NCBI RefSeq assembly: GCF_026914185.1
Contig: NC_070559.1
Coordinates: 5,687,501 to 5,751,500, forward strand
DNA from: Puccinia triticina
Lineage: Eukaryota; Basidiomycota; Pucciniomycetes; Pucciniales; Pucciniaceae
DNA length: 64,000 nucleotides
Direction of reading: 5' to 3'
Positions within the stretch are counted from its first letter, which is position 1. Each line of letters begins with the position of its first letter. A model generated the notes under the pieces. That model had not been told where the DNA came from. It saw only the letters and a list, made by a program, of their open reading frames with translations, and made no database searches. A program made the position numbers and the translations under genes. Positions 1 to 64,000 of this stretch are shown here, one piece after another.

Positions 1-2057
1 GGTAATTTATGAAGGTGATCAAAGACTTGAAGTTATAAGGCTTGGTGGAAAACAGACTCGAAAGGATGAATTTGAGAAAAGAAACACAAAAAAAAATCAT
101 AAGAGTGTGTAAAAACTAAAAGGTAAAAATTAAAATCAACTCTTTTGCAAGATTTAATTCTGTGTTTCAGTGGAAAGTAAATCCATAGAAAGCAAGAATA
201 TAGTAAAAGCGTGGTTATGAATGAGAAAAAATTGAATCTTGGTGGATGAGCAGTCTGCAGTCAGAATGGGGAGATCACAGTGGAAGAATGTCATATTTAC
301 TGATAAATGATACACTCAACTGCCTTTGTGGACTTTAAAACAAGTGGTGAAGTACCTCTGCAAGGAGAAAGTAAATTCAAGGATGATAACACAGCTAAAA
401 AAATACTTAACAATTAGGCCAGAAGCTAGAAAAATAGTTGATGTGATGTTGAATTTACATCTTTATGGGTATTGAAATGAACAGCCCTCCCATCATTCAT
501 TGACAGCTAGTGCTGTGATGTATTTCAAAGAGGAAGCTGGTGAGATGCCATAGCCGGAATCAAAATTAATAATATCCCCACAACACACAAGATTCTATAC
601 ACAAAACAGGTGAAATTTTCAGTGACACAGCTGTCTTTTGAGGGGTTATGCAGGGTAAAGGTTATAAATATTCATACAAGCTCTTGTAAGTCAAAATTTA
701 GGAGGATATAAAAAACATAGAGGAAGCATATTCACCAGTTGTTCCAGTTTTGTTTGTTGTGTATACAAGTAGTTTTACATAGATGTTTGAGCATGGCAAT
801 GAGCCCACATTGCCTTGCTTTTGGGGGTGGTGATTGGTGTTGGGAGATCCTTGGGCAGACATGATTGAGGCAGGTAAGTTGAATCTAAACCTGAAGGGTG
901 TTGAAGGTTGATAATGGAGATGCTGATAGTGTTATTGTTGGTTGAAGTTGATTCTAAAAGCAGGAGGTTGATTTATAAAGAAAGGAGTATGAGGATGTGT
1001 AGGTAAAAAGTAGTATGTAGCTGATGGTAAGAGTGTTACTAGAGCTGAAGATATCTGAAGTATAGAAAAGGCCACTGTTGGGACACCACTTGTGGAACTA
1101 CTCAAAGGGGAGAATAGAGCTTGGAAGGGAAATGGATAGCAACACTAGTACTAATGTAAGCTATGCAAGGGTGCTGATGAGGCTGCCTTCCTGACTAATG
1201 CTGAGGGGATGAGAGTAACACTAAGAAAAAGAAGAAAAGGTGTGGCTGATTTCTGCTTGATCTTAGGAGCTAGTACTATGAGCTTAACTACTGACTACTG
1301 AGGGTAAGAGAGTTGGAGCAGTGGTTGAAAGGGGGGGAAAGCAATGGGCAATGGTTCAATGGCAATGGGTTGATGAGAATGGGCACTTATAATTTCTGTA
1401 TCTAAAATTATCTATAAATTCTGCATAGGGTACAAGTAAGGGGAGGGTGAAGACAGTTCTTATAGTAAGGAGGGATGAGCACAGACAATGAGGAGTTCTG
1501 GCTATGGGAAGGAAGGTTTGTACAAATAAGGAAGAGTGATGTGAACATAGTAACAGTATGTAATGATGAGCAATGCTGAAAGGGGAATGCTGGTTATGGG
1601 AATAAAAGAATGTACTAATGGGGAAGAGTGATGAGAACATAGTAACTACTTGTAATGATGAGCACTACTGAAAGAGGTAAGCACAGATCCAATGATGTAA
1701 GGTGTACAATAGGCATAGTACATAATGAGAAATGTATGTAAAGAGTCTAGTATGTGAGAATAAATATGTAAAAGGAATTTACTGTAATGATTCAAGTAGG
1801 TTACTAATGAAATGAGTATTGTAACTAATGAAGAATGTAGGTTGTCTGCAAGTCTTATATCCTTTATAACTACTGAACCATTGAAGATAAGAGGGTACTA
1901 TGTACGAGTGACTATAGGTAAAATTTGGCGTAGAATCTGAATATGCAATAATAATGAGGTATTTGTGAAGGGTTATGGGGAAATGGGCAATGTAATGATG
2001 AATATATGTAAAGAAAAGCAATAAAATACTACTTATGGTTTGGAATGGAGCACCACA
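1..2057 (-). mobile_element. Unidentified AT-rich insert ending in the Copia 1 RT gene
   Basis: The Copia 1 reverse-transcriptase frame stops matching its family right after the Val-Ala-Val-Gly residues near 2058. Read on the minus strand, the sequence from 2057 starts TGTGGTGCTCC, an LTR-like 5'-TG terminus. I therefore infer a retroelement or LTR inserted in minus orientation, with its other end left of the window. The stretch is AT-rich and has no long conserved frame; the minus-strand frames of 80-94 codons are low-complexity. A 92-bp tandem repeat lies inside it. Identity is unknown; a simple deletion junction is the alternative. Confidence 0.35.
1474..1690. repeat. 92-bp tandem repeat, about 2.4 copies
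   Basis: Units start with GATGAGC at 1474, 1565 and 1657. Each carries a GGTTATGGGAA-type block, then GAAGAGTGATG(T/A)GAACATAGTAA and TGTAATGATGAG. The third unit is partial. Units differ at many positions, so this is an old duplication. Confidence 0.7.
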
Positions 2058-2879
2058 CCGACTGCAACGTAGCTCAGGCCTCCTATTGTTGATAAGAAGT
2101 CTCTGCTGTTGATACCTTGTTCATCAGGGTCGGTGTTCGCAGTGTAGCCTTCAGGGAGCGGTGATGAGTGACGAGTAACACCGTCCCACCGTTCTTTCAG
2201 GATTTTTTTGATCAGGTTTGGTTGTGTTAGCTCAAAACCCTCCGCCGTGCAAGAGATTTTCACACCAACCATACTCGTGAGGCCTTCATTCCATTTGATC
2301 TCTAGGCTGCCTTTCAATTGAGATTCGAGTAGTTTGAGGGCCGCATCAGAAGAACCGGTGACAATTCCGTCATCAACGTGGACCCAGATTATCAATTTGT
2401 TGTCCTTGTTACTCAGCGTATAGACACTCGAGTCGTAATAACTAGATACATAGCCGAGATCAGCTAGTGTCTTACTGAGATGCTTCCACCAGCATCGTGC
2501 AGCTTGCTTTGTTCCATAAAGCGCCCGCTGCAGAGGACAAGCTTCATCGCCGCCCACTTCTAAACCTTCAGGCGCCTGTACCCAAACCTCTTTGTCAATA
2601 GGGGCATTGAGGTATGCCGCCACAAAATCGAAATTATAGATAGGCCAATTATGTCTGGCAGCGACGGATAGGAGAACTCTCATCAACGTGAAGGTGGCAG
2701 TCGGTGCAAACGTGTGCGCAAAATCCGTCCCTTCTCGCTGGTTGAAACCTTTTGCAACGTATCGGGCTTTATATTTGACCGAGCCATCTGGATTCGTCTT
2801 TTTCGCAAACACCCATCTTGCTCCCAGTTTTCGTCGATTGTTAGCCAAGCGACGGACAGTCCAAACTTGCTTCCTCCGC
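2058..2879 (-). pseudogene. pol: Copia 1 reverse transcriptase, 3' portion
   Basis: This encodes the Ty1/copia RT domain (RVT_2 family), which copies the retrotransposon RNA into DNA. Visible family blocks include GARWVFAKK, ARYVAKGFNQREGTDF, FAPTATF, FDFVAAYLNAPIDKEVWVQ, ALYGTKQAARCWW and the active-site block WVHVDDG with both aspartates. The frame breaks after the SYVAVG block where the 1-2057 insert begins, so RNase H is absent. At the other end it is cut by the 5' LTR of G1 at 2880; its upstream codons resume at 10406. The active-site block is better preserved here than in Copia 2. Family assignment is secure; the gene is not functional. Confidence 0.9.
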
Positions 2880-3475
2880 TGTGGTAGACGGAAAAGTGGA
2901 AAAATAAAAAGTTTTTTTCTATGCCACATAATTACTCATATTAGACCTCAAGATACCATCAAATGGACCCAAGAAATGGATTCTACGGCCAATTCCACCC
3001 CTAGTCACCACTGGAAGCACCCCTGGACCCCCTCTAGTGTGGAAGTTACACCCCACCAAACACCTATCACACGGCCAGCCCCAGTAACCCAGCTGTCACC
3101 TGCCCCAACCCAAGTTTCACAGTAGTACACTTATACATATCACAGGATACAAACATACATCTCCCTGTCAGGCTACACTCATTACATATTAACTACATAC
3201 ACTCCTTTATATACATAGGATGACATCATTTACACTGTTTCTGCAGCCTCAGACTTTGTGTTTACACTAATTCCCCCTGTATGAAAGCTCATGCAGTCTA
3301 CTGTCACCTCATGCATGCGTTAGAAGGTTCTTTTGTATATTCTGACACCATCCATGCGCCCCTGAGGGGTTATGACATCATTTGTATCTACTCCCACCAG
3401 CTAAAATCCCTCACCCTGTTTTCTAGATTAGCTGAAACCCTAACCCACAAGCCCCTTTGGGGCTCCACTTTTGTC

Positions 3476-3482
3476 TATAAAA
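3476..3482 (+). promoter_or_regulatory. TATA box of the G1 LTR promoter
   Basis: TATAAAA is followed by a pyrimidine-rich CTCTCTCCACCCCC stretch, the usual layout of an LTR promoter. The same box is at 10082-10088 in the 3' LTR. Transcription is inferred to start about 30 bp downstream. Confidence 0.65.
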
Positions 3483-3673
3483 GGAGCTCTCTCCACCCCC
3501 AGTGGTTTGCTCCCCAGTTTCTCACCCAGAACTCACAAGTCACCCAACACTCATCCACACTCAAATCCTAAAACCCTTATAACAACAATTCAACCCTTAT
3601 AACAAAGTAATTGAAAAAATTACACGTTGCCAGTCAAACAGATTTCATCTGGAACAGACCAGACCTATCACTT

Positions 3674-3699
3674 AATAAAACTTGCCAAGCTGAGCTTGG
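3674..3699 (+). terminator. Polyadenylation signal and hairpin in the G1 LTR
   Basis: AATAAA at 3674-3679 is followed by a perfect 6-bp hairpin, CCAAGC-TGA-GCTTGG, at 3685-3699. The pair recurs at 10280-10305 in the 3' LTR and, inverted, in the related solo LTR near 57800. The conservation suggests a role in 3'-end formation. Confidence 0.6.
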
Positions 3700-3877
3700 T
3701 GGGTCTTGTTGACTGATAACAGAAGGGCAGAGCTTGCAACTCCATCATACCCTTCACCATTCAGCAAAAGGGTTTCATTACCACCTTTTGAGTCTTACAA
3801 GGGAGTCCCCAACGTGATCAGATAACCCTGTTTGATCAACCACATGTAACAAACTTCAATTCAACCCAAAGTAATTG

Positions 3878-4375
3878 CCAAGGGATCTCAATCGTGCCGG
3901 TGAAAAAGGATCAAGCCATCAACAACTCTAGTACGGACAGTGGCATATTCATTTATTCCGTTGGACAACTAGTCAACTTTTGAACCATCCCAGGAACCAA
4001 TCTCAACTCAAGCCAGAAGGAGTTGTCAAAGGATCTGAACTTCTAGCGGCGAAAAGAATCAAATTTATCAAAAAATCTAGAACAATCAACAGCATATTCA
4101 GTTATTCTGTTGGAAAACTAGTCGACTATTAGGAACCATCTAAGGAACCAATTACAAACCTCTGAAAGGAACACATAACTACCAAACCTGAAAGGAGTGT
4201 TTTGAAGGAAGCAGCTAATTATATACTGGAAGACGGTGTGTAGTACCCAAGGATCCGGATAATTAGATACTGTTAGAAGAAAACTCTGGAGCCAACTCGA
4301 AGGAAACAGCCAATTATATACTGAAAGACGGTGTGTAGTACCTAAGGATTCAGATAATTAGGATACTGTTTGAAG
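3878..4375 (+). repeat. Two degenerate tandem repeats in the G1 leader
   Basis: A ~147-bp pair (about 3878-4022 and 4025-4165) shares AGG-ATCT, CATATTCA-TTATTC and GGAACCAAT blocks. A 95-bp pair (4204-4298 and 4299-4375) shares CAATTATATACTG, AGACGGTGTGTAGTACC and GATAATTAG. They occupy the untranslated leader between the 5' LTR and gag. Confidence 0.65.
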
Positions 4376-4416
4376 AGCCCTCCCAGCACGGTAAAGTTAT
4401 TTATATCAATATTAAA

Positions 4417-4432
4417 CCCCCCCCCCCCCCCC
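4417..4432 (+). repeat. C16 homopolymer
   Basis: Sixteen consecutive cytosines lie in the G1 leader upstream of gag. Length may vary or be mis-sequenced; it is outside coding sequence. Confidence 0.85.
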
Positions 4433-4547
4433 AATTTGCCCTGGTGAAGAGACCAGAGACCAGATATTATTGTTTCTTTTTCAGAGCACAGTAACAGTTA
4501 CCAAGGATTGTCGTATTAATGAAACTACGGAATCAACAAGAATCAAC

Positions 4548-6617
4548 ATGAATTTATTGTTTGGCGTACCAGATTTTGAAGATACAGTTCTTCCAGAAAC
4601 CACTTCAAGGAAAAGGCCTTTTACGGGAACTCCAGCTATGATTAGGAATATGGAAAATACAATGTCAACTTGGCCAAGGAAAGACAAAGGGAAAGGACGA
4701 GAGAATCAATTCAGAGATCCTGCTGAAGAAAACTTACGTGACTCTGATGAAACTCAACAAAACCAGAATATTCCACTCAGAGGCACTGTGTCACATCAAC
4801 AACCATCTGCTTATGGAATCAACAAGAATGAAGCCATTCAAGAAACTAAATATCAACACCAATTTCAACAAAGACAACATTCAGAACATCATCAATATCA
4901 ACAAACAACATATTATCAACATCAACCAATACCTTATCAACAACCAAGTCTATCATACCAAGAATCCGGTTATCCACCAGGAATCATTGATGACGATGAA
5001 TTATTCTACGATGGAAATCGATTCTTTGACTTCCTACGGAGATACAAAAGGGCAGCAGATTGGTTTGGTTCAACAAAATTCCAAAGAGCTCTTCAGATTG
5101 GACGATTCATACAAACAGAGGAACTGAAGTGCCAAATTGAGGATATGGACGGTTACGAAGAATGCGACTGGGATACCCTGCGTAAGGAAATGATTGACAC
5201 CTGGGGAGAATTTGATCCTTCAGTTTTGTACACCAAGAAGGATCTATTCAAGATAGCAGAACAACAGGCCCAACAAGGAATCTTAACCTACCAGGCTTAC
5301 AGAAAATATCTTGGAACATTCAACACAATGCTTGATTACATGATGGAATCCTACCAGGTTTGGGAGAAAGAAGAAGCCAGTGTTTTATTCTTAAGTTCCT
5401 TTTCAAGAGAAAGTCAGGACAACATCAAACAAACCTTATTCAATAACGGCCAGCTTCAAAAATGGAAAAGTGGGAAATATGAAGTTACTGAATGGAATCA
5501 CCTGGTTGCCGCTGCAGAAATGAAAGTTATACAGATAGAGGAATACTTCTGGAAACAAATCCAAACTATGCAGCAAGAACTTTTGGAACTCCAAAAACAA
5601 TCAAAGGCGCTAGACTTACCTCCGGATTACAACCAGCAACTCAAATTCACAGAAGAACCAAGTGAACATGAACCGGCCTTGGAAATCACACAACCTGTTA
5701 TGGATGTTTTGGAACCAATAACAGATAATTCAGAACCTGTTACAGAAACGGAAACTTACTCTCAGGAATTGGTTTTTGAGCAAGCGGCCTCAACAATTCA
5801 CCTACAGGATATGGTGGTGAACCAGAAATCAGTGTCAAACTTAATGGATACGCCAATGGAGCTTAAACACTTTGTTATTAACATACCAGAATTTGGCTCC
5901 AATGATGTGGATATGACAATCAGCATGGATGAAGAAGAAATCTTGGATCAATCTATTCAACAAAACCAAATTGTGGATCATCAGACACCTCAAATCAACA
6001 ATCATGACTCACAAATTGAAGATTCTATCCTTACAGAAACAACAGTTCAGGATCCTCAATTTTCTCACATCCCGACTATAGTTTTGATTGAAGATATCAA
6101 CAAACCAGGAAGCAAGATTTTCAACAAGCACCTCTTTAAACCTCACTTGGATCAACAAGAAGAAATTTTCAACAAACTGTCCCTTCAAGCCCCAGGACCC
6201 ACAGATACAGACCCTGGAGAAAATGAAGGCAAGACTATCAGTATATGCAACCCAAGTATTAGTACTACTACAGATCTCAACCCAACAGACTCACAAATTC
6301 CAATTGGTCCAAATCCAATCTGTACACCCTCTGAAGACATGTTTATCTTGCCGCCCGCACCGGTTCCACCAGATATTAACTCAACAACAACAAATTCAAG
6401 TTCCAAACACAATGAATACCATTCAGAACCTAAACAAGAATTGAAAGGATCAATCAATGATCTATATCATCTTGAATCACAAAGGAATCAATTTGTTTGC
6501 TTATTTTACTCACTCAGGAAGCTCCTGGTTCAACCGTCACTGAAGATTCCGCCCGACCGCTTTGGACAACTTCAGACACACTTCAACCGCCCAAGGCTCC
6601 TTGTTGGAATTGGTTAA
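4548..6617 (+). CDS. gag: Gag-like protein of G1
   Basis: A 689-codon frame opens at the first ATG (4548); the frame is open upstream to 4470 only with a non-ATG start. After a Gln/His/Tyr-rich segment (residues ~95-150), residues ~150-370 form a helical domain typical of retrotransposon capsid proteins, with blocks FFDFLRRYKRAADWFG, WDTLRKEMIDTWGEFDPS and an LFLSSFSRESQDNIK-type element. The C-terminal half is acidic and low in structure. I see no CCHC zinc knuckle and no protease motif, which is unusual for a Ty3-type Gag and may explain dependence on a partner. The function, coating RNA into particles in the cytoplasm, is inferred from position between LTRs and fold-like features, not from a diagnostic motif. 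Confidence 0.7.
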   Translation: MNLLFGVPDFEDTVLPETTSRKRPFTGTPAMIRNMENTMSTWPRKDKGKGRENQFRDPAEENLRDSDETQQNQNIPLRGTVSHQQPSAYGINKNEAIQETKYQHQFQQRQHSEHHQYQQTTYYQHQPIPYQQPSLSYQESGYPPGIIDDDELFYDGNRFFDFLRRYKRAADWFGSTKFQRALQIGRFIQTEELKCQIEDMDGYEECDWDTLRKEMIDTWGEFDPSVLYTKKDLFKIAEQQAQQGILTYQAYRKYLGTFNTMLDYMMESYQVWEKEEASVLFLSSFSRESQDNIKQTLFNNGQLQKWKSGKYEVTEWNHLVAAAEMKVIQIEEYFWKQIQTMQQELLELQKQSKALDLPPDYNQQLKFTEEPSEHEPALEITQPVMDVLEPITDNSEPVTETETYSQELVFEQAASTIHLQDMVVNQKSVSNLMDTPMELKHFVINIPEFGSNDVDMTISMDEEEILDQSIQQNQIVDHQTPQINNHDSQIEDSILTETTVQDPQFSHIPTIVLIEDINKPGSKIFNKHLFKPHLDQQEEIFNKLSLQAPGPTDTDPGENEGKTISICNPSISTTTDLNPTDSQIPIGPNPICTPSEDMFILPPAPVPPDINSTTTNSSSKHNEYHSEPKQELKGSINDLYHLESQRNQFVCLFYSLRKLLVQPSLKIPPDRFGQLQTHFNRPRLLVGIG

Positions 6618-9473
6618 ACAATTATCATTTTCCTCTTTTCTAAATCATCACAAACAGATATCAGCTCTAAATTCTGAAACTCTTGGGGCTTAAATCTTGA
6701 GGAACTCACATTCTTTCAAAAAGTCACTCTTTCATCACCGCCCTCCCACCATCAATCTCACAGTATTACTTGCCACAATTCAGAATATCTCAAAAGTCTA
6801 TGGAAACCTCCAACTAAATCTACCTCCTCAGCAAGAGTTTAAACGGCTTATCCACACTCGTTTTTGAAAACCACACTCTTTTTTTTACTATCTTTTTTCT
6901 TTTCTTGCTTACAAATAACTCACTTTCTTTGAGGTTGAGGATAACCTTATAAGTTGGGGGAGGGAGCTTTCAACTTCATTCTGGGAGTCGGGGTTTTTCA
7001 ATTTCATGGTAAAAAGGATCAGCAGAAACAACAGGATCAACGCTATACTGGGTCAACATTATTGGTTACACAGCTTTTGTTACACATGATTAGTCTTGGG
7101 AACAAAGGATGGCAGCTTCAGATACAAACAGCGTCGCGGCCCTCCGATAAACAAGATAGCCTCACATATGTTTGTCTTAAGAACGATTGGTCGGACAAAA
7201 ACTGAGCTATCATCATGAAGAGCGATGAGAGAGACTGGCGACGAGCATTTTAATGGGTTGATAATCGGAATAAACAAACAATCTAACTTATGCACCACAG
7301 TACGGTCTGGACAACATGGTAGTAAGACAACTAGTCAAAATGAGGACCGATGTGTTATGGGTGAGGATGAGGTTGTGGTTGAGGACAGAGGAACGATTTG
7401 AGGCGAGGCGGACCTTTTTTATACCCTTGCAAAACCCTCGGTAGACACACGGGGGGAGGCACTCGAACCATGAGGCAATGACGTTGATGCAGGATGGCTC
7501 AGCCCATGTCAAATACAAAGAATCTGCAGGACTAGCCTGCAACTAGGCTGGAGCGCAGACTGGGATCGTTCGACCAGCGGCAGCAATGCTGATCGGGAGC
7601 TGTCAGCATATTAAGAAGAAAAAAAAGATGAAGAAACGATTGCTTAGTCTTGCCATCTTAGCACCTGCGATGACGCACTACAAAGAGGAAAGAACCAGAG
7701 GCAAGGCAAACATTTAATACCCTTGCGAAACCCTTGGTAGACACCGGGGGGGAGGCACTCGAATCCGAACTCCTCATCAGGCAAGGACATAAGTACTTGA
7801 AACCTCGTTTGACCTTGTTCGATAAGCAGCAATGATGCGCATTGGAAGTTGTTAGAAGATCTAGAAGAACGAGACAAAGAGATGGTCGTCAGTCTCTCCG
7901 TCTTAGCACCGGTCAAAAGAAAGGAATATAATTTGGATACACAAATGAAGCTGTCTTTTTCTTTCCTTCTTCTTGACGGAAACCAAGAAGAACGGTCAGA
8001 ATAAGGAAAGAGAAACCACCCACCCAAAAGGACAAAGACGGTCCGAGGCTCGAACCAGTCGACTTGAGAATCAAAGCCCTCATTGAGCGCCGGTGACGTA
8101 GTTGAAGAGGTCGGAAGATCGGCGAAGTCGAAGGGCTGGGTGCTGGCAGAGGACGAGATGTAAGGATGTATCAATACACCACGGGTGAAGATTCAAAGTT
8201 TCCATCCAGAAAATTTACTGGATGGTAGGAAAACCCGAAAACCAATTGGAATCGTTCCGGTATGGTTGAAGGACCGAAAACCGATTGGACTGCTTCCGGT
8301 ATGGTCAAAGTACCGGAACCATTCCGATCGCAATTTGGGTAGCGTCCAAAATGGAATGAAGTCGAAATTGATTTGACTTCATTCCAGGAAACAGACCATT
8401 CCGGTTTTTTTCCTGGATTTTCCCCGGAATATTTCCAAATATGGCTGACCACACCTCACAGAAGCATGGTCCTATATATATAACAGCGCCCCCATACCAC
8501 AGTGTGTCTGGGGCAGTTGGCAAGGAGCTAATTAGTTGGGGTGGATCAGAAGCATGTTGCATGTTCAAGCCTCCCTTTTGTCCACCCACCTTGCCGAAAC
8601 CTTTTTTTGAGCCCTCCAAAACCTGCGACGGCCCGTAACCATTCCGAATTGCACACGAAAGCACTTCGGAAGTGCGTTGGGGATCCAAAATAATTTTGGA
8701 TTGCCTTCCAGTAGGGTTCCTGGAATTTTCCAGTGAAAACGCCGACCGTCTGGCGACGGTCCCCCCTTGCAGGCAGACCAACCGAAATGATATTGGCTGG
8801 CAATCGAAATCATTTCGTTGAGCTTCGCCCGTGGTGTACCCCCTATGGGGTAAGGTCGATATACATACACATACCCCCCCCAGGCGGGGTAGGGAGTAGA
8901 CACTCGAGACCCAAACCACCCTGTACATTCGCAGCACCGCAGTCCTCTTGTCGGATTATGCGGAATCCAACAAGACAACTGCGGCGCGCTGGATGAACCC
9001 CTTGGGACCCTAATAACTTCGGGCGGGTACGATCAGCACTATGTACTCGGGCCCGAAGCCCGACCAACCAGTCATCGGAGGCGGGTGCGAGTCCCCGATC
9101 ACTACTCGACATCCGAGGCCCGCGGCCTCGACAGCGCGCACCCTAAGGCGCTGAAACAGTAGCTGCGGCCGCCATCACAGCACAAGCATCACTACTGCGC
9201 AACTGCGGACTGCGGACTGCGTACTGCGCGCAACACTTTGACTCCCAGAACCAACAAAAAGATCTTGTCAAGAAAAATCCCAAAATTGACAGAAATCAAT
9301 TTTTTGGCCAATTTTCACCCTGCGCAGCCTCTCAAGCCATGTGGCCCAGAAGACGTCAAAATGGCCAATTCTCCAAGAATCCTGCAAATCACCGCCTAAA
9401 TTCACCATGTCACAGGTTCAAAAGTTGACAGAAAGCACTTTTCACGTCAAAATTGTCTGGGGACAGACAATAA
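6618..9473 (+). other. G1 internal non-coding segment with captured-looking sequence
   Basis: No family was recognised here. The sequence TTGGGGGAGGGA at 6954-6965 resembles the true polypurine tract at 9474-9485, as if 2.5 kb had been added between two tracts. The added part contains a duplicated block, a GC-rich segment (8890-9200), and short inverted elements such as CACTTCGGAAGTG near 8663. Minus-strand frames exist (7644-8174, 176 codons) but match nothing I know. Confidence 0.5.
7421..7765. repeat. Duplicated ~50-bp block, 296 bp apart
   Basis: The block 7421-7470 (ATACCCTTGC-AAACCCT-GGTAGACAC then GGGGGAGGCACTCGAA) recurs at 7717-7765 with few changes. Weaker similarity continues downstream (TTAGTCTTGCCATCTTAGCACC near 7645 versus CAGTCTCTCCGTCTTAGCACC near 7890). 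This is an old tandem duplication of a ~300-bp unit. Confidence 0.6.
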
Positions 9474-9485
9474 GTTGGGGGAGGA
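9474..9485 (+). other. Polypurine tract of G1
   Basis: GTTGGGGGAGGA directly abuts the TG of the 3' LTR at 9486. This is the expected plus-strand priming site for an LTR element. Confidence 0.8.
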
Positions 9486-10405
9486 TGTGGTAGACGGAAA
9501 AGTGGAAAAATAAAAAGTTTTTTTCTATGCCACATAATTACTCATATTAGACCTCAAGATACCATCAAATGGACCCCAGAAATGGATTCTACGGCCAATT
9601 TCACCCCTAGTCACCACTGAAAGCACCCCTGGACCCCCTCTAGTGTGGAAGTTACACCCCACCAAACACCTATCACACGGCCAGCCCCAGTAACCCAGCT
9701 GTCACCTGCCCCAACCCAAGTTTCACAGTAGTACACTTATACATATCACAGGATACAAACATACATCTCCCTGTCAGGCTACACTCATTACATATTAACT
9801 ACATACACTCCTTTATATACATAGGATGACATCATTTACACTGTTTCTGCAGCCTCAGACTTTGTGTATACACTAATTCCCCCTGTATGAAAGCTCATGC
9901 AGTCTACTGTCACCTCATGCATGCGTTAGAAGGTTCTTTTGTATATTCTGACACCATCCATGCGCCCCTGAGGGGTTATGACATCATTTGTATCTACTCC
10001 CACCAGCTAAAATCCCTCACCCTGTTGTCTAGATTAGCTGAAACCCTAACCCACAAGCCCCTTTGGGGCTCCACTTTTGTCTATAAAAGGAGCTCTCTCC
10101 ACCCCCAGTGGTTTGCTCCCCAGTTTCTCACCCAGAACTCACAAGTCACCCAACACTTATCCACACTCAAATCCTAAAACCCTTATAACAACAATTCAAC
10201 CCTTATAACAAAGTAATTGAAAAAATTACACGTTGCCAGTCAAACAGATTTCATCTGGAACAGACCAGACCTATCACTTAATAAAACTTGCCAAGCTGAG
10301 CTTGGTGGGTCTTGTTGACTGATAACAGAAGGGCAGAGCTTGCAACTCCATCATACCCTTCACCATTCAGCAAAAGGGTTTCATTACCACCTTTTGAGTC
10401 TTACA
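9486..10405 (+). repeat. G1 3' LTR
   Basis: A 920-bp copy of 2880-3799, followed by the CCGC target duplication (10406-10409) and then by Copia 1 coding sequence. TATA lies at 10082-10088. Confidence 0.93.
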
Positions 10406-12240
10406 CCGCAGGTTTTCCAGCTCATTGTCGACAGCAGCCTTCCACTTAGCGGCTTCCGGGGATCACATTGCCGCTTTGAACGTGGACGGGACATCGTTGG
10501 ATTTGTCAGAACACTCGCGTAAGCATTCGTCCACCATTTTCTCCTGTTCTTCCACAAGCTTCTCTTGAGAAAAATAATTGAGTTGAAGGTGTTTAATGCT
10601 TGTTCCGGCGGTGGGTACTGATTTTGGAGGATTCACTGGAGGTGTGGGCATCACATCTGTCTTCTTAGCGGTGTCCGGTAGAGCGTTCCTGCCAAAATCA
10701 GCCCAGGCCAATGATACAAGTTTCTTTGACTTAGGAATCCAAAAAATCCAGCCTTTTGACTCGGGGAGATGTCCAACGACTAGACCTTGGATAGCGCGGT
10801 TGTCCAACTTCTTGCGCTTTTCCGGAGCTACCAGGATGTACGCGCTAGACCCAAAAACCCTAGTACGATCGAGTTGAGGTTTGTCACCGAAGAAGAATTC
10901 GTAAGGCGTCCGCTCTTTCGTTATTCGATTTGGGATGCGATTGAGTGTCCAGGCCGCCCACATGAAGGCGTAGCCCCAGAATTCTTTTCCCAGTTCGCTG
11001 TCGTAAAGAATGCTGCGTCCCATATCAGATACCGTTCTGTTATAGCGCTCAGCCGCCCCATTCTGGAAGTGATGATAAGGTAGTGAGCGCTCCGCTATGA
11101 TACCTTTCTCCTGTAGATACTTACCGAAAACGTTGGAGTCAAATTCGCCACCATTGTTGGAGCGCAGTATCTTGACTTTGGTGCCAACTTGAGTTTCCCA
11201 TTGATTGATGGTTTGCATCAGAAGTTCAGCCGCCTTGCTCTTTGCCTTGAGAATCTTGACCTCGCTATAAGATGTGAAGACATCGCGAATTGTGAGCGCA
11301 TACTTCCCACCGGACAGAGTTGGGGTGTCAAAAGGTCCCATGAGATCTACACATACAACTGATAGTTTGTCGATGCACCTCTTTGTGGGTCACAGTGCCG
11401 AGGTCCTGGTTGCTTTGCAGATGGAACAAACTGGGCATTTAATGGATCCAGTAGGCATTTTTTCAGGCAGACCATATCCTAGTTGCAATTTCACCAGTCG
11501 TCTTATCTTTCTCAGACTGGCGTGGCCAAAAAGGCGATGCAAGAAGAGGAGAGTCTTCTCATCAGCAGTCAATTCTTCAGGGTTCCACGTGAATTGAATG
11601 TGCTCAACTAGATTGGGTGATTTGAAAAAGGAATTGGCTTCAATTGCTGTGCATAGATTACTACAAATTTCATGAGAGGGAGTAGTAGAAACCTGTGCGT
11701 AGGGGGCGCGCAAAGGATAGGGAAGAGGCCACGTGTTTTGATGAGGATCAAAAACACTACGCAAGAGGAGCCGACCGCTGTTGGAGACTAGATCAATCGA
11801 ATCAAAATTGCCGTTTACTTTGAAGTTAGCTCCGGCGCTCTTGAAAGCAGTGATGGAAATTAAAGTGGAGCGGGCCCGCTCACAGTAGTAAACATTCTTA
11901 ACTACGATGACTGCCTTGTTCTTCCTGACAAATCGCAAGGTACCCATGCCTGTGATGTAGTCACAAGCTGAGTCAGTGGCAACTTTGACTGCAATAGGTT
12001 GACTGAGCGTGGTGAAGTTGTGTAGTGCATACCTATCACCGGTTACATTGTCAGAGGCGCCGGAGTCCCATAGCACTTCTTGACTTCCGTGTTCGACGAC
12101 TAGCTCACGGAGATTGAACCGGTGTCCTGACGGTTCCGCAGATAGATTTTCAGTCTCAAACACATACTCAGCCTCATCCTCATCTTCTTCCGCGAACAGG
12201 TCCGGATTGATCTGTCTAGCCTCTACCTTTTTGTCGGGGC
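10406..12240 (-). pseudogene. pol: Copia 1 protease, integrase and start of RT
   Basis: Protease is shown by WDSGAS (about 12070), followed by the GAG-pre-integrase HHCC finger (HRLFGHASL then CPVCSICKAT) and an integrase core with VDLMGPF, NNGGEF and an NGAAERYNRT glutamate. Two TGA stops interrupt the same frame, at 11390-11392 and 10463-10465. The second catalytic aspartate of the D-D-35-E triad is Asn (SNNGGEF instead of SDNGGEF). Upstream codons read sensibly back to about 12236, in the -1 frame relative to gag. The frame runs to 10406, where G1 interrupts it, and resumes at 2879. The element encoded particle processing and integration functions and is now dead. Confidence 0.88.
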
Positions 12241-13830
12241 TGGGGATCCGGAGGGCTTGTTGTTGTTGAATGTGGACAAGCGAGGAGGACCAGAAGATTT
12301 AGGCTCTGGTTGGATTGGTTTGATGTAGGGGATACGGTCAAAGTTGTAGGTGACTGAGCATGGGGGGAATTGGGGTTGTGAAGTCGGGTTGGGACGGGCA
12401 CTTGCTGGTCGTTGGTGGGGGTTATTTTTCCGGCTAGTCGGACAGCTGTTAGCGTAGTGTCCCGTTTGTTTGCATATGTAGCAAATAGGTGGCTTGTTCA
12501 GCGCCAGAGCATTGACCTGATGTTCTTCGTCGGTTGCTAGATTTGTTCCTGAAACGCTTCCTGAAACGCTAGTATCGTTGCGGCTAGCTAGATTGACAGC
12601 AAGGGCTGAAGATTCCGATCGTCCTGACTCGGTGGCTAGACAATGTTCCGTGCGTGCGGCCTCCCAAAACCGAAGAATGTCGCCAGAGGTGGGCAACTTG
12701 AAGTCGTGGGTCTCCATAAAAAGGTCCACTTTTCGATCAACTACCGGTCCAAGGTGGTCGTTGAGGTTGCCCTGAAAAATGAAACTGATGATGGTGTCCC
12801 AGCTCAGCTCAACGCCTTGTTCCCGGAATGATCTGGCACACTGATCAACCGCTGCAATCGCTTCCGCCGAGCTGTTGAAATCGCGCAGGGAGATTTTCTT
12901 AAGCACTTCCCACGTGTGGAGTTGCTTTGCTCGATTGATGATGCGGAACTTCGAAAACAAGTGCTTGTAGACCGCGGCCGAGTTATCAAAATCGACGAGA
13001 TCGTACGATAGGTCGCTGTGTACAGATGAGTGAATGATCCCTTGTGCGATTGCTTCATAATAGGGATCAAACGGCGTATCCTCATCCGGCGTAAAGAAAT
13101 GCTGGTTGTGGAAGCGTTCGAAGGCTGTGAGTCAAAGGGCGTCCTCCCAGCGTCTGACGTTTGAACCGTCCGGTTTAAGGATGTCTTCGGAATCCAACTT
13201 GTTGATCGCTGCGTTGATGATCGCGGCAATTTTGGCTGACTCATTGAGTTCACGGCGTCACTGATTGCGGTTTTCTTCAGCTTCACGACGTGCTCGATCT
13301 TCCTCACGTCGTGCTTGGTCTTCATTCAGTCTAGCCTGGTTGAGTTCGCGTTGGAAGCGGATCTTGGCTATGAGGCTGTTGAGGTCTACTTGGCCGGTTT
13401 TTTGGGTTTCTCGGGGTGGCAGGATGGGTGGGTCAGGACTGACATGGGGAGGCGGTTCTGTTCGTCTCCAGTTGGCGGAGGAAGAACCTATAACTCGACC
13501 AGTCAAGCGGGGCTGGAAGGTTGTTTCTTCGGGCACGTCTTCTGATGTATTGCGGCCTTTTCCCTTGGCGTTCCGGAGCAAAAAGGGGTTTTCGTTGGGA
13601 TCAGCCACCTTGTTGGTCTTGAGGAAAGACGGGCCTTCGCCATGAGAGTCAGAGGAAGGGATGCGACCAAGTCGACGCTTGAAGAAATCATTTGTCGAGA
13701 GCTGGGGACCAAGGACGCTTTTGATTGTCAGATTTTTCGGCGTCTGGCGTTCAATAGTCCGTAGTCCTGGGATTGCACCTAGTCGGGGTTTTGTGTATAG
13801 TCGTCCTGATGGTATCTTGGTATTGGACAT
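12223..13830 (-). pseudogene. gag: Copia 1 Gag
   Basis: The frame starts at ATG 13830 and reads through to the TAG at 12223-12225, broken by TGA at 13258-13260 and 13132-13134. All pieces share one frame, so only nonsense changes separate them. Residues ~160-190 are Arg/Glu-rich and probably coiled. The middle has copia Gag features (SKFRIINRAKQLHTW, then LRFWEAARTEHCL). A CCHC zinc knuckle, CYICKQTGHYANSC, lies near 12460. The C-terminus is Pro/Ser-rich. At the 3' end an A-rich run (ACAAAAAGG) allows a -1 shift into the protease frame; whether this is programmed or an indel cannot be told. Confidence 0.85.
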
Positions 13831-13974
13831 GTTGTTTGGGAGATGAAAACCAAACCTGGGAGCCCGAGATTGAGAGTTTTAGAACTGAAGAAGAGAAAAA
13901 AGAAAAAAAAGGGAAGTTGTCCACGGTCGGCGTAGGCGTTCCAAGGTCAAGTAGAACCACTACCCAACTTGCTG

Positions 13975-14663
13975 GGCTACACACAAAGTTTAAACTCAGA
14001 ATGCTGCTCCTTCAGCGGCAAGGTGTCTATGGGTGATCAATCCAACGTAAATATCTGCAGGATATTCACCACGCGCTCGCTTAAAGAGAACAAACTAAGA
14101 ATAAACCCGCAAGCGTTACCACACAAGAGTAGGATTTACAAGAGGACTAAACTTCCGAGGTCGAGTTCGGTCGGATAATCGGTTAGATAGAAGAGAAAAA
14201 AAATGAGGAGATAATTGATCAATGGATTTTTTTTGTTATTTATTTTATTTTGTTTTATTTATGATTTTGTTTTTGTTTTTAATGATATGATGCGGAGGGT
14301 GTTAAGATTGGGATATAAAGAGAAAAGGAAAAAAAAAATCGATTGTTGAGATAGATAAAAAAGCGGTGATATTCTGTTACTCGCCGGCGGACTACTTTTG
14401 CTCGTCTGGAATGACTACAATACTTGTTCTCAAGGAGAACTACGGGAAGAAGACTCGTCCTGGTGCCGGCTACGGATGTGTATAGTTGAGAATTTTTTTT
14501 TTGAAGAATTTTCGAGCTACTCCGGCGAGAGGCTCATAACCTGTTGGATGGAGAGCTTGAGAATCGATAGATTTCACATAGAGGAGGGAAGAGAAACTAA
14601 ATATCCTATGTACAAGTATCTGTGACAGGTGTGGCAGTCAAGATGTACCGCAGTGTCACAACA
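13975..14663 (-). repeat. Candidate 5' LTR/leader of Copia 1
   Basis: Read on the minus strand, the sequence at 14663 begins TGTTGTGACACTG, exactly where the Copia 2 protein stops matching its family after LEWI. It continues as non-coding, A/T-run-rich DNA to the Copia 1 gag leader. I infer that Copia 1 inserted into the end of Copia 2. No second LTR copy is in the window to confirm it. Confidence 0.4.
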
Positions 14664-17600
14664 CTATCCACTCTAGCAAAGTTTTCTTTTGAAATAGAGA
14701 CTCATTAGTTATATAAAAGTCCCGATCAGTGTGGCGTGTCCTCTTATTGGACGCGTCATCGGTGGAGACTTTGATAGCGGACTGGTTATCACAGAACAGA
14801 AAACCTACGTAATTCTTTTTTAGCACGTCCCGAAGCAGATGTCTCACCCACAAAAGTTGCCTTGTTGCCACTCCTAGCGCCATATACTCCGCGTGGCACG
14901 TCGAGGACGCCACTGAAAGCTGTCTCCGTGAAACCCAGAGGACTGGACAATTCAGAAAAGTTATCAGTACTCCGTATGACGAGCGCGAGAACTCGCCCCC
15001 CCACGATGCATCTGCAAAACACTTCAGAGGTTTAATATCAGTGGTTGGGTACAGGGATAGTTTCCTGTTTCTGCTTCCTGCCAAATAGTTCACTAGATGC
15101 CGGACTCCCTTCCAGTGTGCTACACCAGGTTTTGCAGCAAAACGGGCCAGATAATTAACCACAAAACAGATATCTGGCCTGGTACCTACCGCCAGATAGC
15201 TAAACAACCCGATGACCGATGGGTATTGCCCTGAGTCTTCTGCCACACCATTTAAGTCTGTTGTTGCATTGAAACCCAAAGGTAGAGGAGTAGCAGCCGT
15301 CGTCACTCCGTCCCAGTGTTTTTCTAAAATGCCGTCCACCATTTCCTTTTGGTACAGTTGGAACCCCTGCTTCAGACGCTCCACATTCAGACCAACAATC
15401 AAGTCCAGGCCGCTTGACCACTTAATTTTCAGAATGTCTTTGAGGTCTGATTCCAGCTTCTTCAGCAGCGCCATACTCAAGGAATTTACCACTCCATCAT
15501 TGACGTGTAACCACACAACTCCCGACTCCTCCAGGTGCCTAAGAATGTATAAGCTGTTATCATACTGGGAAGGTGAGTATCCAAAATGGTCATGAAAATT
15601 TTTGAGGTGTAACCACCAGCACCTTGCTGCCTGTTTGGTGCCGTACAGTGCTTTTTTCAGTAGCATCGCATGACCTGCTGGGACGTCCATCCCTTCTGGT
15701 GGTTTTACCCAAACCTCCTCATCGATAGGGGAGTTGAGGTAAGCTGCTACAAAATCAAAACTCTGTACTGGCCAGTCATAAGCGGCCGCTACGGTCAGTA
15801 GTAGTCTCAGTGAAACAAATGTAGCCGTAGGCGCAAAGGTTGCATTGATATCTTGTCCTTCAACTTGCGTGAATCCCTTTGCTACGTATCTCGCCTTGAA
15901 ACGCACTCCTTCCCCATTCACTGCCGGCTTGGTTGCAAACACCCATCGACCCCCTAAAGCCTTCTTGTTGTCCGGCTTCAGTCGCAGTACCCAGACACAC
16001 ATTTGTTCCAGATTAGAAAGTTCCACAGCTATAGCTTTTGACCACGCTTCCTTGTTGGAGGAATTCATCGCCTGTCTGAAAGTTTTGGGAACTGTAATGG
16101 CATAGAACTGACAAAGGTCAATAATCTTGTCAACAATCAGCTCTTGGTTGGTAAACTCTATCTCATTTGAGAAATACCCAAGCTGAAGTAGATTCATGAC
16201 ATAGTCAACCAACAGTTTTGACATAGTGGGAAAAGATTCCGCCTGCGTTGCTGGTTGAGTAATCATATTGTTTGTCAGTGTCTTGAGTGTCATTGTATCA
16301 TCAGGAAAACGGGCCATGGCTGATGACACAAAAGTTTTATCATCAGGTAGCCAAAAAAGCCAGCCTTTGCTGGATTCCAGATGCGCAATGGCATGACCTC
16401 TTACCGCAAGATTGTCCAGCTTTTTTTGTTTCTCTTGTGGGATATGGACATACCCCAGACTGCCGAATACCCTGAAATAATCGTACTGCGGTTTTCTGCC
16501 GAACATGGCTTCATAAGGCGTCACTTCTCCACTTGCCTTGTTCGGTATCCCGTGAAGGACATGTCCCGCCCACACGAAACTGTAGCTCCAAAACTCCTTC
16601 GGTAGAGGGCTATCAATTAGCATCGTCCGGCCCATGTTGGCCAACGTTTGGTTGAAAAGCTCAATCACTCCGTTCTGGTAGTGATGATAAGGTAGCAACT
16701 TTTCCGCTGCAATGCCCTTGGTTGACAAGAAATCACTAAGGGTTTTGTTAGCAAATTCACTTCCATTGTCACTTCTCAGCGTACCCAGGCGTTTTCCGGT
16801 TATCTGTTCCAGTCTCGTGATTATGGAGATAATGTGATTGTTAGCCTCATTTTTTGCCTTAAGAACTTTCACAAAAGCATATCTCGTGGCCACATGCCTC
16901 ATTGTTAGAAGGTACTTGCCGCCATCTATGGAGTTAACCTGAAAAGGACCCATCAAGTCTACTGCCATAACATCTAGGCGCTCCACTTTCCTCAGAGTTG
17001 ATGCCAGCGGATTTAGTTGTGTGCTCTTGCTGATCGCGCACACCGGGCAATGGATCTTTCCCACAGGAATCTCCGTCGGCAGTCCAAAAACCAGTTGAAG
17101 TTTGACTATCCGCCAAATATGCCGCAGGCTAGCATGGCCGAACATCCTGTGTAAATGCAAAAGCTTTAACTCCTCTTTTGTCAGTGTTTCCGGCTTCCAC
17201 ACAAAACCCGACGCTTGGCACAATGGCTCCCTGAAAACCTCATCAGATTTGGTCAACTTGGATCTCGAAGCAAAAAAGGTTAACGAATTCATTTCTTTTA
17301 TGGAAGAAGATTTGAGAGTCACAGATGTAGAAACACCGGAACAAGGAAGGGGAACAGGAGGTAGGGCAGGGATATCAGAGGAAACAAGCAAGGAAGAAGA
17401 GTTTTTGGTAATGGGTTTTTTGGCAGTTGATAGCAATATGCTGCAGGATGGTGAAGTTCGCATAGCTGAATCGGCTGTTATCATCGGATAAGGCATACAC
17501 CATCGGTTCTTTATGGGTTCAAAAGGACAGGAAAACAGTCTGTCGCAGTTGGGGCCAGAGATGTGGAATGTATCTGTTACGTTATCATATGTAACCAAAG

Positions 17601-19116
17601 CTTTAGCTTTCTGCAGAGCAGCCATTGATATCAGGGTAGTTTTGGCATGCTCACAGTAAAGAACTTGTTGTAAGATAATGACATGCCTGTCAGGCGCTTG
17701 GAATTTCAAATTCCCCAGTCCGGTGATCTGCGCCCCTGCTCCGCTGGTAGCTACAGAAACCCCAATGGGTTTCGACAATAGACGGAAATCATGCAACAGA
17801 TGCTTAGAACCCGTGAAGCCATGGGAAGCACCTGTGTCAAAAACAGCAACCTCACTCACTAGATCCTCTCCCAAAGCCATCGAATGGAAGTCCAGCTGGT
17901 CAAGATCATCCGGCAGATCGTTGACTTCCACGATGTGGGCTGACACCCCCCCTTTCTCTTGCACTGGTTGCATCGACTCGGTCTTCACGAGTTGGGATTT
18001 GATCTGTTGGTTTGAGGTGGAGTATCTCGGGCGATAGTAGTCGGCTAGGCTCCTGGCATGTTCTTGGTTCCGCGTGGGGGGTGTCATTGGCTTGCGACCA
18101 TTCATTCTTGAAAAACAAACCGAATGTACCGAAAGCCCGCTGGGAAGTTGTCCATAGATTGTGCCGACAAGCGTACCTATTGGTTGGCCATATTGATGAT
18201 TGCTCGACTGCCCTTTTGGTTTGTCTGGACAGTTCCTGGCATAGTGCCCGCTCCCTCCACACTGCCAGCACGTCGAAGCAGTCAGTGCATAGAAATCAAG
18301 AGTGTCTACCCACTCTGACTGATTGATTTCCAACAAAAAGGCCGAGACGTCAAAGGTATCTTCAGTGATAGCCGTGGTGAGGAGTGCCGACGGGGCCTGC
18401 GACGATGCAAAAGCCGGTCCAGAGGATTCCATCTCCGTGATGTTCCGGTGTTGTTCCTTACAGATGTCAAGTGCATTCATGACCGACTCAAAAGTTGGAC
18501 AACCGCCCTTCTTGTCAGATTGCACAAGATCTTCAACACGCCGTTCAAAAGCCGACCTGTACTGCGCCTCCGACTCCATGACTGCAGCCTGAACAATGAA
18601 ACCTAGAAGAGCATCCGTGCCAAAATTTACGCCGACCGAGACCCATTCGCTGAGCAAGTCCTTCAGCCCCGACGAGATTCCGGCATTGTGTCCGTCGGGA
18701 TCGATTTTAAAGTTGCGGAACTTGTACCAGATATTCATCTGCGCAGCACGCGAGGCTGTCTTGAACTTGACAAAGAGCGCCTCAAACATCTCGTAGCAGG
18801 TGGTAAACTTTTGCATTTCTGCCACCAGGGACCTGTCAATGCTGCTGATCAAAATCGCCCGACCAATTTTCTCAAAGGTGGTGTTGTTGCACTTCTTGAA
18901 AAAGAAATTTCCGCTTGTCAGACATGCTCGACCCACTTCGGATAGATTTCTGTACCAGTCCCCGAAGTTCTTGCCGTTGGGTTGCAGGACGTTTTCCGAT
19001 TGAAAAAGGCTTTTTGCTGATTGTATCAACCCAGCGACGAGTTTGCTTTGTCGGAGGAGAAATTCCGCCTCTTCAAAATCTTGAAGCTCCTTACGTCGCT
19101 GTGATTCACGAGCCAA
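14656..19116 (-). CDS. gag-pol: Copia 2 Gag-Pol polyprotein (long open frame, RT active site altered)
   Basis: This 1486-codon frame carries every Ty1/copia domain in order. Gag has a CCHC knuckle (CWQCGGSGHYARNC, ~283-296). Protease is VFDTGAS (~425-431). The HHCC finger has FGHASLRHI and CPVC at ~659-693. The integrase triad is D720, D783, E819, with exactly 35 residues between the last two. RT spans ~1055-1300. RNase H has D1369, E1410 and D1443. The RT catalytic block reads WLHVNDG where the sibling has WVHVDDG, so one metal-binding Asp is Asn (N1206) and polymerase activity should be lost. The open frame here starts at a TTG; the true ATG is at 19435 in another frame, joined across a G9 run. 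The C-terminus stops just after LEWI, short of the usual end. Confidence 0.9.
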   Translation of the reverse strand: MARESQRRKELQDFEEAEFLLRQSKLVAGLIQSAKSLFQSENVLQPNGKNFGDWYRNLSEVGRACLTSGNFFFKKCNNTTFEKIGRAILISSIDRSLVAEMQKFTTCYEMFEALFVKFKTASRAAQMNIWYKFRNFKIDPDGHNAGISSGLKDLLSEWVSVGVNFGTDALLGFIVQAAVMESEAQYRSAFERRVEDLVQSDKKGGCPTFESVMNALDICKEQHRNITEMESSGPAFASSQAPSALLTTAITEDTFDVSAFLLEINQSEWVDTLDFYALTASTCWQCGGSGHYARNCPDKPKGQSSNHQYGQPIGTLVGTIYGQLPSGLSVHSVCFSRMNGRKPMTPPTRNQEHARSLADYYRPRYSTSNQQIKSQLVKTESMQPVQEKGGVSAHIVEVNDLPDDLDQLDFHSMALGEDLVSEVAVFDTGASHGFTGSKHLLHDFRLLSKPIGVSVATSGAGAQITGLGNLKFQAPDRHVIILQQVLYCEHAKTTLISMAALQKAKALVTYDNVTDTFHISGPNCDRLFSCPFEPIKNRWCMPYPMITADSAMRTSPSCSILLSTAKKPITKNSSSLLVSSDIPALPPVPLPCSGVSTSVTLKSSSIKEMNSLTFFASRSKLTKSDEVFREPLCQASGFVWKPETLTKEELKLLHLHRMFGHASLRHIWRIVKLQLVFGLPTEIPVGKIHCPVCAISKSTQLNPLASTLRKVERLDVMAVDLMGPFQVNSIDGGKYLLTMRHVATRYAFVKVLKAKNEANNHIISIITRLEQITGKRLGTLRSDNGSEFANKTLSDFLSTKGIAAEKLLPYHHYQNGVIELFNQTLANMGRTMLIDSPLPKEFWSYSFVWAGHVLHGIPNKASGEVTPYEAMFGRKPQYDYFRVFGSLGYVHIPQEKQKKLDNLAVRGHAIAHLESSKGWLFWLPDDKTFVSSAMARFPDDTMTLKTLTNNMITQPATQAESFPTMSKLLVDYVMNLLQLGYFSNEIEFTNQELIVDKIIDLCQFYAITVPKTFRQAMNSSNKEAWSKAIAVELSNLEQMCVWVLRLKPDNKKALGGRWVFATKPAVNGEGVRFKARYVAKGFTQVEGQDINATFAPTATFVSLRLLLTVAAAYDWPVQSFDFVAAYLNSPIDEEVWVKPPEGMDVPAGHAMLLKKALYGTKQAARCWWLHLKNFHDHFGYSPSQYDNSLYILRHLEESGVVWLHVNDGVVNSLSMALLKKLESDLKDILKIKWSSGLDLIVGLNVERLKQGFQLYQKEMVDGILEKHWDGVTTAATPLPLGFNATTDLNGVAEDSGQYPSVIGLFSYLAVGTRPDICFVVNYLARFAAKPGVAHWKGVRHLVNYLAGSRNRKLSLYPTTDIKPLKCFADASWGGEFSRSSYGVLITFLNCPVLWVSRRQLSVASSTCHAEYMALGVATRQLLWVRHLLRDVLKKNYVGFLFCDNQSAIKVSTDDASNKRTRHTDRDFYITNESLFQKKTLLEWIVL

Positions 19117-19435
19117 AATCCTGGGGTCTTCTGCTAGGGGGGGGGTTCATACTGTCAGGTCTAAGTGCAGCACGGATACTGGGTTTTGGCAGACAAGGAT
19201 CCATATGAGCGGGAACTTCTTTGCCAGCTTGAACATCGAGCCGGTTGCTCTGCGGCCGCTTTCCTTTGTCCAGGATCGTATCCCCGCTGGACTCCGGGCT
19301 CGGTGGATGATTGTCGAGTTGCTGATTTAAGACCGCAATGTCTTCGGCCAGGCGATCTTGGTGGGATAGGTCTTCAAGCTGCCAGTTGGTCGCCGTCGAG
19401 GAGGTCGAGTCTCGTTTCTGTTTAGATCCAGACAT
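19106..19435 (-). CDS. gag: Copia 2 Gag N-terminus, frameshifted from the main frame
   Basis: It starts at ATG (MSGSKQKRDS) and is hydrophilic and Ser/Pro/Gln-rich. The frame ends at 19106, ten bases inside the large Gag-Pol frame. The plus strand carries nine consecutive G at 19137-19145, coding a proline run here. A one-base length change there would fuse this frame to the 1486-codon frame. Homopolymer slippage, a real mutation or a sequencing error are all possible. Without it Gag-Pol has no ATG near its start. Confidence 0.7.
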   Translation of the reverse strand: MSGSKQKRDSTSSTATNWQLEDLSHQDRLAEDIAVLNQQLDNHPPSPESSGDTILDKGKRPQSNRLDVQAGKEVPAHMDPCLPKPSIRAALRPDSMNPPPSRRPQDFGS

Positions 19436-20518
19436 TTGACAAGGTGGACTGGTACGGGAAGAAAGTTTCCGGAAAGGGAAAGAATTGAAAGGGAAAGAAT
19501 CAAAAGGGAAGGAATTGGAAGGGAAGGGGAAGGCTTAGAGTAAGGGTTGAGTGGAGAAAGACAAGGTGTTGGAGGAAAAAAAAATCAATGTGAATTTTAT
19601 GGTTTTTATTTTGTTAAGAGAAGAAGAAGAAGAGGAGGAGTGCGATAGAGTTGGATGGAAAAAAAGGACGAGAAAAGAAAGTTGTTGGGTGGGGTTTTTG
19701 CAAAAGTGAGGAAAAATGTGAAGAATTGGTTGAGTAGATTGGTTGGAAGACGGTTACTAAAGTTGTAGGTCTACGACTACTTCTCAGCGGACAAGACTGG
19801 GCCACAGTCTTGCTTTCAAAAGGTGGCTAGCCTTTCTAGCCAATAATAGCTTTGAACTTTCCAACAATAGCTGGTGTTGTTGAGTCGTCTGAACAGAGAG
19901 TGATTAGTTCCCCGGATAAACAAGATTGTTGATCTTGATGAACAATGTTTCCGGATATGCAAGGTGTGTCGGAGAGGGAGTGAGAGCCGTAAGGTTTAAA
20001 AACGGTAAGTGTCGTAACTAAGGTTAGTAGTATACGATGAGAATGATCAGTTGCAAGGTCTTTTATATATTCAAAATTTAGTCTTTTAATTTATGCTTGG
20101 GCTTTTTGTAAACACGTTTAACAGACTGCTTGTTATGCTTGTGCTCCCTTTCAGACTAATGGTTATGCTCTGGCTCCTTTTCAGACTGCTTTTTATGCTT
20201 TTGCTCCTTTTCCTTTTATAATCAAACTTTTATGTGTTTTTATGTTATTTTATTTGTCTAGCAGCTGGCTGAAAATAAGAGGGACAATGATATTAGTTAA
20301 CACTCTTTATAAAAACTGCTATGCTGAAAAATGATTCAAATTTCTGGCAAAGCTCAAGCATCCAGCAGACAGGATGAAGATAGGAATGGGTGGCAAGCCA
20401 AAATTTTTGCTAAAATTTCACAAAAATGGTTTCAAATCTTTTTGTTGGTTTCCAAGCGGTTTTGAAGATTTTTTGATGGTGATTCTTGCTAGGGAAATTA
20501 ATTTGAACCGCTAAAGGT
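19436..20518. other. Copia 2 leader and unassigned AT-rich sequence
   Basis: Upstream of the Copia 2 start codon lie purine-rich runs (GGGAAAGAA repeats, 19460-19545), followed by about 700 bp with no recognised gene. A 5' LTR should be here but I could not delimit one. A 30-bp tandem repeat sits at 20122-20211. Confidence 0.5.
20122..20211 (+). repeat. 30-bp tandem repeat, 3 copies
   Basis: Three exact-length units begin CAGACT at 20122, 20152 and 20182. They share a TTATGCT core and a GCTCCTTTT end. Confidence 0.85.
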
Positions 20519-20546
20519 GCTGCAGCGAAGCCGCCTTGGCCTCTAG
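20519..20546 (+). other. Helitron 3' end (degenerate hairpin, CTAG|T)
   Basis: The sequence reads TGCAGCGAAGCCGCC then TTGGCCTCTAG, followed by T at 20547. It is the same terminus as HelA and HelB, with the hairpin weakened by loss of bases. The body of this Helitron lies to the left; its 5' end was not found. Confidence 0.7.
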
Positions 20547-21001
20547 TTAATACTTGAAGCATAGAGTCTAGACACTTGATTTCAAACCAATCTCCTCCCA
20601 ATTTAATATGGGAATAGTTGTGGCAGAAACATGCCACAATGATTCATCTAACATTTGGCTGAGCCTTTGAAGGTGCTAAATTTTACAAGTTTGCTTCATT
20701 ATGTGCATTTTTAATGAAAAAATCAGCTACACAAAATGTTCCTTGTCACTTGGTCAAGGATATGTTCCAGCATAAGGATACTTGGATTCTTGCCAACACA
20801 TGTTGTAAATTAAATTTCACATCCAGAATTGTGATCATGATGAACCAAACATATAATTATTTCAACAGAGAGATGTTCATGTGTTGAAATTGATTCACAG
20901 ATCAATCCACAACAACTTCACCTATAGTTATCCTTGCATTGAGAAAGAAATTGAACAAGAATTGCAATTCACATTGAGCTCACATCAGAACATTTGAATG
21001 A

Positions 21002-24000
21002 CTAGAGGCCAAGGCGGCTTCGCCGCTGCAAGCTGAAGGGGTTTGGTCTAGCAGCACATTGCAGATTATGTTTCCACAAATAGATTTGAGACTTGAGTTC
21101 TTCAAACTTAAGAAACTAACTCTGGCTTCAGATTGTAAGAGATCCTTATAAAGAAGGCCTGAATCAGGAGGGAGAATTGAAGGATTACATACCAACCAGA
21201 GACAGGAGAGTCTGGAGACTCAGAATTTCAAGATTAAACAGATTCTGATAAATCTTAAACATTATTATTCATTAGCAAGTGTTGGCAGAAAGAATACTTG
21301 AGATAAAGACTAATGTGTCACACTCAAGGACCATTTTAGTTGATAACTGATCATGTATTGCTTGTAAGTACAAAAAAAGTTGATATATATAGTAAATAAA
21401 TAAATTTTGAGCTGTGTTTGTACATAAATCATGCATTAGGGTGGAGAAGTGACAGGCCCACTGTCACCCTGGTGGGGTATTTGACAAATTTTTAAATGAC
21501 CAATAATATGGACACCCAAAGCATGTCTTCAAACTTCCCTGTTATCAATAATCAAAACTTAACTGGTGGAAAAAGGGCCCATAGTTGGTTTTTAAATTTC
21601 CATGGGCAAACTCAGCTCATTCTCCACCCCATTATCCATATATATGTTCATGGCAGAAGAAGTAATAAATAAACCCAGATTTAAAAATGTATGGCTGTCA
21701 AAGGATGAGCAACTCAACAATGCACAGTGATGGATTAGAAGAGGACATGAAATGAAATAGTGTATTTCAACAATATTTCATATGGGGCAAAACATATGCC
21801 TATCAAAATCAATCAGCATTGAATTTTCTCCCTTGGTTTAGACTGCATTATTCAAACCAGGTTGGATTTTTATTTTCAAAAAGAAAGTTTTCAGTAAAGC
21901 AGGGCCCTGTTCTCTCTGGACTCAATTTTTTTGAAACATTTATCCAAATTTGCACAAAAACTGCAGATTTGGTTTGTTGAATCAGTCATGCCAAACTGGG
22001 AGATTTCCATTACAACTGAGCAGGAATATACATGAGAGGAAGAAAAATATGAAAAAGAGTCTTCCTGTTGAACATGAAACATCTCCACACATTGATACAA
22101 TGGAAGTTTAATACTAAAGCTCAAGTACAGATGTTCATTGCAATAATTAGAGAGAAGAAAGGAAAATTAAAGAAAGCTGTGTGTGTGGCCTGGGCCTCCA
22201 GAATCTGCTCTTCAAAGGCCATGCCACTGGCGCTGAGGATGGAGGTGTGTCTCTGGGGGGCAATGTGGGTTATGGTGAGGGACAAAGCAACCAACCCGCA
22301 TGATGGCCCCCCAGCCCCCAAACACACTCAGCATGTTCCCCACAGATGCGTAGCCGCGCGCTCATTTCAAGGCAAAAACCAGCCAGTACATATTGGTCTT
22401 AGCAACCTTGATGAGCTTACGCACAAAAAAATGTGTGAGGGGTGTTCCAGTAGACGGCCCAAGGCACTGATGCCTAGCTCCCGGGCCTCCTTGAGCTCTT
22501 TGGGTAAGTGGCCCAGGATTGCCCAAGAGCTATAGCAATGGTGACTGCTAGCAAACCTCCCTTTGGCAAGCAGGCCGGGCCTGGGAGTTTGAAGTCGAGG
22601 AAGTGGCAAAAAGCAATCTATGATGACCGGCCGGAGGGAGACAATTCAGTGGAGGTTTAGAGACCATACGCGTTGGTGACTCAACGACTTCTTTGGGTTG
22701 CGGGGCCCCTGTGGCGGGCAACATGGCCGGACCAACACCGAGGTCGGCTGGAACTCTGAAGCCCACTCCATCTACCTTAGCTGGTGGTTTTTGGGAAGCC
22801 TTGAACGCTTTGGCCACTGTTTTGAAGGCTGATTTCAATAGTCTTGTGCCAAACCACTCGGTACGGGTTTATAACTGCCAGCTATGATCGATCTTTTCAG
22901 ATAATTCCTCCCCATTTACTTTTTTTCTCTCTTTGCGGGCGACTTGCCTGCAATCTTGGGCCTGGTGGCAAACAGTCCGTTTCTCAAGAACAACCACAAG
23001 CCTCCGCCACCCTGTCTGAGGGAATGGTCAGGTATGTTGGGTTCACATTGATAGGGAGAGGTTTGGGGGGAAAGAGAAACCAACTGATATCCAACTGCAG
23101 ACTTGGCAACGCCGACGGTGGTCAACACAAGGACTCATAGCGGCCATCAAACCCCCCGCATGCCACCCTTATATAGAATGATGACGCGGATCTTATATCA
23201 ATGGGGTCAAGGGTGGGGCAAGCGTAGCCGACGACGCCAGGGGAGCTGCATAGAACTGAATGGAGCCTGAGGCCGAGTCAGCCCGCCGAGCGCATGAACT
23301 CCGCTCACGTCGTCCGCCGCCGCTTCTGCCCTGTTTGACACTTGGGAGAACGTTCTTTTGACTATGCCGTCCAGTGGAGGTTATGGCTGAACTTGAAGCC
23401 AAGCAGAGTGAGTCTCTTGTTGTCATGGAAGAAGGCCGCATATCAGAATATCACACCTGGTGAGGACGGTAAAAAGAGGGATAATCTTGGTCCTGATAGG
23501 TATAAAAACACATACTTAATAGGTTTCAAGTTTCAAGGATTCAAGTCCGTAGAGCGCGAGGGAAATCAGAACCGTTGGCGGGGTCACTGACGATCTTGAG
23601 CAGCTGTGAGTAGTCCTGACTCATGCACTGTGGCGTAATTTCCGGGCAAAGGGATGATCTAGGCCAGTCAAAGTGTAGTCAAGAATGGTTGCAAGGCCCG
23701 CGGCGTGGGCTGTATGAAGTAGGCGAAGCCAAATGAATGCAGGAGTCAAGGGTATCCATTGGTCTCTCATCCGGATCTGAAGTGGCTGGCGCGGTTGGAA
23801 TGGAATCAGATACCGTTACGATGGCCACGGCGTGTCGTAGGCATAGGCAGGAGGAAATTTCTGGTGGCCTGGGGGTCTGAGAATTGAGTCGAGTGTTTGA
23901 GCCGAGAGCTTAAAAGGCAGGTAGTTGGGTGTTGAGCTGAATCCCCAGGCAATTGGAGATGCTGCACTTCCAGCTATCCGTTGTCCTCAACCCCTCCGCT

Positions 24001-24337
24001 GTTGCGCGTGCGCAGTCTGAGGGGCAAAGAGTGGGCCCCCCACGGGTCTGCAGCCTTTGCTGCGGGCCGGGGGCCTTCATGTCCATCACTTTTGACCCGT
24101 GTGCTTGACGTGGGCTGGGTGTTGAGCCTGTGGGCACGGCTTTGCCGCTGTTGGAAGGCTAGCTTGAAAACTTGCTTGTGTCTTTTTTGTGATGGGGAAA
24201 CCCAGCATTTTTTTTTGAGATTTTGTTAATGGGGAAACCCATGATTTTTTTCTTCTTCATTTTGTGTAATTGTAAGGGGAAACCCTTGATCTTGATTTTT
24301 TTGATTTTGTCAAAACTGTGTCTTGAATAAACTTGGA
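21002..24337 (-). mobile_element. HelA copy 1: 3.3-kb non-autonomous Helitron
   Basis: The element runs on the minus strand from TCCAAGTTTATT (24337) to a hairpin GCGGC-GAA-GCCGC followed by CTTGGCCTCTAG (21002). The flanking bases are A on the 5' side and T on the 3' side, as for Helitron insertion between A and T. The 5' region has three GGGTTTCCCC motifs. It encodes no helicase, so transposition needs a partner such as HelB, which shares both termini. The interior is partly GC-rich with small open frames, likely captured host fragments that I cannot identify. It matches 39604-42940 almost perfectly in inverse orientation. Confidence 0.88.
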
Positions 24338-25846
24338 TATCTCAACTTGCAATGGGGATGAATTCATGATATTGGTACCATAATGATGGGAAAATTTGAA
24401 AGATTAATTTAGGAAGGCTTTTTTCCAATGAAAATCTCCCAATGTAGCAGCCCCATTTAATCAGTCAGGAACTATTGCCTCATTTTTTGTGTTTCTGCCA
24501 TTATATCTCAACCAGGAATGTTGATTATTCCATGTTATTGGTACCAGAATGTTCATCCATTTGTAAAGAGTATTTTGGTGTAGCTTTCATGGATTAAAAT
24601 CGCAAAAACGAGCGGCTAAAGTCTGATTAGTTTCAAAATATTGCCTAATTGGGTGTTTTTTTGGTGTTTCTGCCACTGTATCTGAACAGGGCTAACATTT
24701 ATTTCATGATATTGATACTATTATAATAAGAGATGGTGAGAGATTAATTTGGGTCAGCTCTTGACCATGAAATTCCCAAAATGAGGCAGCTACAGTCTCA
24801 TGAGTTTCAAAATATCACCAAATTGGGCTTTTCTTTCTGTTTCCGCCACCATATCTCAACTGGGAATGGTGATTATTTCATGATGCTGCTACCAAAATGT
24901 TCATTCATTTCCAAAGATTATTTTGGTTTAGCTTTCATGTATGGAAATGCCCAAAAGGAGCTGCTATAGTCTGATTAGTCTCAAAATATTGCCTAATTGG
25001 GTATGTTTTGGTGTTTCTTCCACTGTATCTCAACCCGCAATGGGAATGATTTCATGATATTAATACAATTATGATAAGACATATTGAGAGATTAATTTGG
25101 GTCAGCTCTTGACCATGAAATTCCCAAAATGAGGCAGCTACAGTCTCTTGAGTCTCAGAATATCACCAAATTGGGCTTTTCTTTCTGTTTCTGCCACCAT
25201 ATCTCAACCGGGAATGGTGATAATTTCATGATATTGGTACCAAAATTTTCATTCATTTTCCAAAGATTATTTTGGTTTAGCTTTCATGTATGGAAGTGCC
25301 CAAAAGGAGATGCTATAGTCTGATCAGTCTCCAAATATTGCCTAATTGGGTTTCTTCTGGGGTTTCTGCTACTGTATCTTAACCCGCAATGCAAATGATT
25401 TCATGATCTTGATACCATTATTATAAGAAATGTTGAGAGGTTAATTTTGGTCAGCTCTTGACCATGAAAATCCCAAAATGAGGTAGCCACAGTCTCATGA
25501 GTCTCACAATATTACCAAATTGGGGTTTTCTTTGTGTTTCTGCCACTATATCTCAACTGGGAATGCTGATTATTTCATGATATTGGGACCATTATATTCA
25601 TCTATTTGCAAAGATTATTTTGGTATAGCTTTCATGTATGGAAATGCCCCAAAGGAGCTGCTATAGTCTGATTAGTCTCAAGATATTGCCTAATTGGGTA
25701 TCTTTTGGTGTTTCTGCCACTTTATCTCAACCCGCAATGGGAATGATTTCATGCTATTGATATCATTAGAACAAGGGATGTTGAGAGAGTAATTTGGGTC
25801 ATCTCTTGACCATGAAAATGCCAAAATGTGGCAGCTACAGTCTCAT
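24338..25846 (-). repeat. Dimeric satellite array, arm 1 (part of X)
   Basis: About 8.7 half-monomers of ~174 bp alternate between two types, giving a ~348-bp dimer. The marker GTTTCTGCCAC-TATCTCAAC recurs near 24497, 24663, 24837, 25011, 25185, 25359, 25534 and 25707. The orientation is opposite to that of the array to the right. Confidence 0.9.
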
Positions 25847-25885
25847 TTGGTGATATTTTGAGACTCATGAGACTGTAGCTGCCTC
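25830..25885. repeat. Turning point of the satellite palindrome
   Basis: GGCAGCTACAGTCTCAT ending at 25846 and its reverse complement starting at 25867 flank a 20-bp spacer. Satellite units run outward from here in opposite directions, making a long inverted repeat with homology of at least 1.5 kb per arm. Confidence 0.85.
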
Positions 25886-25982
25886 CTTTTGGGATTTTCA
25901 TCGTCAAGAGCTGACCCAAATTAATCTCTCAACATGTCTTATTACAATGGTATTAATATCACGAAATAAATGTTATCCCCGG

Positions 25983-26780
25983 TGTGGTGCCCCATTTGGT
26001 TTTCCGCTAGTCAGAAGCATTCCTGCCGCCACCAGCCTTGATCAGCGAGATCCCCAGCAAGTAGCAAGACCTACAATCACCCCTCAAGAGTCTCTTCCAT
26101 CCTCAAGACTTCAAGACCCTCAAGATTTCATCCCCAAGGCTTCAATAATTCACTCCTCAAGACCTCTCAATCTCAAGATTTACCTCATTCCCTCTCATCC
26201 CCAAACCCTCTCTCTTCAAGATCCTTTCCTCCCCCCCCTTTCTTTCTTCTTTTTCCTAGTTGTTGTTCTTTGTTTCCTTTCTCAGTTTTATTTTCTCCTG
26301 TCCTCCCCTGTTTGTTTGTTTATTTCTCCTCTTGCGCGGGTTGGTAGGTTTCAGAGTGGAGGGTTGGTTTTGTTTTGTGTTTTGTTTTGTTTTGTCTTTG
26401 AAGTTTGCGGGCATCATGACAGGTCCGCTAGATGTCACAAACCCCAGACTCTGAGTTCAGCCCAAACTCAGAGGATGGGGCGGCATGAACTCGGTACTGA
26501 TCCAAGTCAGAAATTCATCAAACCTTATTGATCCTGATCCTTCCTCATCTTCCCTGAGCTTCCCTTGATCCCTTTTCCTGATCACTTTGCCGGCAGTATC
26601 CCCGGCCCTCTTCTCAAACACCTCAACCGCCGATGCGCGCTCAACGCCGTCGTAAAATACCCTTTTACCTCTTCGCTTACACGATCCTCATCACTTTTCC
26701 GGACCACCCACGAGGGCAGCCTCAAAAGCACACATCCCCTCGACGCTCTGCCTACCGCCTGGCACGGTAGGAGTTCCACA
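25983..26780 (+). repeat. G2 5' LTR
   Basis: A 798-bp direct repeat with TG...CA ends, identical to 29547-30344 except for two substitutions near its start. It contains long pyrimidine-rich and T/G-rich stretches, and its small ORFs are low-complexity. Confidence 0.94.
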
Positions 26781-26782
26781 TT

Positions 26783-26835
26783 TGGTCCCCCGAGCCGGGA
26801 TCGAACCAGCGACCTCAAGATTTACAGTCTCGCCG
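26783..26835 (+). other. Extended tRNA-Tyr(GUA) primer-binding site
   Basis: Starting 2 bp after the LTR, the sequence is the reverse complement of a tRNA 3' half. In order it carries TGG (complement of the CCA tail), a discriminator, 7 nt of acceptor stem, a full T-arm with TTCGATC loop, a 5-nt variable loop, and a complete anticodon arm with loop CTGTAAA, meaning anticodon GTA. The tRNA-like match ends at about 26832-26835. All stems pair when read on the minus strand. The untemplated CCA and the absence of an intron show it derives from a mature spliced tRNA rather than a tRNA gene. Confidence 0.88.
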
Positions 26836-26954
26836 ATTTTTGGACGGTTCAAGACGCTTGGCGGTCTTCTTTCTTGCTTTCTTTGTCTTAGGTGATTTTT
26901 CCTGGACGGATCCGAGTCTTTGATTTTTTTTTTTTGGGTGTGTTCAGTAGTGGA

Positions 26955-27090
26955 GGCACAGGGAGCTAGAAGTAAGTCCTCCCCAACAGTGCACCTCCGC
27001 GGGTTGTCTACGCTTTTTTTGTCGAAGCATTACGATCGCCACGCTCGTGAGCCACTCGGATCTGTTTGCTCTCTTCTTTAGGGGCTAGTC
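26955..27090 (+). repeat. Intron-like segment upstream of G2 gag (copy 1)
   Basis: This has GAAGTAAGTCC (good 5' splice site) ... GCACCT--GGGT ... CTCGTGAGCCA ... TTTGCTCTCTTCTTTAG (good 3' splice site). The same series recurs after gag at 29345-29490, so a leader intron appears duplicated on both sides of the ORF. Confidence 0.65.
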
Positions 27091-27098
27091 AATCTTTC

Positions 27099-29378
27099 AT
27101 GGTGGCCGCAATTCGTCCAGCTCCGATCGAAGTCGACTATCAAGATCTAGCGCTGGATTTTGACGGCGCAAATGTCAAAAGTTTTTTGGATGCGTATGAG
27201 ACGATGGCCAAAAGGCACGGCACCTCGGAATACAATATGTCCTGGAAGATTTCGTTTTTCATCCGTTCAGACGAAGTCTTTGGGGTAATAAAAAGATTCG
27301 ACGGATTCAAACATCGCAGATGGTCAGATCTGAAAGTGTCGATGCTCGCGTACTGGGGACAAGCTGAAACCCCTCGCCTCCCTCTTCAAGAACTGGAAGA
27401 ATTGCTAGAATCTTGGTCAGCGAGAGAATACATCTATTGGCCGCGAGATTATCCGATTTTTTGGCAATCATTCGAGCCGATTGCTTCATATGTACTCCAG
27501 AACGAAGGCTGGAACTCGCAAGACATCCACGATCTTTGCTCTCAAGCCTTTTTCTGGGTCTGCCGACGATCTCTGGCTGCTCGCTTTCCCTCTTCAGCGC
27601 AAGAAAACAAGACCTGGTTTTTTGATTGTCGTGCTGCAACAGAGTTTATCGATGATGACACGGACACCGAGCTGGATTCCTCTGAACAATCTGTTGAAGA
27701 TCCGAATCACACCAAAGCGGATTCCACTAGACGGCTCTCCTTTTCTGGTCAGGTCGCTTCCTCGTCTCTTGCTGAAGGATATCCATCTGCTCTTGCCCTA
27801 GAATCTCGCGAAGAGACCAAGCCGGGCGAATCTTGTTCTATAAATTCTCTTTTGGGCTCTTGTTTTGTCGAACAACCTAAGCTGCCAGCCCTCGATTTGG
27901 ATAAAGCATACAAAGACTGCAAGCTGGATCCTGCTGAACAATTAATGGAAGAGTCGAATTGCGCGGAAGTTCCTTCGCCATCCGAGGAGTTTTCTTTCCC
28001 CCACCCTATAGTCCTTAGCCCGGTCGAGGAGTCCACTCGTATGGCCCTGGAGTCTGAAGAAGAGCATTGGAGCGCTATTCCCGAGTCTTCCAAGCACTCA
28101 ACACGAGCTATCCAGTCCCTTAGATCACCCAGTCCTGAATCTGAGGTCGTAGAGAAGATGAAAGTGGAGCCAAGTTTGAAGGAAGTGATCTCCGCCTCTG
28201 CCGTCAATCTCACTGTCCGGCCGCCACTCGTATGTTACTATTGCCACCACAGAGGTCACCGACTTAGCCGCTGCCTCAATCTTCAGAGAGACAGGAAGGA
28301 TGCGCTGGTCAAACAGAAGGGAAAAAGTCTTTTCCTTCCCAGTGGCGCTAAAATATCCTTTGATTCTAGCCGCCCTATCCGCCGCATTGTCATCTCTTTT
28401 CAATTCGACTCTGCAAAAGTTTTTGGGCGGAGGAGTAAGGCGCTGCCCAGTTCCCGTTCATACCATTGTTTCCCAATCAGAAGACCTGCCAGTCCCGCCC
28501 CGTCCGACTCCCGCTCTCCGCTGTGTTCTGTTCGATCTGCACAGGCGGTGGATCAAGTGCTTAAGAAGATTGCCAATCTGATTGTTCCTGGCTTTTCTGC
28601 CTCTACCCTTGTTTCTCCAAGTGGATCAGATCCTTCTCATGCTCCTAGCCTCCGAGAAGAGGTTAAACTAGGTCCCAGCTCTCCTCCGCTTCCGACTCCC
28701 GATCTGCGTTTTAGTTGCCAACTCCGCCAGATGGCGGAGCAGTTGATCCCATCTTCCGGCCTCCGAGACGAGGTTAAACTATGTTCTCCTTCCCATTCGA
28801 CTCCGATTCCCAACCTCTGTTCTAGTCTTCAGCCCCGCCAGATGGCGGAGCATGCGATTCCGATCTCCAATCTCTGTTCTAGTAACCAGCTCCGCCAGGT
28901 GGCGGAGCTTCTGATTCCACCGTCAAACCTCCGAGAAGAGGTTAAACTACATCCCTGTTCTTCTCCGCTTCCAATTCTCGATCCGCGTTCTAGTAGCCAA
29001 CTCCGCCAGGCGGCCAAGCATCCGATTCCGCTTCCTCGCCTCCGAGATGAGGTTAAACTACCCCCTTTTCTATCTAGCATTTCAGAGTCGCCCCGGGCGC
29101 TTGATGATGCCGTTCTGTTCCCACACTTCGATCCTCATTACTCAAAGACCTCAGACTCCTCTTCTTCAATCCCTCCTTCGCCTCAAACCCCTGCTTTGAC
29201 TCCAGATCCGTTATCGCCGCTCATTTCAACACGCTCCAATCTTCACATCCTGATCCCAGCTCGGCCTCAATTCTCTGACTCAACCTTTTCCAATCATTCC
29301 GATCTGACGGCTTCAAGGCCTTCCCATTTGGGTTGTTCTGGTGGGGTATTGCAGACCAGAAGTAAGTCCCCTTCTTAA
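27099..29378 (+). CDS. gag: Gag protein of G2, with CCHC zinc knuckle
   Basis: The first ATG (27099) gives 759 codons; the frame is open upstream to 27066 but enters a probable intron. Residues ~10-190 form the capsid-like domain (FLDAYETMAKRHGTSEYN, WKISFFIRSDEVFGVIKRF, WSDLKVSMLAYWGQ). A CCHC knuckle, CYYCHHRGHRLSRC, is at residues 379-392 and should bind the element's RNA. The C-terminus is Ser/Pro-rich with four to five repeats of a LR(E/D)EVKL ... QLRQMAE block. There is no protease or polymerase. The last codons run into a GTAAGT donor (29362), so splicing to a short final exon near 29482 is possible. Function in particle assembly is inferred from family features. Confidence 0.85.
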   Translation: MVAAIRPAPIEVDYQDLALDFDGANVKSFLDAYETMAKRHGTSEYNMSWKISFFIRSDEVFGVIKRFDGFKHRRWSDLKVSMLAYWGQAETPRLPLQELEELLESWSAREYIYWPRDYPIFWQSFEPIASYVLQNEGWNSQDIHDLCSQAFFWVCRRSLAARFPSSAQENKTWFFDCRAATEFIDDDTDTELDSSEQSVEDPNHTKADSTRRLSFSGQVASSSLAEGYPSALALESREETKPGESCSINSLLGSCFVEQPKLPALDLDKAYKDCKLDPAEQLMEESNCAEVPSPSEEFSFPHPIVLSPVEESTRMALESEEEHWSAIPESSKHSTRAIQSLRSPSPESEVVEKMKVEPSLKEVISASAVNLTVRPPLVCYYCHHRGHRLSRCLNLQRDRKDALVKQKGKSLFLPSGAKISFDSSRPIRRIVISFQFDSAKVFGRRSKALPSSRSYHCFPIRRPASPAPSDSRSPLCSVRSAQAVDQVLKKIANLIVPGFSASTLVSPSGSDPSHAPSLREEVKLGPSSPPLPTPDLRFSCQLRQMAEQLIPSSGLRDEVKLCSPSHSTPIPNLCSSLQPRQMAEHAIPISNLCSSNQLRQVAELLIPPSNLREEVKLHPCSSPLPILDPRSSSQLRQAAKHPIPLPRLRDEVKLPPFLSSISESPRALDDAVLFPHFDPHYSKTSDSSSSIPPSPQTPALTPDPLSPLISTRSNLHILIPARPQFSDSTFSNHSDLTASRPSHLGCSGGVLQTRSKSPS
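28650..29060 (+). repeat. Coding tandem repeat in G2 gag
   Basis: CTCCGAGA-GAGGTTAAACTA occurs near 28659, 28760, 28928 and 29039. GCCAGATGGCGGAGC-type blocks lie between. The spacing varies by multiples of about 55 bp, so copies were gained or lost while the frame was kept. Confidence 0.75.
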
Positions 29379-29490
29379 GTATGCACCTTGGGTAGATACT
29401 ACCGTCATCTTGTAAGCTCTACTCTAGCCACACTCGTGAGCCATCCGCGGGATCCCGTTTTGCTTTTCTTTTTTTTTTCAGATCTCTCTC
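29345..29490 (+). repeat. Intron-like segment downstream of G2 gag (copy 2)
   Basis: GAAGTAAGTCC (29358) ... ATGCACCTTGGGTAGA ... CTCGTGAGCCATCC ... TTTTGCTTTTC then T-run and CAG (29481). It is a diverged copy of 26955-27090. It may be an intron removed near the 3' end of the transcript, or debris of the event that placed gag there. Confidence 0.6.
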
Positions 29491-29546
29491 TCCAGCCGCA
29501 AGAAGTTTCAAAGGAGTTTGGGGACAGACTCCAAGTGGTGGGTGGA

Positions 29547-30344
29547 TGTGGTGCCCCATTTGGTTTTCCGCTAGTCAGAAGCATTCCCGCCCCCACCAGC
29601 CTTGATCAGCGAGATCCCCAGCAAGTAGCAAGACCTACAATCACCCCTCAAGAGTCTCTTCCATCCTCAAGACTTCAAGACCCTCAAGATTTCATCCCCA
29701 AGGCTTCAATAATTCACTCCTCAAGACCTCTCAATCTCAAGATTTACCTCATTCCCTCTCATCCCCAAACCCTCTCTCTTCAAGATCCTTTCCTCCCCCC
29801 CCTTTCTTTCTTCTTTTTCCTAGTTGTTGTTCTTTGTTTCCTTTCTCAGTTTTATTTTCTCCTGTCCTCCCCTGTTTGTTTGTTTATTTCTCCTCTTGCG
29901 CGGGTTGGTAGGTTTCAGAGTGGAGGGTTGGTTTTGTTTTGTGTTTTGTTTTGTTTTGTCTTTGAAGTTTGCGGGCATCATGACAGGTCCGCTAGATGTC
30001 ACAAACCCCAGACTCTGAGTTCAGCCCAAACTCAGAGGATGGGGCGGCATGAACTCGGTACTGATCCAAGTCAGAAATTCATCAAACCTTATTGATCCTG
30101 ATCCTTCCTCATCTTCCCTGAGCTTCCCTTGATCCCTTTTCCTGATCACTTTGCCGGCAGTATCCCCGGCCCTCTTCTCAAACACCTCAACCGCCGATGC
30201 GCGCTCAACGCCGTCGTAAAATACCCTTTTACCTCTTCGCTTACACGATCCTCATCACTTTTCCGGACCACCCACGAGGGCAGCCTCAAAAGCACACATC
30301 CCCTCGACGCTCTGCCTACCGCCTGGCACGGTAGGAGTTCCACA
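29547..30344 (+). repeat. G2 3' LTR
   Basis: A 798-bp copy of 25983-26780 preceded by a purine-rich tract and followed by the CCGG target duplication. Confidence 0.94.
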
Positions 30345-33300
30345 CCGGTTCAGATACCGTGGCAGAAACACCACAATATACCCAATTAGGCAATGTTTTG
30401 AGACTAATTAGACTATAGCAGCTCCTTTTTGGGATTTCAATTCATGAACTCTAAACCAAAAGAATCCTTGGATCAATATTCTGGTACCAATAGCATGAAA
30501 TGATCACCATTCCTGGTTGAGAAATAGTGGCAGAAACACAAAGAAAAGCACAATTTGGGGCTATTTTGAGACTCATGAGACCGTAGCTGCCTCATTTTGG
30601 GATTTTCCCTGTCAAGAACTGGCACAATTTAATCTCTCCACATTTCTTATTATAATGGTATCATTATCATGAAATCACTCCCATGGCGGGTTGAGATGCA
30701 GTAGCAGAAACACCCAAAAAACCCAATTAGGCAATATTTTGAGACTAATCAGACTATACCAGTTGCTTTTGGGAATTTCCATCCATGAAAGCTATACCAA
30801 AATAATCTTTGGAAATGGATGAATATTCTGGTCCCATTATCATGAAATAATCACCGTTCCCGGTTGAGATATAGTGGCAGAAACACAAAGAAAACCACAA
30901 TTTGGTGATATTTTTAGACTCATGAGAATGTAGCTGCCACATTTTGGGATTTCCATGGTCAGGAGCTGACCCAAAGCAATCCCTCAACCTATCTTATCAT
31001 ATTGCTATCAACATCATGAAATCATTCCCATTGGGGGGTTGAGATACATTGGCAGAAACACCAAAAAAGTCCCAATTAGGTGATATTTTGAGACTAATCA
31101 GACTATAGCAGCTCCTTTTGTGCATTTCCATACATGAAAGCTATACCCAAATAATCATTGGAAATTTATCAATATTCTGGTACCAATATCATGAAATGAT
31201 GACCATTCATGGTTGAGATATGGTGGCAGAAACAGAAAGAAAAGGCCAATTTGGTAATATTTCAAGACTCATGAGACTGCAACTGCCAGTTTTTCATGCG
31301 CAAGAGCTGACCCAAATTAATCTCTCAAAAGCTCCTATCATAACGTTATCAATATCATGAAATCATTCCCATTGCGGGTTGAGATACAGTGGCAGAAACA
31401 CCAAAAAATACCCAATTAAGCAATATTTTGAGACTAATCAGACTATAGCAGTTGCTTTGTGTATTTCCATCCATGAAAGCTATACCAACATAATCTATGC
31501 AAATGGATGAATATTCTGGTACCAATATCATGAAATAATCAAAATTCTTGGTTGAGATATGGTGGCAGAAACACAAAGAAAACCCCAATTTGGTGATATT
31601 TTGAGACCCATGAGACTGTAGCTGTGACATTTTGGGTTTTTCATGGGCAAGAGCTGACCCAAATTAATTTCTCAAAATCTCTTATAATGGTATCAATATC
31701 ATGAAATCATTCCCATTGCGGGTTGAGATACAGTGGCAGAAACACCAAAACATACCCAATTAGGCAATAATTTGAGACTAATCAGACTATAGCAGCTCCT
31801 TTTGGGAATTTCCATACATGAAAGCTATACCAAAATAATCTTTGCAAATGGATGAATATTCTGGTACCCATATCATGAAATAATCACCATTCCCGGTTGA
31901 GATATGGTGGCAGAAACAGAAAGAAAAGCCCAATTTGGTGATATTTTGAGACTCATGAGACTGTAGCTGCCTCATTTTGGGAATTTCATGGGCAAGAGCT
32001 GACCCAAATTAATCTCTCAATATTTCTTATCATGAAGGTATAAACATCATGAAATCATTCCCATGGCGGGGTTGAGATACAGTGGCAGAAACACCATAAA
32101 ATTTGATATTTTGAGACTAATCGGACTACAGCAGCTCCTTTTGGGCATTTCCATACATGAAAGCTATACCAAAATAATCTTTGGAGATGGATGAATATTC
32201 TGTTCTCAATATCATGATATAATCACCATTCCCGGTTATGATATAGTGGCAGAAACGCAAAGAAAACCCCAGTTCGGTGATATTTTGAGACTCATGAGAA
32301 TGTAGCTGCCACATTTTGGGATTTCCATGGTAAAGAGCTGACCCAAAGTAATCCCGCAACATGTCTTATCATAATGGTATCAATATCATGAAATCATTTG
32401 CATTGCAGGTTGATATACAGTGGCAGAAACACCAAAAAATACCCAATTAGGCAATATTTTGAGACTAATCAGACTACAGCAGCTCCTTTTGGGAATTTCC
32501 ATACATGAAAGCTATACCAAAATAATCTTTGCACATGGATGAATATTCTGGTACCAATATCATGAAATAAGCACCATTCCCAGTTGAGATATGGTGGCAG
32601 AAACACAAAGAAAAGCCCAATTTGGTGATATTTTGATACCCATGAGACTGTAGCTGCCTCATTTTGGGAATTTCATGGTCAAGAGCTGACCAAAATTAAT
32701 CAATCAATATGTCTTATCATAATGGTATCAATATCATGAAATTATTCCCATTGCGGGTTGAGAAACAGTGGCAGAAACACCAAAAAATACCCAATTAGGC
32801 AATATTTTGAGACTAATCAGACTATAGCAGCTCCTTTTGGGCATTTTCACACATGAACTCTAAACCAAAATAATCTTCGGAAATGTATCAACATTCTCGT
32901 ACCAATATCATGAAATGATCACTATTCCTGGTTGAGATATAGTGGCAGAAACACAAAGAAAAACCTAATTTGGTGATTCTCTGAAACCCATGAGACTGTA
33001 GCTGCCACATTTTGGGTTTTTCATGGTCAAGAGCTGACCCAAATTGATCCCTCAACATTTATTATCATGATGATATCAATATCATGAAATAAATGTTAGC
33101 CCCAGTTCAGATACAGTGGCAGAAACACCAAAAATACCCAATTAGGCAATATTTTGAGACTAATTAGACTATAGCAGCTCCTTTTGGGCATTTTCATACA
33201 TGAAAGCTATACCAAAATAATCTTTGAAAATTGATGAATATTCTGGTCCCAATATGATGAATTAAGCACCATTCCAGGTTGAGATATAGTGGCAGAAACA

Positions 33301-34146
33301 AAAAGAAAACCCCAATTTGGTGATATTTTGAGACTCACCACAATGTAGCTGCCACATTTTGCGTTTTTTCATGGTGAAGAGCTGACCCAAATTAATCTCT
33401 CAATATCACTTATCATAATGGTATCAATATCATGGAATCATTCCCATTGCGGGTTGAGATACAGTGGCAGAAACACCAAAAAATACCCAATTAGGCAATA
33501 CTTTGAGACTAATCAGACTATAGCAGCCCCTTTTGGGCATTTCCATACATGAAAGCTATACATATTTATTTTTTGGAAATGGATGAATATTCTGGTACCA
33601 ATATCATGAAATAATCACCATTCCAGGTTGAGATATAGTGGCAGAAACAGAAAGAAAAGCCCAATTAGGTGATAATTTGAGACTCATGAGACTGTAGCTG
33701 CCTCATTTTGCCATTGTCATGGTCAAGAGCTGACCCAAATTAATCTCTCAACATCTCTTATTATAATAGTATCAATATCATGAAATAAATGTTAGGCCTG
33801 GTTCAGATACAGTGGCAGAAACACCAAAAAAACACCCAATTAGGCAATATTTTGAAACTAATCAGACTTTAGCCGCTTGGTTTTGGGATTTTAATCCATG
33901 AAAGCTAGACCAAAATACTCTTTGCAAATGGATGAACATTCTGGTACCAATATCATGGAATAATCAACATTCCTAGTTGAGATATAATGGCAGAAACACA
34001 AAAAATGAGGCAATAGTTCCTGACTGATCAAATGGGGCTGCTACATTGGGAGATTTTCATTGGAAAAAAGCCTTCCTAAATTAATATTTCAAAATTTCCC
34101 ATCATGACGGTACCAATATCATGAATTCATCCCCATTGCTAGTTGA

Positions 34147-34718
34147 TGGGGAAACACCTCCCATTTGTCTTTGATTGAACAAAAGACGCAAAAGACACCT
34201 TACTCAAATCTGGTACAAACGTTAAATCAATCTCAGGCCTAGTAGAAATTTAGGATATTGGATATGATGAGTCACATATAAAAGCCATTAAATTTGAACA
34301 AAATTGATGTAGTGTGATATATTGAGACTGATTGGTTTTTCTTTTTTTTTTCCTTTTTCTTGGAAAGTAGATTTCAACACTTCTGCAAGGTTCAAGTGAT
34401 AATAGTTCATGCCTCCCCATTCCCCCTCCCCCCTCCCCCTCCCTGCCTGACTTAACAGACTATTTTTCTCAGGAATAATTCATACGAGTATGCAAAAATG
34501 ACCTATTTGATCTGGCAACAAAATGAAGCTTTTACTATGGTCAAAAACTAAGACAGGGGGAAATCAAGAGAAAGAGAGATGATAGAAGGGTTATGATGTT
34601 GCAGGAAGGAAAAAAATTGAAGAGAAATTTCAAAAAAAAAAAATGATCAATATAATTTGATCAATATATGCCATATTGATCAATATATGCCTTCTCAAAT
34701 TCATCCATGTTTGTAGTG
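34147..34718 (+). mobile_element. X terminus, copy 1
   Basis: This 572-bp segment ends CATCCATGTTTGTAGTG. It matches 43264-44089 once the MITE in the latter is removed. The outermost bases give a CACTAC terminal inverted repeat, typical of the CACTA superfamily. A palindrome (ATATTGATCAATAT) lies about 40 bp inside. It abuts the HelB helicase N-terminus at 34719. Short A/T homopolymers and a C-rich CCCCTCCC run occur inside. No transposase is present. Confidence 0.85.
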
Positions 34719-35201
34719 TGAACACGTTAATTCCGTATTGGCCTTGAACGGAAGGATCTATGTTCGCGCCTAATGAGGTAAACGAAACTTCATTGTTGTA
34801 CATCCGTATGAGGGATTGAAAATCTAAACAGTCTGGTAAACCAAAAGTCATAAGTCGCGGATCGATCATCAGGTTGGCGCGAGCATACCTTGATCCTTTT
34901 TGATGAGCAGCCTTCGTAGGAATTCGGGATACCTCCGTGCTGAGCTGTCGACAAAAGGTATTGTTACCTTGTTCTTTTGACAACACATAGTATATAACAC
35001 GTTCTTTTTGCCTCGGTTGACTATTGCAGCTTCATCGGTCCAATGACGAGCCAAACATCCTTCACACTTTTTATTACACGGGCCAAGGTTGTGAGGAACG
35101 CTAAACATCGGGCAATTCTGGTGGGAAGCTTCCCAGCCTGGTGACGTGCTATTGAGAACTTTTCCCTTTGTTTCGATCATTGGGCTGAAGCAAAGTATCA
35201 A
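34719..35201 (-). pseudogene. Helitron helicase (RepHel), N-terminal part
   Basis: The Helitron N-terminal zinc-finger-like region is clear: PHNLGPCNKKCEGCLARHW, then a CCQKNKVTIP block, and after an intron YNNEVSFTSLGANID. The intron is 34824-34888 (GTATGC...TTTAG, 65 bp); splicing joins LLIKKDQ to DFQSL in frame. The exon ends at Val-Phe, where X begins. The next codons of the family motif are found at 44090 on the other strand. The start codon is uncertain. The gene encoded the replicase that nicks and unwinds DNA for rolling-circle transposition. Confidence 0.85.
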
Positions 35202-37225
35202 TCACTTGTCAGCTTGGTCACGAAGGGTAAAAGTTGAAGTTGGGCACATGTATCACTTACGCTAAGGATTTTTGAATACTAATGAAAATGGATGATAAAA
35301 GTCACTGCGAATAATTTTTAGCGCTGCATAAAGAGAAGGGGGGGAATCGGTTATGTCAAATATCAAGTACCAAGTCGAATCAGGTGAGAACTTGATCTAA
35401 GTCGGAGGAAGCATTGATCTTTGATGGCGGCTAAGATAAAACTCAAATGGCGGGGTGCGAATCAAAGGTCCAGCATTTGTTCACGTAATTTCGTCAGTCC
35501 GTTTTGCCAGATTATTGTCCGGGTCATTTCAACTGTTGTTTTATTAATTTACTATTAGTCTTGCTGGTCGTGCACGGGATGATTAGTCATGTTTGAAAGG
35601 GTCGTGGCTGACGTTGTTAAACCTGAGTGAGGAGTCTTCCGATCACTCAGGTCGGGCATGCCAATGAGATTCGGGTATTGATTTGGCGATGGGGGATATG
35701 ATGATATGTTCTCCTCCAGGAGTACCCAGGTGATCTGCTCACGCCGATAGAAGTCCCATATCGAGCGAACTCTGGTTCACACATTGGCAAGATGCGCTTC
35801 GCTGGTAATCAGGATGTGTCCAATTGACGTGCCAAAGGCCTGCAAGCACAATGAATCAAGCCTCTCATAGATTATTGGCTCAAACGCGGGGTGCAAATGG
35901 AAGGTGAAACATTTGTTCACGTAATTTGATTATTAGGTCGGCTCAAACGTGATTATTTATAATAACTGGGCCAAGTTGTTTGTTAGGAGAGGACGGAAGA
36001 AAAGAGGCTTGGTGTGTTGTTGTGGCCGAGCTAAGTTGATACGGGCTGGGTGTAGGGTTTGCTGAGGGTCGAGGCGTTTTCAATTGGTTGTAACTCGTGG
36101 CTGGACTGGTTGGGTTTGTCGAGGAACGGGCGGGGGCAAGCCCAGGGTCTAACGCCTCGTGATTGGACGGGCTGGGTGTAGGTTGGGCGATACTGTCAAG
36201 GTTTTGTATTGCTTCGAACTCGGGGCTCAACCGGTTGAGTTTCTCCAGCAGCGGGCCGAGGCAAGCTAAGGGTCTGACGCCTTGTAACGTGGAGACCGTT
36301 GACATTGAAGGTAAACACAGAGTCGTGGTTGGGAGCGGGTCGCAGATAATAAAGACTTGGTTTTGGGAACTGTAACGTCCGAGCAGGGTGCGTTGTGTCG
36401 AGGGTCAGGATTGAATCAATAGTTGTTTGGCGTGTCGGTTGGGAGGGTTCCTCCTGCAATGGATGCATATGCGAGTTGTTAGAGAAACACAATCGGTTAT
36501 TTTAGGAATCACGGGGCTAAAATGTGAATTGCGTACGGAAGGGTCTGGCATGATTGTTTCATCGTTAAGATGGATCAGGAAGCCGACTGCAACAGGATTA
36601 CGGTTATGCTGTGAGCTCGTAGTCGTTAATCAGAGAAGATGTGATGAGGTGGCTTACCCAGCGGCCGTTGTGAGGGTTGCGTTGGCTGCTTGGGGCGCAA
36701 TGGGCCAACGGTTGTCTTCGTTTGCGGTGCCAAGGGCATAGAATGCGAGTCGTGGAGGATTTGGTTTGGAGCAAGCAGTGGCTGGTGGTGATGGGTATAA
36801 GTAGAGCGCTGAAGATGAGTTTAGGTCGCCTCAGGCAATTTCCCGCTGTATTTCCAGCGGGTGGTTGCCTCACCCCCGTCCGCTGTTGCATTTGCGCGGT
36901 CCAGCGGGGATTATTCGTGGGCCCCCCTTGTGCTTGAGGGCTGGGGGTCCTCAACCCAACACTTTTTGACCCTGCTAGACAGGGATGGGCGTTGGGCCAC
37001 GGTGCGTCAGCTAGCTGCGCTAGGTGGTTGGTTGCGGCGTGCAGTTTGTACTGTTGTGTTAAAATGTTGTGATTTTTTGCAATATTCTTGTATAAATGAC
37101 CTCAAATTTGGTCCTGCAGAACTGTAGAAGGGGAAACCCATGAATTTTTTTTTTGTAATTGTGCAATTTCTAGGGGGAACCCTTGATTTTTTTTTCTATG
37201 AACCTGAAGCTTTAATATACTTGGA
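34719..37225 (-). mobile_element. HelB, 5' part (inverted relative to the rest)
   Basis: Read on the minus strand it begins TCCAAGTATATTAAAG at 37225, preceded by A, like HelA. Two GGGTT(T/C)CCCC motifs and a GC-rich zone resembling HelA's 5' region follow. The stretch 36954-35210 has Pro/Ser-rich minus-strand frames (for example 36305-35943) that could be an N-terminal extension or leader. The helicase N-terminus then begins. The element is cut at 34718 by X and resumes at 44090 on the plus strand. Confidence 0.85.
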
Positions 37226-37688
37226 TGAGAAATCAATATACAATTAAGAACAAAAGAACAAAAGTACCTCTATAAAGAATTATTATGTATATATATATGT
37301 GAGAGTGTGTGTGTGAAAAGCTTCCCAAAATCGTCTAAGATAATAAGATTAAAGAAACGGTATAAGGACAAACCACAAAGTAGAGAATCTGTGGCTGGTA
37401 GAGGAGTAAGGAAGATGTCGAAGTAAGAGAAGACAGCCCATATATGTATATATATATATATATATGTAAATTTTTGAAGATCTAAAAAAGATTTATGGAC
37501 ATTATAAGCTAAGATAGTCATGCAATTGCCAGTAGTAGAAGTATGAGTCATAGGAAAAGGCATGAAAGTGGGAGGGGGGAAATCAACAACATAGCCGATG
37601 GAAGGTAAGATTTTCCGGCAGAAGAAGTAAATGAACTGTGCAGGAGAGAGAATTTATATGGAATGAAAGGGGGGGAAGGGTGTGTGGT
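37226..37688. other. 3' flank of the cyclase exons, with microsatellites
   Basis: It is non-coding and AT-rich. (AT)n/(GT)n tracts occur at 37284-37316 and 37441-37467. In the pre-inversion order this is the sequence just left of HelB's insertion point and probably the 3' untranslated region of the cyclase exons. Confidence 0.5.
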
Positions 37689-38599
37689 TCAGAACAAGCC
37701 GGCGGCATTGGACGCGAGGCCAAACGATTCCAGCGCATGTAGGAGCACGTTAGGCTGGATCTTAACGGTGTCGCCGAGGGCCGACAGAAAGTCATAGATG
37801 GGGCCGAGGGAGCATAACTCAAGGCTCGAGATGACGGTTTTGATCCAGATCACCTGGTTTTCGAGGATCGCGGCGAGCTCTTCGTCGGTGGACTCCAGCC
37901 GGATCGGGTAGGTCAGCAGATGGCCGTTCAGGAGCTTTGATTTTGGCCGCTTCGGCGCGCTCCCTCCGCTCCCGCCTGCTCCTCCGCCCTCTTCTCCCCC
38001 GGGACAGGCTGTCAGTTTGTTCGTCGGGTTTGGCGAGCTGGGGCTGAAACTTAAGGGCGCATGGACCGTCGCTGCGGACACTGTGACGATTTGGGTCCAA
38101 GAAGGGACGTTTTCAATCTCCTTAAAATCTTACATAATAAGAATCGCTTGGGGAAAAGGAGGAAGGGAGAGAGGGCGTACCAGCCTCGAGTCTGACGACC
38201 AATGCAGCCAACTGTCTGATGGGATTGACGTCCAGCATCCTCGGGGCCGGTTCATAGACTTCATCGACCTTGGAGTCGGGCCCACCGAACAAGGTGCCTT
38301 GGTTGTTGAGTCTTCCGGCCAACAAGCACGGATAGATCAGCAAGATGAACTCGGGCATCTCCAGGCCTTTCAGCCGCTTCTCGCCGATCTCAGAGACCCC
38401 AAAGCCCATCTTGCGGATCAATGCCACATCTCGGCGTGTTGCTGGGTCCACGATCACATCCGTTTCGTGAGCTAGTGGATCGCTGCCTTCAAGTTCTTTC
38501 CCGTCGTTCTGATCAAAACACAGCGTCTTCACAATCTTGATCACGTCTGGAGAGGCCTTAATTTCTCCGCTTTTGGCTACGCCACTAATCCTTGCTGTT
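37689..38599 (-). pseudogene. Adenylate cyclase C-terminal exons (remnant)
   Basis: Exon 38181-38599 follows an AG acceptor and begins with TARISGVAKSGEI, then has KMGFGVSEIGEKRLKGLE and PEFILLIYPCLLAGRL, all characteristic of the end of the class III cyclase domain in fungal adenylate cyclases. The intron 38129-38180 (52 bp, GTACGC...GTAAG) leads to a second exon ending at 37689-37691. That C-terminal ~140 residues corresponds to the region that binds the cyclase-associated protein in yeast. The upstream exons of this normally very large protein are absent to 39603. It may be a gene truncated by transposons or a Helitron-captured piece. No stop interrupts the two exons. Confidence 0.65.
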
Positions 38600-39361
38600 C
38601 TAATGTTCCAAATGGGAGAAACCCCAGGGGCATTGGTTTCGTCCTAACCCCTCCCTGGAGCGCCCTAATCACTTGATTAGGCCCTCCTTGCAAAACAAAA
38701 CCAACCGGCCCCTATTTGCTTGTTGCTGCGGCACGGCTGGAGGGTCGTCCATAGGACTTCTGAAGTCTTTGGGGACATTTCAACAGACTGCGGGTGTATT
38801 TAGTCTATGTAGGGGCCTCTTAAAAAAATTGTAATAGAAATACGCCAAAACTTAGATCTAAGTTTCCACAATTGTGTGGATTTAGGAAACTTGGATATGT
38901 AGTATGTAGATATTTTTTTGTTGGGGGAATGGAGAATGAGTTGATTTCAAGATTAATACATGAGCACCTTGAAGATTCAAATTTGACATGAAGGCAACAA
39001 ACAATGCAACTTGTAAATTGGAATATCTTCCACAGTCATTTGAATGGAAATGGGGATTCAGAAGCAGTGTTGGCAAAGCCCTAGATGTGTTGTGAGTAGC
39101 TAGAGGTTTACTGAGTATATATGGTGGCAATTTTCAGGGTGTTCTTTGGACACCACAGGTGTGTTGGCAGAAACCTTAGATTTAATGAAATGTTTTCTTT
39201 GAATTTCCAGTGTGCTTTGGACACCTTGTAGAGGATGTAATATGTGCTTGCGTGATCTTGGTCAAGTAGCACTTTGATATTGATATGTCTTGCGTGGTGG
39301 ATTTAGTGGGCATTGGAGGAGTGATTTAAACCAGGGGTGGAGCAGCTGAACCATGTGTTTG
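38600..39361. other. Unassigned sequence upstream of the cyclase exons
   Basis: No further cyclase coding was seen. A perfect palindrome, CCTAATCA-CT-TGATTAGG, lies at 38664-38681. The remainder is AT-rich and leads into a Helitron 3' end. Confidence 0.45.
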
Positions 39362-39388
39362 CAGCGGCAAAGCCACCTTGGCCTCTAG
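39362..39388 (+). other. Helitron 3' end (HelC)
   Basis: GCAGCGGCAAAGCCACC then TTGGCCTCTAG, followed by T. The hairpin has one mismatch. The 5' end of this Helitron was not located; it could include the cyclase exons or lie left of the inversion. Confidence 0.72.
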
Positions 39389-39603
39389 TATAAATAAAAT
39401 GCCCACAGCCAGGCTATGTTCACGCCTACACACCAGGATACTCCCATATGGAGAAAAGGACGTAGTGGTTGGGCCCACAGAAGTCACCTCTATAAATAGA
39501 GGCCTATTTGGCCCTCAGTAAAAGATCCCCCAGACCAGTCACCACCCATAAACACCTGGGGGGATTTGTGGCACTGTCTAGGGAGTTCCAGACCGTAATT
39601 TCA
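39389..39603. other. Spacer between HelC end and HelA copy 2
   Basis: A 215-bp stretch with CTATAAATAGAGGCC (TATA-like, 39491) and no coding. It ends in A, the 5' insertion base of HelA. Confidence 0.4.
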
Positions 39604-42600
39604 TCCAAGTTTATTAAAGACACAGTTTTGACAAAATCAAAAAAATCAAGATCAAGGGTTTCCCCTTACAATTACACAAAATGAAGAAGAAAAAAATCAT
39701 GGGTTTCCCCATTAACAAAATCTCAAAAAAAAAATGCTGGGTTTCCCCATCACAAAAAAGACACAAGCAAGTTTTCAAGCTAGCCTTCCAACAGCGGCAA
39801 AGCCGTGCCCACAGGCTCAACACCCAGCCCACGTCAAGCACACGGGTCAAAAGTGATGGACATGAAGGCCCCCGGCCCGCAGCAAAGGCTGCAGACCCGT
39901 GGGGGGCCCACTCTTTGCCCCTCAGACTGCGCACGCGCAACAGCGGAGGGGTTGAGGACAACGGATAGCTGGAAGTGCAGCATCTCCAATTGCCTGGGGA
40001 TTCAGCTCAACACCCAACTACCTGCCTTTTAAGCTCTCGGCTCAAACACTCGACTCAATTCTCAGACCCCCAGGCCACCAGAAATTTCCTCCTGCCTATG
40101 CCTACGACACGCCGTGGCCATCGTAACGGTATCTGATTCCATTCCAACCGCGCCAGCCACTTCAGATCCGGATGAGAGACCAATGGATACCCTTGACTCC
40201 TGCATTCATTTGGCTTCGCCTACTTCATACAGCCCACGCCGCGGGCCTTGCAACCATTCTTGACTACACTTTGACTGGCCTAGATCATCCCTTTGCCCGG
40301 AAATTACGCCACAGTGCATGAGTCAGGACTACTCACAGCTGCTCAAGATCGTCAGTGACCCCGCCAACGGTTCTGATTTCCCTCGCGCTCTACGGACTTG
40401 AATCCTTGAAACTTGAAACCTATTAAGTATGTGTTTTTATACCTATCAGGACCAAGATTATCCCTCTTTTTACCGTCCTCACCAGGTGTGATATTCTGAT
40501 ATGCGGCCTTCTTCCATGACAACAAGAGACTCACTCTGCTTGGCTTCAAGTTCAGCCATAACCTCCACTGGACGGCATAGTCAAAAGAACGTTCTCCCAA
40601 GTGTCAAACAGGGCAGAAGCGGCGGCGGACGACGTGAGCGGAGTTCATGCGCTCGGCGGGCTGACTCGGCCTCAGGCTCCATTCAGTTCTATGCAGCTCC
40701 CCTGGCGTCGTCGGCTACGCTTGCCCCACCCTTGACCCCATTGATATAAGATCCGCGTCATCATTCTATATAAGGGTGGCATGCGGGGGGTTTGATGGCC
40801 GCTATGAGTCCTTGTGTTGACCACCGTCGGCGTTGCCAAGTCTGCAGTTGGATATCAGTTGGTTTCTCTTTCCCCCCAAACCTCTCCCTATCAATGTGAA
40901 CCCAACATACCTGACCATTCCCTCAGACAGGGTGGCGGAGGCTTGTGGTTGTTCTTGAGAAACGGACTGTTTGCCACCAGGCCCAAGATTGCAGGCAAGT
41001 CGCCCGCAAAGAGAGAAAAAAAGTAAATGGGGAGGAATTATCTGAAAAGATCGATCATAGCTGGCAGTTATAAACCCGTACCGAGTGGTTTGGCACAAGA
41101 CTATTGAAATCAGCCTTCAAAACAGTGGCCAAAGCGTTCAAGGCTTCCCAAAAACCACCAGCTAAGGTAGATGGAGTGGGCTTCAGAGTTCCAGCCGACC
41201 TCGGTGTTGGTCCGGCCATGTTGCCCGCCACAGGGGCCCCGCAACCCAAAGAAGTCGTTGAGTCACCAACGCGTATGGTCTCTAAACCTCCACTGAATTG
41301 TCTCCCTCCGGCCGGTCATCATAGATTGCTTTTTGCCACTTCCTCGACTTCAAACTCCCAGGCCCGGCCTGCTTGCCAAAGGGAGGTTTGCTAGCAGTCA
41401 CCATTGCTATAGCTCTTGGGCAATCCTGGGCCACTTACCCAAAGAGCTCAAGGAGGCCCGGGAGCTAGGCATCAGTGCCTTGGGCCGTCTACTGGAACAC
41501 CCCTCACACATTTTTTTGTGCGTAAGCTCATCAAGGTTGCTAAGACCAATATGTACTGGCTGGTTTTTGCCTTGAAATGAGCGCGCGGCTACGCATCTGT
41601 GGGGAACATGCTGAGTGTGTTTGGGGGCTGGGGGGCCATCATGCGGGTTGGTTGCTTTGTCCCTCACCATAACCCACATTGCCCCCCAGAGACACACCTC
41701 CATCCTCAGCGCCAGTGGCATGGCCTTTGAAGAGCAGATTCTGGAGGCCCAGGCCACACACACAGCTTTCTTTAATTTTCCTTTCTTCTCTCTAATTATT
41801 GCAATGAACATCTGTACTTGAGCTTTAGTATTAAACTTCCATTGTATCAATGTGTGGAGATGTTTCATGTTCAACAGGAAGACTCTTTTTCATATTTTTC
41901 TTCCTCTCATGTATATTCCTGCTCAGTTGTAATGGAAATCTCCCAGTTTGGCATGACTGATTCAACAAACCAAATCTGCAGTTTTTGTGCAAATTTGGAT
42001 AAATGTTTCAAAAAAATTGAGTCCAGAGAGAACAGGGCCCTGCTTTACTGAAAACTTTCTTTTTGAAAATAAAAATCCAACCTGGTTTGAATAATGCAGT
42101 CTAAACCAAGGGAGAAAATTCAATGCTGATTGATTTTGATAGGCATATGTTTTGCCCCATATGAAATATTGTTGAAATACACTATTTCATTTCATGTCCT
42201 CTTCTAATCCATCACTGTGCATTGTTGAGTTGCTCATCCTTTGACAGCCATACATTTTTAAATCTGGGTTTATTTATTACTTCTTCTGCCATGAACATAT
42301 ATATGGATAATGGGGTGAAGAATGAGCTGAGTTTGCCCATGGAAATTTAAAAACCAACTATGGGCCCTTTTTCCACCAGTTAAGTTTTGATTATTGATAA
42401 CAGGGAAGTTTGAAGACATGCTTTGGGTGTCCATATTATTGGTCATTTAAAAATTTGTCAAATACCCCACCAGGGTGACAGTGGGCCTGTCACTTCTCCA
42501 CCCTAATGCATGATTTATGTACAAACACAGCTCAAAATTTATTTATTTACTATATATATCAACTTTTTTTGTACTTACAAGCAATACATGATCAGTTATC

Positions 42601-42940
42601 AACTAAAATGGTCCTTGAGTGTGACACATTAGTCTTTATCTCAAGTATTCTTTCTGCCAACACTTGCTAATGAATAATAATGTTTAAGATTTATCAGAAT
42701 CTGTTTAATCTTGAAATTCTGAGTCTCCAGACTCTCCTGTCTCTGGTTGGTATGTAATCCTTCAATTCTCCCTCCTGATTCAGGCCTTCTTTATAAGGAT
42801 CTCTTACAATCTGAAGCCAGAGTTAGTTTCTTAAGTTTGAAGAACTCAAGTCTCAAATCTATTTGTGGAAACATAATCTGCAATGTGCTGCTAGACCAAA
42901 CCCCTTCAGCTTGCAGCGGCGAAGCCGCCTTGGCCTCTAG
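39604..42940 (+). mobile_element. HelA copy 2: 3.3-kb non-autonomous Helitron
   Basis: Runs TCCAAGTTTATTAAAG (39604) to GCAGCGGCGAAGCCGCC-TTGGCCTCTAG (42940), with A before and T after. It is the inverted duplicate of 21002-24337, with only a handful of differences seen (for example one base near 42317, one in the 5' 15 bp, one homopolymer length). Internal landmarks: GGGTTTCCCC three times near 39660-39750, a TATATAAGG box near 40769, and GC-rich open frames 40500-41600 of unknown origin, probably captured exons. No Rep or helicase domain. Confidence 0.88.
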
Positions 42941-44089
42941 TAGTTGTAGAAAAACAACAAAACCAACCAATCAGGCAATATTCCACACTGATCAGACTGT
43001 AACTGCAACATTTTGGGACTTTCATATACCAAAAATTTGTCAAATTATTGTTCAGATATTGCTGATCTTCAAGGACCTCATGGTACCAACATCATGAAAT
43101 AAATCTTAGCCCTGGTTGAGACACAATGGCAGAAGCACAAAAAACACTGCCTGATAATTTTAGGGGATAGTTTCAAGCCAATCAGACTCAATGAATCTCT
43201 TTACATTCAAAACATGTTGAACCTCAGATTCTGAGATAACATCAGTTGACCCATTGAATATATTGGGGAAACACCTCCCATTTGTCTTTGATTGAACAAC
43301 AGAAGCAAAAGACACCTTACTCAAATCTGGTACAAATGTTAAATCAATCTCAGGCCTAGTAGAAATTTAGGATATTGGATATGATGAGTGATATATACAA
43401 GCCATTAAATTTGAACAAAATTGATGTAGCATGATAAATTGAGACTGATTGGGTTTTTTTTTTTTTTTTTTTTTTTTTTGGAAAGTAGATTTCAACACTT
43501 CTGCAAGTTTCAAGAAACAATAATTCATGCTTCCCCATTCCTTCTCACCCCTCCCCCTCCCTGCCTGACTTAACAGACTATTTTTTCCCAGGAATAATTC
43601 ATATGAGTATGTAAAAATGACCTATTCAATCTGGCAACAAAATGAAGCTTTTACTACACTGCAAAAAAAAACTGTGTCAACTGTGAGCAGTTGACATGCG
43701 GTAACTCTGAGGAAGCTTGTGTTGTTACACCAGCCTTACTCAAGGTTTGACTCAACCCAAGCTTTAATGCACAGTCACTGTGCACCTTGCACAGTGACTG
43801 TGCCAACAAAGACCCTTGTGCATTCAGATGGAGTTACAATGGCAGCTTGGCTTGAGTATCCTGCATGTCAACTGCAAGCAGTTGACCAAGTTTTTTTTCC
43901 AGTGCTATGGTCAAAAACTAAGACAGGGGGAAATCAAGAGGAAGAGGGATGATATAAGGGTTATGATGTTGCAGGAAGGAAAAAAATTAAAGAGAAATTT
44001 CAAAAAAAAAAAGATGATCAATATAATCTGATCAATATATGCCATATTGATCAATATATGCCTTCCCAAATTCATCCATGTTTGTAGTG
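42941..44089 (+). mobile_element. X terminus, copy 2, with a flanking satellite unit
   Basis: The stretch 42941-43260 is one diverged satellite dimer, starting mid-unit where HelA inserted. The stretch 43264-44089 is the X terminal segment, homologous to 34147-34718 apart from an inserted 248-bp MITE. It ends TTTGTAGTG at 44089, followed by TCA, the 3-bp target duplication whose partner lies next to 34718 (TGA at 34719-34721 on the plus strand). Confidence 0.85.
43657..43904. mobile_element. 248-bp CACTA-type MITE with target duplication CTA
   Basis: Its ends are CACTGCAAAAAAAA and TTTTTTTTCCAGTG, flanked by CTA at 43654-43656 and 43905-43907. The homologous X terminus at 34535 has a single CTA and no insert, which is direct proof of insertion. 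Each end carries a subterminal palindrome of TGTCAACTG and CAGTTGAC separated by four bases. It is non-coding. Confidence 0.92.
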
Positions 44090-47000
44090 TCAAGGTGTCA
44101 GGGGCTCTGACCCACCTAATTTTGATTTTGGAGCCGGCGCCCGGCGTTGACCCCGGCTTCTCCCAAATATATGTTGTTGGAGATAGAGGTCTTGGTGAAG
44201 CTCAACTCAGAGTCGACAAAGCACGTGGCATCAATGGCGATCGTGGCAACGCTTCAAACATGAATACCAACTTAGTACTTAAGATTATGAACTTCCTGTC
44301 CCTCAACAATCCGTATGCTCAAAACTTCCGTTCGGCACAAGAGGTTCTCGAAAGGTCCAACGCAAAAACACTGAAACTCACAGGTGTCCCTACCGCCGGG
44401 GCCAACCCGAAACGCTACAACTGTCCGACAGTCGACGAAGTCGCAGCCATCGTGCAAGGAGCTGGTGAAATAGTTTGGCCACGTCAAATCATTCTTCACC
44501 GCAAGGACAATACTCTTGAAGCGATTTCCACAAGCCATTCATCTTATTTCCCTCTCCGCTATCCATTGCTGTTCCCATTTGGAGAACAACAATGGGACGA
44601 CCTTTTTACTACGACAACTTCCCGAGGTAAGCATCTTACTCAACCACTGATCTCTCCATGTGCTGATAGGTTACACCTTAGTGCGGAAACACAGAAAAGT
44701 AAGCGCACTCGAATGGTTTTCTTTTATGTTATTTCAAGGCAAAGACAAATTCAACCCGATTCTGGCGGGACGGTCCTTGCAGCAAGAGATTATAGTCGAC
44801 ATGTATATTTCCGTTGAAGGTGGACGATTGTCTTTCATCGTTAATAATCAAATAAAACTTTGAGTTAGTCAGTACAACAAACTGATAAGGTCGCTTGAAA
44901 ATCAATCTTTGATTACGGGACGTTGTGTGATTTTGCCTGCAACTTTCATCGGTAGCCCAAGGGGCATGAACCAACTTTATCACGATGCCATGGCAATCAC
45001 CAGGAAGTACGGCCCGCCTTCCTTATTTATTACAATGACAGCAAATCCTAACTGGCCTGAAGTCCGGGCTGAAATCCCGGCTACCGACAATGCGGTTGAT
45101 CACTTGACGATCGTCACCAGAGTCTTTTACCTTAAAATGTGCTACCTTCTGTTTGTCGTCCTGAAAATGGACCGGCTCGGGCGAGTGGTCGCATTTGTGT
45201 TTACGGTTGAATTCCAGAAACGTGGGCTGCCTCATCTCCACTTAATGCTCACACTTCATGAGGATGATCGCCCGACTACGCCTGAACACATTGACGGGAT
45301 TGTCTCAGCCAAAATTCCCGACTGAAGTCAATCCCCTGAATTATTTAAAGTGGTCTCCGACTTCATGCTCCATGGCCCATGCCGAGGGAGGCCCTGCTGG
45401 AATGGTAAGAATTGCAAGCTTGGTTATCCTAAGCCTTTCAGCGACAGGACTGTGAATGTTGACGGCGCTTATCCTGTCTACCTGCAACGGGATACGGGGA
45501 GGACTATTGTAAAGCATACCACGACATTCAACAATGGGCATGTTGTACCGTACTGCCCGTTCCTGAGTCGTGCCTTTAACTGTCACATAAACGTCGAAAT
45601 TCCAGTCAATACATCAGCCATCAAGTACCTCTATAAGTATATAACGAAAGGTCATGATCGACTAACGATGTCGGTTGATGACGGCGACGAGGTCAAGTCT
45701 TTCTTGGAGGGTCGGTACATAAGCGCACCGGAAGGTGAGCAAGAATTGAAATACGCTTAAGCTACTGAGCTGACCTCATTTACAGTGTGTTGGCGTTTGT
45801 TCCAGTTTCCACTCTCTGGCCGCTCGCCTTCCGTCACCCAATTGAACATACACGACGCGGACGAACAACTTGTTTACTTCACAGGAAGAGAAGGCGCGGA
45901 AGGGCAAATCAACAGTGGCAAAGCTAATCAGACAAGCCTGACGCAATGGTTTACTTTGAACACGGAAGATTCAATTGGCGCTGATGGTCGGCATGCTCGC
46001 ACCTTGCTGTACAAAGAAATTCCAGGTTATTTCTTGTGGTCTAAGTCAAAGCAAGAATGGCTCCCTCGCAAAACAAAGGTTGATGTGGTCAGTCGAATCT
46101 TCTCCGTCTCGTATTTAGCTGGAGAAAAATTCTACATGAGAACCCTCCTCTTGCACCGGAAAGCAGTAACCTCACATAGAGACTTGCGGACGGTTGATGG
46201 CCAACTTTGCGACGATTACCGGTCTGCATGCAATGAACTTGGGTTACTCGTTGTGAGAACTCCTTTGGGATGGGTTGGCAGTCCTTTGAGGGGGAAATAA
46301 CAATATGATATTCCAGCTAAGTAATACTACTGTTACGGGTGGTTTGAAAGACCTGCCCCTCTATTATACTACACAGAATTCTGACAACAAATTTATTTAT
46401 TGTTGTGGCGTGACTTTTATGACGGAGAAAACTTGTATGTAGTAGTCTCTATCAGACCTAGATCAGTTTTAACAAGTACAAGATGCGTATACAACTTCTA
46501 TATGGCGAGATGGGCAAAGAATATAATCAAGTGAGAATATGTTTTGTTGGGTTTTTAATGGTTTCAGCAGAGGGAAATGATGATGGAGTGTGGTATGGGA
46601 TTTCTATGTTAATGTATGATGACTGTGTCTTCCATGATGATGGCAAAATGATGACTGGTGACCACTGAGCTGGGGTGCCTGGGTGATGATGGAAAAATGG
46701 TGGGAGGAGGGCCTCCTTATATATTCTTTTCTGAGTTATTTTTGCTGGTGAGGGCTGCACTTGAGGCATTTCTGCTGGTGGTGACCCTGTGGATTGCACT
46801 GCCTTCTGCCAGGGGTGCATAACTTAAACTGATGTTCCGCATGACCATGTGTGATTTGTACTTTTTAAGGCAAAGTCCACCTAGGTTGGTTGGACTGCCA
46901 AAGTGGAGGCTTTCTGACCGCATGCATTGATGTAAGGTCCGTGCAAATCTGTTGAGTTGTTGAGTGGAGGCCTAGTCGATGCAGTTTCCAACGCGCAGGT

Positions 47001-49269
47001 TGCGTGAGGTGATCTGTAGCTAATAGTGGAGGCCTGCCTAACTAGTAAATCCAACTATACTCTTCTATATATGCATGCCTTTTATGATTTATATGACTTT
47101 CCACCTGGGTATGGCCTGTACTAAACCTATAATTGTAACTAACTTCTAAACTAAAAGAGCTAGCTGGGTAGTTGAAGTGAGTGACTAGGGTTAAGTTTGT
47201 ATGTAGAATCTATTTCTCTAATAATATTCTATCATATGCTAGTATTGTAGGCTGTAAGTTGAGGTTTTGACAGTTTTGTTGCACGCAACAGATCTGGATC
47301 ACCACATTGTCAACAATTTCCTTTATGACGAAGCGCTGTCCGAAGCATCCTCTGTCCGCAGCGGTTATCAATTGACCGGTTATTTCGCTATGATGTGTAT
47401 TCACGCTCCCCCGTCGGATCCAATCGTATTATTCAACAAGCACTATCTCAATTTCACCGACAACTGTAATCGTATTGACATGAAAAAGAGATTCTCCTGC
47501 ACTCTAACAGATAAGGAGCGTCGTGTCATGGCAATTTTCGGATGAAAGGCTTGCTTGAAGGCATGGGCGGCGATTTGACATCTGCAGGTTTGAAGCTAAA
47601 AAAACGTGAAGTTCGGCTCCTGGTCCGAATGAATGCTGAATCAACCGAATCTGAAGATCAAAGGTCAATTAAATCGCGCTTGCAGGCGGTCAAATCGACT
47701 TTCAATCGAAACCAACTTAACTTTTACAACAAAGTAAACTTGGCAATTCGTCGCCTGGGCGGAACGTGTTTCTATTTAGATGGGCCGGGTGGTACAGGCA
47801 AAACGTATTTGCTCAACACAATCATTGATCTATGTTCACTCGAAGGCAAGAAAGTTTTGGCTGTAGCATCATCAGGTGTAGCTGCATTACTTCTCAAGAA
47901 TGGTCAAACGGCGCATTCCGCCTTCAACATTCCAGTAGATGCCCCGGAAGGATCCAAATGCCCCGTTGAAGACAACACCATCTTGGGTGAAACACTCAAG
48001 TCAACAAACGTTATTATTTGGGACAAGATAGTCACCATTCATAAGAACTCGATTGACGCCGTCAATAGAACGCTGAAACGCCTGTGTTTATCGGAAGAAA
48101 ATTTCGGCGGCAAGGTTTTAATTTTTTCTGGTGACTTCCGCCAGATTCTACCCGTGGTCAAGTATAACGAATATCCTCCAGCTTACAACGCGACTATCAA
48201 ATCATCTTCAATATGGCTCCAGGCCGATCAGCACCGATTGGTAGAAAACATGCGGCTCGCAGACGCACTGCGAGGGGGAAGTTACAATCAGAATGTTGAA
48301 TTCTCTAAATCGCTACTTGCTTTAGGCAAAGGTACAAATCAAGATAAGGATATGAGTGTTGTAGAACTCCCATCTATCAACGTCAAATCACATCCAACGC
48401 GCAAGCAAATGCGCAACAAGCTGATTGACTTTGTCTACCGTGATATCAAAATAGTCCATGCCGAGGGAATTAACTCCTGCGTGACGTACCTCAATCAGCA
48501 ATGTATCTTAGCTCCACTCAATCGTGATGTCAAAAAGCTTAATCAAGAAATTCTCTCCAGACTACCGGGACAGTCTCGCGTTTTGAAATCAATGGACATC
48601 CCGGACCCTGACTGCTTCGGAGCTCTACCCAAAGAGTGCTTGAACAAACTCTCGATAGCCGGGCTTCCGGAACACAAGATTGAAATAAAAATTGGAATGC
48701 CCCTTGTTATTATTCGAAACATGGCGATAAAGGAAGGAATATGTAACGGTTCAAGGATAGTCGTCCATGACTTCGGGACAAGCTTTATTGTTGGAAGGCT
48801 CATGTCCGGGCCGTTTGCCGGGAAGGAAATCACACTTCCTTGAGTCAAATTGCATAATAAGGGCGATGCAAGGTCTGGACTTTCATTTTTCAGGTATCAG
48901 TTCCCGGTCTCCCCCGCGTATGCCATGTCCGTCAACAAAAGTCAGGGCCAAACGCTCAGTCGAGTCGGGATCTACTTGGAGACAGATGTATTTTTGCACG
49001 GACAGCTTTACGTCGCATTATCAAGAGTTTCGAATGTTGACGATTTGCTCGTGGTCAAGCCCTCTGTTCGGGAAGGCATCCTGAATGTGGTTAATAGACA
49101 AATATTTTCAGACTTGAGGCGAAGTGAGTTGGATTTTCTATATATTGCTATTCTGATTTGTACACTGAGCCAACGGGGAATTTCAGGTGAGCCACTCCTG
49201 ACGGATGACGCTTCGGCCTCAACATATGATCCCACAATCATTGACGCCGCGGACGCGATTATGGATTAG
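44090..49269 (+). pseudogene. Helitron Rep/PIF1-helicase, main part, with nonsense codons
   Basis: It continues the gene begun at 35201-34719. Helitron-like N domain: blocks PGFSQIY, YPLLFPFGE, FITMTANPNWPE, EFQKRGLPHLHLML (two-histidine HUH motif) and IKYLYKYITKGHDR. PIF1-type helicase: Walker A DGPGGTGKTYL (~47788), GDFRQILPVV, and AMSVNKSQGQT with HGQLYVALSRV. Introns: 44627-44669, 45735-45785 and probably 49124-49186. Breaks: in-frame TGA at 44861, 45323 and 48841, each where Arg CGA is plausible; a frame change near 47540; and a ~1-kb insert at about 46250-47265. Walker B reads IIWDKI where the family has WDE, removing the catalytic glutamate. The gene is inactive. Confidence 0.9.
46250..47265. 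mobile_element. ~1-kb AT-rich insert in the helicase gene
   Basis: Helicase similarity stops after CNELGLL (about 46247) and resumes near 47285 (HHIVNNFLYDEAL). The intervening DNA starts TGTGAGAACTCC and ends GGTTTTGACA, so a solo LTR is possible, but I found no convincing target duplication. No coding sequence recognised. Confidence 0.5.
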
Positions 49270-50279
49270 TGGATACTCGTTTTGACCTGTAAGTTTAGCC
49301 ATTTTACTTAATATCGTTTGATGAAAGGCACAGATCTCACTTGGTTGGTCTTAATTTGGAAGGCCTAACCGGTGGTGCATTGCCCATCGTCTTTAGTCTC
49401 GCATTTGTTGGGTGGCAGTGGTTACAGCTAACAGCCACATTAATTTATTGTTTGTAATGCAGTGCAACATCCGGTGGTATTACACTACCGTTCCTAATGT
49501 GATCTGACACAAGTACTTGACCGCATGGATGATTGTACGCGATCCGTGTCTCGTGATTTCAACGTCATCCTACGGATCGGGTATGCCAAACACGTTATGA
49601 GATGATTTGTGCCTCATGACCTGAGCTATAGCGTGGAATGCAAGATTATGTAACTTATTTATCATTCAGCTGGAAATTGATCACGGACTAGCTCGTAATG
49701 TATCTCCCACTCATAACAGGATTTGTGACGTGGTCGTTTTCGTAAGGCAAATCTGCTCGCTGGAGTTTTGATTTGCGCGCAATATTGTGCTTAACAATTT
49801 AGTCATCAAGGCGATGAAAGCCAATTGAAGTAGGGCAATGTTTATCATTTTAGTTGATTTGCTTGGCACACAAATGAGCCGAGAGCACAGTTTTGCTTTA
49901 CAAAAAGAGCAGGAATATGAACATTATATTTAGAATCTGGGAAGCCTTTGCATTGTCACTTGAGTCAACACCGCTCTTAAAATGCATCTCTATCTTAACC
50001 TTGTTAAAGTCATTTATATTAAAACCTGACTGCCTCATGACTTATGACCTAGGTAATTCGATCTTGTCAGTATACAATGAACGGGAGGTGGATTAAATTG
50101 ACTTCACCAACCTCAACAACAAGGGACATCTGTGAGCCGTCCCCGCGACTTAAGTATCCTCAAAATTGGACAAGGTCACCGACAGCATATTGATCCGTTA
50201 AGTCTCCTGGTATGTCCGCTGGTTTGACAATCACAGTTAGATTCAACACTGAGGAAGCATGCTGGAGATAGACGTCAGC
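49270..50279. other. Intergenic part of HelB
   Basis: About 1 kb between the convergent helicase and minus-strand gene pieces. It is AT-rich, and no feature was recognised beyond the likely 3' ends of both. Confidence 0.4.
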
Positions 50280-50666
50280 TCATCCTTGGGAGTTGAAAGT
50301 CAAGAATTGACTTACTGACGGCATAATTTTAATATTGAACTCTGAATAAGCGCGCTCGGAATTTTGTTCCTTCGAAACAGAAAATACTTCTTGTATAGAC
50401 CCTCGGCCTTCAACAATCATCCTGTTGAATAAAAATGGGCAAATGACAGGCATATGACGTCGAGCCAAAAGCGGGTTGAGCTCAAAGATATGATTGCCTT
50501 CCTCATCGGCGTTGATGCTTCCGGAGACTGTATAGGAATCTCCTGCAGAAAGACTATATCCGTATTTGGTCAAGTTTGGCGATTTGAGGAGCACGTCGAT
50601 TCTCGGGGTGACAAGGGGATTCTGATTATTTACGCGCATGATTCCTCTAGGGACAATTAAGAGCAA
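50280..50666 (-). CDS. Unrecognised Helitron-borne gene, exon 1 of 2 listed
   Basis: A 128-codon open stretch has balanced composition and conserved-looking segments: YTVSGSINADEEGNHIFEL, then NPLLARRHMPVICPF, then ERAYSEFNI. The word GSI followed by an acidic/Gly turn also appears in the exon at 54865-55086 (YHMKGSIDGIGPDGALKF), suggesting repeated domains in one protein. I do not recognise the family; it has the look of a beta-rich (OB-fold-like) domain, which is only an impression. It lies convergent to the helicase inside HelB, where accessory genes are known in other Helitrons. Exon limits are not fixed. Confidence 0.45.
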   Translation of the reverse strand: MLLIVPRGIMRVNNQNPLVTPRIDVLLKSPNLTKYGYSLSAGDSYTVSGSINADEEGNHIFELNPLLARRHMPVICPFLFNRMIVEGRGSIQEVFSVSKEQNSERAYSEFNIKIMPSVSQFLTFNSQG

Positions 50667-51944
50667 GTTGTAATATATAAACTTGCCCTCGGTGGTCGTC
50701 TCGGAATCCTATTGTGTTCGTGTTTGTGTTAGATGAGAACAACTGGTGGACTTTAATCAGAATTAAGCCTCACAGAGCCATAAATTTTCACTTCGCCTTT
50801 GAAGCTTAAGTTGTTGTCTCCGGCCTTGGTGTCGGTACGGAAAAACGTCTCATGTAAACTTTGGTAAGAAGTCATGTTGTTTCTTGAGTATAAATCAAGG
50901 ATGATTAACCGACACTATCAGGACAGTATTTCTAGGGATTTTCTTAGACATCATGAGCTGAATTAGCCGGACCGGACATCAAGCTTTCTCCTAAGCAACT
51001 GCTCATCTACGTTGGCTGTATTGCCTGGTTGTTGTTGCTTGGGCGTGACGGAGTAACAACGAGTTTGCCATAATGGCTTGATGGGCGACTTTGACTGTAT
51101 GCTTGGCATGACAATATTGGGCAGGTTTAAAAACTGCAAGCTGATTTTCACAACATTGCCATTGACTTGCCTGGTTGCATTTGAGTTGTAGTCCTAACCG
51201 GTATAGCCGGTTTCAATTTTTGAGTTGCCCTTTTCTTTGCGTAGGATTGAACTCGTTCATTGGAGGGTGAAGTTGGGCCTAGGCAAGACCAATATCAGGC
51301 CCGACTAATGTCATGATCTGGTCTACTGCAGTTGATATTCGGAGTTGTCTTCATGTTAAGCAGCTGGATGAAACCAATGCGGATTGTCGTTACTGTCCAA
51401 TTACTAAGGGCTATTACACCGTGTTGGGAGACGGACAGAATTCATCAGATATGTTGAGGGGGCAGGCCAGGATTTGATTGATCAAACAACGGTTGTTAGT
51501 CATTGTTTTGCATCTAAATCGATGAGGGATAACAAGCTGGAACTCATAAAAAAGATCTTCGCAGCCGGTTGGTGCCTTAATGTGGGTTTGAGCGTGCCTG
51601 TCAACTGGGGATTTAAACTTGACATTGGGTGCATTGCATAACTCGTGATCTGCACCATTGCACCAGGAAAAAATTCATGTCAACTGGGGGCAGGTGACAT
51701 GAAGGAACACAGGCTGAGACTCTGCCACAACTTCAGCACGACTCTGTGCAATGTATTTCTTTACTCATTTGCGCATCAGGGATAGGTGAGTAAGACTGAG
51801 TCCGCTCATCCACCAACATTGCTGAACTTCTGAGCTCGAATGTTCGAGTTCAGACTTTTGTTCAGCTTCAGGGGGCTGCAAGGATATGTATGTATTACAC
51901 CTTGAGAGCAAGTCTTCCCCGAGGCATTGTGTGGCCATTGACAC

Positions 51945-52290
51945 CGCCATCCAGCAGGGGCTCCCCTCCGCTCGATGGCGGGTACACACCAGCCATCAAG
52001 CAGGGGCTCGGCTCCGCTCAATGGCTGGTACACACCGCCATCCAGCAGGGGCTCCCCTCCGCTCGATGGCCGGTACACACCGGCCATCAAGCAGGGGCTC
52101 GGCTCCGCTTGATGGCCGGTACACACCGCCATCCAGCAGGGGCTCCCCTCCGCTCGATGGCCGGTACACACCGCCATCAAGCAGGGGCTCCCCTCCGCTT
52201 GATGGCCGGTACACACCGCCCATCAAGCAGGGGCTCGGCTCCGCTGGATGGCCGGTACACACCGCCATCCAGCAGGGGCTCACTGGATGG
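51945..52290. repeat. 45/46-bp tandem repeat of hairpins, about 8 copies
   Basis: AGCAGGGGCTC recurs at 51953, 51999, 52044, 52090, 52135, 52180, 52226 and 52271. Each unit is a hairpin with CCATCAAGC or CCATCCAGC pairing with GCTTGATGG or a variant, separated by GGTACACACCG linkers. Some units pair perfectly and others have one mismatch. Confidence 0.92.
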
Positions 52291-52423
52291 CCGGTTGGTA
52301 CTGGCCACCAGGCAGAGGAGACTCACTTGGATGGCCATGTGTACTCGCCATTGAGTCCACTCTGACCTAAACGCGGCGGGGCGGCCTCCTGGCAGGGCAG
52401 GTGCACTGTGCATGCTCGCCGCC

Positions 52424-52556
52424 CTAGCTTAACACAAGCCCCTTGTTTCAGAGGGAGGCGGGTGAAACACCGCCGGGCCCCTCCCGCGGAGCAATTCAGA
52501 GGCTCGCTTCGCGAGGCTCCCCCGGCCCCTGAAACAAGGGGATTATGTTAGGCTAG
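52424..52556. repeat. 28-bp inverted repeat pair inside Y
   Basis: The left arm 52424-52451 and right arm 52529-52556 match at 25 of 28 positions (core CCCCTTGTTTCAG). The 77-bp centre is GC-rich with its own small hairpin (GGCTCGC-TTC-GCGAGGC). It could be a tiny nested foldback element. Confidence 0.75.
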
Positions 52557-53524
52557 CTCGCCGCCCGTGCTTAGCGGTTATGTACACTCGAACTTGCGGC
52601 GGGAGCCGTCTCGTTCCTACTCACAGGCTTGGCGCTATGTTGCGGCGCCCAAGGAGTCCCGAGAACCCGGGAGGGGGACTCCAAGACTCCTGTGTGAGGG
52701 TCGGGGAGGTGTGTTCCCCAGTCCGCTAGGGATTCCCCTCCTCACGGCCTTGCATTGGCTTGAGGTCCCCTGAGAGGGATCCCAAGGGCCAAGAAGTGTC
52801 CGTAAGGGAGGAGAGGTTAGCCGAGCGGGTCCTCCGGGAGCAGGTGCACCCCAGATGGGTGCGAGGGCCAAGGCGTCAGACTACACGCGTGCGTGTGAAT
52901 CCGGCAATCCCAAAGCACAGCTCATTTATGTACATATGTACATATACATATACATACGTTTTCTGAGCAGAATATGAGCATGAAGTGAGCTGAACATGAA
53001 TGAACCTGCTCATTGGAATGAGCAGTACAAGTGGTGGGCTGATTTTCAGAGTGGAGTTGGAATGGAGACCAAACTGGAGATGCCTTCACGTCACCTGCCC
53101 CCAGTTGACATGAAAATTTTCCTGGTGTTGGGTTTGTGCGCGGTGTCTGCGGGCAACTGCCGTGTAGACTTGAGATTTGATTGACTCTCATGGCATCCTG
53201 GATATAAAGCAGACAATTCAATCTAAAAGTGACTCTGAAAATCTGAAAAGCGTGTCGCCAAGGGATTAAACAGCAACTGGGTACTTACTAACTCATCTTA
53301 TCACTCGACGTTCACGAATCACGTGTCTGGCCAATTTGCAGTAAAAATCTGGTTGATTTTCGGGTGTTTAGTCGTGTTAAGATTTGTGTTGAGTCGAGCT
53401 TTGCAAGGAGTTGAGGCAAGGGTGATGCGAGCTGCGATGGGAGTTGATTAGTTGTGTTGCTACTGTAAGCAAACCATGAAGCTAAAAAAGAGCTCCGAAC
53501 ACAATTGCGTTTTGGCGCGTTTAA

Positions 53525-53713
53525 TCACGAGGTTGGATCATGGATGGTTTGTGAAGTTGCGAGGACTCCTCCAACAGTTCTTCTCCGTGAGTTGCCGGGC
53601 AACCTATGTGGTATGATTTGTATAAGTTTTGACGCGCATGGAGTGATTCCGATATAGCCTTTAATCAGGTAGTCACTTGCTGGACGACGAGCGTCAATAT
53701 AAACACAAGCCAA
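53525..53713 (-). other. Short open stretch, possible exon
   Basis: A 62-codon minus-strand frame with ordinary composition (YLIKGYIGITPCASKLIQII) lies between the two exons listed for the Helitron-borne gene. It may be part of that gene. No family recognised. Confidence 0.25.
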
Positions 53714-54540
53714 AAATCAGCCATTCCGAGGTTGCTGGAAGCCACTCTAAACGTCGTGACATATCGGGACTTATCATGAACATGAACATGGGCATTTTCT
53801 TCGACTAAAGCGTTCCAGTTTCGGTCGTGGCATCAAACATGCGGTTTTATTGCTGCCCGGCGGTACACTGGGACAGAGGGACGGGTTTCGGCCGTCTTGG
53901 CAGCTTGCATGAGGGTGACTCATGATCACAGAAGATGATGCGCCATCCGATCTACGGGAGAGGCCGTTCCCTCAACTTTGGGGGACGGTGACCAGTTTGC
54001 CTTTGATCAAATCAAACTGAGGGCGGACTAGCCTGGTAATCTTCGCGTTTACTGCCAATCTAACTAATCGGGCAATGTAGTCCATATTAATCGCGACGGC
54101 TTGCCGACGCTGATGGTTGCTCGTAGTACAAATGGATAAGTTGCAGACCATCGCAAATGAGAAGTTCAGGTGGTTGGCCTGATGGTCTTTTGTTCAACAA
54201 CATTAAGGCTTGTTACGTGGCATTTTAGCCTTGCAATTGCGAAATCTAATACAAATATTGAGCCTGGTGGGAATGTTGTATAATTGTACTGAGCTTAAAC
54301 CAAGGATGCAGCAATTATTGTGACATACTTTCACCAACCCGCAATGTGACATGTTGTTTAACGCGATTCTAGGTAGTCATTACAAAATACATACCGCGTG
54401 TTAGGCCGTGGTTTCTGGTCGAGATTTTCCTCCATCAGGCTCAATGTTTGATGCCAAACACTCTTCCAGATTGTATCTGATTGAATGACAAAAAGAGTCA
54501 AATCGAGCGTGAAAAGGTTTTCAAAAAATGAGTCTCACCT

Positions 54541-55086
54541 CTACAACTGCTCGCCCGTTTGCGACGTTAACCCCAGCCAAATGGCCGTAAAACCAGGCGC
54601 GGTGGCCAATGTAGTTTGAATTGAGGTCGAAACTCCAATTGGCACGTAGTGGTATAATGAAGTCAATAACGAGCTTCGCCTTAGGACTCTGGTCAAGGCA
54701 TTAGCTGTAGTGTCTTTTGCTTTGAGATAAGGTGTACTCACGGCCGTTGTGTGCTCAAGGGTGATGGCGCAAACCGGGTTCTTGCTTAGGATATCTGTCA
54801 TCGAAAGTGCGCATATGGTTCCGACTGCGTTGACTGTTAAGGGTCGTTCTTGGTGCGTGAGGCTTCAGAGCGGATGTGCGGACATCACTGAAGATGTAAA
54901 CTTGAATTTTAGTGCGCCGTCCGGGCCAATTCCATCGATGGAGCCTTTCATGTGGTACGCCCGCTCGGCGACGGGAATTGCGCCATCGTTGAATGCCCGC
55001 TCCAACTTGATGGGGAAGAAGGTAGGAGCCGCGGGCGGGCTCGAGAATAGCCAGCTGCGGGACGATGTGCCTTTGCCCGAGGGCAC
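54541..55086 (-). CDS. Unrecognised Helitron-borne gene, exon 2 of 2 listed
   Basis: Two open stretches, 55086-54865 and 54801-54541, share one frame and are separated only by a TGA at 54865-54867, again where CGA would restore Arg. Residues include FFPIKLERAFNDGAIPVAE, YHMKGSIDGIGPDGALKF and VGTICALSMTDILSKNP. A GTGAGT donor near 54740 may end the exon. Together with 50280-50666 and perhaps 53525-53713, this suggests a multi-exon protein transcribed toward the helicase and disrupted by Y. Function unknown. Confidence 0.45.
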
Positions 55087-55727
55087 GCCATCGCCCAGTG
55101 TAGAGATCTTTTGTGTTGTCAGGTCTTTGGTTTAATATTGGAAATAACAGTTGTACGCACGGATTCGTCAATATATATCTGTCCCCAAAAGTTTACCCTG
55201 TCGGCCAATGACGTTTCATGGTGAGTAGTTTGCACGGATCTGTTGCCTAGGGCCATGGGTCCTGTGACGAAGGTGATCTTGAGGGTATTGGGTGAGGGGA
55301 CTTGGCGATTGGTGTCGGGTAGGGTGTTGGAGGTGGAATTTTCAGCTGCCTTTGGGCATGGGTCTTAAGCCTTGCGCAGGCGGTACCGTCGATGACTCGT
55401 TTGTTGTGAGGGGTGGCTCGTAGGGCGCGTCGTTGCTTGAGAGCGGCAGGCGGGCCTGACTTGGTCTCATTGGTTGGCCGTGGTCGGTGCCTGGGCGTAG
55501 ACGGATCTGGGCCTCGTGGCGCACTTGGGGGGCGGGGCAGAGATGGGTTTGCCCTGTCGTGGTGATGGTCTTGGGGGAAAGGTGCTTGTTAAGTGGTCCG
55601 GAATAGTGTGGGGTGGGTGGCGTGGGGGGGCTGGTCTCTGGAGGTTTTGCCTCCGGGGTAGGGGGTGGGCGCCCGCGGGGGTCAAGGTGTTGGGGTGGGC
55701 GGTCAAGCGCACCCGCTCGGGGCGGTC
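55087..55727. other. GC-rich 3' region of HelB
   Basis: G-rich on the plus strand (GGGTGGG and GTGGGG runs), with proline-rich frames on the minus strand that look compositional. It leads directly into the Helitron 3' hairpin. Confidence 0.4.
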
Positions 55728-55756
55728 CCGCAGCGGCGGAGCCGCTTGGCCTCTAG
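55728..55756 (+). other. HelB 3' terminus
   Basis: CGCAGCGGCGGAGCCGC forms a 5-bp stem hairpin; it is followed by TTGGCCTCTAG and then T. The stem-loop at a fixed distance from CTAG is the Helitron termination signal. Confidence 0.85.
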
Positions 55757-57240
55757 TCTTTTATATAACATTCACAAAAGATCTCCTCTCTCAATAGGTT
55801 TTTAGATACCAGGTGCTCCTCTTCTCTTCTTCCTCTCTCTTTTCTCTTCTTTCTTGGCCTCTTCTCCTCTCTTCACTTTGTATAAAACTGTGATAAACTT
55901 CCTTATAGTGCTATATACTTTCTTGTTACATATAACTAATTGTTATTGCCTTGTCTTTTTTACCTCCTTCAAAACCAATGATTCTACATCCCTCTTGCTC
56001 CAAGCCCTACTGTCCCACCATCAACTACACCATTGTGAGCCCAGTTTAACTAGCTCTTTGCTCTTTGCGAAATTCTTTGTGAGGCTGCTTGGAGTGTGGA
56101 ATTCTTGCCTCTGGCCGCGGGTGATCACAATGTTTATAATGTTGATGAGCAATTGGTTGTCTGTCTAGACTATCTACTTCTCCACACCTTAGCAAAAATA
56201 ATATTGCTGAACAGGAGCCACAATTATGAATGAATGTTAACGTGTTTGGGACTAAAAAAATTAGTTGGTTAGACATGTAGCCTCAAACCATTATGAATGA
56301 TCCGGATTTGAAGAGCATGATTGAAGTATCTCCAACCTTGAACTGGACAGAATCCAATGAAGATGTTTAAATTATTTCTTCTTGAGGTGGCCTCATTTCA
56401 TCATAATTTCCCTGCACCTGGCGGATCACAGAGCTGATATCTTTTTCATTCTTCTTCCCTATTTTTTTTTTTTGGGATAGTAACACTACAAGTGGGGATG
56501 GGATGCTTGATTCTCCAAAATAACTATAGAGAATAATCAATTATGGAGTCCTAACTTGGTAAGTAGCAAACTCCAAGATTGATGAACTTGCCTGAAATCA
56601 ATAGATTTAAAATATTCTGATGAGTTGGACTGGTTATCTGGTGGAGGTGAGGCCATTCAGCAATAAGGGGCATGCAGGGACCAGGGAGCTTAAACCTGCT
56701 TAGACCCTGCAGCGGCGTAGCCGCTTTGGCCTCTAGTGTAGTATATTCACCACATCAATTCCCAGTTATTATTCAGTTGAAAGGTGAACTATGATTCCAA
56801 GTCAAAAATTATTTTGGTTCAACTGTTGTGTTATGTATCCATGCCACAGGACAAGTTATGGATGACTTGACAGTACCTTAGGAGAAGCTCCATTCAACTC
56901 CAGTAGAACCTAAGGCATTTTAAAGATCCTTCTAGGAAAGTATAGGCAATATCATAATTTCAGTGTTCACATAATTATTTGGACTTTGATTTCTTGTCCC
57001 ACTTTTCCTCCAGTTGGTTGTGAGTCTCTTGTTGGGAGATGAAGAAACACAGAACCAGTTAAATACCAGTTAATAGATAGGAGGAAAATTTGGTGTCAAC
57101 CAAACATCAAATGAAGGATCATCACACAATGCATAGAAATTTTCATCAACACTTTGTGTTTTCAAAGGTACCAGGGGAATTCAAAATTTGCCTTTATAAC
57201 TTCACCAAATCTAATGTCATTCCAAGATAATAGGATTGTT
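55757..57240. other. AT-rich sequence with a further Helitron 3' end
   Basis: CT-rich (CTTCTCTTCTTCC runs) then AT-rich DNA without recognised genes. The base at 55757 is the T insertion base of HelB. A Helitron 3' end lies at 56708-56736. From 56737 to 57240 nothing was recognised. Confidence 0.5.
56708..56736 (+). other. Helitron 3' end (HelD)
   Basis: CTGCAGCGGCGTAGCCGC-TTTGGCCTCTAG followed by T; the hairpin stem is GCGGC/GCCGC with loop GTA. HelB may have inserted into HelD, in which case HelD's 5' end would lie on the other side of HelB, beyond the cyclase exons. Confidence 0.75.
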
Positions 57241-57704
57241 TTTGCATGTGTACTTCAACGGCGGCCCGGAGGGTGCAAGCAATAGCCCGTTTGCCCACCG
57301 TGCGGGACACAGAGGCGCCGCGGCAGAAAAGAAGGGTCTGGGCAAGGAGGGTGGCGGGTGGAGGCTGGCATGGATCGGTACGGTGATTGGGGTTGTGCCT
57401 GGGGCAACTTGGTACTCGGTGTTGGGGCCGGATGTCCAAGGTTTGTTGTTGGGGCCTTCGCCGGAAGACTCCCCCAAACACACCCGTGAAGCCTCCGCAG
57501 GGCCAAGGATGGACATACAGGCTTGGCCGAGAGCTGAGAGCGAAGATGCAAGCTTCGTGGGAGCATATTCAATGCAGAGCCCAAGGATGGTCAGGACAAA
57601 GGGCTTTAGGAGATTGGCGGCGGGTTGGGCCTCGCGGGGGACCAGCAAGAGGGTGGGAGTCTGGACAGTGTGACATAAAAATCATTTGCAAAGAAAAACC
57701 CCGC
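57241..57704. other. GC-rich island with open frames, unrecognised
   Basis: A 460-bp GC-rich block has frames of 110-145 codons on both strands, probably caused by composition. It starts and ends abruptly against AT-rich DNA and borders the solo LTR. It could be a captured exon. Confidence 0.3.
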
Positions 57705-58889
57705 TGTAAGACTCAAAAGTGGTTGTGAAACCCTTTTGCTGAATGGAGAAGGGGATGATGGAGGTGCAAACTCTGCCCTTCTATACTATCAGATAACAAG
57801 ACCCACCAAGCTAAGCTTGGCAAGTTTTAATCAAGTGATAGGTCTGGTCTAGTTCCAGATGAAGTTGTTTGATGACAGGTATGTGAGATTTGAGAGTGTT
57901 TATGATGATGGAAAGGGTGAAAGTTGACTTGATGTTTCCAGTAGGGGTTGAACACAGGTCCTCAAGAGGGTGATATAAAAAGTTGAGAAGAGTGTCTGGA
58001 CTGAGAAGGTTATATGTCTCAGTCGGGAGTTGAACCAGGAAACGGGTAACTCGTGACAGGTGTGTGATATGTAACCAGGAGATATGAGAGTATGAGAATA
58101 TGAGAGTGAGCTCAGTGGTTATTGCAGATGAGAGGGATTATATGGTAATGTTATAAAGTGTAAGGGTGATGATAAAGGCTAATGGGTGATATCTGTATAA
58201 CTGGTGGGTACTGAACTGAGGGAAAAACAACTGGGGGAGAGAGAGCTCCTTATATAGAAAAATGTGAGGGATTTTAGCTACAAGGGGGACCCTGGATGAG
58301 AGATTTTAGATGGTGGGCTGCATACAAGTGGTGTCAGAAGATACTAAATACAGGAAAAAAGTGGGGTGAGAAATGAAAGATGAGGTCATACTATGCAAGG
58401 ACCGCATAAACAAAGCGGGGAAATGTCAAATACAGGGGTACTTCATGCAAGGGGTGCATGAGTGGTGTCAGACTAATGCATGGAGTGCAGAAATGGGGTC
58501 AGAAGACTGCATGCAGCTGCAAGGGGTGCATAAATGAGGCGGGGACATGTCAAATACAGAGGAAATGGGGTTGGTCCCCTGCATAAGCAGGGGGGATAAG
58601 AGGATAGAAAAGAGTATGTGTTTGGCTGGGTCTGAGTATGCGTATACCTGGGAAAGGTGACTTGAGGGGTGTGACAGGTTGATGACTGGGGCTGGCTGTG
58701 TCCATGAGGGTCCAAGAGGGTGTAACTTCCAATCCAGCGGGGTTCCAGTGATGCTTCCATTGGTGAGTAGGGGTAAAATTGGCTGTAGAATCCATTTCTG
58801 AGGTCCATTTGGTGGTATCTTTAGGCCTAGGTTGAGTAAATATATGTATGAGAAAAAACTTTTGATTTTTCACTTTTCCGTCTACCACA
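57705..58889 (-). repeat. Solo LTR related to G1 LTRs (minus strand)
   Basis: Read on the minus strand it starts TGTGGTAGACGGAAAAGTG (58889) and ends AGTCTTACA (57705), the same termini as G1. The internal ATTCTACAGCCAATTTTACCCC and CAAGCTTAGCTTGG-type blocks match G1 with many changes. At 1185 bp it is longer than the 920-bp G1 LTR, so it belongs to another subfamily or carries insertions. No internal region accompanies it. Flanks CCGC and CCAC are an imperfect target-duplication candidate. Confidence 0.85.
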
Positions 58890-59053
58890 CCACCCTCTTT
58901 CTCTGTGAAGATGAAGGTCTTGACTGTATAAAGGACAGGCTGAACCAGCTCATTGAGAGTTCTGCACCATGGCGCGGTAGGCTGAACAGATTATGGCAAA
59001 GACAGGGGAGGGAATCGGAGAGGGCAGGCAAAAGAAGTGGTGAGGACAGCACT

Positions 59054-59398
59054 AGAGATGGCCATCTGGACCCGGGTACCCGTGATAAAGATGGCAAACG
59101 GGTACCCGCGGGCGGGTACCCCCCGCCCGTTGGAGGGTACCCGCACACACCCGTTTGGGACCGCCTGGCGTGTCCGGGTACGGTGTCCGGGTACGGGCAC
59201 GTGTCCCTGATTTTCTTGGGTTGGCGGGTACGTACCCGGGTACCCTCCAAAGTTTTGTTGCGCATGGCGCGCGCCGGCGGCCGTTCCCCGCCCCCGTAGG
59301 GGGAGGGGGGGGGGGGCGTGTACTTCATATCCAAGCCCGCCATGATATCTGCATATCCAGCATCTCACCTGGAACCAACCACCCGGAATCAACCACCA
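59054..59398 (+). other. hAT-like terminal region with GGGTACCCG palindromes
   Basis: From TAGAGATGGCCATCTGG (59054) the sequence is packed with GGGTACC/GGTACCC palindromic motifs up to about 59250, then a GC-rich GGCGCGCGCCGGCG stretch and a run of G. It directly precedes the hAT-type transposase start. I read it as the element's subterminal binding-site array; the exact end is not proven. Confidence 0.5.
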
Positions 59399-59922
59399 TG
59401 TCAGGCCGCAAGCAAAAAAGACCAAACACCTCCATTGAATCGTCAGTTGCTTCCTCTCCAAATCCTTGATCTACTCAAAAAGACACCGAGCCCGACAAAA
59501 GCGAATCGGCTACCGCAGAGCCTCCACCAGGAACTACACTGACCGATTGGGAGGAGCTAGGTGAGTAATCATAAAATATTATTGTATCAATCAAGAAATT
59601 GCGTTCTGACCCTACCTTTCACTTGAATTTCAGAAAAGGCCCAGAAGATCGCTGCAAACGCCATCAGCGCAAGTTATAAATCTTACTCAACACCCAAGCT
59701 ATCTAATCAAGTAGACAAGCATGGCCGCCAAATGATTGCATATCCATGCAAAATGTAAGTCGTTTTCTTTTTTTGATGACTGATCCCAACTCCTCCCTGA
59801 TATCCCCTTAAATCCAACTCCAGATGTGGAACCAAGATCAACCGCCCGACCGGCGACTCTTCTTGCAGCAACTTGATCAAGCACGCTGCAAACTGTCTTC
59901 GGAAACAAAACAAAAAATCAAC
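59399..59922 (+). pseudogene. hAT-type transposase, BED zinc-finger N-terminus
   Basis: It starts ATG (MSGRKQKRPN). Introns 59561-59633 (GTGAGT...TTTCAG) and 59755-59823 (GTAAGT...CTCCAG) fit the frame. The spliced third exon gives a BED-type finger, YPCKICGTKI ... CSNLIKHAANC, with C-x2-C then H-x4-C. A TGA at 59467-59469 interrupts exon 1 in a frame that otherwise continues. The gypsy LTR at 59923 cuts the gene, and the catalytic domain would lie beyond the window. BED fingers bind the transposon ends. The hAT assignment rests on the finger and layout. Confidence 0.65.
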
Positions 59923-60168
59923 TGTGAAGCCCCCTTCGGGAACTCACAAGCCGGTATTACATAAGCCATCGACGGACTCTTAGACTCAGCTCCCCCGCGC
60001 CCTCCTAGCTCAGCAGAGAGAAGCTGAACTTCTCTCCTGGGCTAGGTGAGCACCGATCTTTCCCCTTCCTTTCCTTTCTCAGTTGTATGTACAGAGAGAA
60101 GCTGAACTTCTCTCCTGGGCTAGTACTTTGCAATACACGAGTGGTTCCTAGAAACCGTTTTCAGGCCT
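59923..60168 (+). repeat. Gypsy 5' LTR (minimum extent)
   Basis: Matches 63677-64000 except that the latter has one more 78-bp unit. The right end lies between 60168 and 60259 and cannot be fixed because the 3' copy leaves the window. No tRNA primer site was recognised. Confidence 0.85.
60015..60120 (+). repeat. 78-bp LTR repeat, about 1.4 copies in the 5' LTR
   Basis: Hairpin units GAGAGAAG-CTGAA-CTTCTCTC start at 60015 and 60093. In the 3' LTR the same hairpin occurs three times. Confidence 0.9.
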
Positions 60169-60259
60169 CTGTGCCGTGTGCCAGCCCAGACAGTGAAGAT
60201 TCCCAAGCGGACTCTTACACTTTTTTTTTCTCGATACCACTCCTGAAAACCCTTTCGTG

Positions 60260-63200
60260 ATGGGTTCTCTAAACTCTTCGTCTTCGTCGAGCAATCTGGC
60301 TCACCTTTTGCCTTCGTCTTCGCCCTCGACCTCGCTCCCTTCCTCAAAGTTGTCCGACGTACTCGACCCCTCTCTGAATCCGATCAAACCAGCACGAGTA
60401 ATAATTGAACTGCAAATCACGGGCCGTTATTTCAGGGCTCTCATCGACACAGGCTCTGAGATCGATCTCATCTCGGATAGAGCGGTGGACGACTCCTTTC
60501 TGGAACGCCGACCGATGGCACGACCTAGCTCAATTCGCCTGGTGCTGGGAGACGGCTCCGCAATGCCCCTCACCATCCGTCATTTCGTCGTGGCGACGCT
60601 GCGTGTCACCCGACCCACATTGATATTTGAAGATACTTCTCTGCGGGTGGGACCGGTGCTAGGCGATTTCGACCTCATCCTTGGAACGCCATTTTTGCAT
60701 TGTCATGGGCTATCCGTCTCGGTGGAACAACAAGCCATGGAGTGTTCCCGACTGAATGTCCTCATCCCAGACTACCGAGTGGACCCTGGACAATTTCAAT
60801 CCATAGCCGCAGTCGACGCCCCCTCCGAGGCAAATCAATATCCGTGCGCGGAGTCGGAGAGGTTGATTTTGAAGGAATTTGCTGATCTGTTTCCCGAGGA
60901 CATCCCTGCGGTCGATGAGGACGTTGACGACTCAGATCAATCTAAAGGAAGCTCGTTTCCTAACAAACTACAAGACGCAGCGTCTCGAACTCAACACAAA
61001 ATCGTACTGACTGACCCCAATGCAGTAATCAACGAGCGTCAATTCCCGTACCCTCCCAAGCACCTCGCATCGTGGAGAATACTCTTAGATCAACATATTA
61101 AAGCGGGCCGCATCCGACGGTCAACCAGTCAGTACGCGTCCCCAAGTCTAATCATTCCGAAAAAAGACCCCTCTGCCCTTCCCCGTTGGGTTTGCGACTA
61201 CCGCAAACTCAACAGCCTCACTGTTCGCGATCACTCGCCCTTGCCGAATGTGGATGAACTCGTACGAGTGGTGGCTTCAGGCAAAGTTTTCTCGATACTC
61301 GATCAAACGAATGCATTCTTTCAGACCAGAATGCGAGAGGAAGACATTCCATTGACGGCAGTCAAGACCCCGTGGGGACTCATGGAGTGGGTCGTTATGC
61401 CCATGGGACTCACAAACGCGCCAGCCACCCATCAGGCGAGACTAGAGGAAGCGCTAGGTGACTTAATCAACGACATTTGCGTTGTATACCTTGACGACAT
61501 CGTCGTTTTCTCGGATTCCTTCAAAGAACATGAAGCACACGTCAGAGCGGTCCTCCGTAAACTCCGTCAAGCCAACCTCTACTGCAGTCCCAAGAAGACA
61601 AAGCTGTTTTGCACACGAGTAAAGTTCCTGGGACATTGGATCTCGGCGGAGGGTATTGAAGCGGATGACGAGAAAATTGCAGACATCCAATCCTGGCCTT
61701 CACCGCAATCAGCAAAGGGTGTGAAATGCTTTCTTGGGATGGTGCAGTGGATGAAGAAATTCATATGGGGTCTACAGCGCTACGTAGGGACGCTCACTCC
61801 ATTAACAAGCTCAAAACTTGAGAATAAAGCCTTCAAATGGGGCCCTAAAGGGGAAGCAGCCTTTCAAAACATTAAACGTATCATGACCTCTCTCCCGTGT
61901 TTAAAAAATGTCGATTACGAGTCCGAAGACCCACTTTGGCTTTTTACAGATGCAAGCGGCTCCGCTCTCGGCGCGGCCCTATTCCAGGGTAAAGACTGGA
62001 AAGTCGCTTCTCCCATTGCTTACGAATCCCACCAGATGACGCCGGCGGAACGCAACTACCCAGTTCACAAGCAAGAGTTGTTGGCCGTCATACACGCACT
62101 TCAAGAATGGTGCATGCTTCTCTTGGGGATGAAGATCAATGGGATGTCCAACCATCACTCACTTGTACATCTCCCTCGTCAACGCACTCTCAGCAAGCGA
62201 CAAGCACGATGGTCAGAACTTCTTGCTGACTTTGACCTCAACTTCAACTACATTCGCGGGGAGGATAACTCGGTCGCGGACGCCCTCTCAAGGAAAGACC
62301 TCCCCGACGACGATCCATCCACACCTGAAGAAGTAGCATGCGTGGCGGCGCTGACAGAAATTGGTCTGTCCATTGACCCCTCTCTCAAACAAACTATCTT
62401 GGCTGGTTATGCACATGACCAATTTTGCATTGCCTTACGTGATGCTCTTCCCCTCCGCACAGATTGTATAGAAGAGAACGGACTTCTATTCATTGATGGC
62501 CGACTTGTCATCCCAGCGAATTTTCAACTGCGAAGATCACTCATCAACAAGGCCCACCAACGCCTTGGACACTTGGGGGTCCTCAAGACCACCAAAGAGC
62601 TTCGCCGGGACTTCTTCTGGCCTTGGATGTCAATAGACATACGACAACTCCTCGAGCGGTGTGAAGTTTGCCAGCGTACTAAGGCTCCCACGACGGCACC
62701 GCTGGGCAAGATGCTCACTCCCTCGTTTCCTTGTCAACCCTTAACCAACATCGCAATCGACTTCGTGGGCCCATTGCGTAAGGCAACCCACTACGATATG
62801 ATCTTGATGTGTACCTGTCGTTTATCGGGATTCATTCAAATCATCCCGGTTCTCCAAACGGACACAGCCGAAAAGACTGCTAGCCGCTTCTTCAGTGGCT
62901 GGGTTGCCAGATTTGGAGCCCCGACCTCTATCATCAGCGACCGGGACAAAACCTGGACATCCCGTTTCTGGAAATGCCTCATGAACCGTCTCAACATCAA
63001 TTTTCACATGTCCACTTCGTTCCACCCTCAGGCCGACGGCCGTAGCGAACGATTGAATAAAACAGTCGGTCAAATTCTACGTACCTTCACCTCCAAACGA
63101 CAATCAAAGTAGCTCAAGGCCCTACCCGCCGTTGAATATGCTATCAATTCAGCCGTGAACGTGGCTACGGGTTTCAGTCCTTTCGAACTACTTTACGGAC

Positions 63201-63718
63201 GGAGGCCCTCCCTTTTCCCAAGTCGACCCCCGCCACTTACAGACTCACCGCCAGATCTCCCCACCCTTGACAAGTGGACCAAGCTCCGTGAGGACACCTG
63301 GGCAGAAGCCCGGGACACACTCTGCGCAAGCAGGGTCAAACAAGCAATCCAACATAACAAACAACGAGCCGACCCGCCTCCTCTTTCAGTCGGTGATCGA
63401 GTCTTCCTAAACTCGGCCAACTGGCGTGGGAAACACCAAACTGGCGTTGACAAGCTGAAAGATCGTTTCGAGGGTCCATATCCAGTTGTTAAAACATTCA
63501 ATCACGGACAAAATGTGACCCTGACTCTCCCAGAAGGCGACAAGCGACATCCAACCTTCCACATTTCAAAAATCAAGCGTTTCCGTTCCTCATCAATGCC
63601 CTCTACTCCGGACGACAACTCGACTCTCTCCGATCATCCTGAACAGTCGTCCTCTATGTCTTATAGGGGGGGAGACTGTGAAGCCCCCTTCGGGAACTCA
63701 CAAGCCGGTATTACATAA
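60260..63718 (+). CDS. pol: Ty3/gypsy Pol (protease-RT-RNase H-integrase), one TAG stop
   Basis: The ATG at 60260 was chosen as start; the frame opens one codon earlier with GTG. Domains (residue 1 at 60257): aspartic protease LIDTGSE (~62-68); RT with VVYLDDIVVFS (catalytic YLDD 411-414); RNase H with FTDASGSALGA (~565) and an RNYPVHKQELLAV block; integrase HHCC finger (HQRLGHL ... CEVCQRTKA, ~766-815); and core triad IAIDFVG (~833), ISDRDKTW (~895) and GRSERLNK (~932), with 35 residues between the last two. A TAG at 63110-63112 replaces a probable Trp; the frame resumes through the GPY-type C-terminal module and ends inside the 3' LTR. There is no chromodomain and no Gag. All catalytic residues look intact. 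Confidence 0.93.
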
Positions 63719-64000
63719 GCCATCGACGGACTCTTAGACTCAGCTCCCCCGCGCCCTCCTAGCTCAGCAGAGAGAAGCTGAACTTCTCTCCTGGGCTAGG
63801 TGAGCACCGATCTTTCCCCTTCCTTTCCTTTCTCAGTTGTATGTACAGAGAGAAGCTGAACTTCTCTCCTGGGCTAGGTGAGCACCGATCTTTCCCCTTC
63901 CTTTCCTTTCTCAGTTGTATGTACAGAGAGAAGCTGAACTTCTCTCCTGGGCTAGTACTTTGCAATACACGAGTGGTTCCTAGAAACCGTTTTCAGGCCT
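63677..64000 (+). repeat. Gypsy 3' LTR (cut by window end)
   Basis: Begins TGTGAAGCCCCC. It carries three 78-bp hairpin units (63769, 63847, 63925), one more than the 5' LTR. Otherwise identical by eye over the shared length. Confidence 0.9.

Follow-up and report, generated by a model that had tools for sequence, protein, structure and literature searches.

A segment of 15,266 bases in the Puccinia triticina genome, lying within the 64,000-nucleotide stretch analysed here (the window), is bounded by two inverted and nearly identical copies of a Helitron, HelA, and turning it around restores the order seen in intact relatives of the repeats that it interrupts. Comparison of the sequence with its relatives demonstrates that the transposons are nested, that the arms are inverted and have exchanged flanks, and what the ancestral order was. 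We infer that, once the nest had formed, a crossover between the inverted HelA copies, probably located within HelA itself, inverted the segment and exchanged the flanks. An inversion between two inverted Helitrons was the core of the original prediction, and it is upheld by four junctions at which relatives in the same assembly carry the flipped order.

Results

Two nearly identical HelA copies flank the segment in opposite orientation

24338-39603, no strand assigned: inverted segment; in relatives its left end runs on into 42941 and its right end into 21001
21002-24337, minus strand: HelA arm 1, a non-autonomous-looking Helitron with TC...CTAG ends and an A/T target, its ends and flanks as in other HelA copies
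39604-42940, plus strand: HelA arm 2, inverted relative to arm 1, with 99.9% identity

Alignment of 21002-24337 with the reverse complement of 39604-42940 returned, over 3336/3337 bases, two substitutions (39616 and 42318) and a single indel that falls within an A-run (39725), bearing out the claim that the copies are inverted and near-identical over 3.3 kb. These three differences, one private substitution per arm and the homopolymer indel, leave the arms too alike for a test of chimerism. The arm-to-arm BLAST match overruns each Helitron end by a single base, the A/T of the target, which is common to both. HelA termini are TCCAAG...CTAG, which fits the 5′ TC and 3′ CTRR of Helitrons, and the element sits between A and T with no duplication of the target, both at the two empty sites and in the flanks of other complete copies (L003 and L004). 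At the 3′ end a 5-bp stem stands 12 bases from the terminus, and an equal or better fold arises in 95 of 200 shuffles. HelA is called non-autonomous-looking because the single frame scanned (22053-22532) gave no match in Pfam.

Sixteen variants are common to both arms and absent from the six other aligned copies (3334 columns). The arms differ from each other at 2 positions but from the next full-length copy at 36 of 3335, which makes them each other's closest relatives. With eight HelA copies placed at random, the expected number of pairs within 18.6 kb is about 0.0085; such close pairing is unlikely by chance, so that local transposition, gene conversion or an origin in one step must be invoked for it.

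The flip was tested against paralogs of the interrupted repeats within the same haploid assembly, with no sequences artificially joined. Among 68 loci, no adjacency was found in the present order, and at four independent junctions intact relatives have the order that the flip restores. Two of these junctions are HelA empty sites, one for each copy.

Repeat Y is restored at 21001/39603

20547-21001, plus strand: main part of repeat Y, left of arm 1; many genome places match 20576-21001 or slightly more, and it stops exactly at the arm
39552-39603, minus strand: terminal ~52 bases of repeat Y, at present inverted and 18.6 kb from the main part

Beside repeat Y, a Helitron-type 3′ end, CTAG, is present at 20546. 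Position 21001 continues into 39603 in all seven repeat Y copies fetched (from 23 places reaching that base), in exact register in six of them and with a 12-base gap in the seventh (L069). The junction scores 36-63 in these copies versus 8-14 for the present neighbours, 24338 and 42941, and none of 1000 shuffles reached its score in any of the seven. This result rests on the alignments of Y copies and not on BLAST adjacency, as the BLAST test yielded one adjacency, with just three short matches to the 51-base piece reaching the junction. The junction was absent from the original prediction and is an additional fit after the flip.

Element X is restored at 24338/42941

34147-34718, minus strand: left terminal repeat of X, starting CACTACAAAC; 92.6-96.2% identical to 43264-44089
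43264-44089, plus strand: right terminal repeat of X; compared with other copies it carries 248 inserted bases (43657-43904)
34719-34721, minus strand: left target duplication of X, TCA on the minus strand
44090-44092, plus strand: right target duplication of X, TCA
24338-25844, minus strand: right-hand satellite array of X (174/348-base), cut at 24338 by HelA 2 and resuming at 42941
42941-43263, plus strand: satellite remainder beside the right terminal repeat, continuing 24338 in other X copies
25845-34146, plus strand: left-hand satellite array of X, oppositely oriented and split by an LTR retroelement (25983-30344)

The CACTA-type group is defined by terminal repeats starting CACTA and by 3-bp target duplications, and X has CACTA-like ends of this kind. 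Its terminal repeat was scored at 40 genome places, the window's own included, and 3-bp target duplications occur in all three terminal pairs examined (TCA in the window, TAG in C17 and TAA in C13), in the window only if the segment is flipped. After the flip the X termini form a proper inverted pair with TCA on each side, as had been proposed. The proposed borders between HelB, a second Helitron, and X required a small correction, with X proper ending at 34718 and 44089 and the bases 34719-34721 and 44090-44092 being duplicated target.

Of 19 X loci fetched outside the window, six were without the satellite unit, hence 13 were testable, and in all 13 the sequence is contiguous to the base across 24338/42941; two are identical at 60 of 60 bases around the junction. 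The continuation of the satellite unit from 24338 to 42941, also part of the earlier proposal, is thereby confirmed. A flip by recombination between the X satellite arrays was considered and rejected, as the breakpoints fall at the HelA ends. The LTRs carry 2 differences in 798 bases versus 2 in 3336 for the arms, a contrast that is not significant (Fisher p 0.17), and no Pfam match was found in the 6 frames scanned among 13 of at least 120 residues within the inverted segment.

HelB and its empty site are restored at two further junctions

34719-37225, minus strand: 5′ part of HelB, starting TCCAAG at 37225 with A before it; the 5′ end is common to many genome places
44090-55756, plus strand: main part of HelB, ending ...CTTGGCCTCTAG and then T, with other insertions inside, not delimited
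37226-38614, minus strand: HelB 5′ flank, within the inverted segment; adjoins 55757 at the HelB-free site in C12
55757-55974, plus strand: HelB 3′ flank, outside the inverted segment

HelB encodes a Helitron Rep-type N domain (PF14214, 44864-45322, E 6.1e-38) and, in a separate frame, a PIF1 helicase (PF05970, 47515-48840, E 7.1e-57). Its termini are TC...CTAG and its insertion lies between A and T; a fold equal to or better than its 3′ end hairpin arises in 42 of 200 shuffles. The 5′ part was predicted to become collinear with the main part upon flipping, and both paralogs in which the two sides were found (C7 and C3) agree, their pieces adjoining at 34720/44091. At the HelB-free site in C12, 37226-38614 is matched at 94.2% over 1389 bases and is contiguous with 55757-55974, matched at 95.4%, so that the one copy reaching 37226/55757 has the flipped order. 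This empty site likewise did not feature in the original prediction and is an additional fit.

The two HelA copies have swapped target flanks

Only the flip restores both HelA empty sites, and the target flanks of the two copies are thus exchanged. For comparison, the flanks of a control HelA copy (C9:3817043) are collinear in a paralog over 15 of 15 bases, partly a T-run; for a second control, L004 (C14), the relatives on both sides stop short of the junction. Since the exchange affects both window copies, both breakpoints should lie within HelA, and the two HelA sites are genuinely separate insertions. An exchange of flank pairs at both copies is a hallmark of ectopic recombination between inverted transposons.

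Discussion

The following history best explains the present order of the locus. HelB inserted into a dispersed repeat, and X, with its CACTA-like ends and internal satellite arrays, inserted into HelB. One HelA entered a repeat Y copy and another, in the opposite orientation, the X satellite. A crossover between these copies, that is, non-allelic homologous recombination, either intrachromosomal or involving sister chromatids, would then have turned round the intervening 15,266 bases and swapped the flanks of the two copies. This account needs no host function, and the effect of the inversion is probably neutral. With 3.3 kb of 99.9% identity placed 15 kb apart, the segment should be able to flip back and forth.

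We infer that the inverted order is a real chromosome state and not an assembly flip, in which the chromosome keeps the ancestral order and the 15 kb between the 3.3-kb inverted repeats was turned by the assembler or scaffolder. Such an artefact is improbable, though it is the strongest of the alternatives: inverted arms of 99.9% identity are a layout prone to such errors, and apart from the flip the ancestral order is fully intact. However, if this is a long-read leaf-rust haplotype, reads of ~10-25 kb, as given in PMC8957140, would easily span 3.3 kb.

Less probable again is an origin in one step by aberrant or replicative intramolecular transposition, in which a single HelA in the Y copy copied itself to the X satellite site and the strand transfer turned the intervening DNA around, such that an intermediate with two copies in the old order never existed. 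The variants shared by the arms, their few mutual differences and the low expectation for a random close pair all speak for it, yet gene conversion between the arms or a recent local hop also explains their identity. Helitrons move by a rolling-circle, single-strand route in which the donor duplex stays unbroken, which argues against such a step, and we found no example of a one-step inversion by Helitron transposition in the literature searched. In its favour, the hybrid-insertion model, as described in PMC2775673, predicts identical copies with exchanged flanks, as observed here. If true, such an origin would add a new product to rolling-circle transposition, namely flank-exchanged inversions that need no later crossover.

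Two further explanations are very unlikely and were rejected. An inversion through staggered breaks, in which the only HelA was duplicated to the second breakpoint, would account for inverted duplicates at both breakpoints and for the near identity of the arms, but the duplicate would have to span exactly one Helitron from end to end (the observed stretch is HelA plus the target base), the clean A/T Helitron target present in repeat Y at 21001/39603 is not predicted, and the two separate HelA empty sites disfavour it. Every piece belongs to a dispersed repeat family, so separate insertions or translocations of HelB, X, satellite and Y fragments could in principle mimic one flip, but a single flip brings four junctions into agreement, to the base or almost so, and the Y shuffles and the uniform X copies speak against coincidence.

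The kind of event favoured here, ectopic recombination between transposons, is already known, for example from Galileo in Drosophila. The Galileo inversion 2z3 of Drosophila buzzatii, as presented in PMC2775673, resembles the HelA inversion in having transposon copies in opposite orientation at both breakpoints and exchanged target flanks. There, however, 7-bp target duplications, a sequenced non-inverted chromosome and demonstrably chimeric copies are available, whereas the HelA inversion has Helitron arms without target duplications, spans only 15 kb, takes its old order from paralogs in the same genome and has arms too alike to reveal chimerism. Helitrons are also present in or near inversion breakpoint regions in flies and mosquitoes, but the portions available of PMC2775673 and PMC11122324 name them as neighbours or enriched families, without flank exchange between a Helitron pair. 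Inversions in Atlantic cod are similarly attributed to ectopic recombination between inverted transposon sequences, there tandemly arranged MITEs; these belong to another transposon class and to far larger rearrangements, and the text of PMC12368964 contains no mention of Helitrons. FoHeli of Fusarium oxysporum shares with our locus fungal Helitrons, nested insertions and non-autonomous forms, but, according to PMC5148889, has Helitron2-like ends and T/A insertion, in contrast to the TC...CTAG ends and A/T insertion of HelA and HelB. We found no case of an inversion with Helitron arms in the literature searched.

The inversion, its ancestral order and both of its breakpoints are readable from one haploid assembly, with the relatives of the interrupted repeats serving as outgroups. 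The exact coordinates given here indicate where published long reads or other haplotypes can tell a crossover from one-step transposition or an assembly error. The locus also adds Helitrons, whose insertion produces no target duplication, to the transposons for which there is flank-exchange evidence for inversion.

HelA arms of the inverted segment

The window corresponds to C2:5687501-5751500 of an assembly of 122,823,596 bases in 18 contigs; published accounts of the wheat leaf rust fungus give 18 chromosomes and 121.6 to 123.9 Mb per haploid nucleus (PMC8957140, PMC10627818), which agrees with these figures. Between 20.5 and 56 kb lies a nest of mobile elements, with two copies of the Helitron HelA, the larger Helitron HelB, the CACTA-ended element X, an LTR retroelement and other repeat pieces. 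The two HelA copies are:

21002-24337, minus strand, HelA arm 1
39604-42940, plus strand, HelA arm 2

As originally predicted, the arms are inverted and nearly identical, with two substitutions and one homopolymer indel between them in pairwise alignment. BLAST pairs 21001-24338 with 42941-39603, which is HelA plus a common A/T target base. The ends are TC...CTAG, set between A and T, in both arms and also in L003 and L004, the genome's two remaining complete copies. When the arms were aligned with six other copies (two complete, four partial; 3334 columns covered by at least two of these), 16 variants were common to both arms and absent from all six, and each arm carried one private substitution. 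The arms show 2 differences from one another versus 36 of 3335 from the nearest complete copy, and are each other's closest relatives; this kinship may reflect a recent local copy, gene conversion or a one-step origin. Elsewhere, a HelA copy on C10 is apparently split at position 395 into two pieces about 49 kb apart (C10:5271143-5271537 and C10:5320457-5323404), the second adjoined by a Helitron-type end.

Separate empty sites for the two arms

Ends of X are frequent in the genome: the X-end search, in which 40 of 588 candidates were scored, gave 20 loci, one being the window itself. The satellite unit at the junction is present in 13 of the 19 others; L050, L062, L063, L064, L066 and L067 lack it and are uninformative. 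All 13 carry a match to reverse-complemented 24338-24482 that abuts the match to 42941-43263 to the base, as had been predicted for the satellite, with flanking identities of 26-30/30 on one side and 28-30/30 on the other; L058 and L065 are identical over 60/60 bases around the junction. This contiguity indicates that HelA 2 inserted into the X satellite.

The counterpart junction, 21001/39603, had escaped the original prediction. The dispersed repeat Y, left of arm 1, has matches reaching the exact base 21001 at 23 places outside the window. In all seven copies fetched from these places, Y runs past 21001 into the sequence that starts at 39603 and is read leftward on the complementary strand, stopping about 52 bases on. 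Six copies match ungapped at 36 to 41 of 51 bases, and the copy at L069 resumes after a 12-base gap. Continuation scores were 36 to 63, compared with 8 to 14 for the present neighbours 24338 and 42941, and for each copy were reached by 0 of 1000 shuffles. The BLAST tally of this adjacency was only 1, because only 3 matches to the 51-base piece extended to the junction. The continuity of Y indicates that HelA 1 entered a Y copy, whose final 52 bases now lie 18.6 kb off and inverted. Immediately left of Y, at 20520-20546, is a Helitron-type 3' end (…CTTGGCCTCTAG, then T). Ten Y matches on one strand, spaced about 20.7 to 24.9 kb apart at C11:2108084-2318787, look like a tandem array of large units.

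Among 68 loci outside the window, neither 21001|24338 nor 39603|42941, the two adjacencies of the present order, occurred; junction-reaching matches numbered 7, 62, 3 and 36 for the four pieces, and power for 39603|42941 was low. At a control HelA copy under no suspicion of rearrangement, C9:3817043, the flanks are collinear in the paralog C9:1356186, which carries 15/15 bases of the other flank, partly a T-run, and then another repeat.

HelB and X after reversal of the segment

HelB is broken at 34720/44091, and its halves had been predicted to become collinear on reversal of 24338-39603. Both paralogs with the two sides found, in searches that scored 40 candidates out of 769 and 40 out of 731, bear this out: on C7 the 5' piece ends where the main piece starts, at base 1369506, and on C3 a gap of 14 bases between the pieces faces 15 unaligned query bases, which puts them in register. 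The start of HelB (37225) is inside the inverted segment and its end (55756) outside, which provides a further junction, 37226/55757, missing from the original prediction. A C12 locus without HelB runs directly from 37226-38614 (94.2%, 1389 bases) to 55757-55974 (95.4%, 218 bases); L031 and L032 match both flanks, with matches that stop short of the junction.

X sits between the HelB pieces and, after reversal, has TCA on either side; its termini then form the proper inverted pair expected. Its positions are:

24338-34146 and 42941-44089, X in the window
C17:1469410-1482562, terminal pair 13.2 kb apart, matching 3-bp duplications TAG/TAG
C13:2520778-2579548, terminal pair 58.8 kb apart, matching 3-bp duplications TAA/TAA

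The X satellite (174/348-base) begins directly inside the CACTA-type terminal repeats. The switch in satellite orientation at about 25845 in the window gives X the look of a fold-back element whose arms are satellite. Its right terminal repeat holds a 248-base insertion (43657-43904) with inverted ends of about 43 bases, and an LTR retroelement (25983-30344; flanked by CCGG on either side, with 99.75% identity between its LTRs) lies in the satellite. Further left, a 920-base direct repeat (2880-3799 and 9486-10405) is 99.3% identical, and a copia-type reverse transcriptase frame (2036-2935) overlaps the region before its first copy.

Origin of the inversion

Both breakpoints lie inside HelA, each HelA has its own empty site, and the flanks are exchanged. 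The exchanged flanks and two empty sites uphold the predicted inversion between Helitrons; the crossover itself is the simplest reading of these junctions. Another explanation is that the chromosome keeps the ancestral order and is inverted only in the assembly, which we consider improbable. One-step transposition, producing the second HelA and the inversion in a single event, would leave the same footprint; it is favored by the near identity of the arms and by their proximity (expectation of so close a pair 0.0085, for eight copies placed at random), but Helitrons transpose by a rolling-circle route, which speaks against it, and we regard it as very improbable. Inversion through staggered breaks is rejected because it would not yield the two Helitron empty sites present.

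From the nesting, HelB entered a repeat, X entered HelB and HelA 2 entered X, with HelA 1 inserting into Y and the LTR element into the X satellite. Under the crossover reading, recombination between the oppositely oriented arms would then have inverted the intervening segment and swapped the flanks, as the last of the events involving HelA. Divergence of the LTRs (2/798) and of the arms (2/3336) is not significantly different (p 0.17).

Inversions attributed to Galileo in Drosophila are marked by opposite orientation, exchanged flanks and chimeric copies (PMC2775673). The HelA arms share the first two of these three marks, whereas one private substitution per arm is too few to reveal chimerism. 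A literature search in which subscription journals were thinly covered returned no flank-exchanged inversion between two Helitrons. This kind of event was already known; what is new is that its arms are Helitrons and that the proof comes from a single genome.
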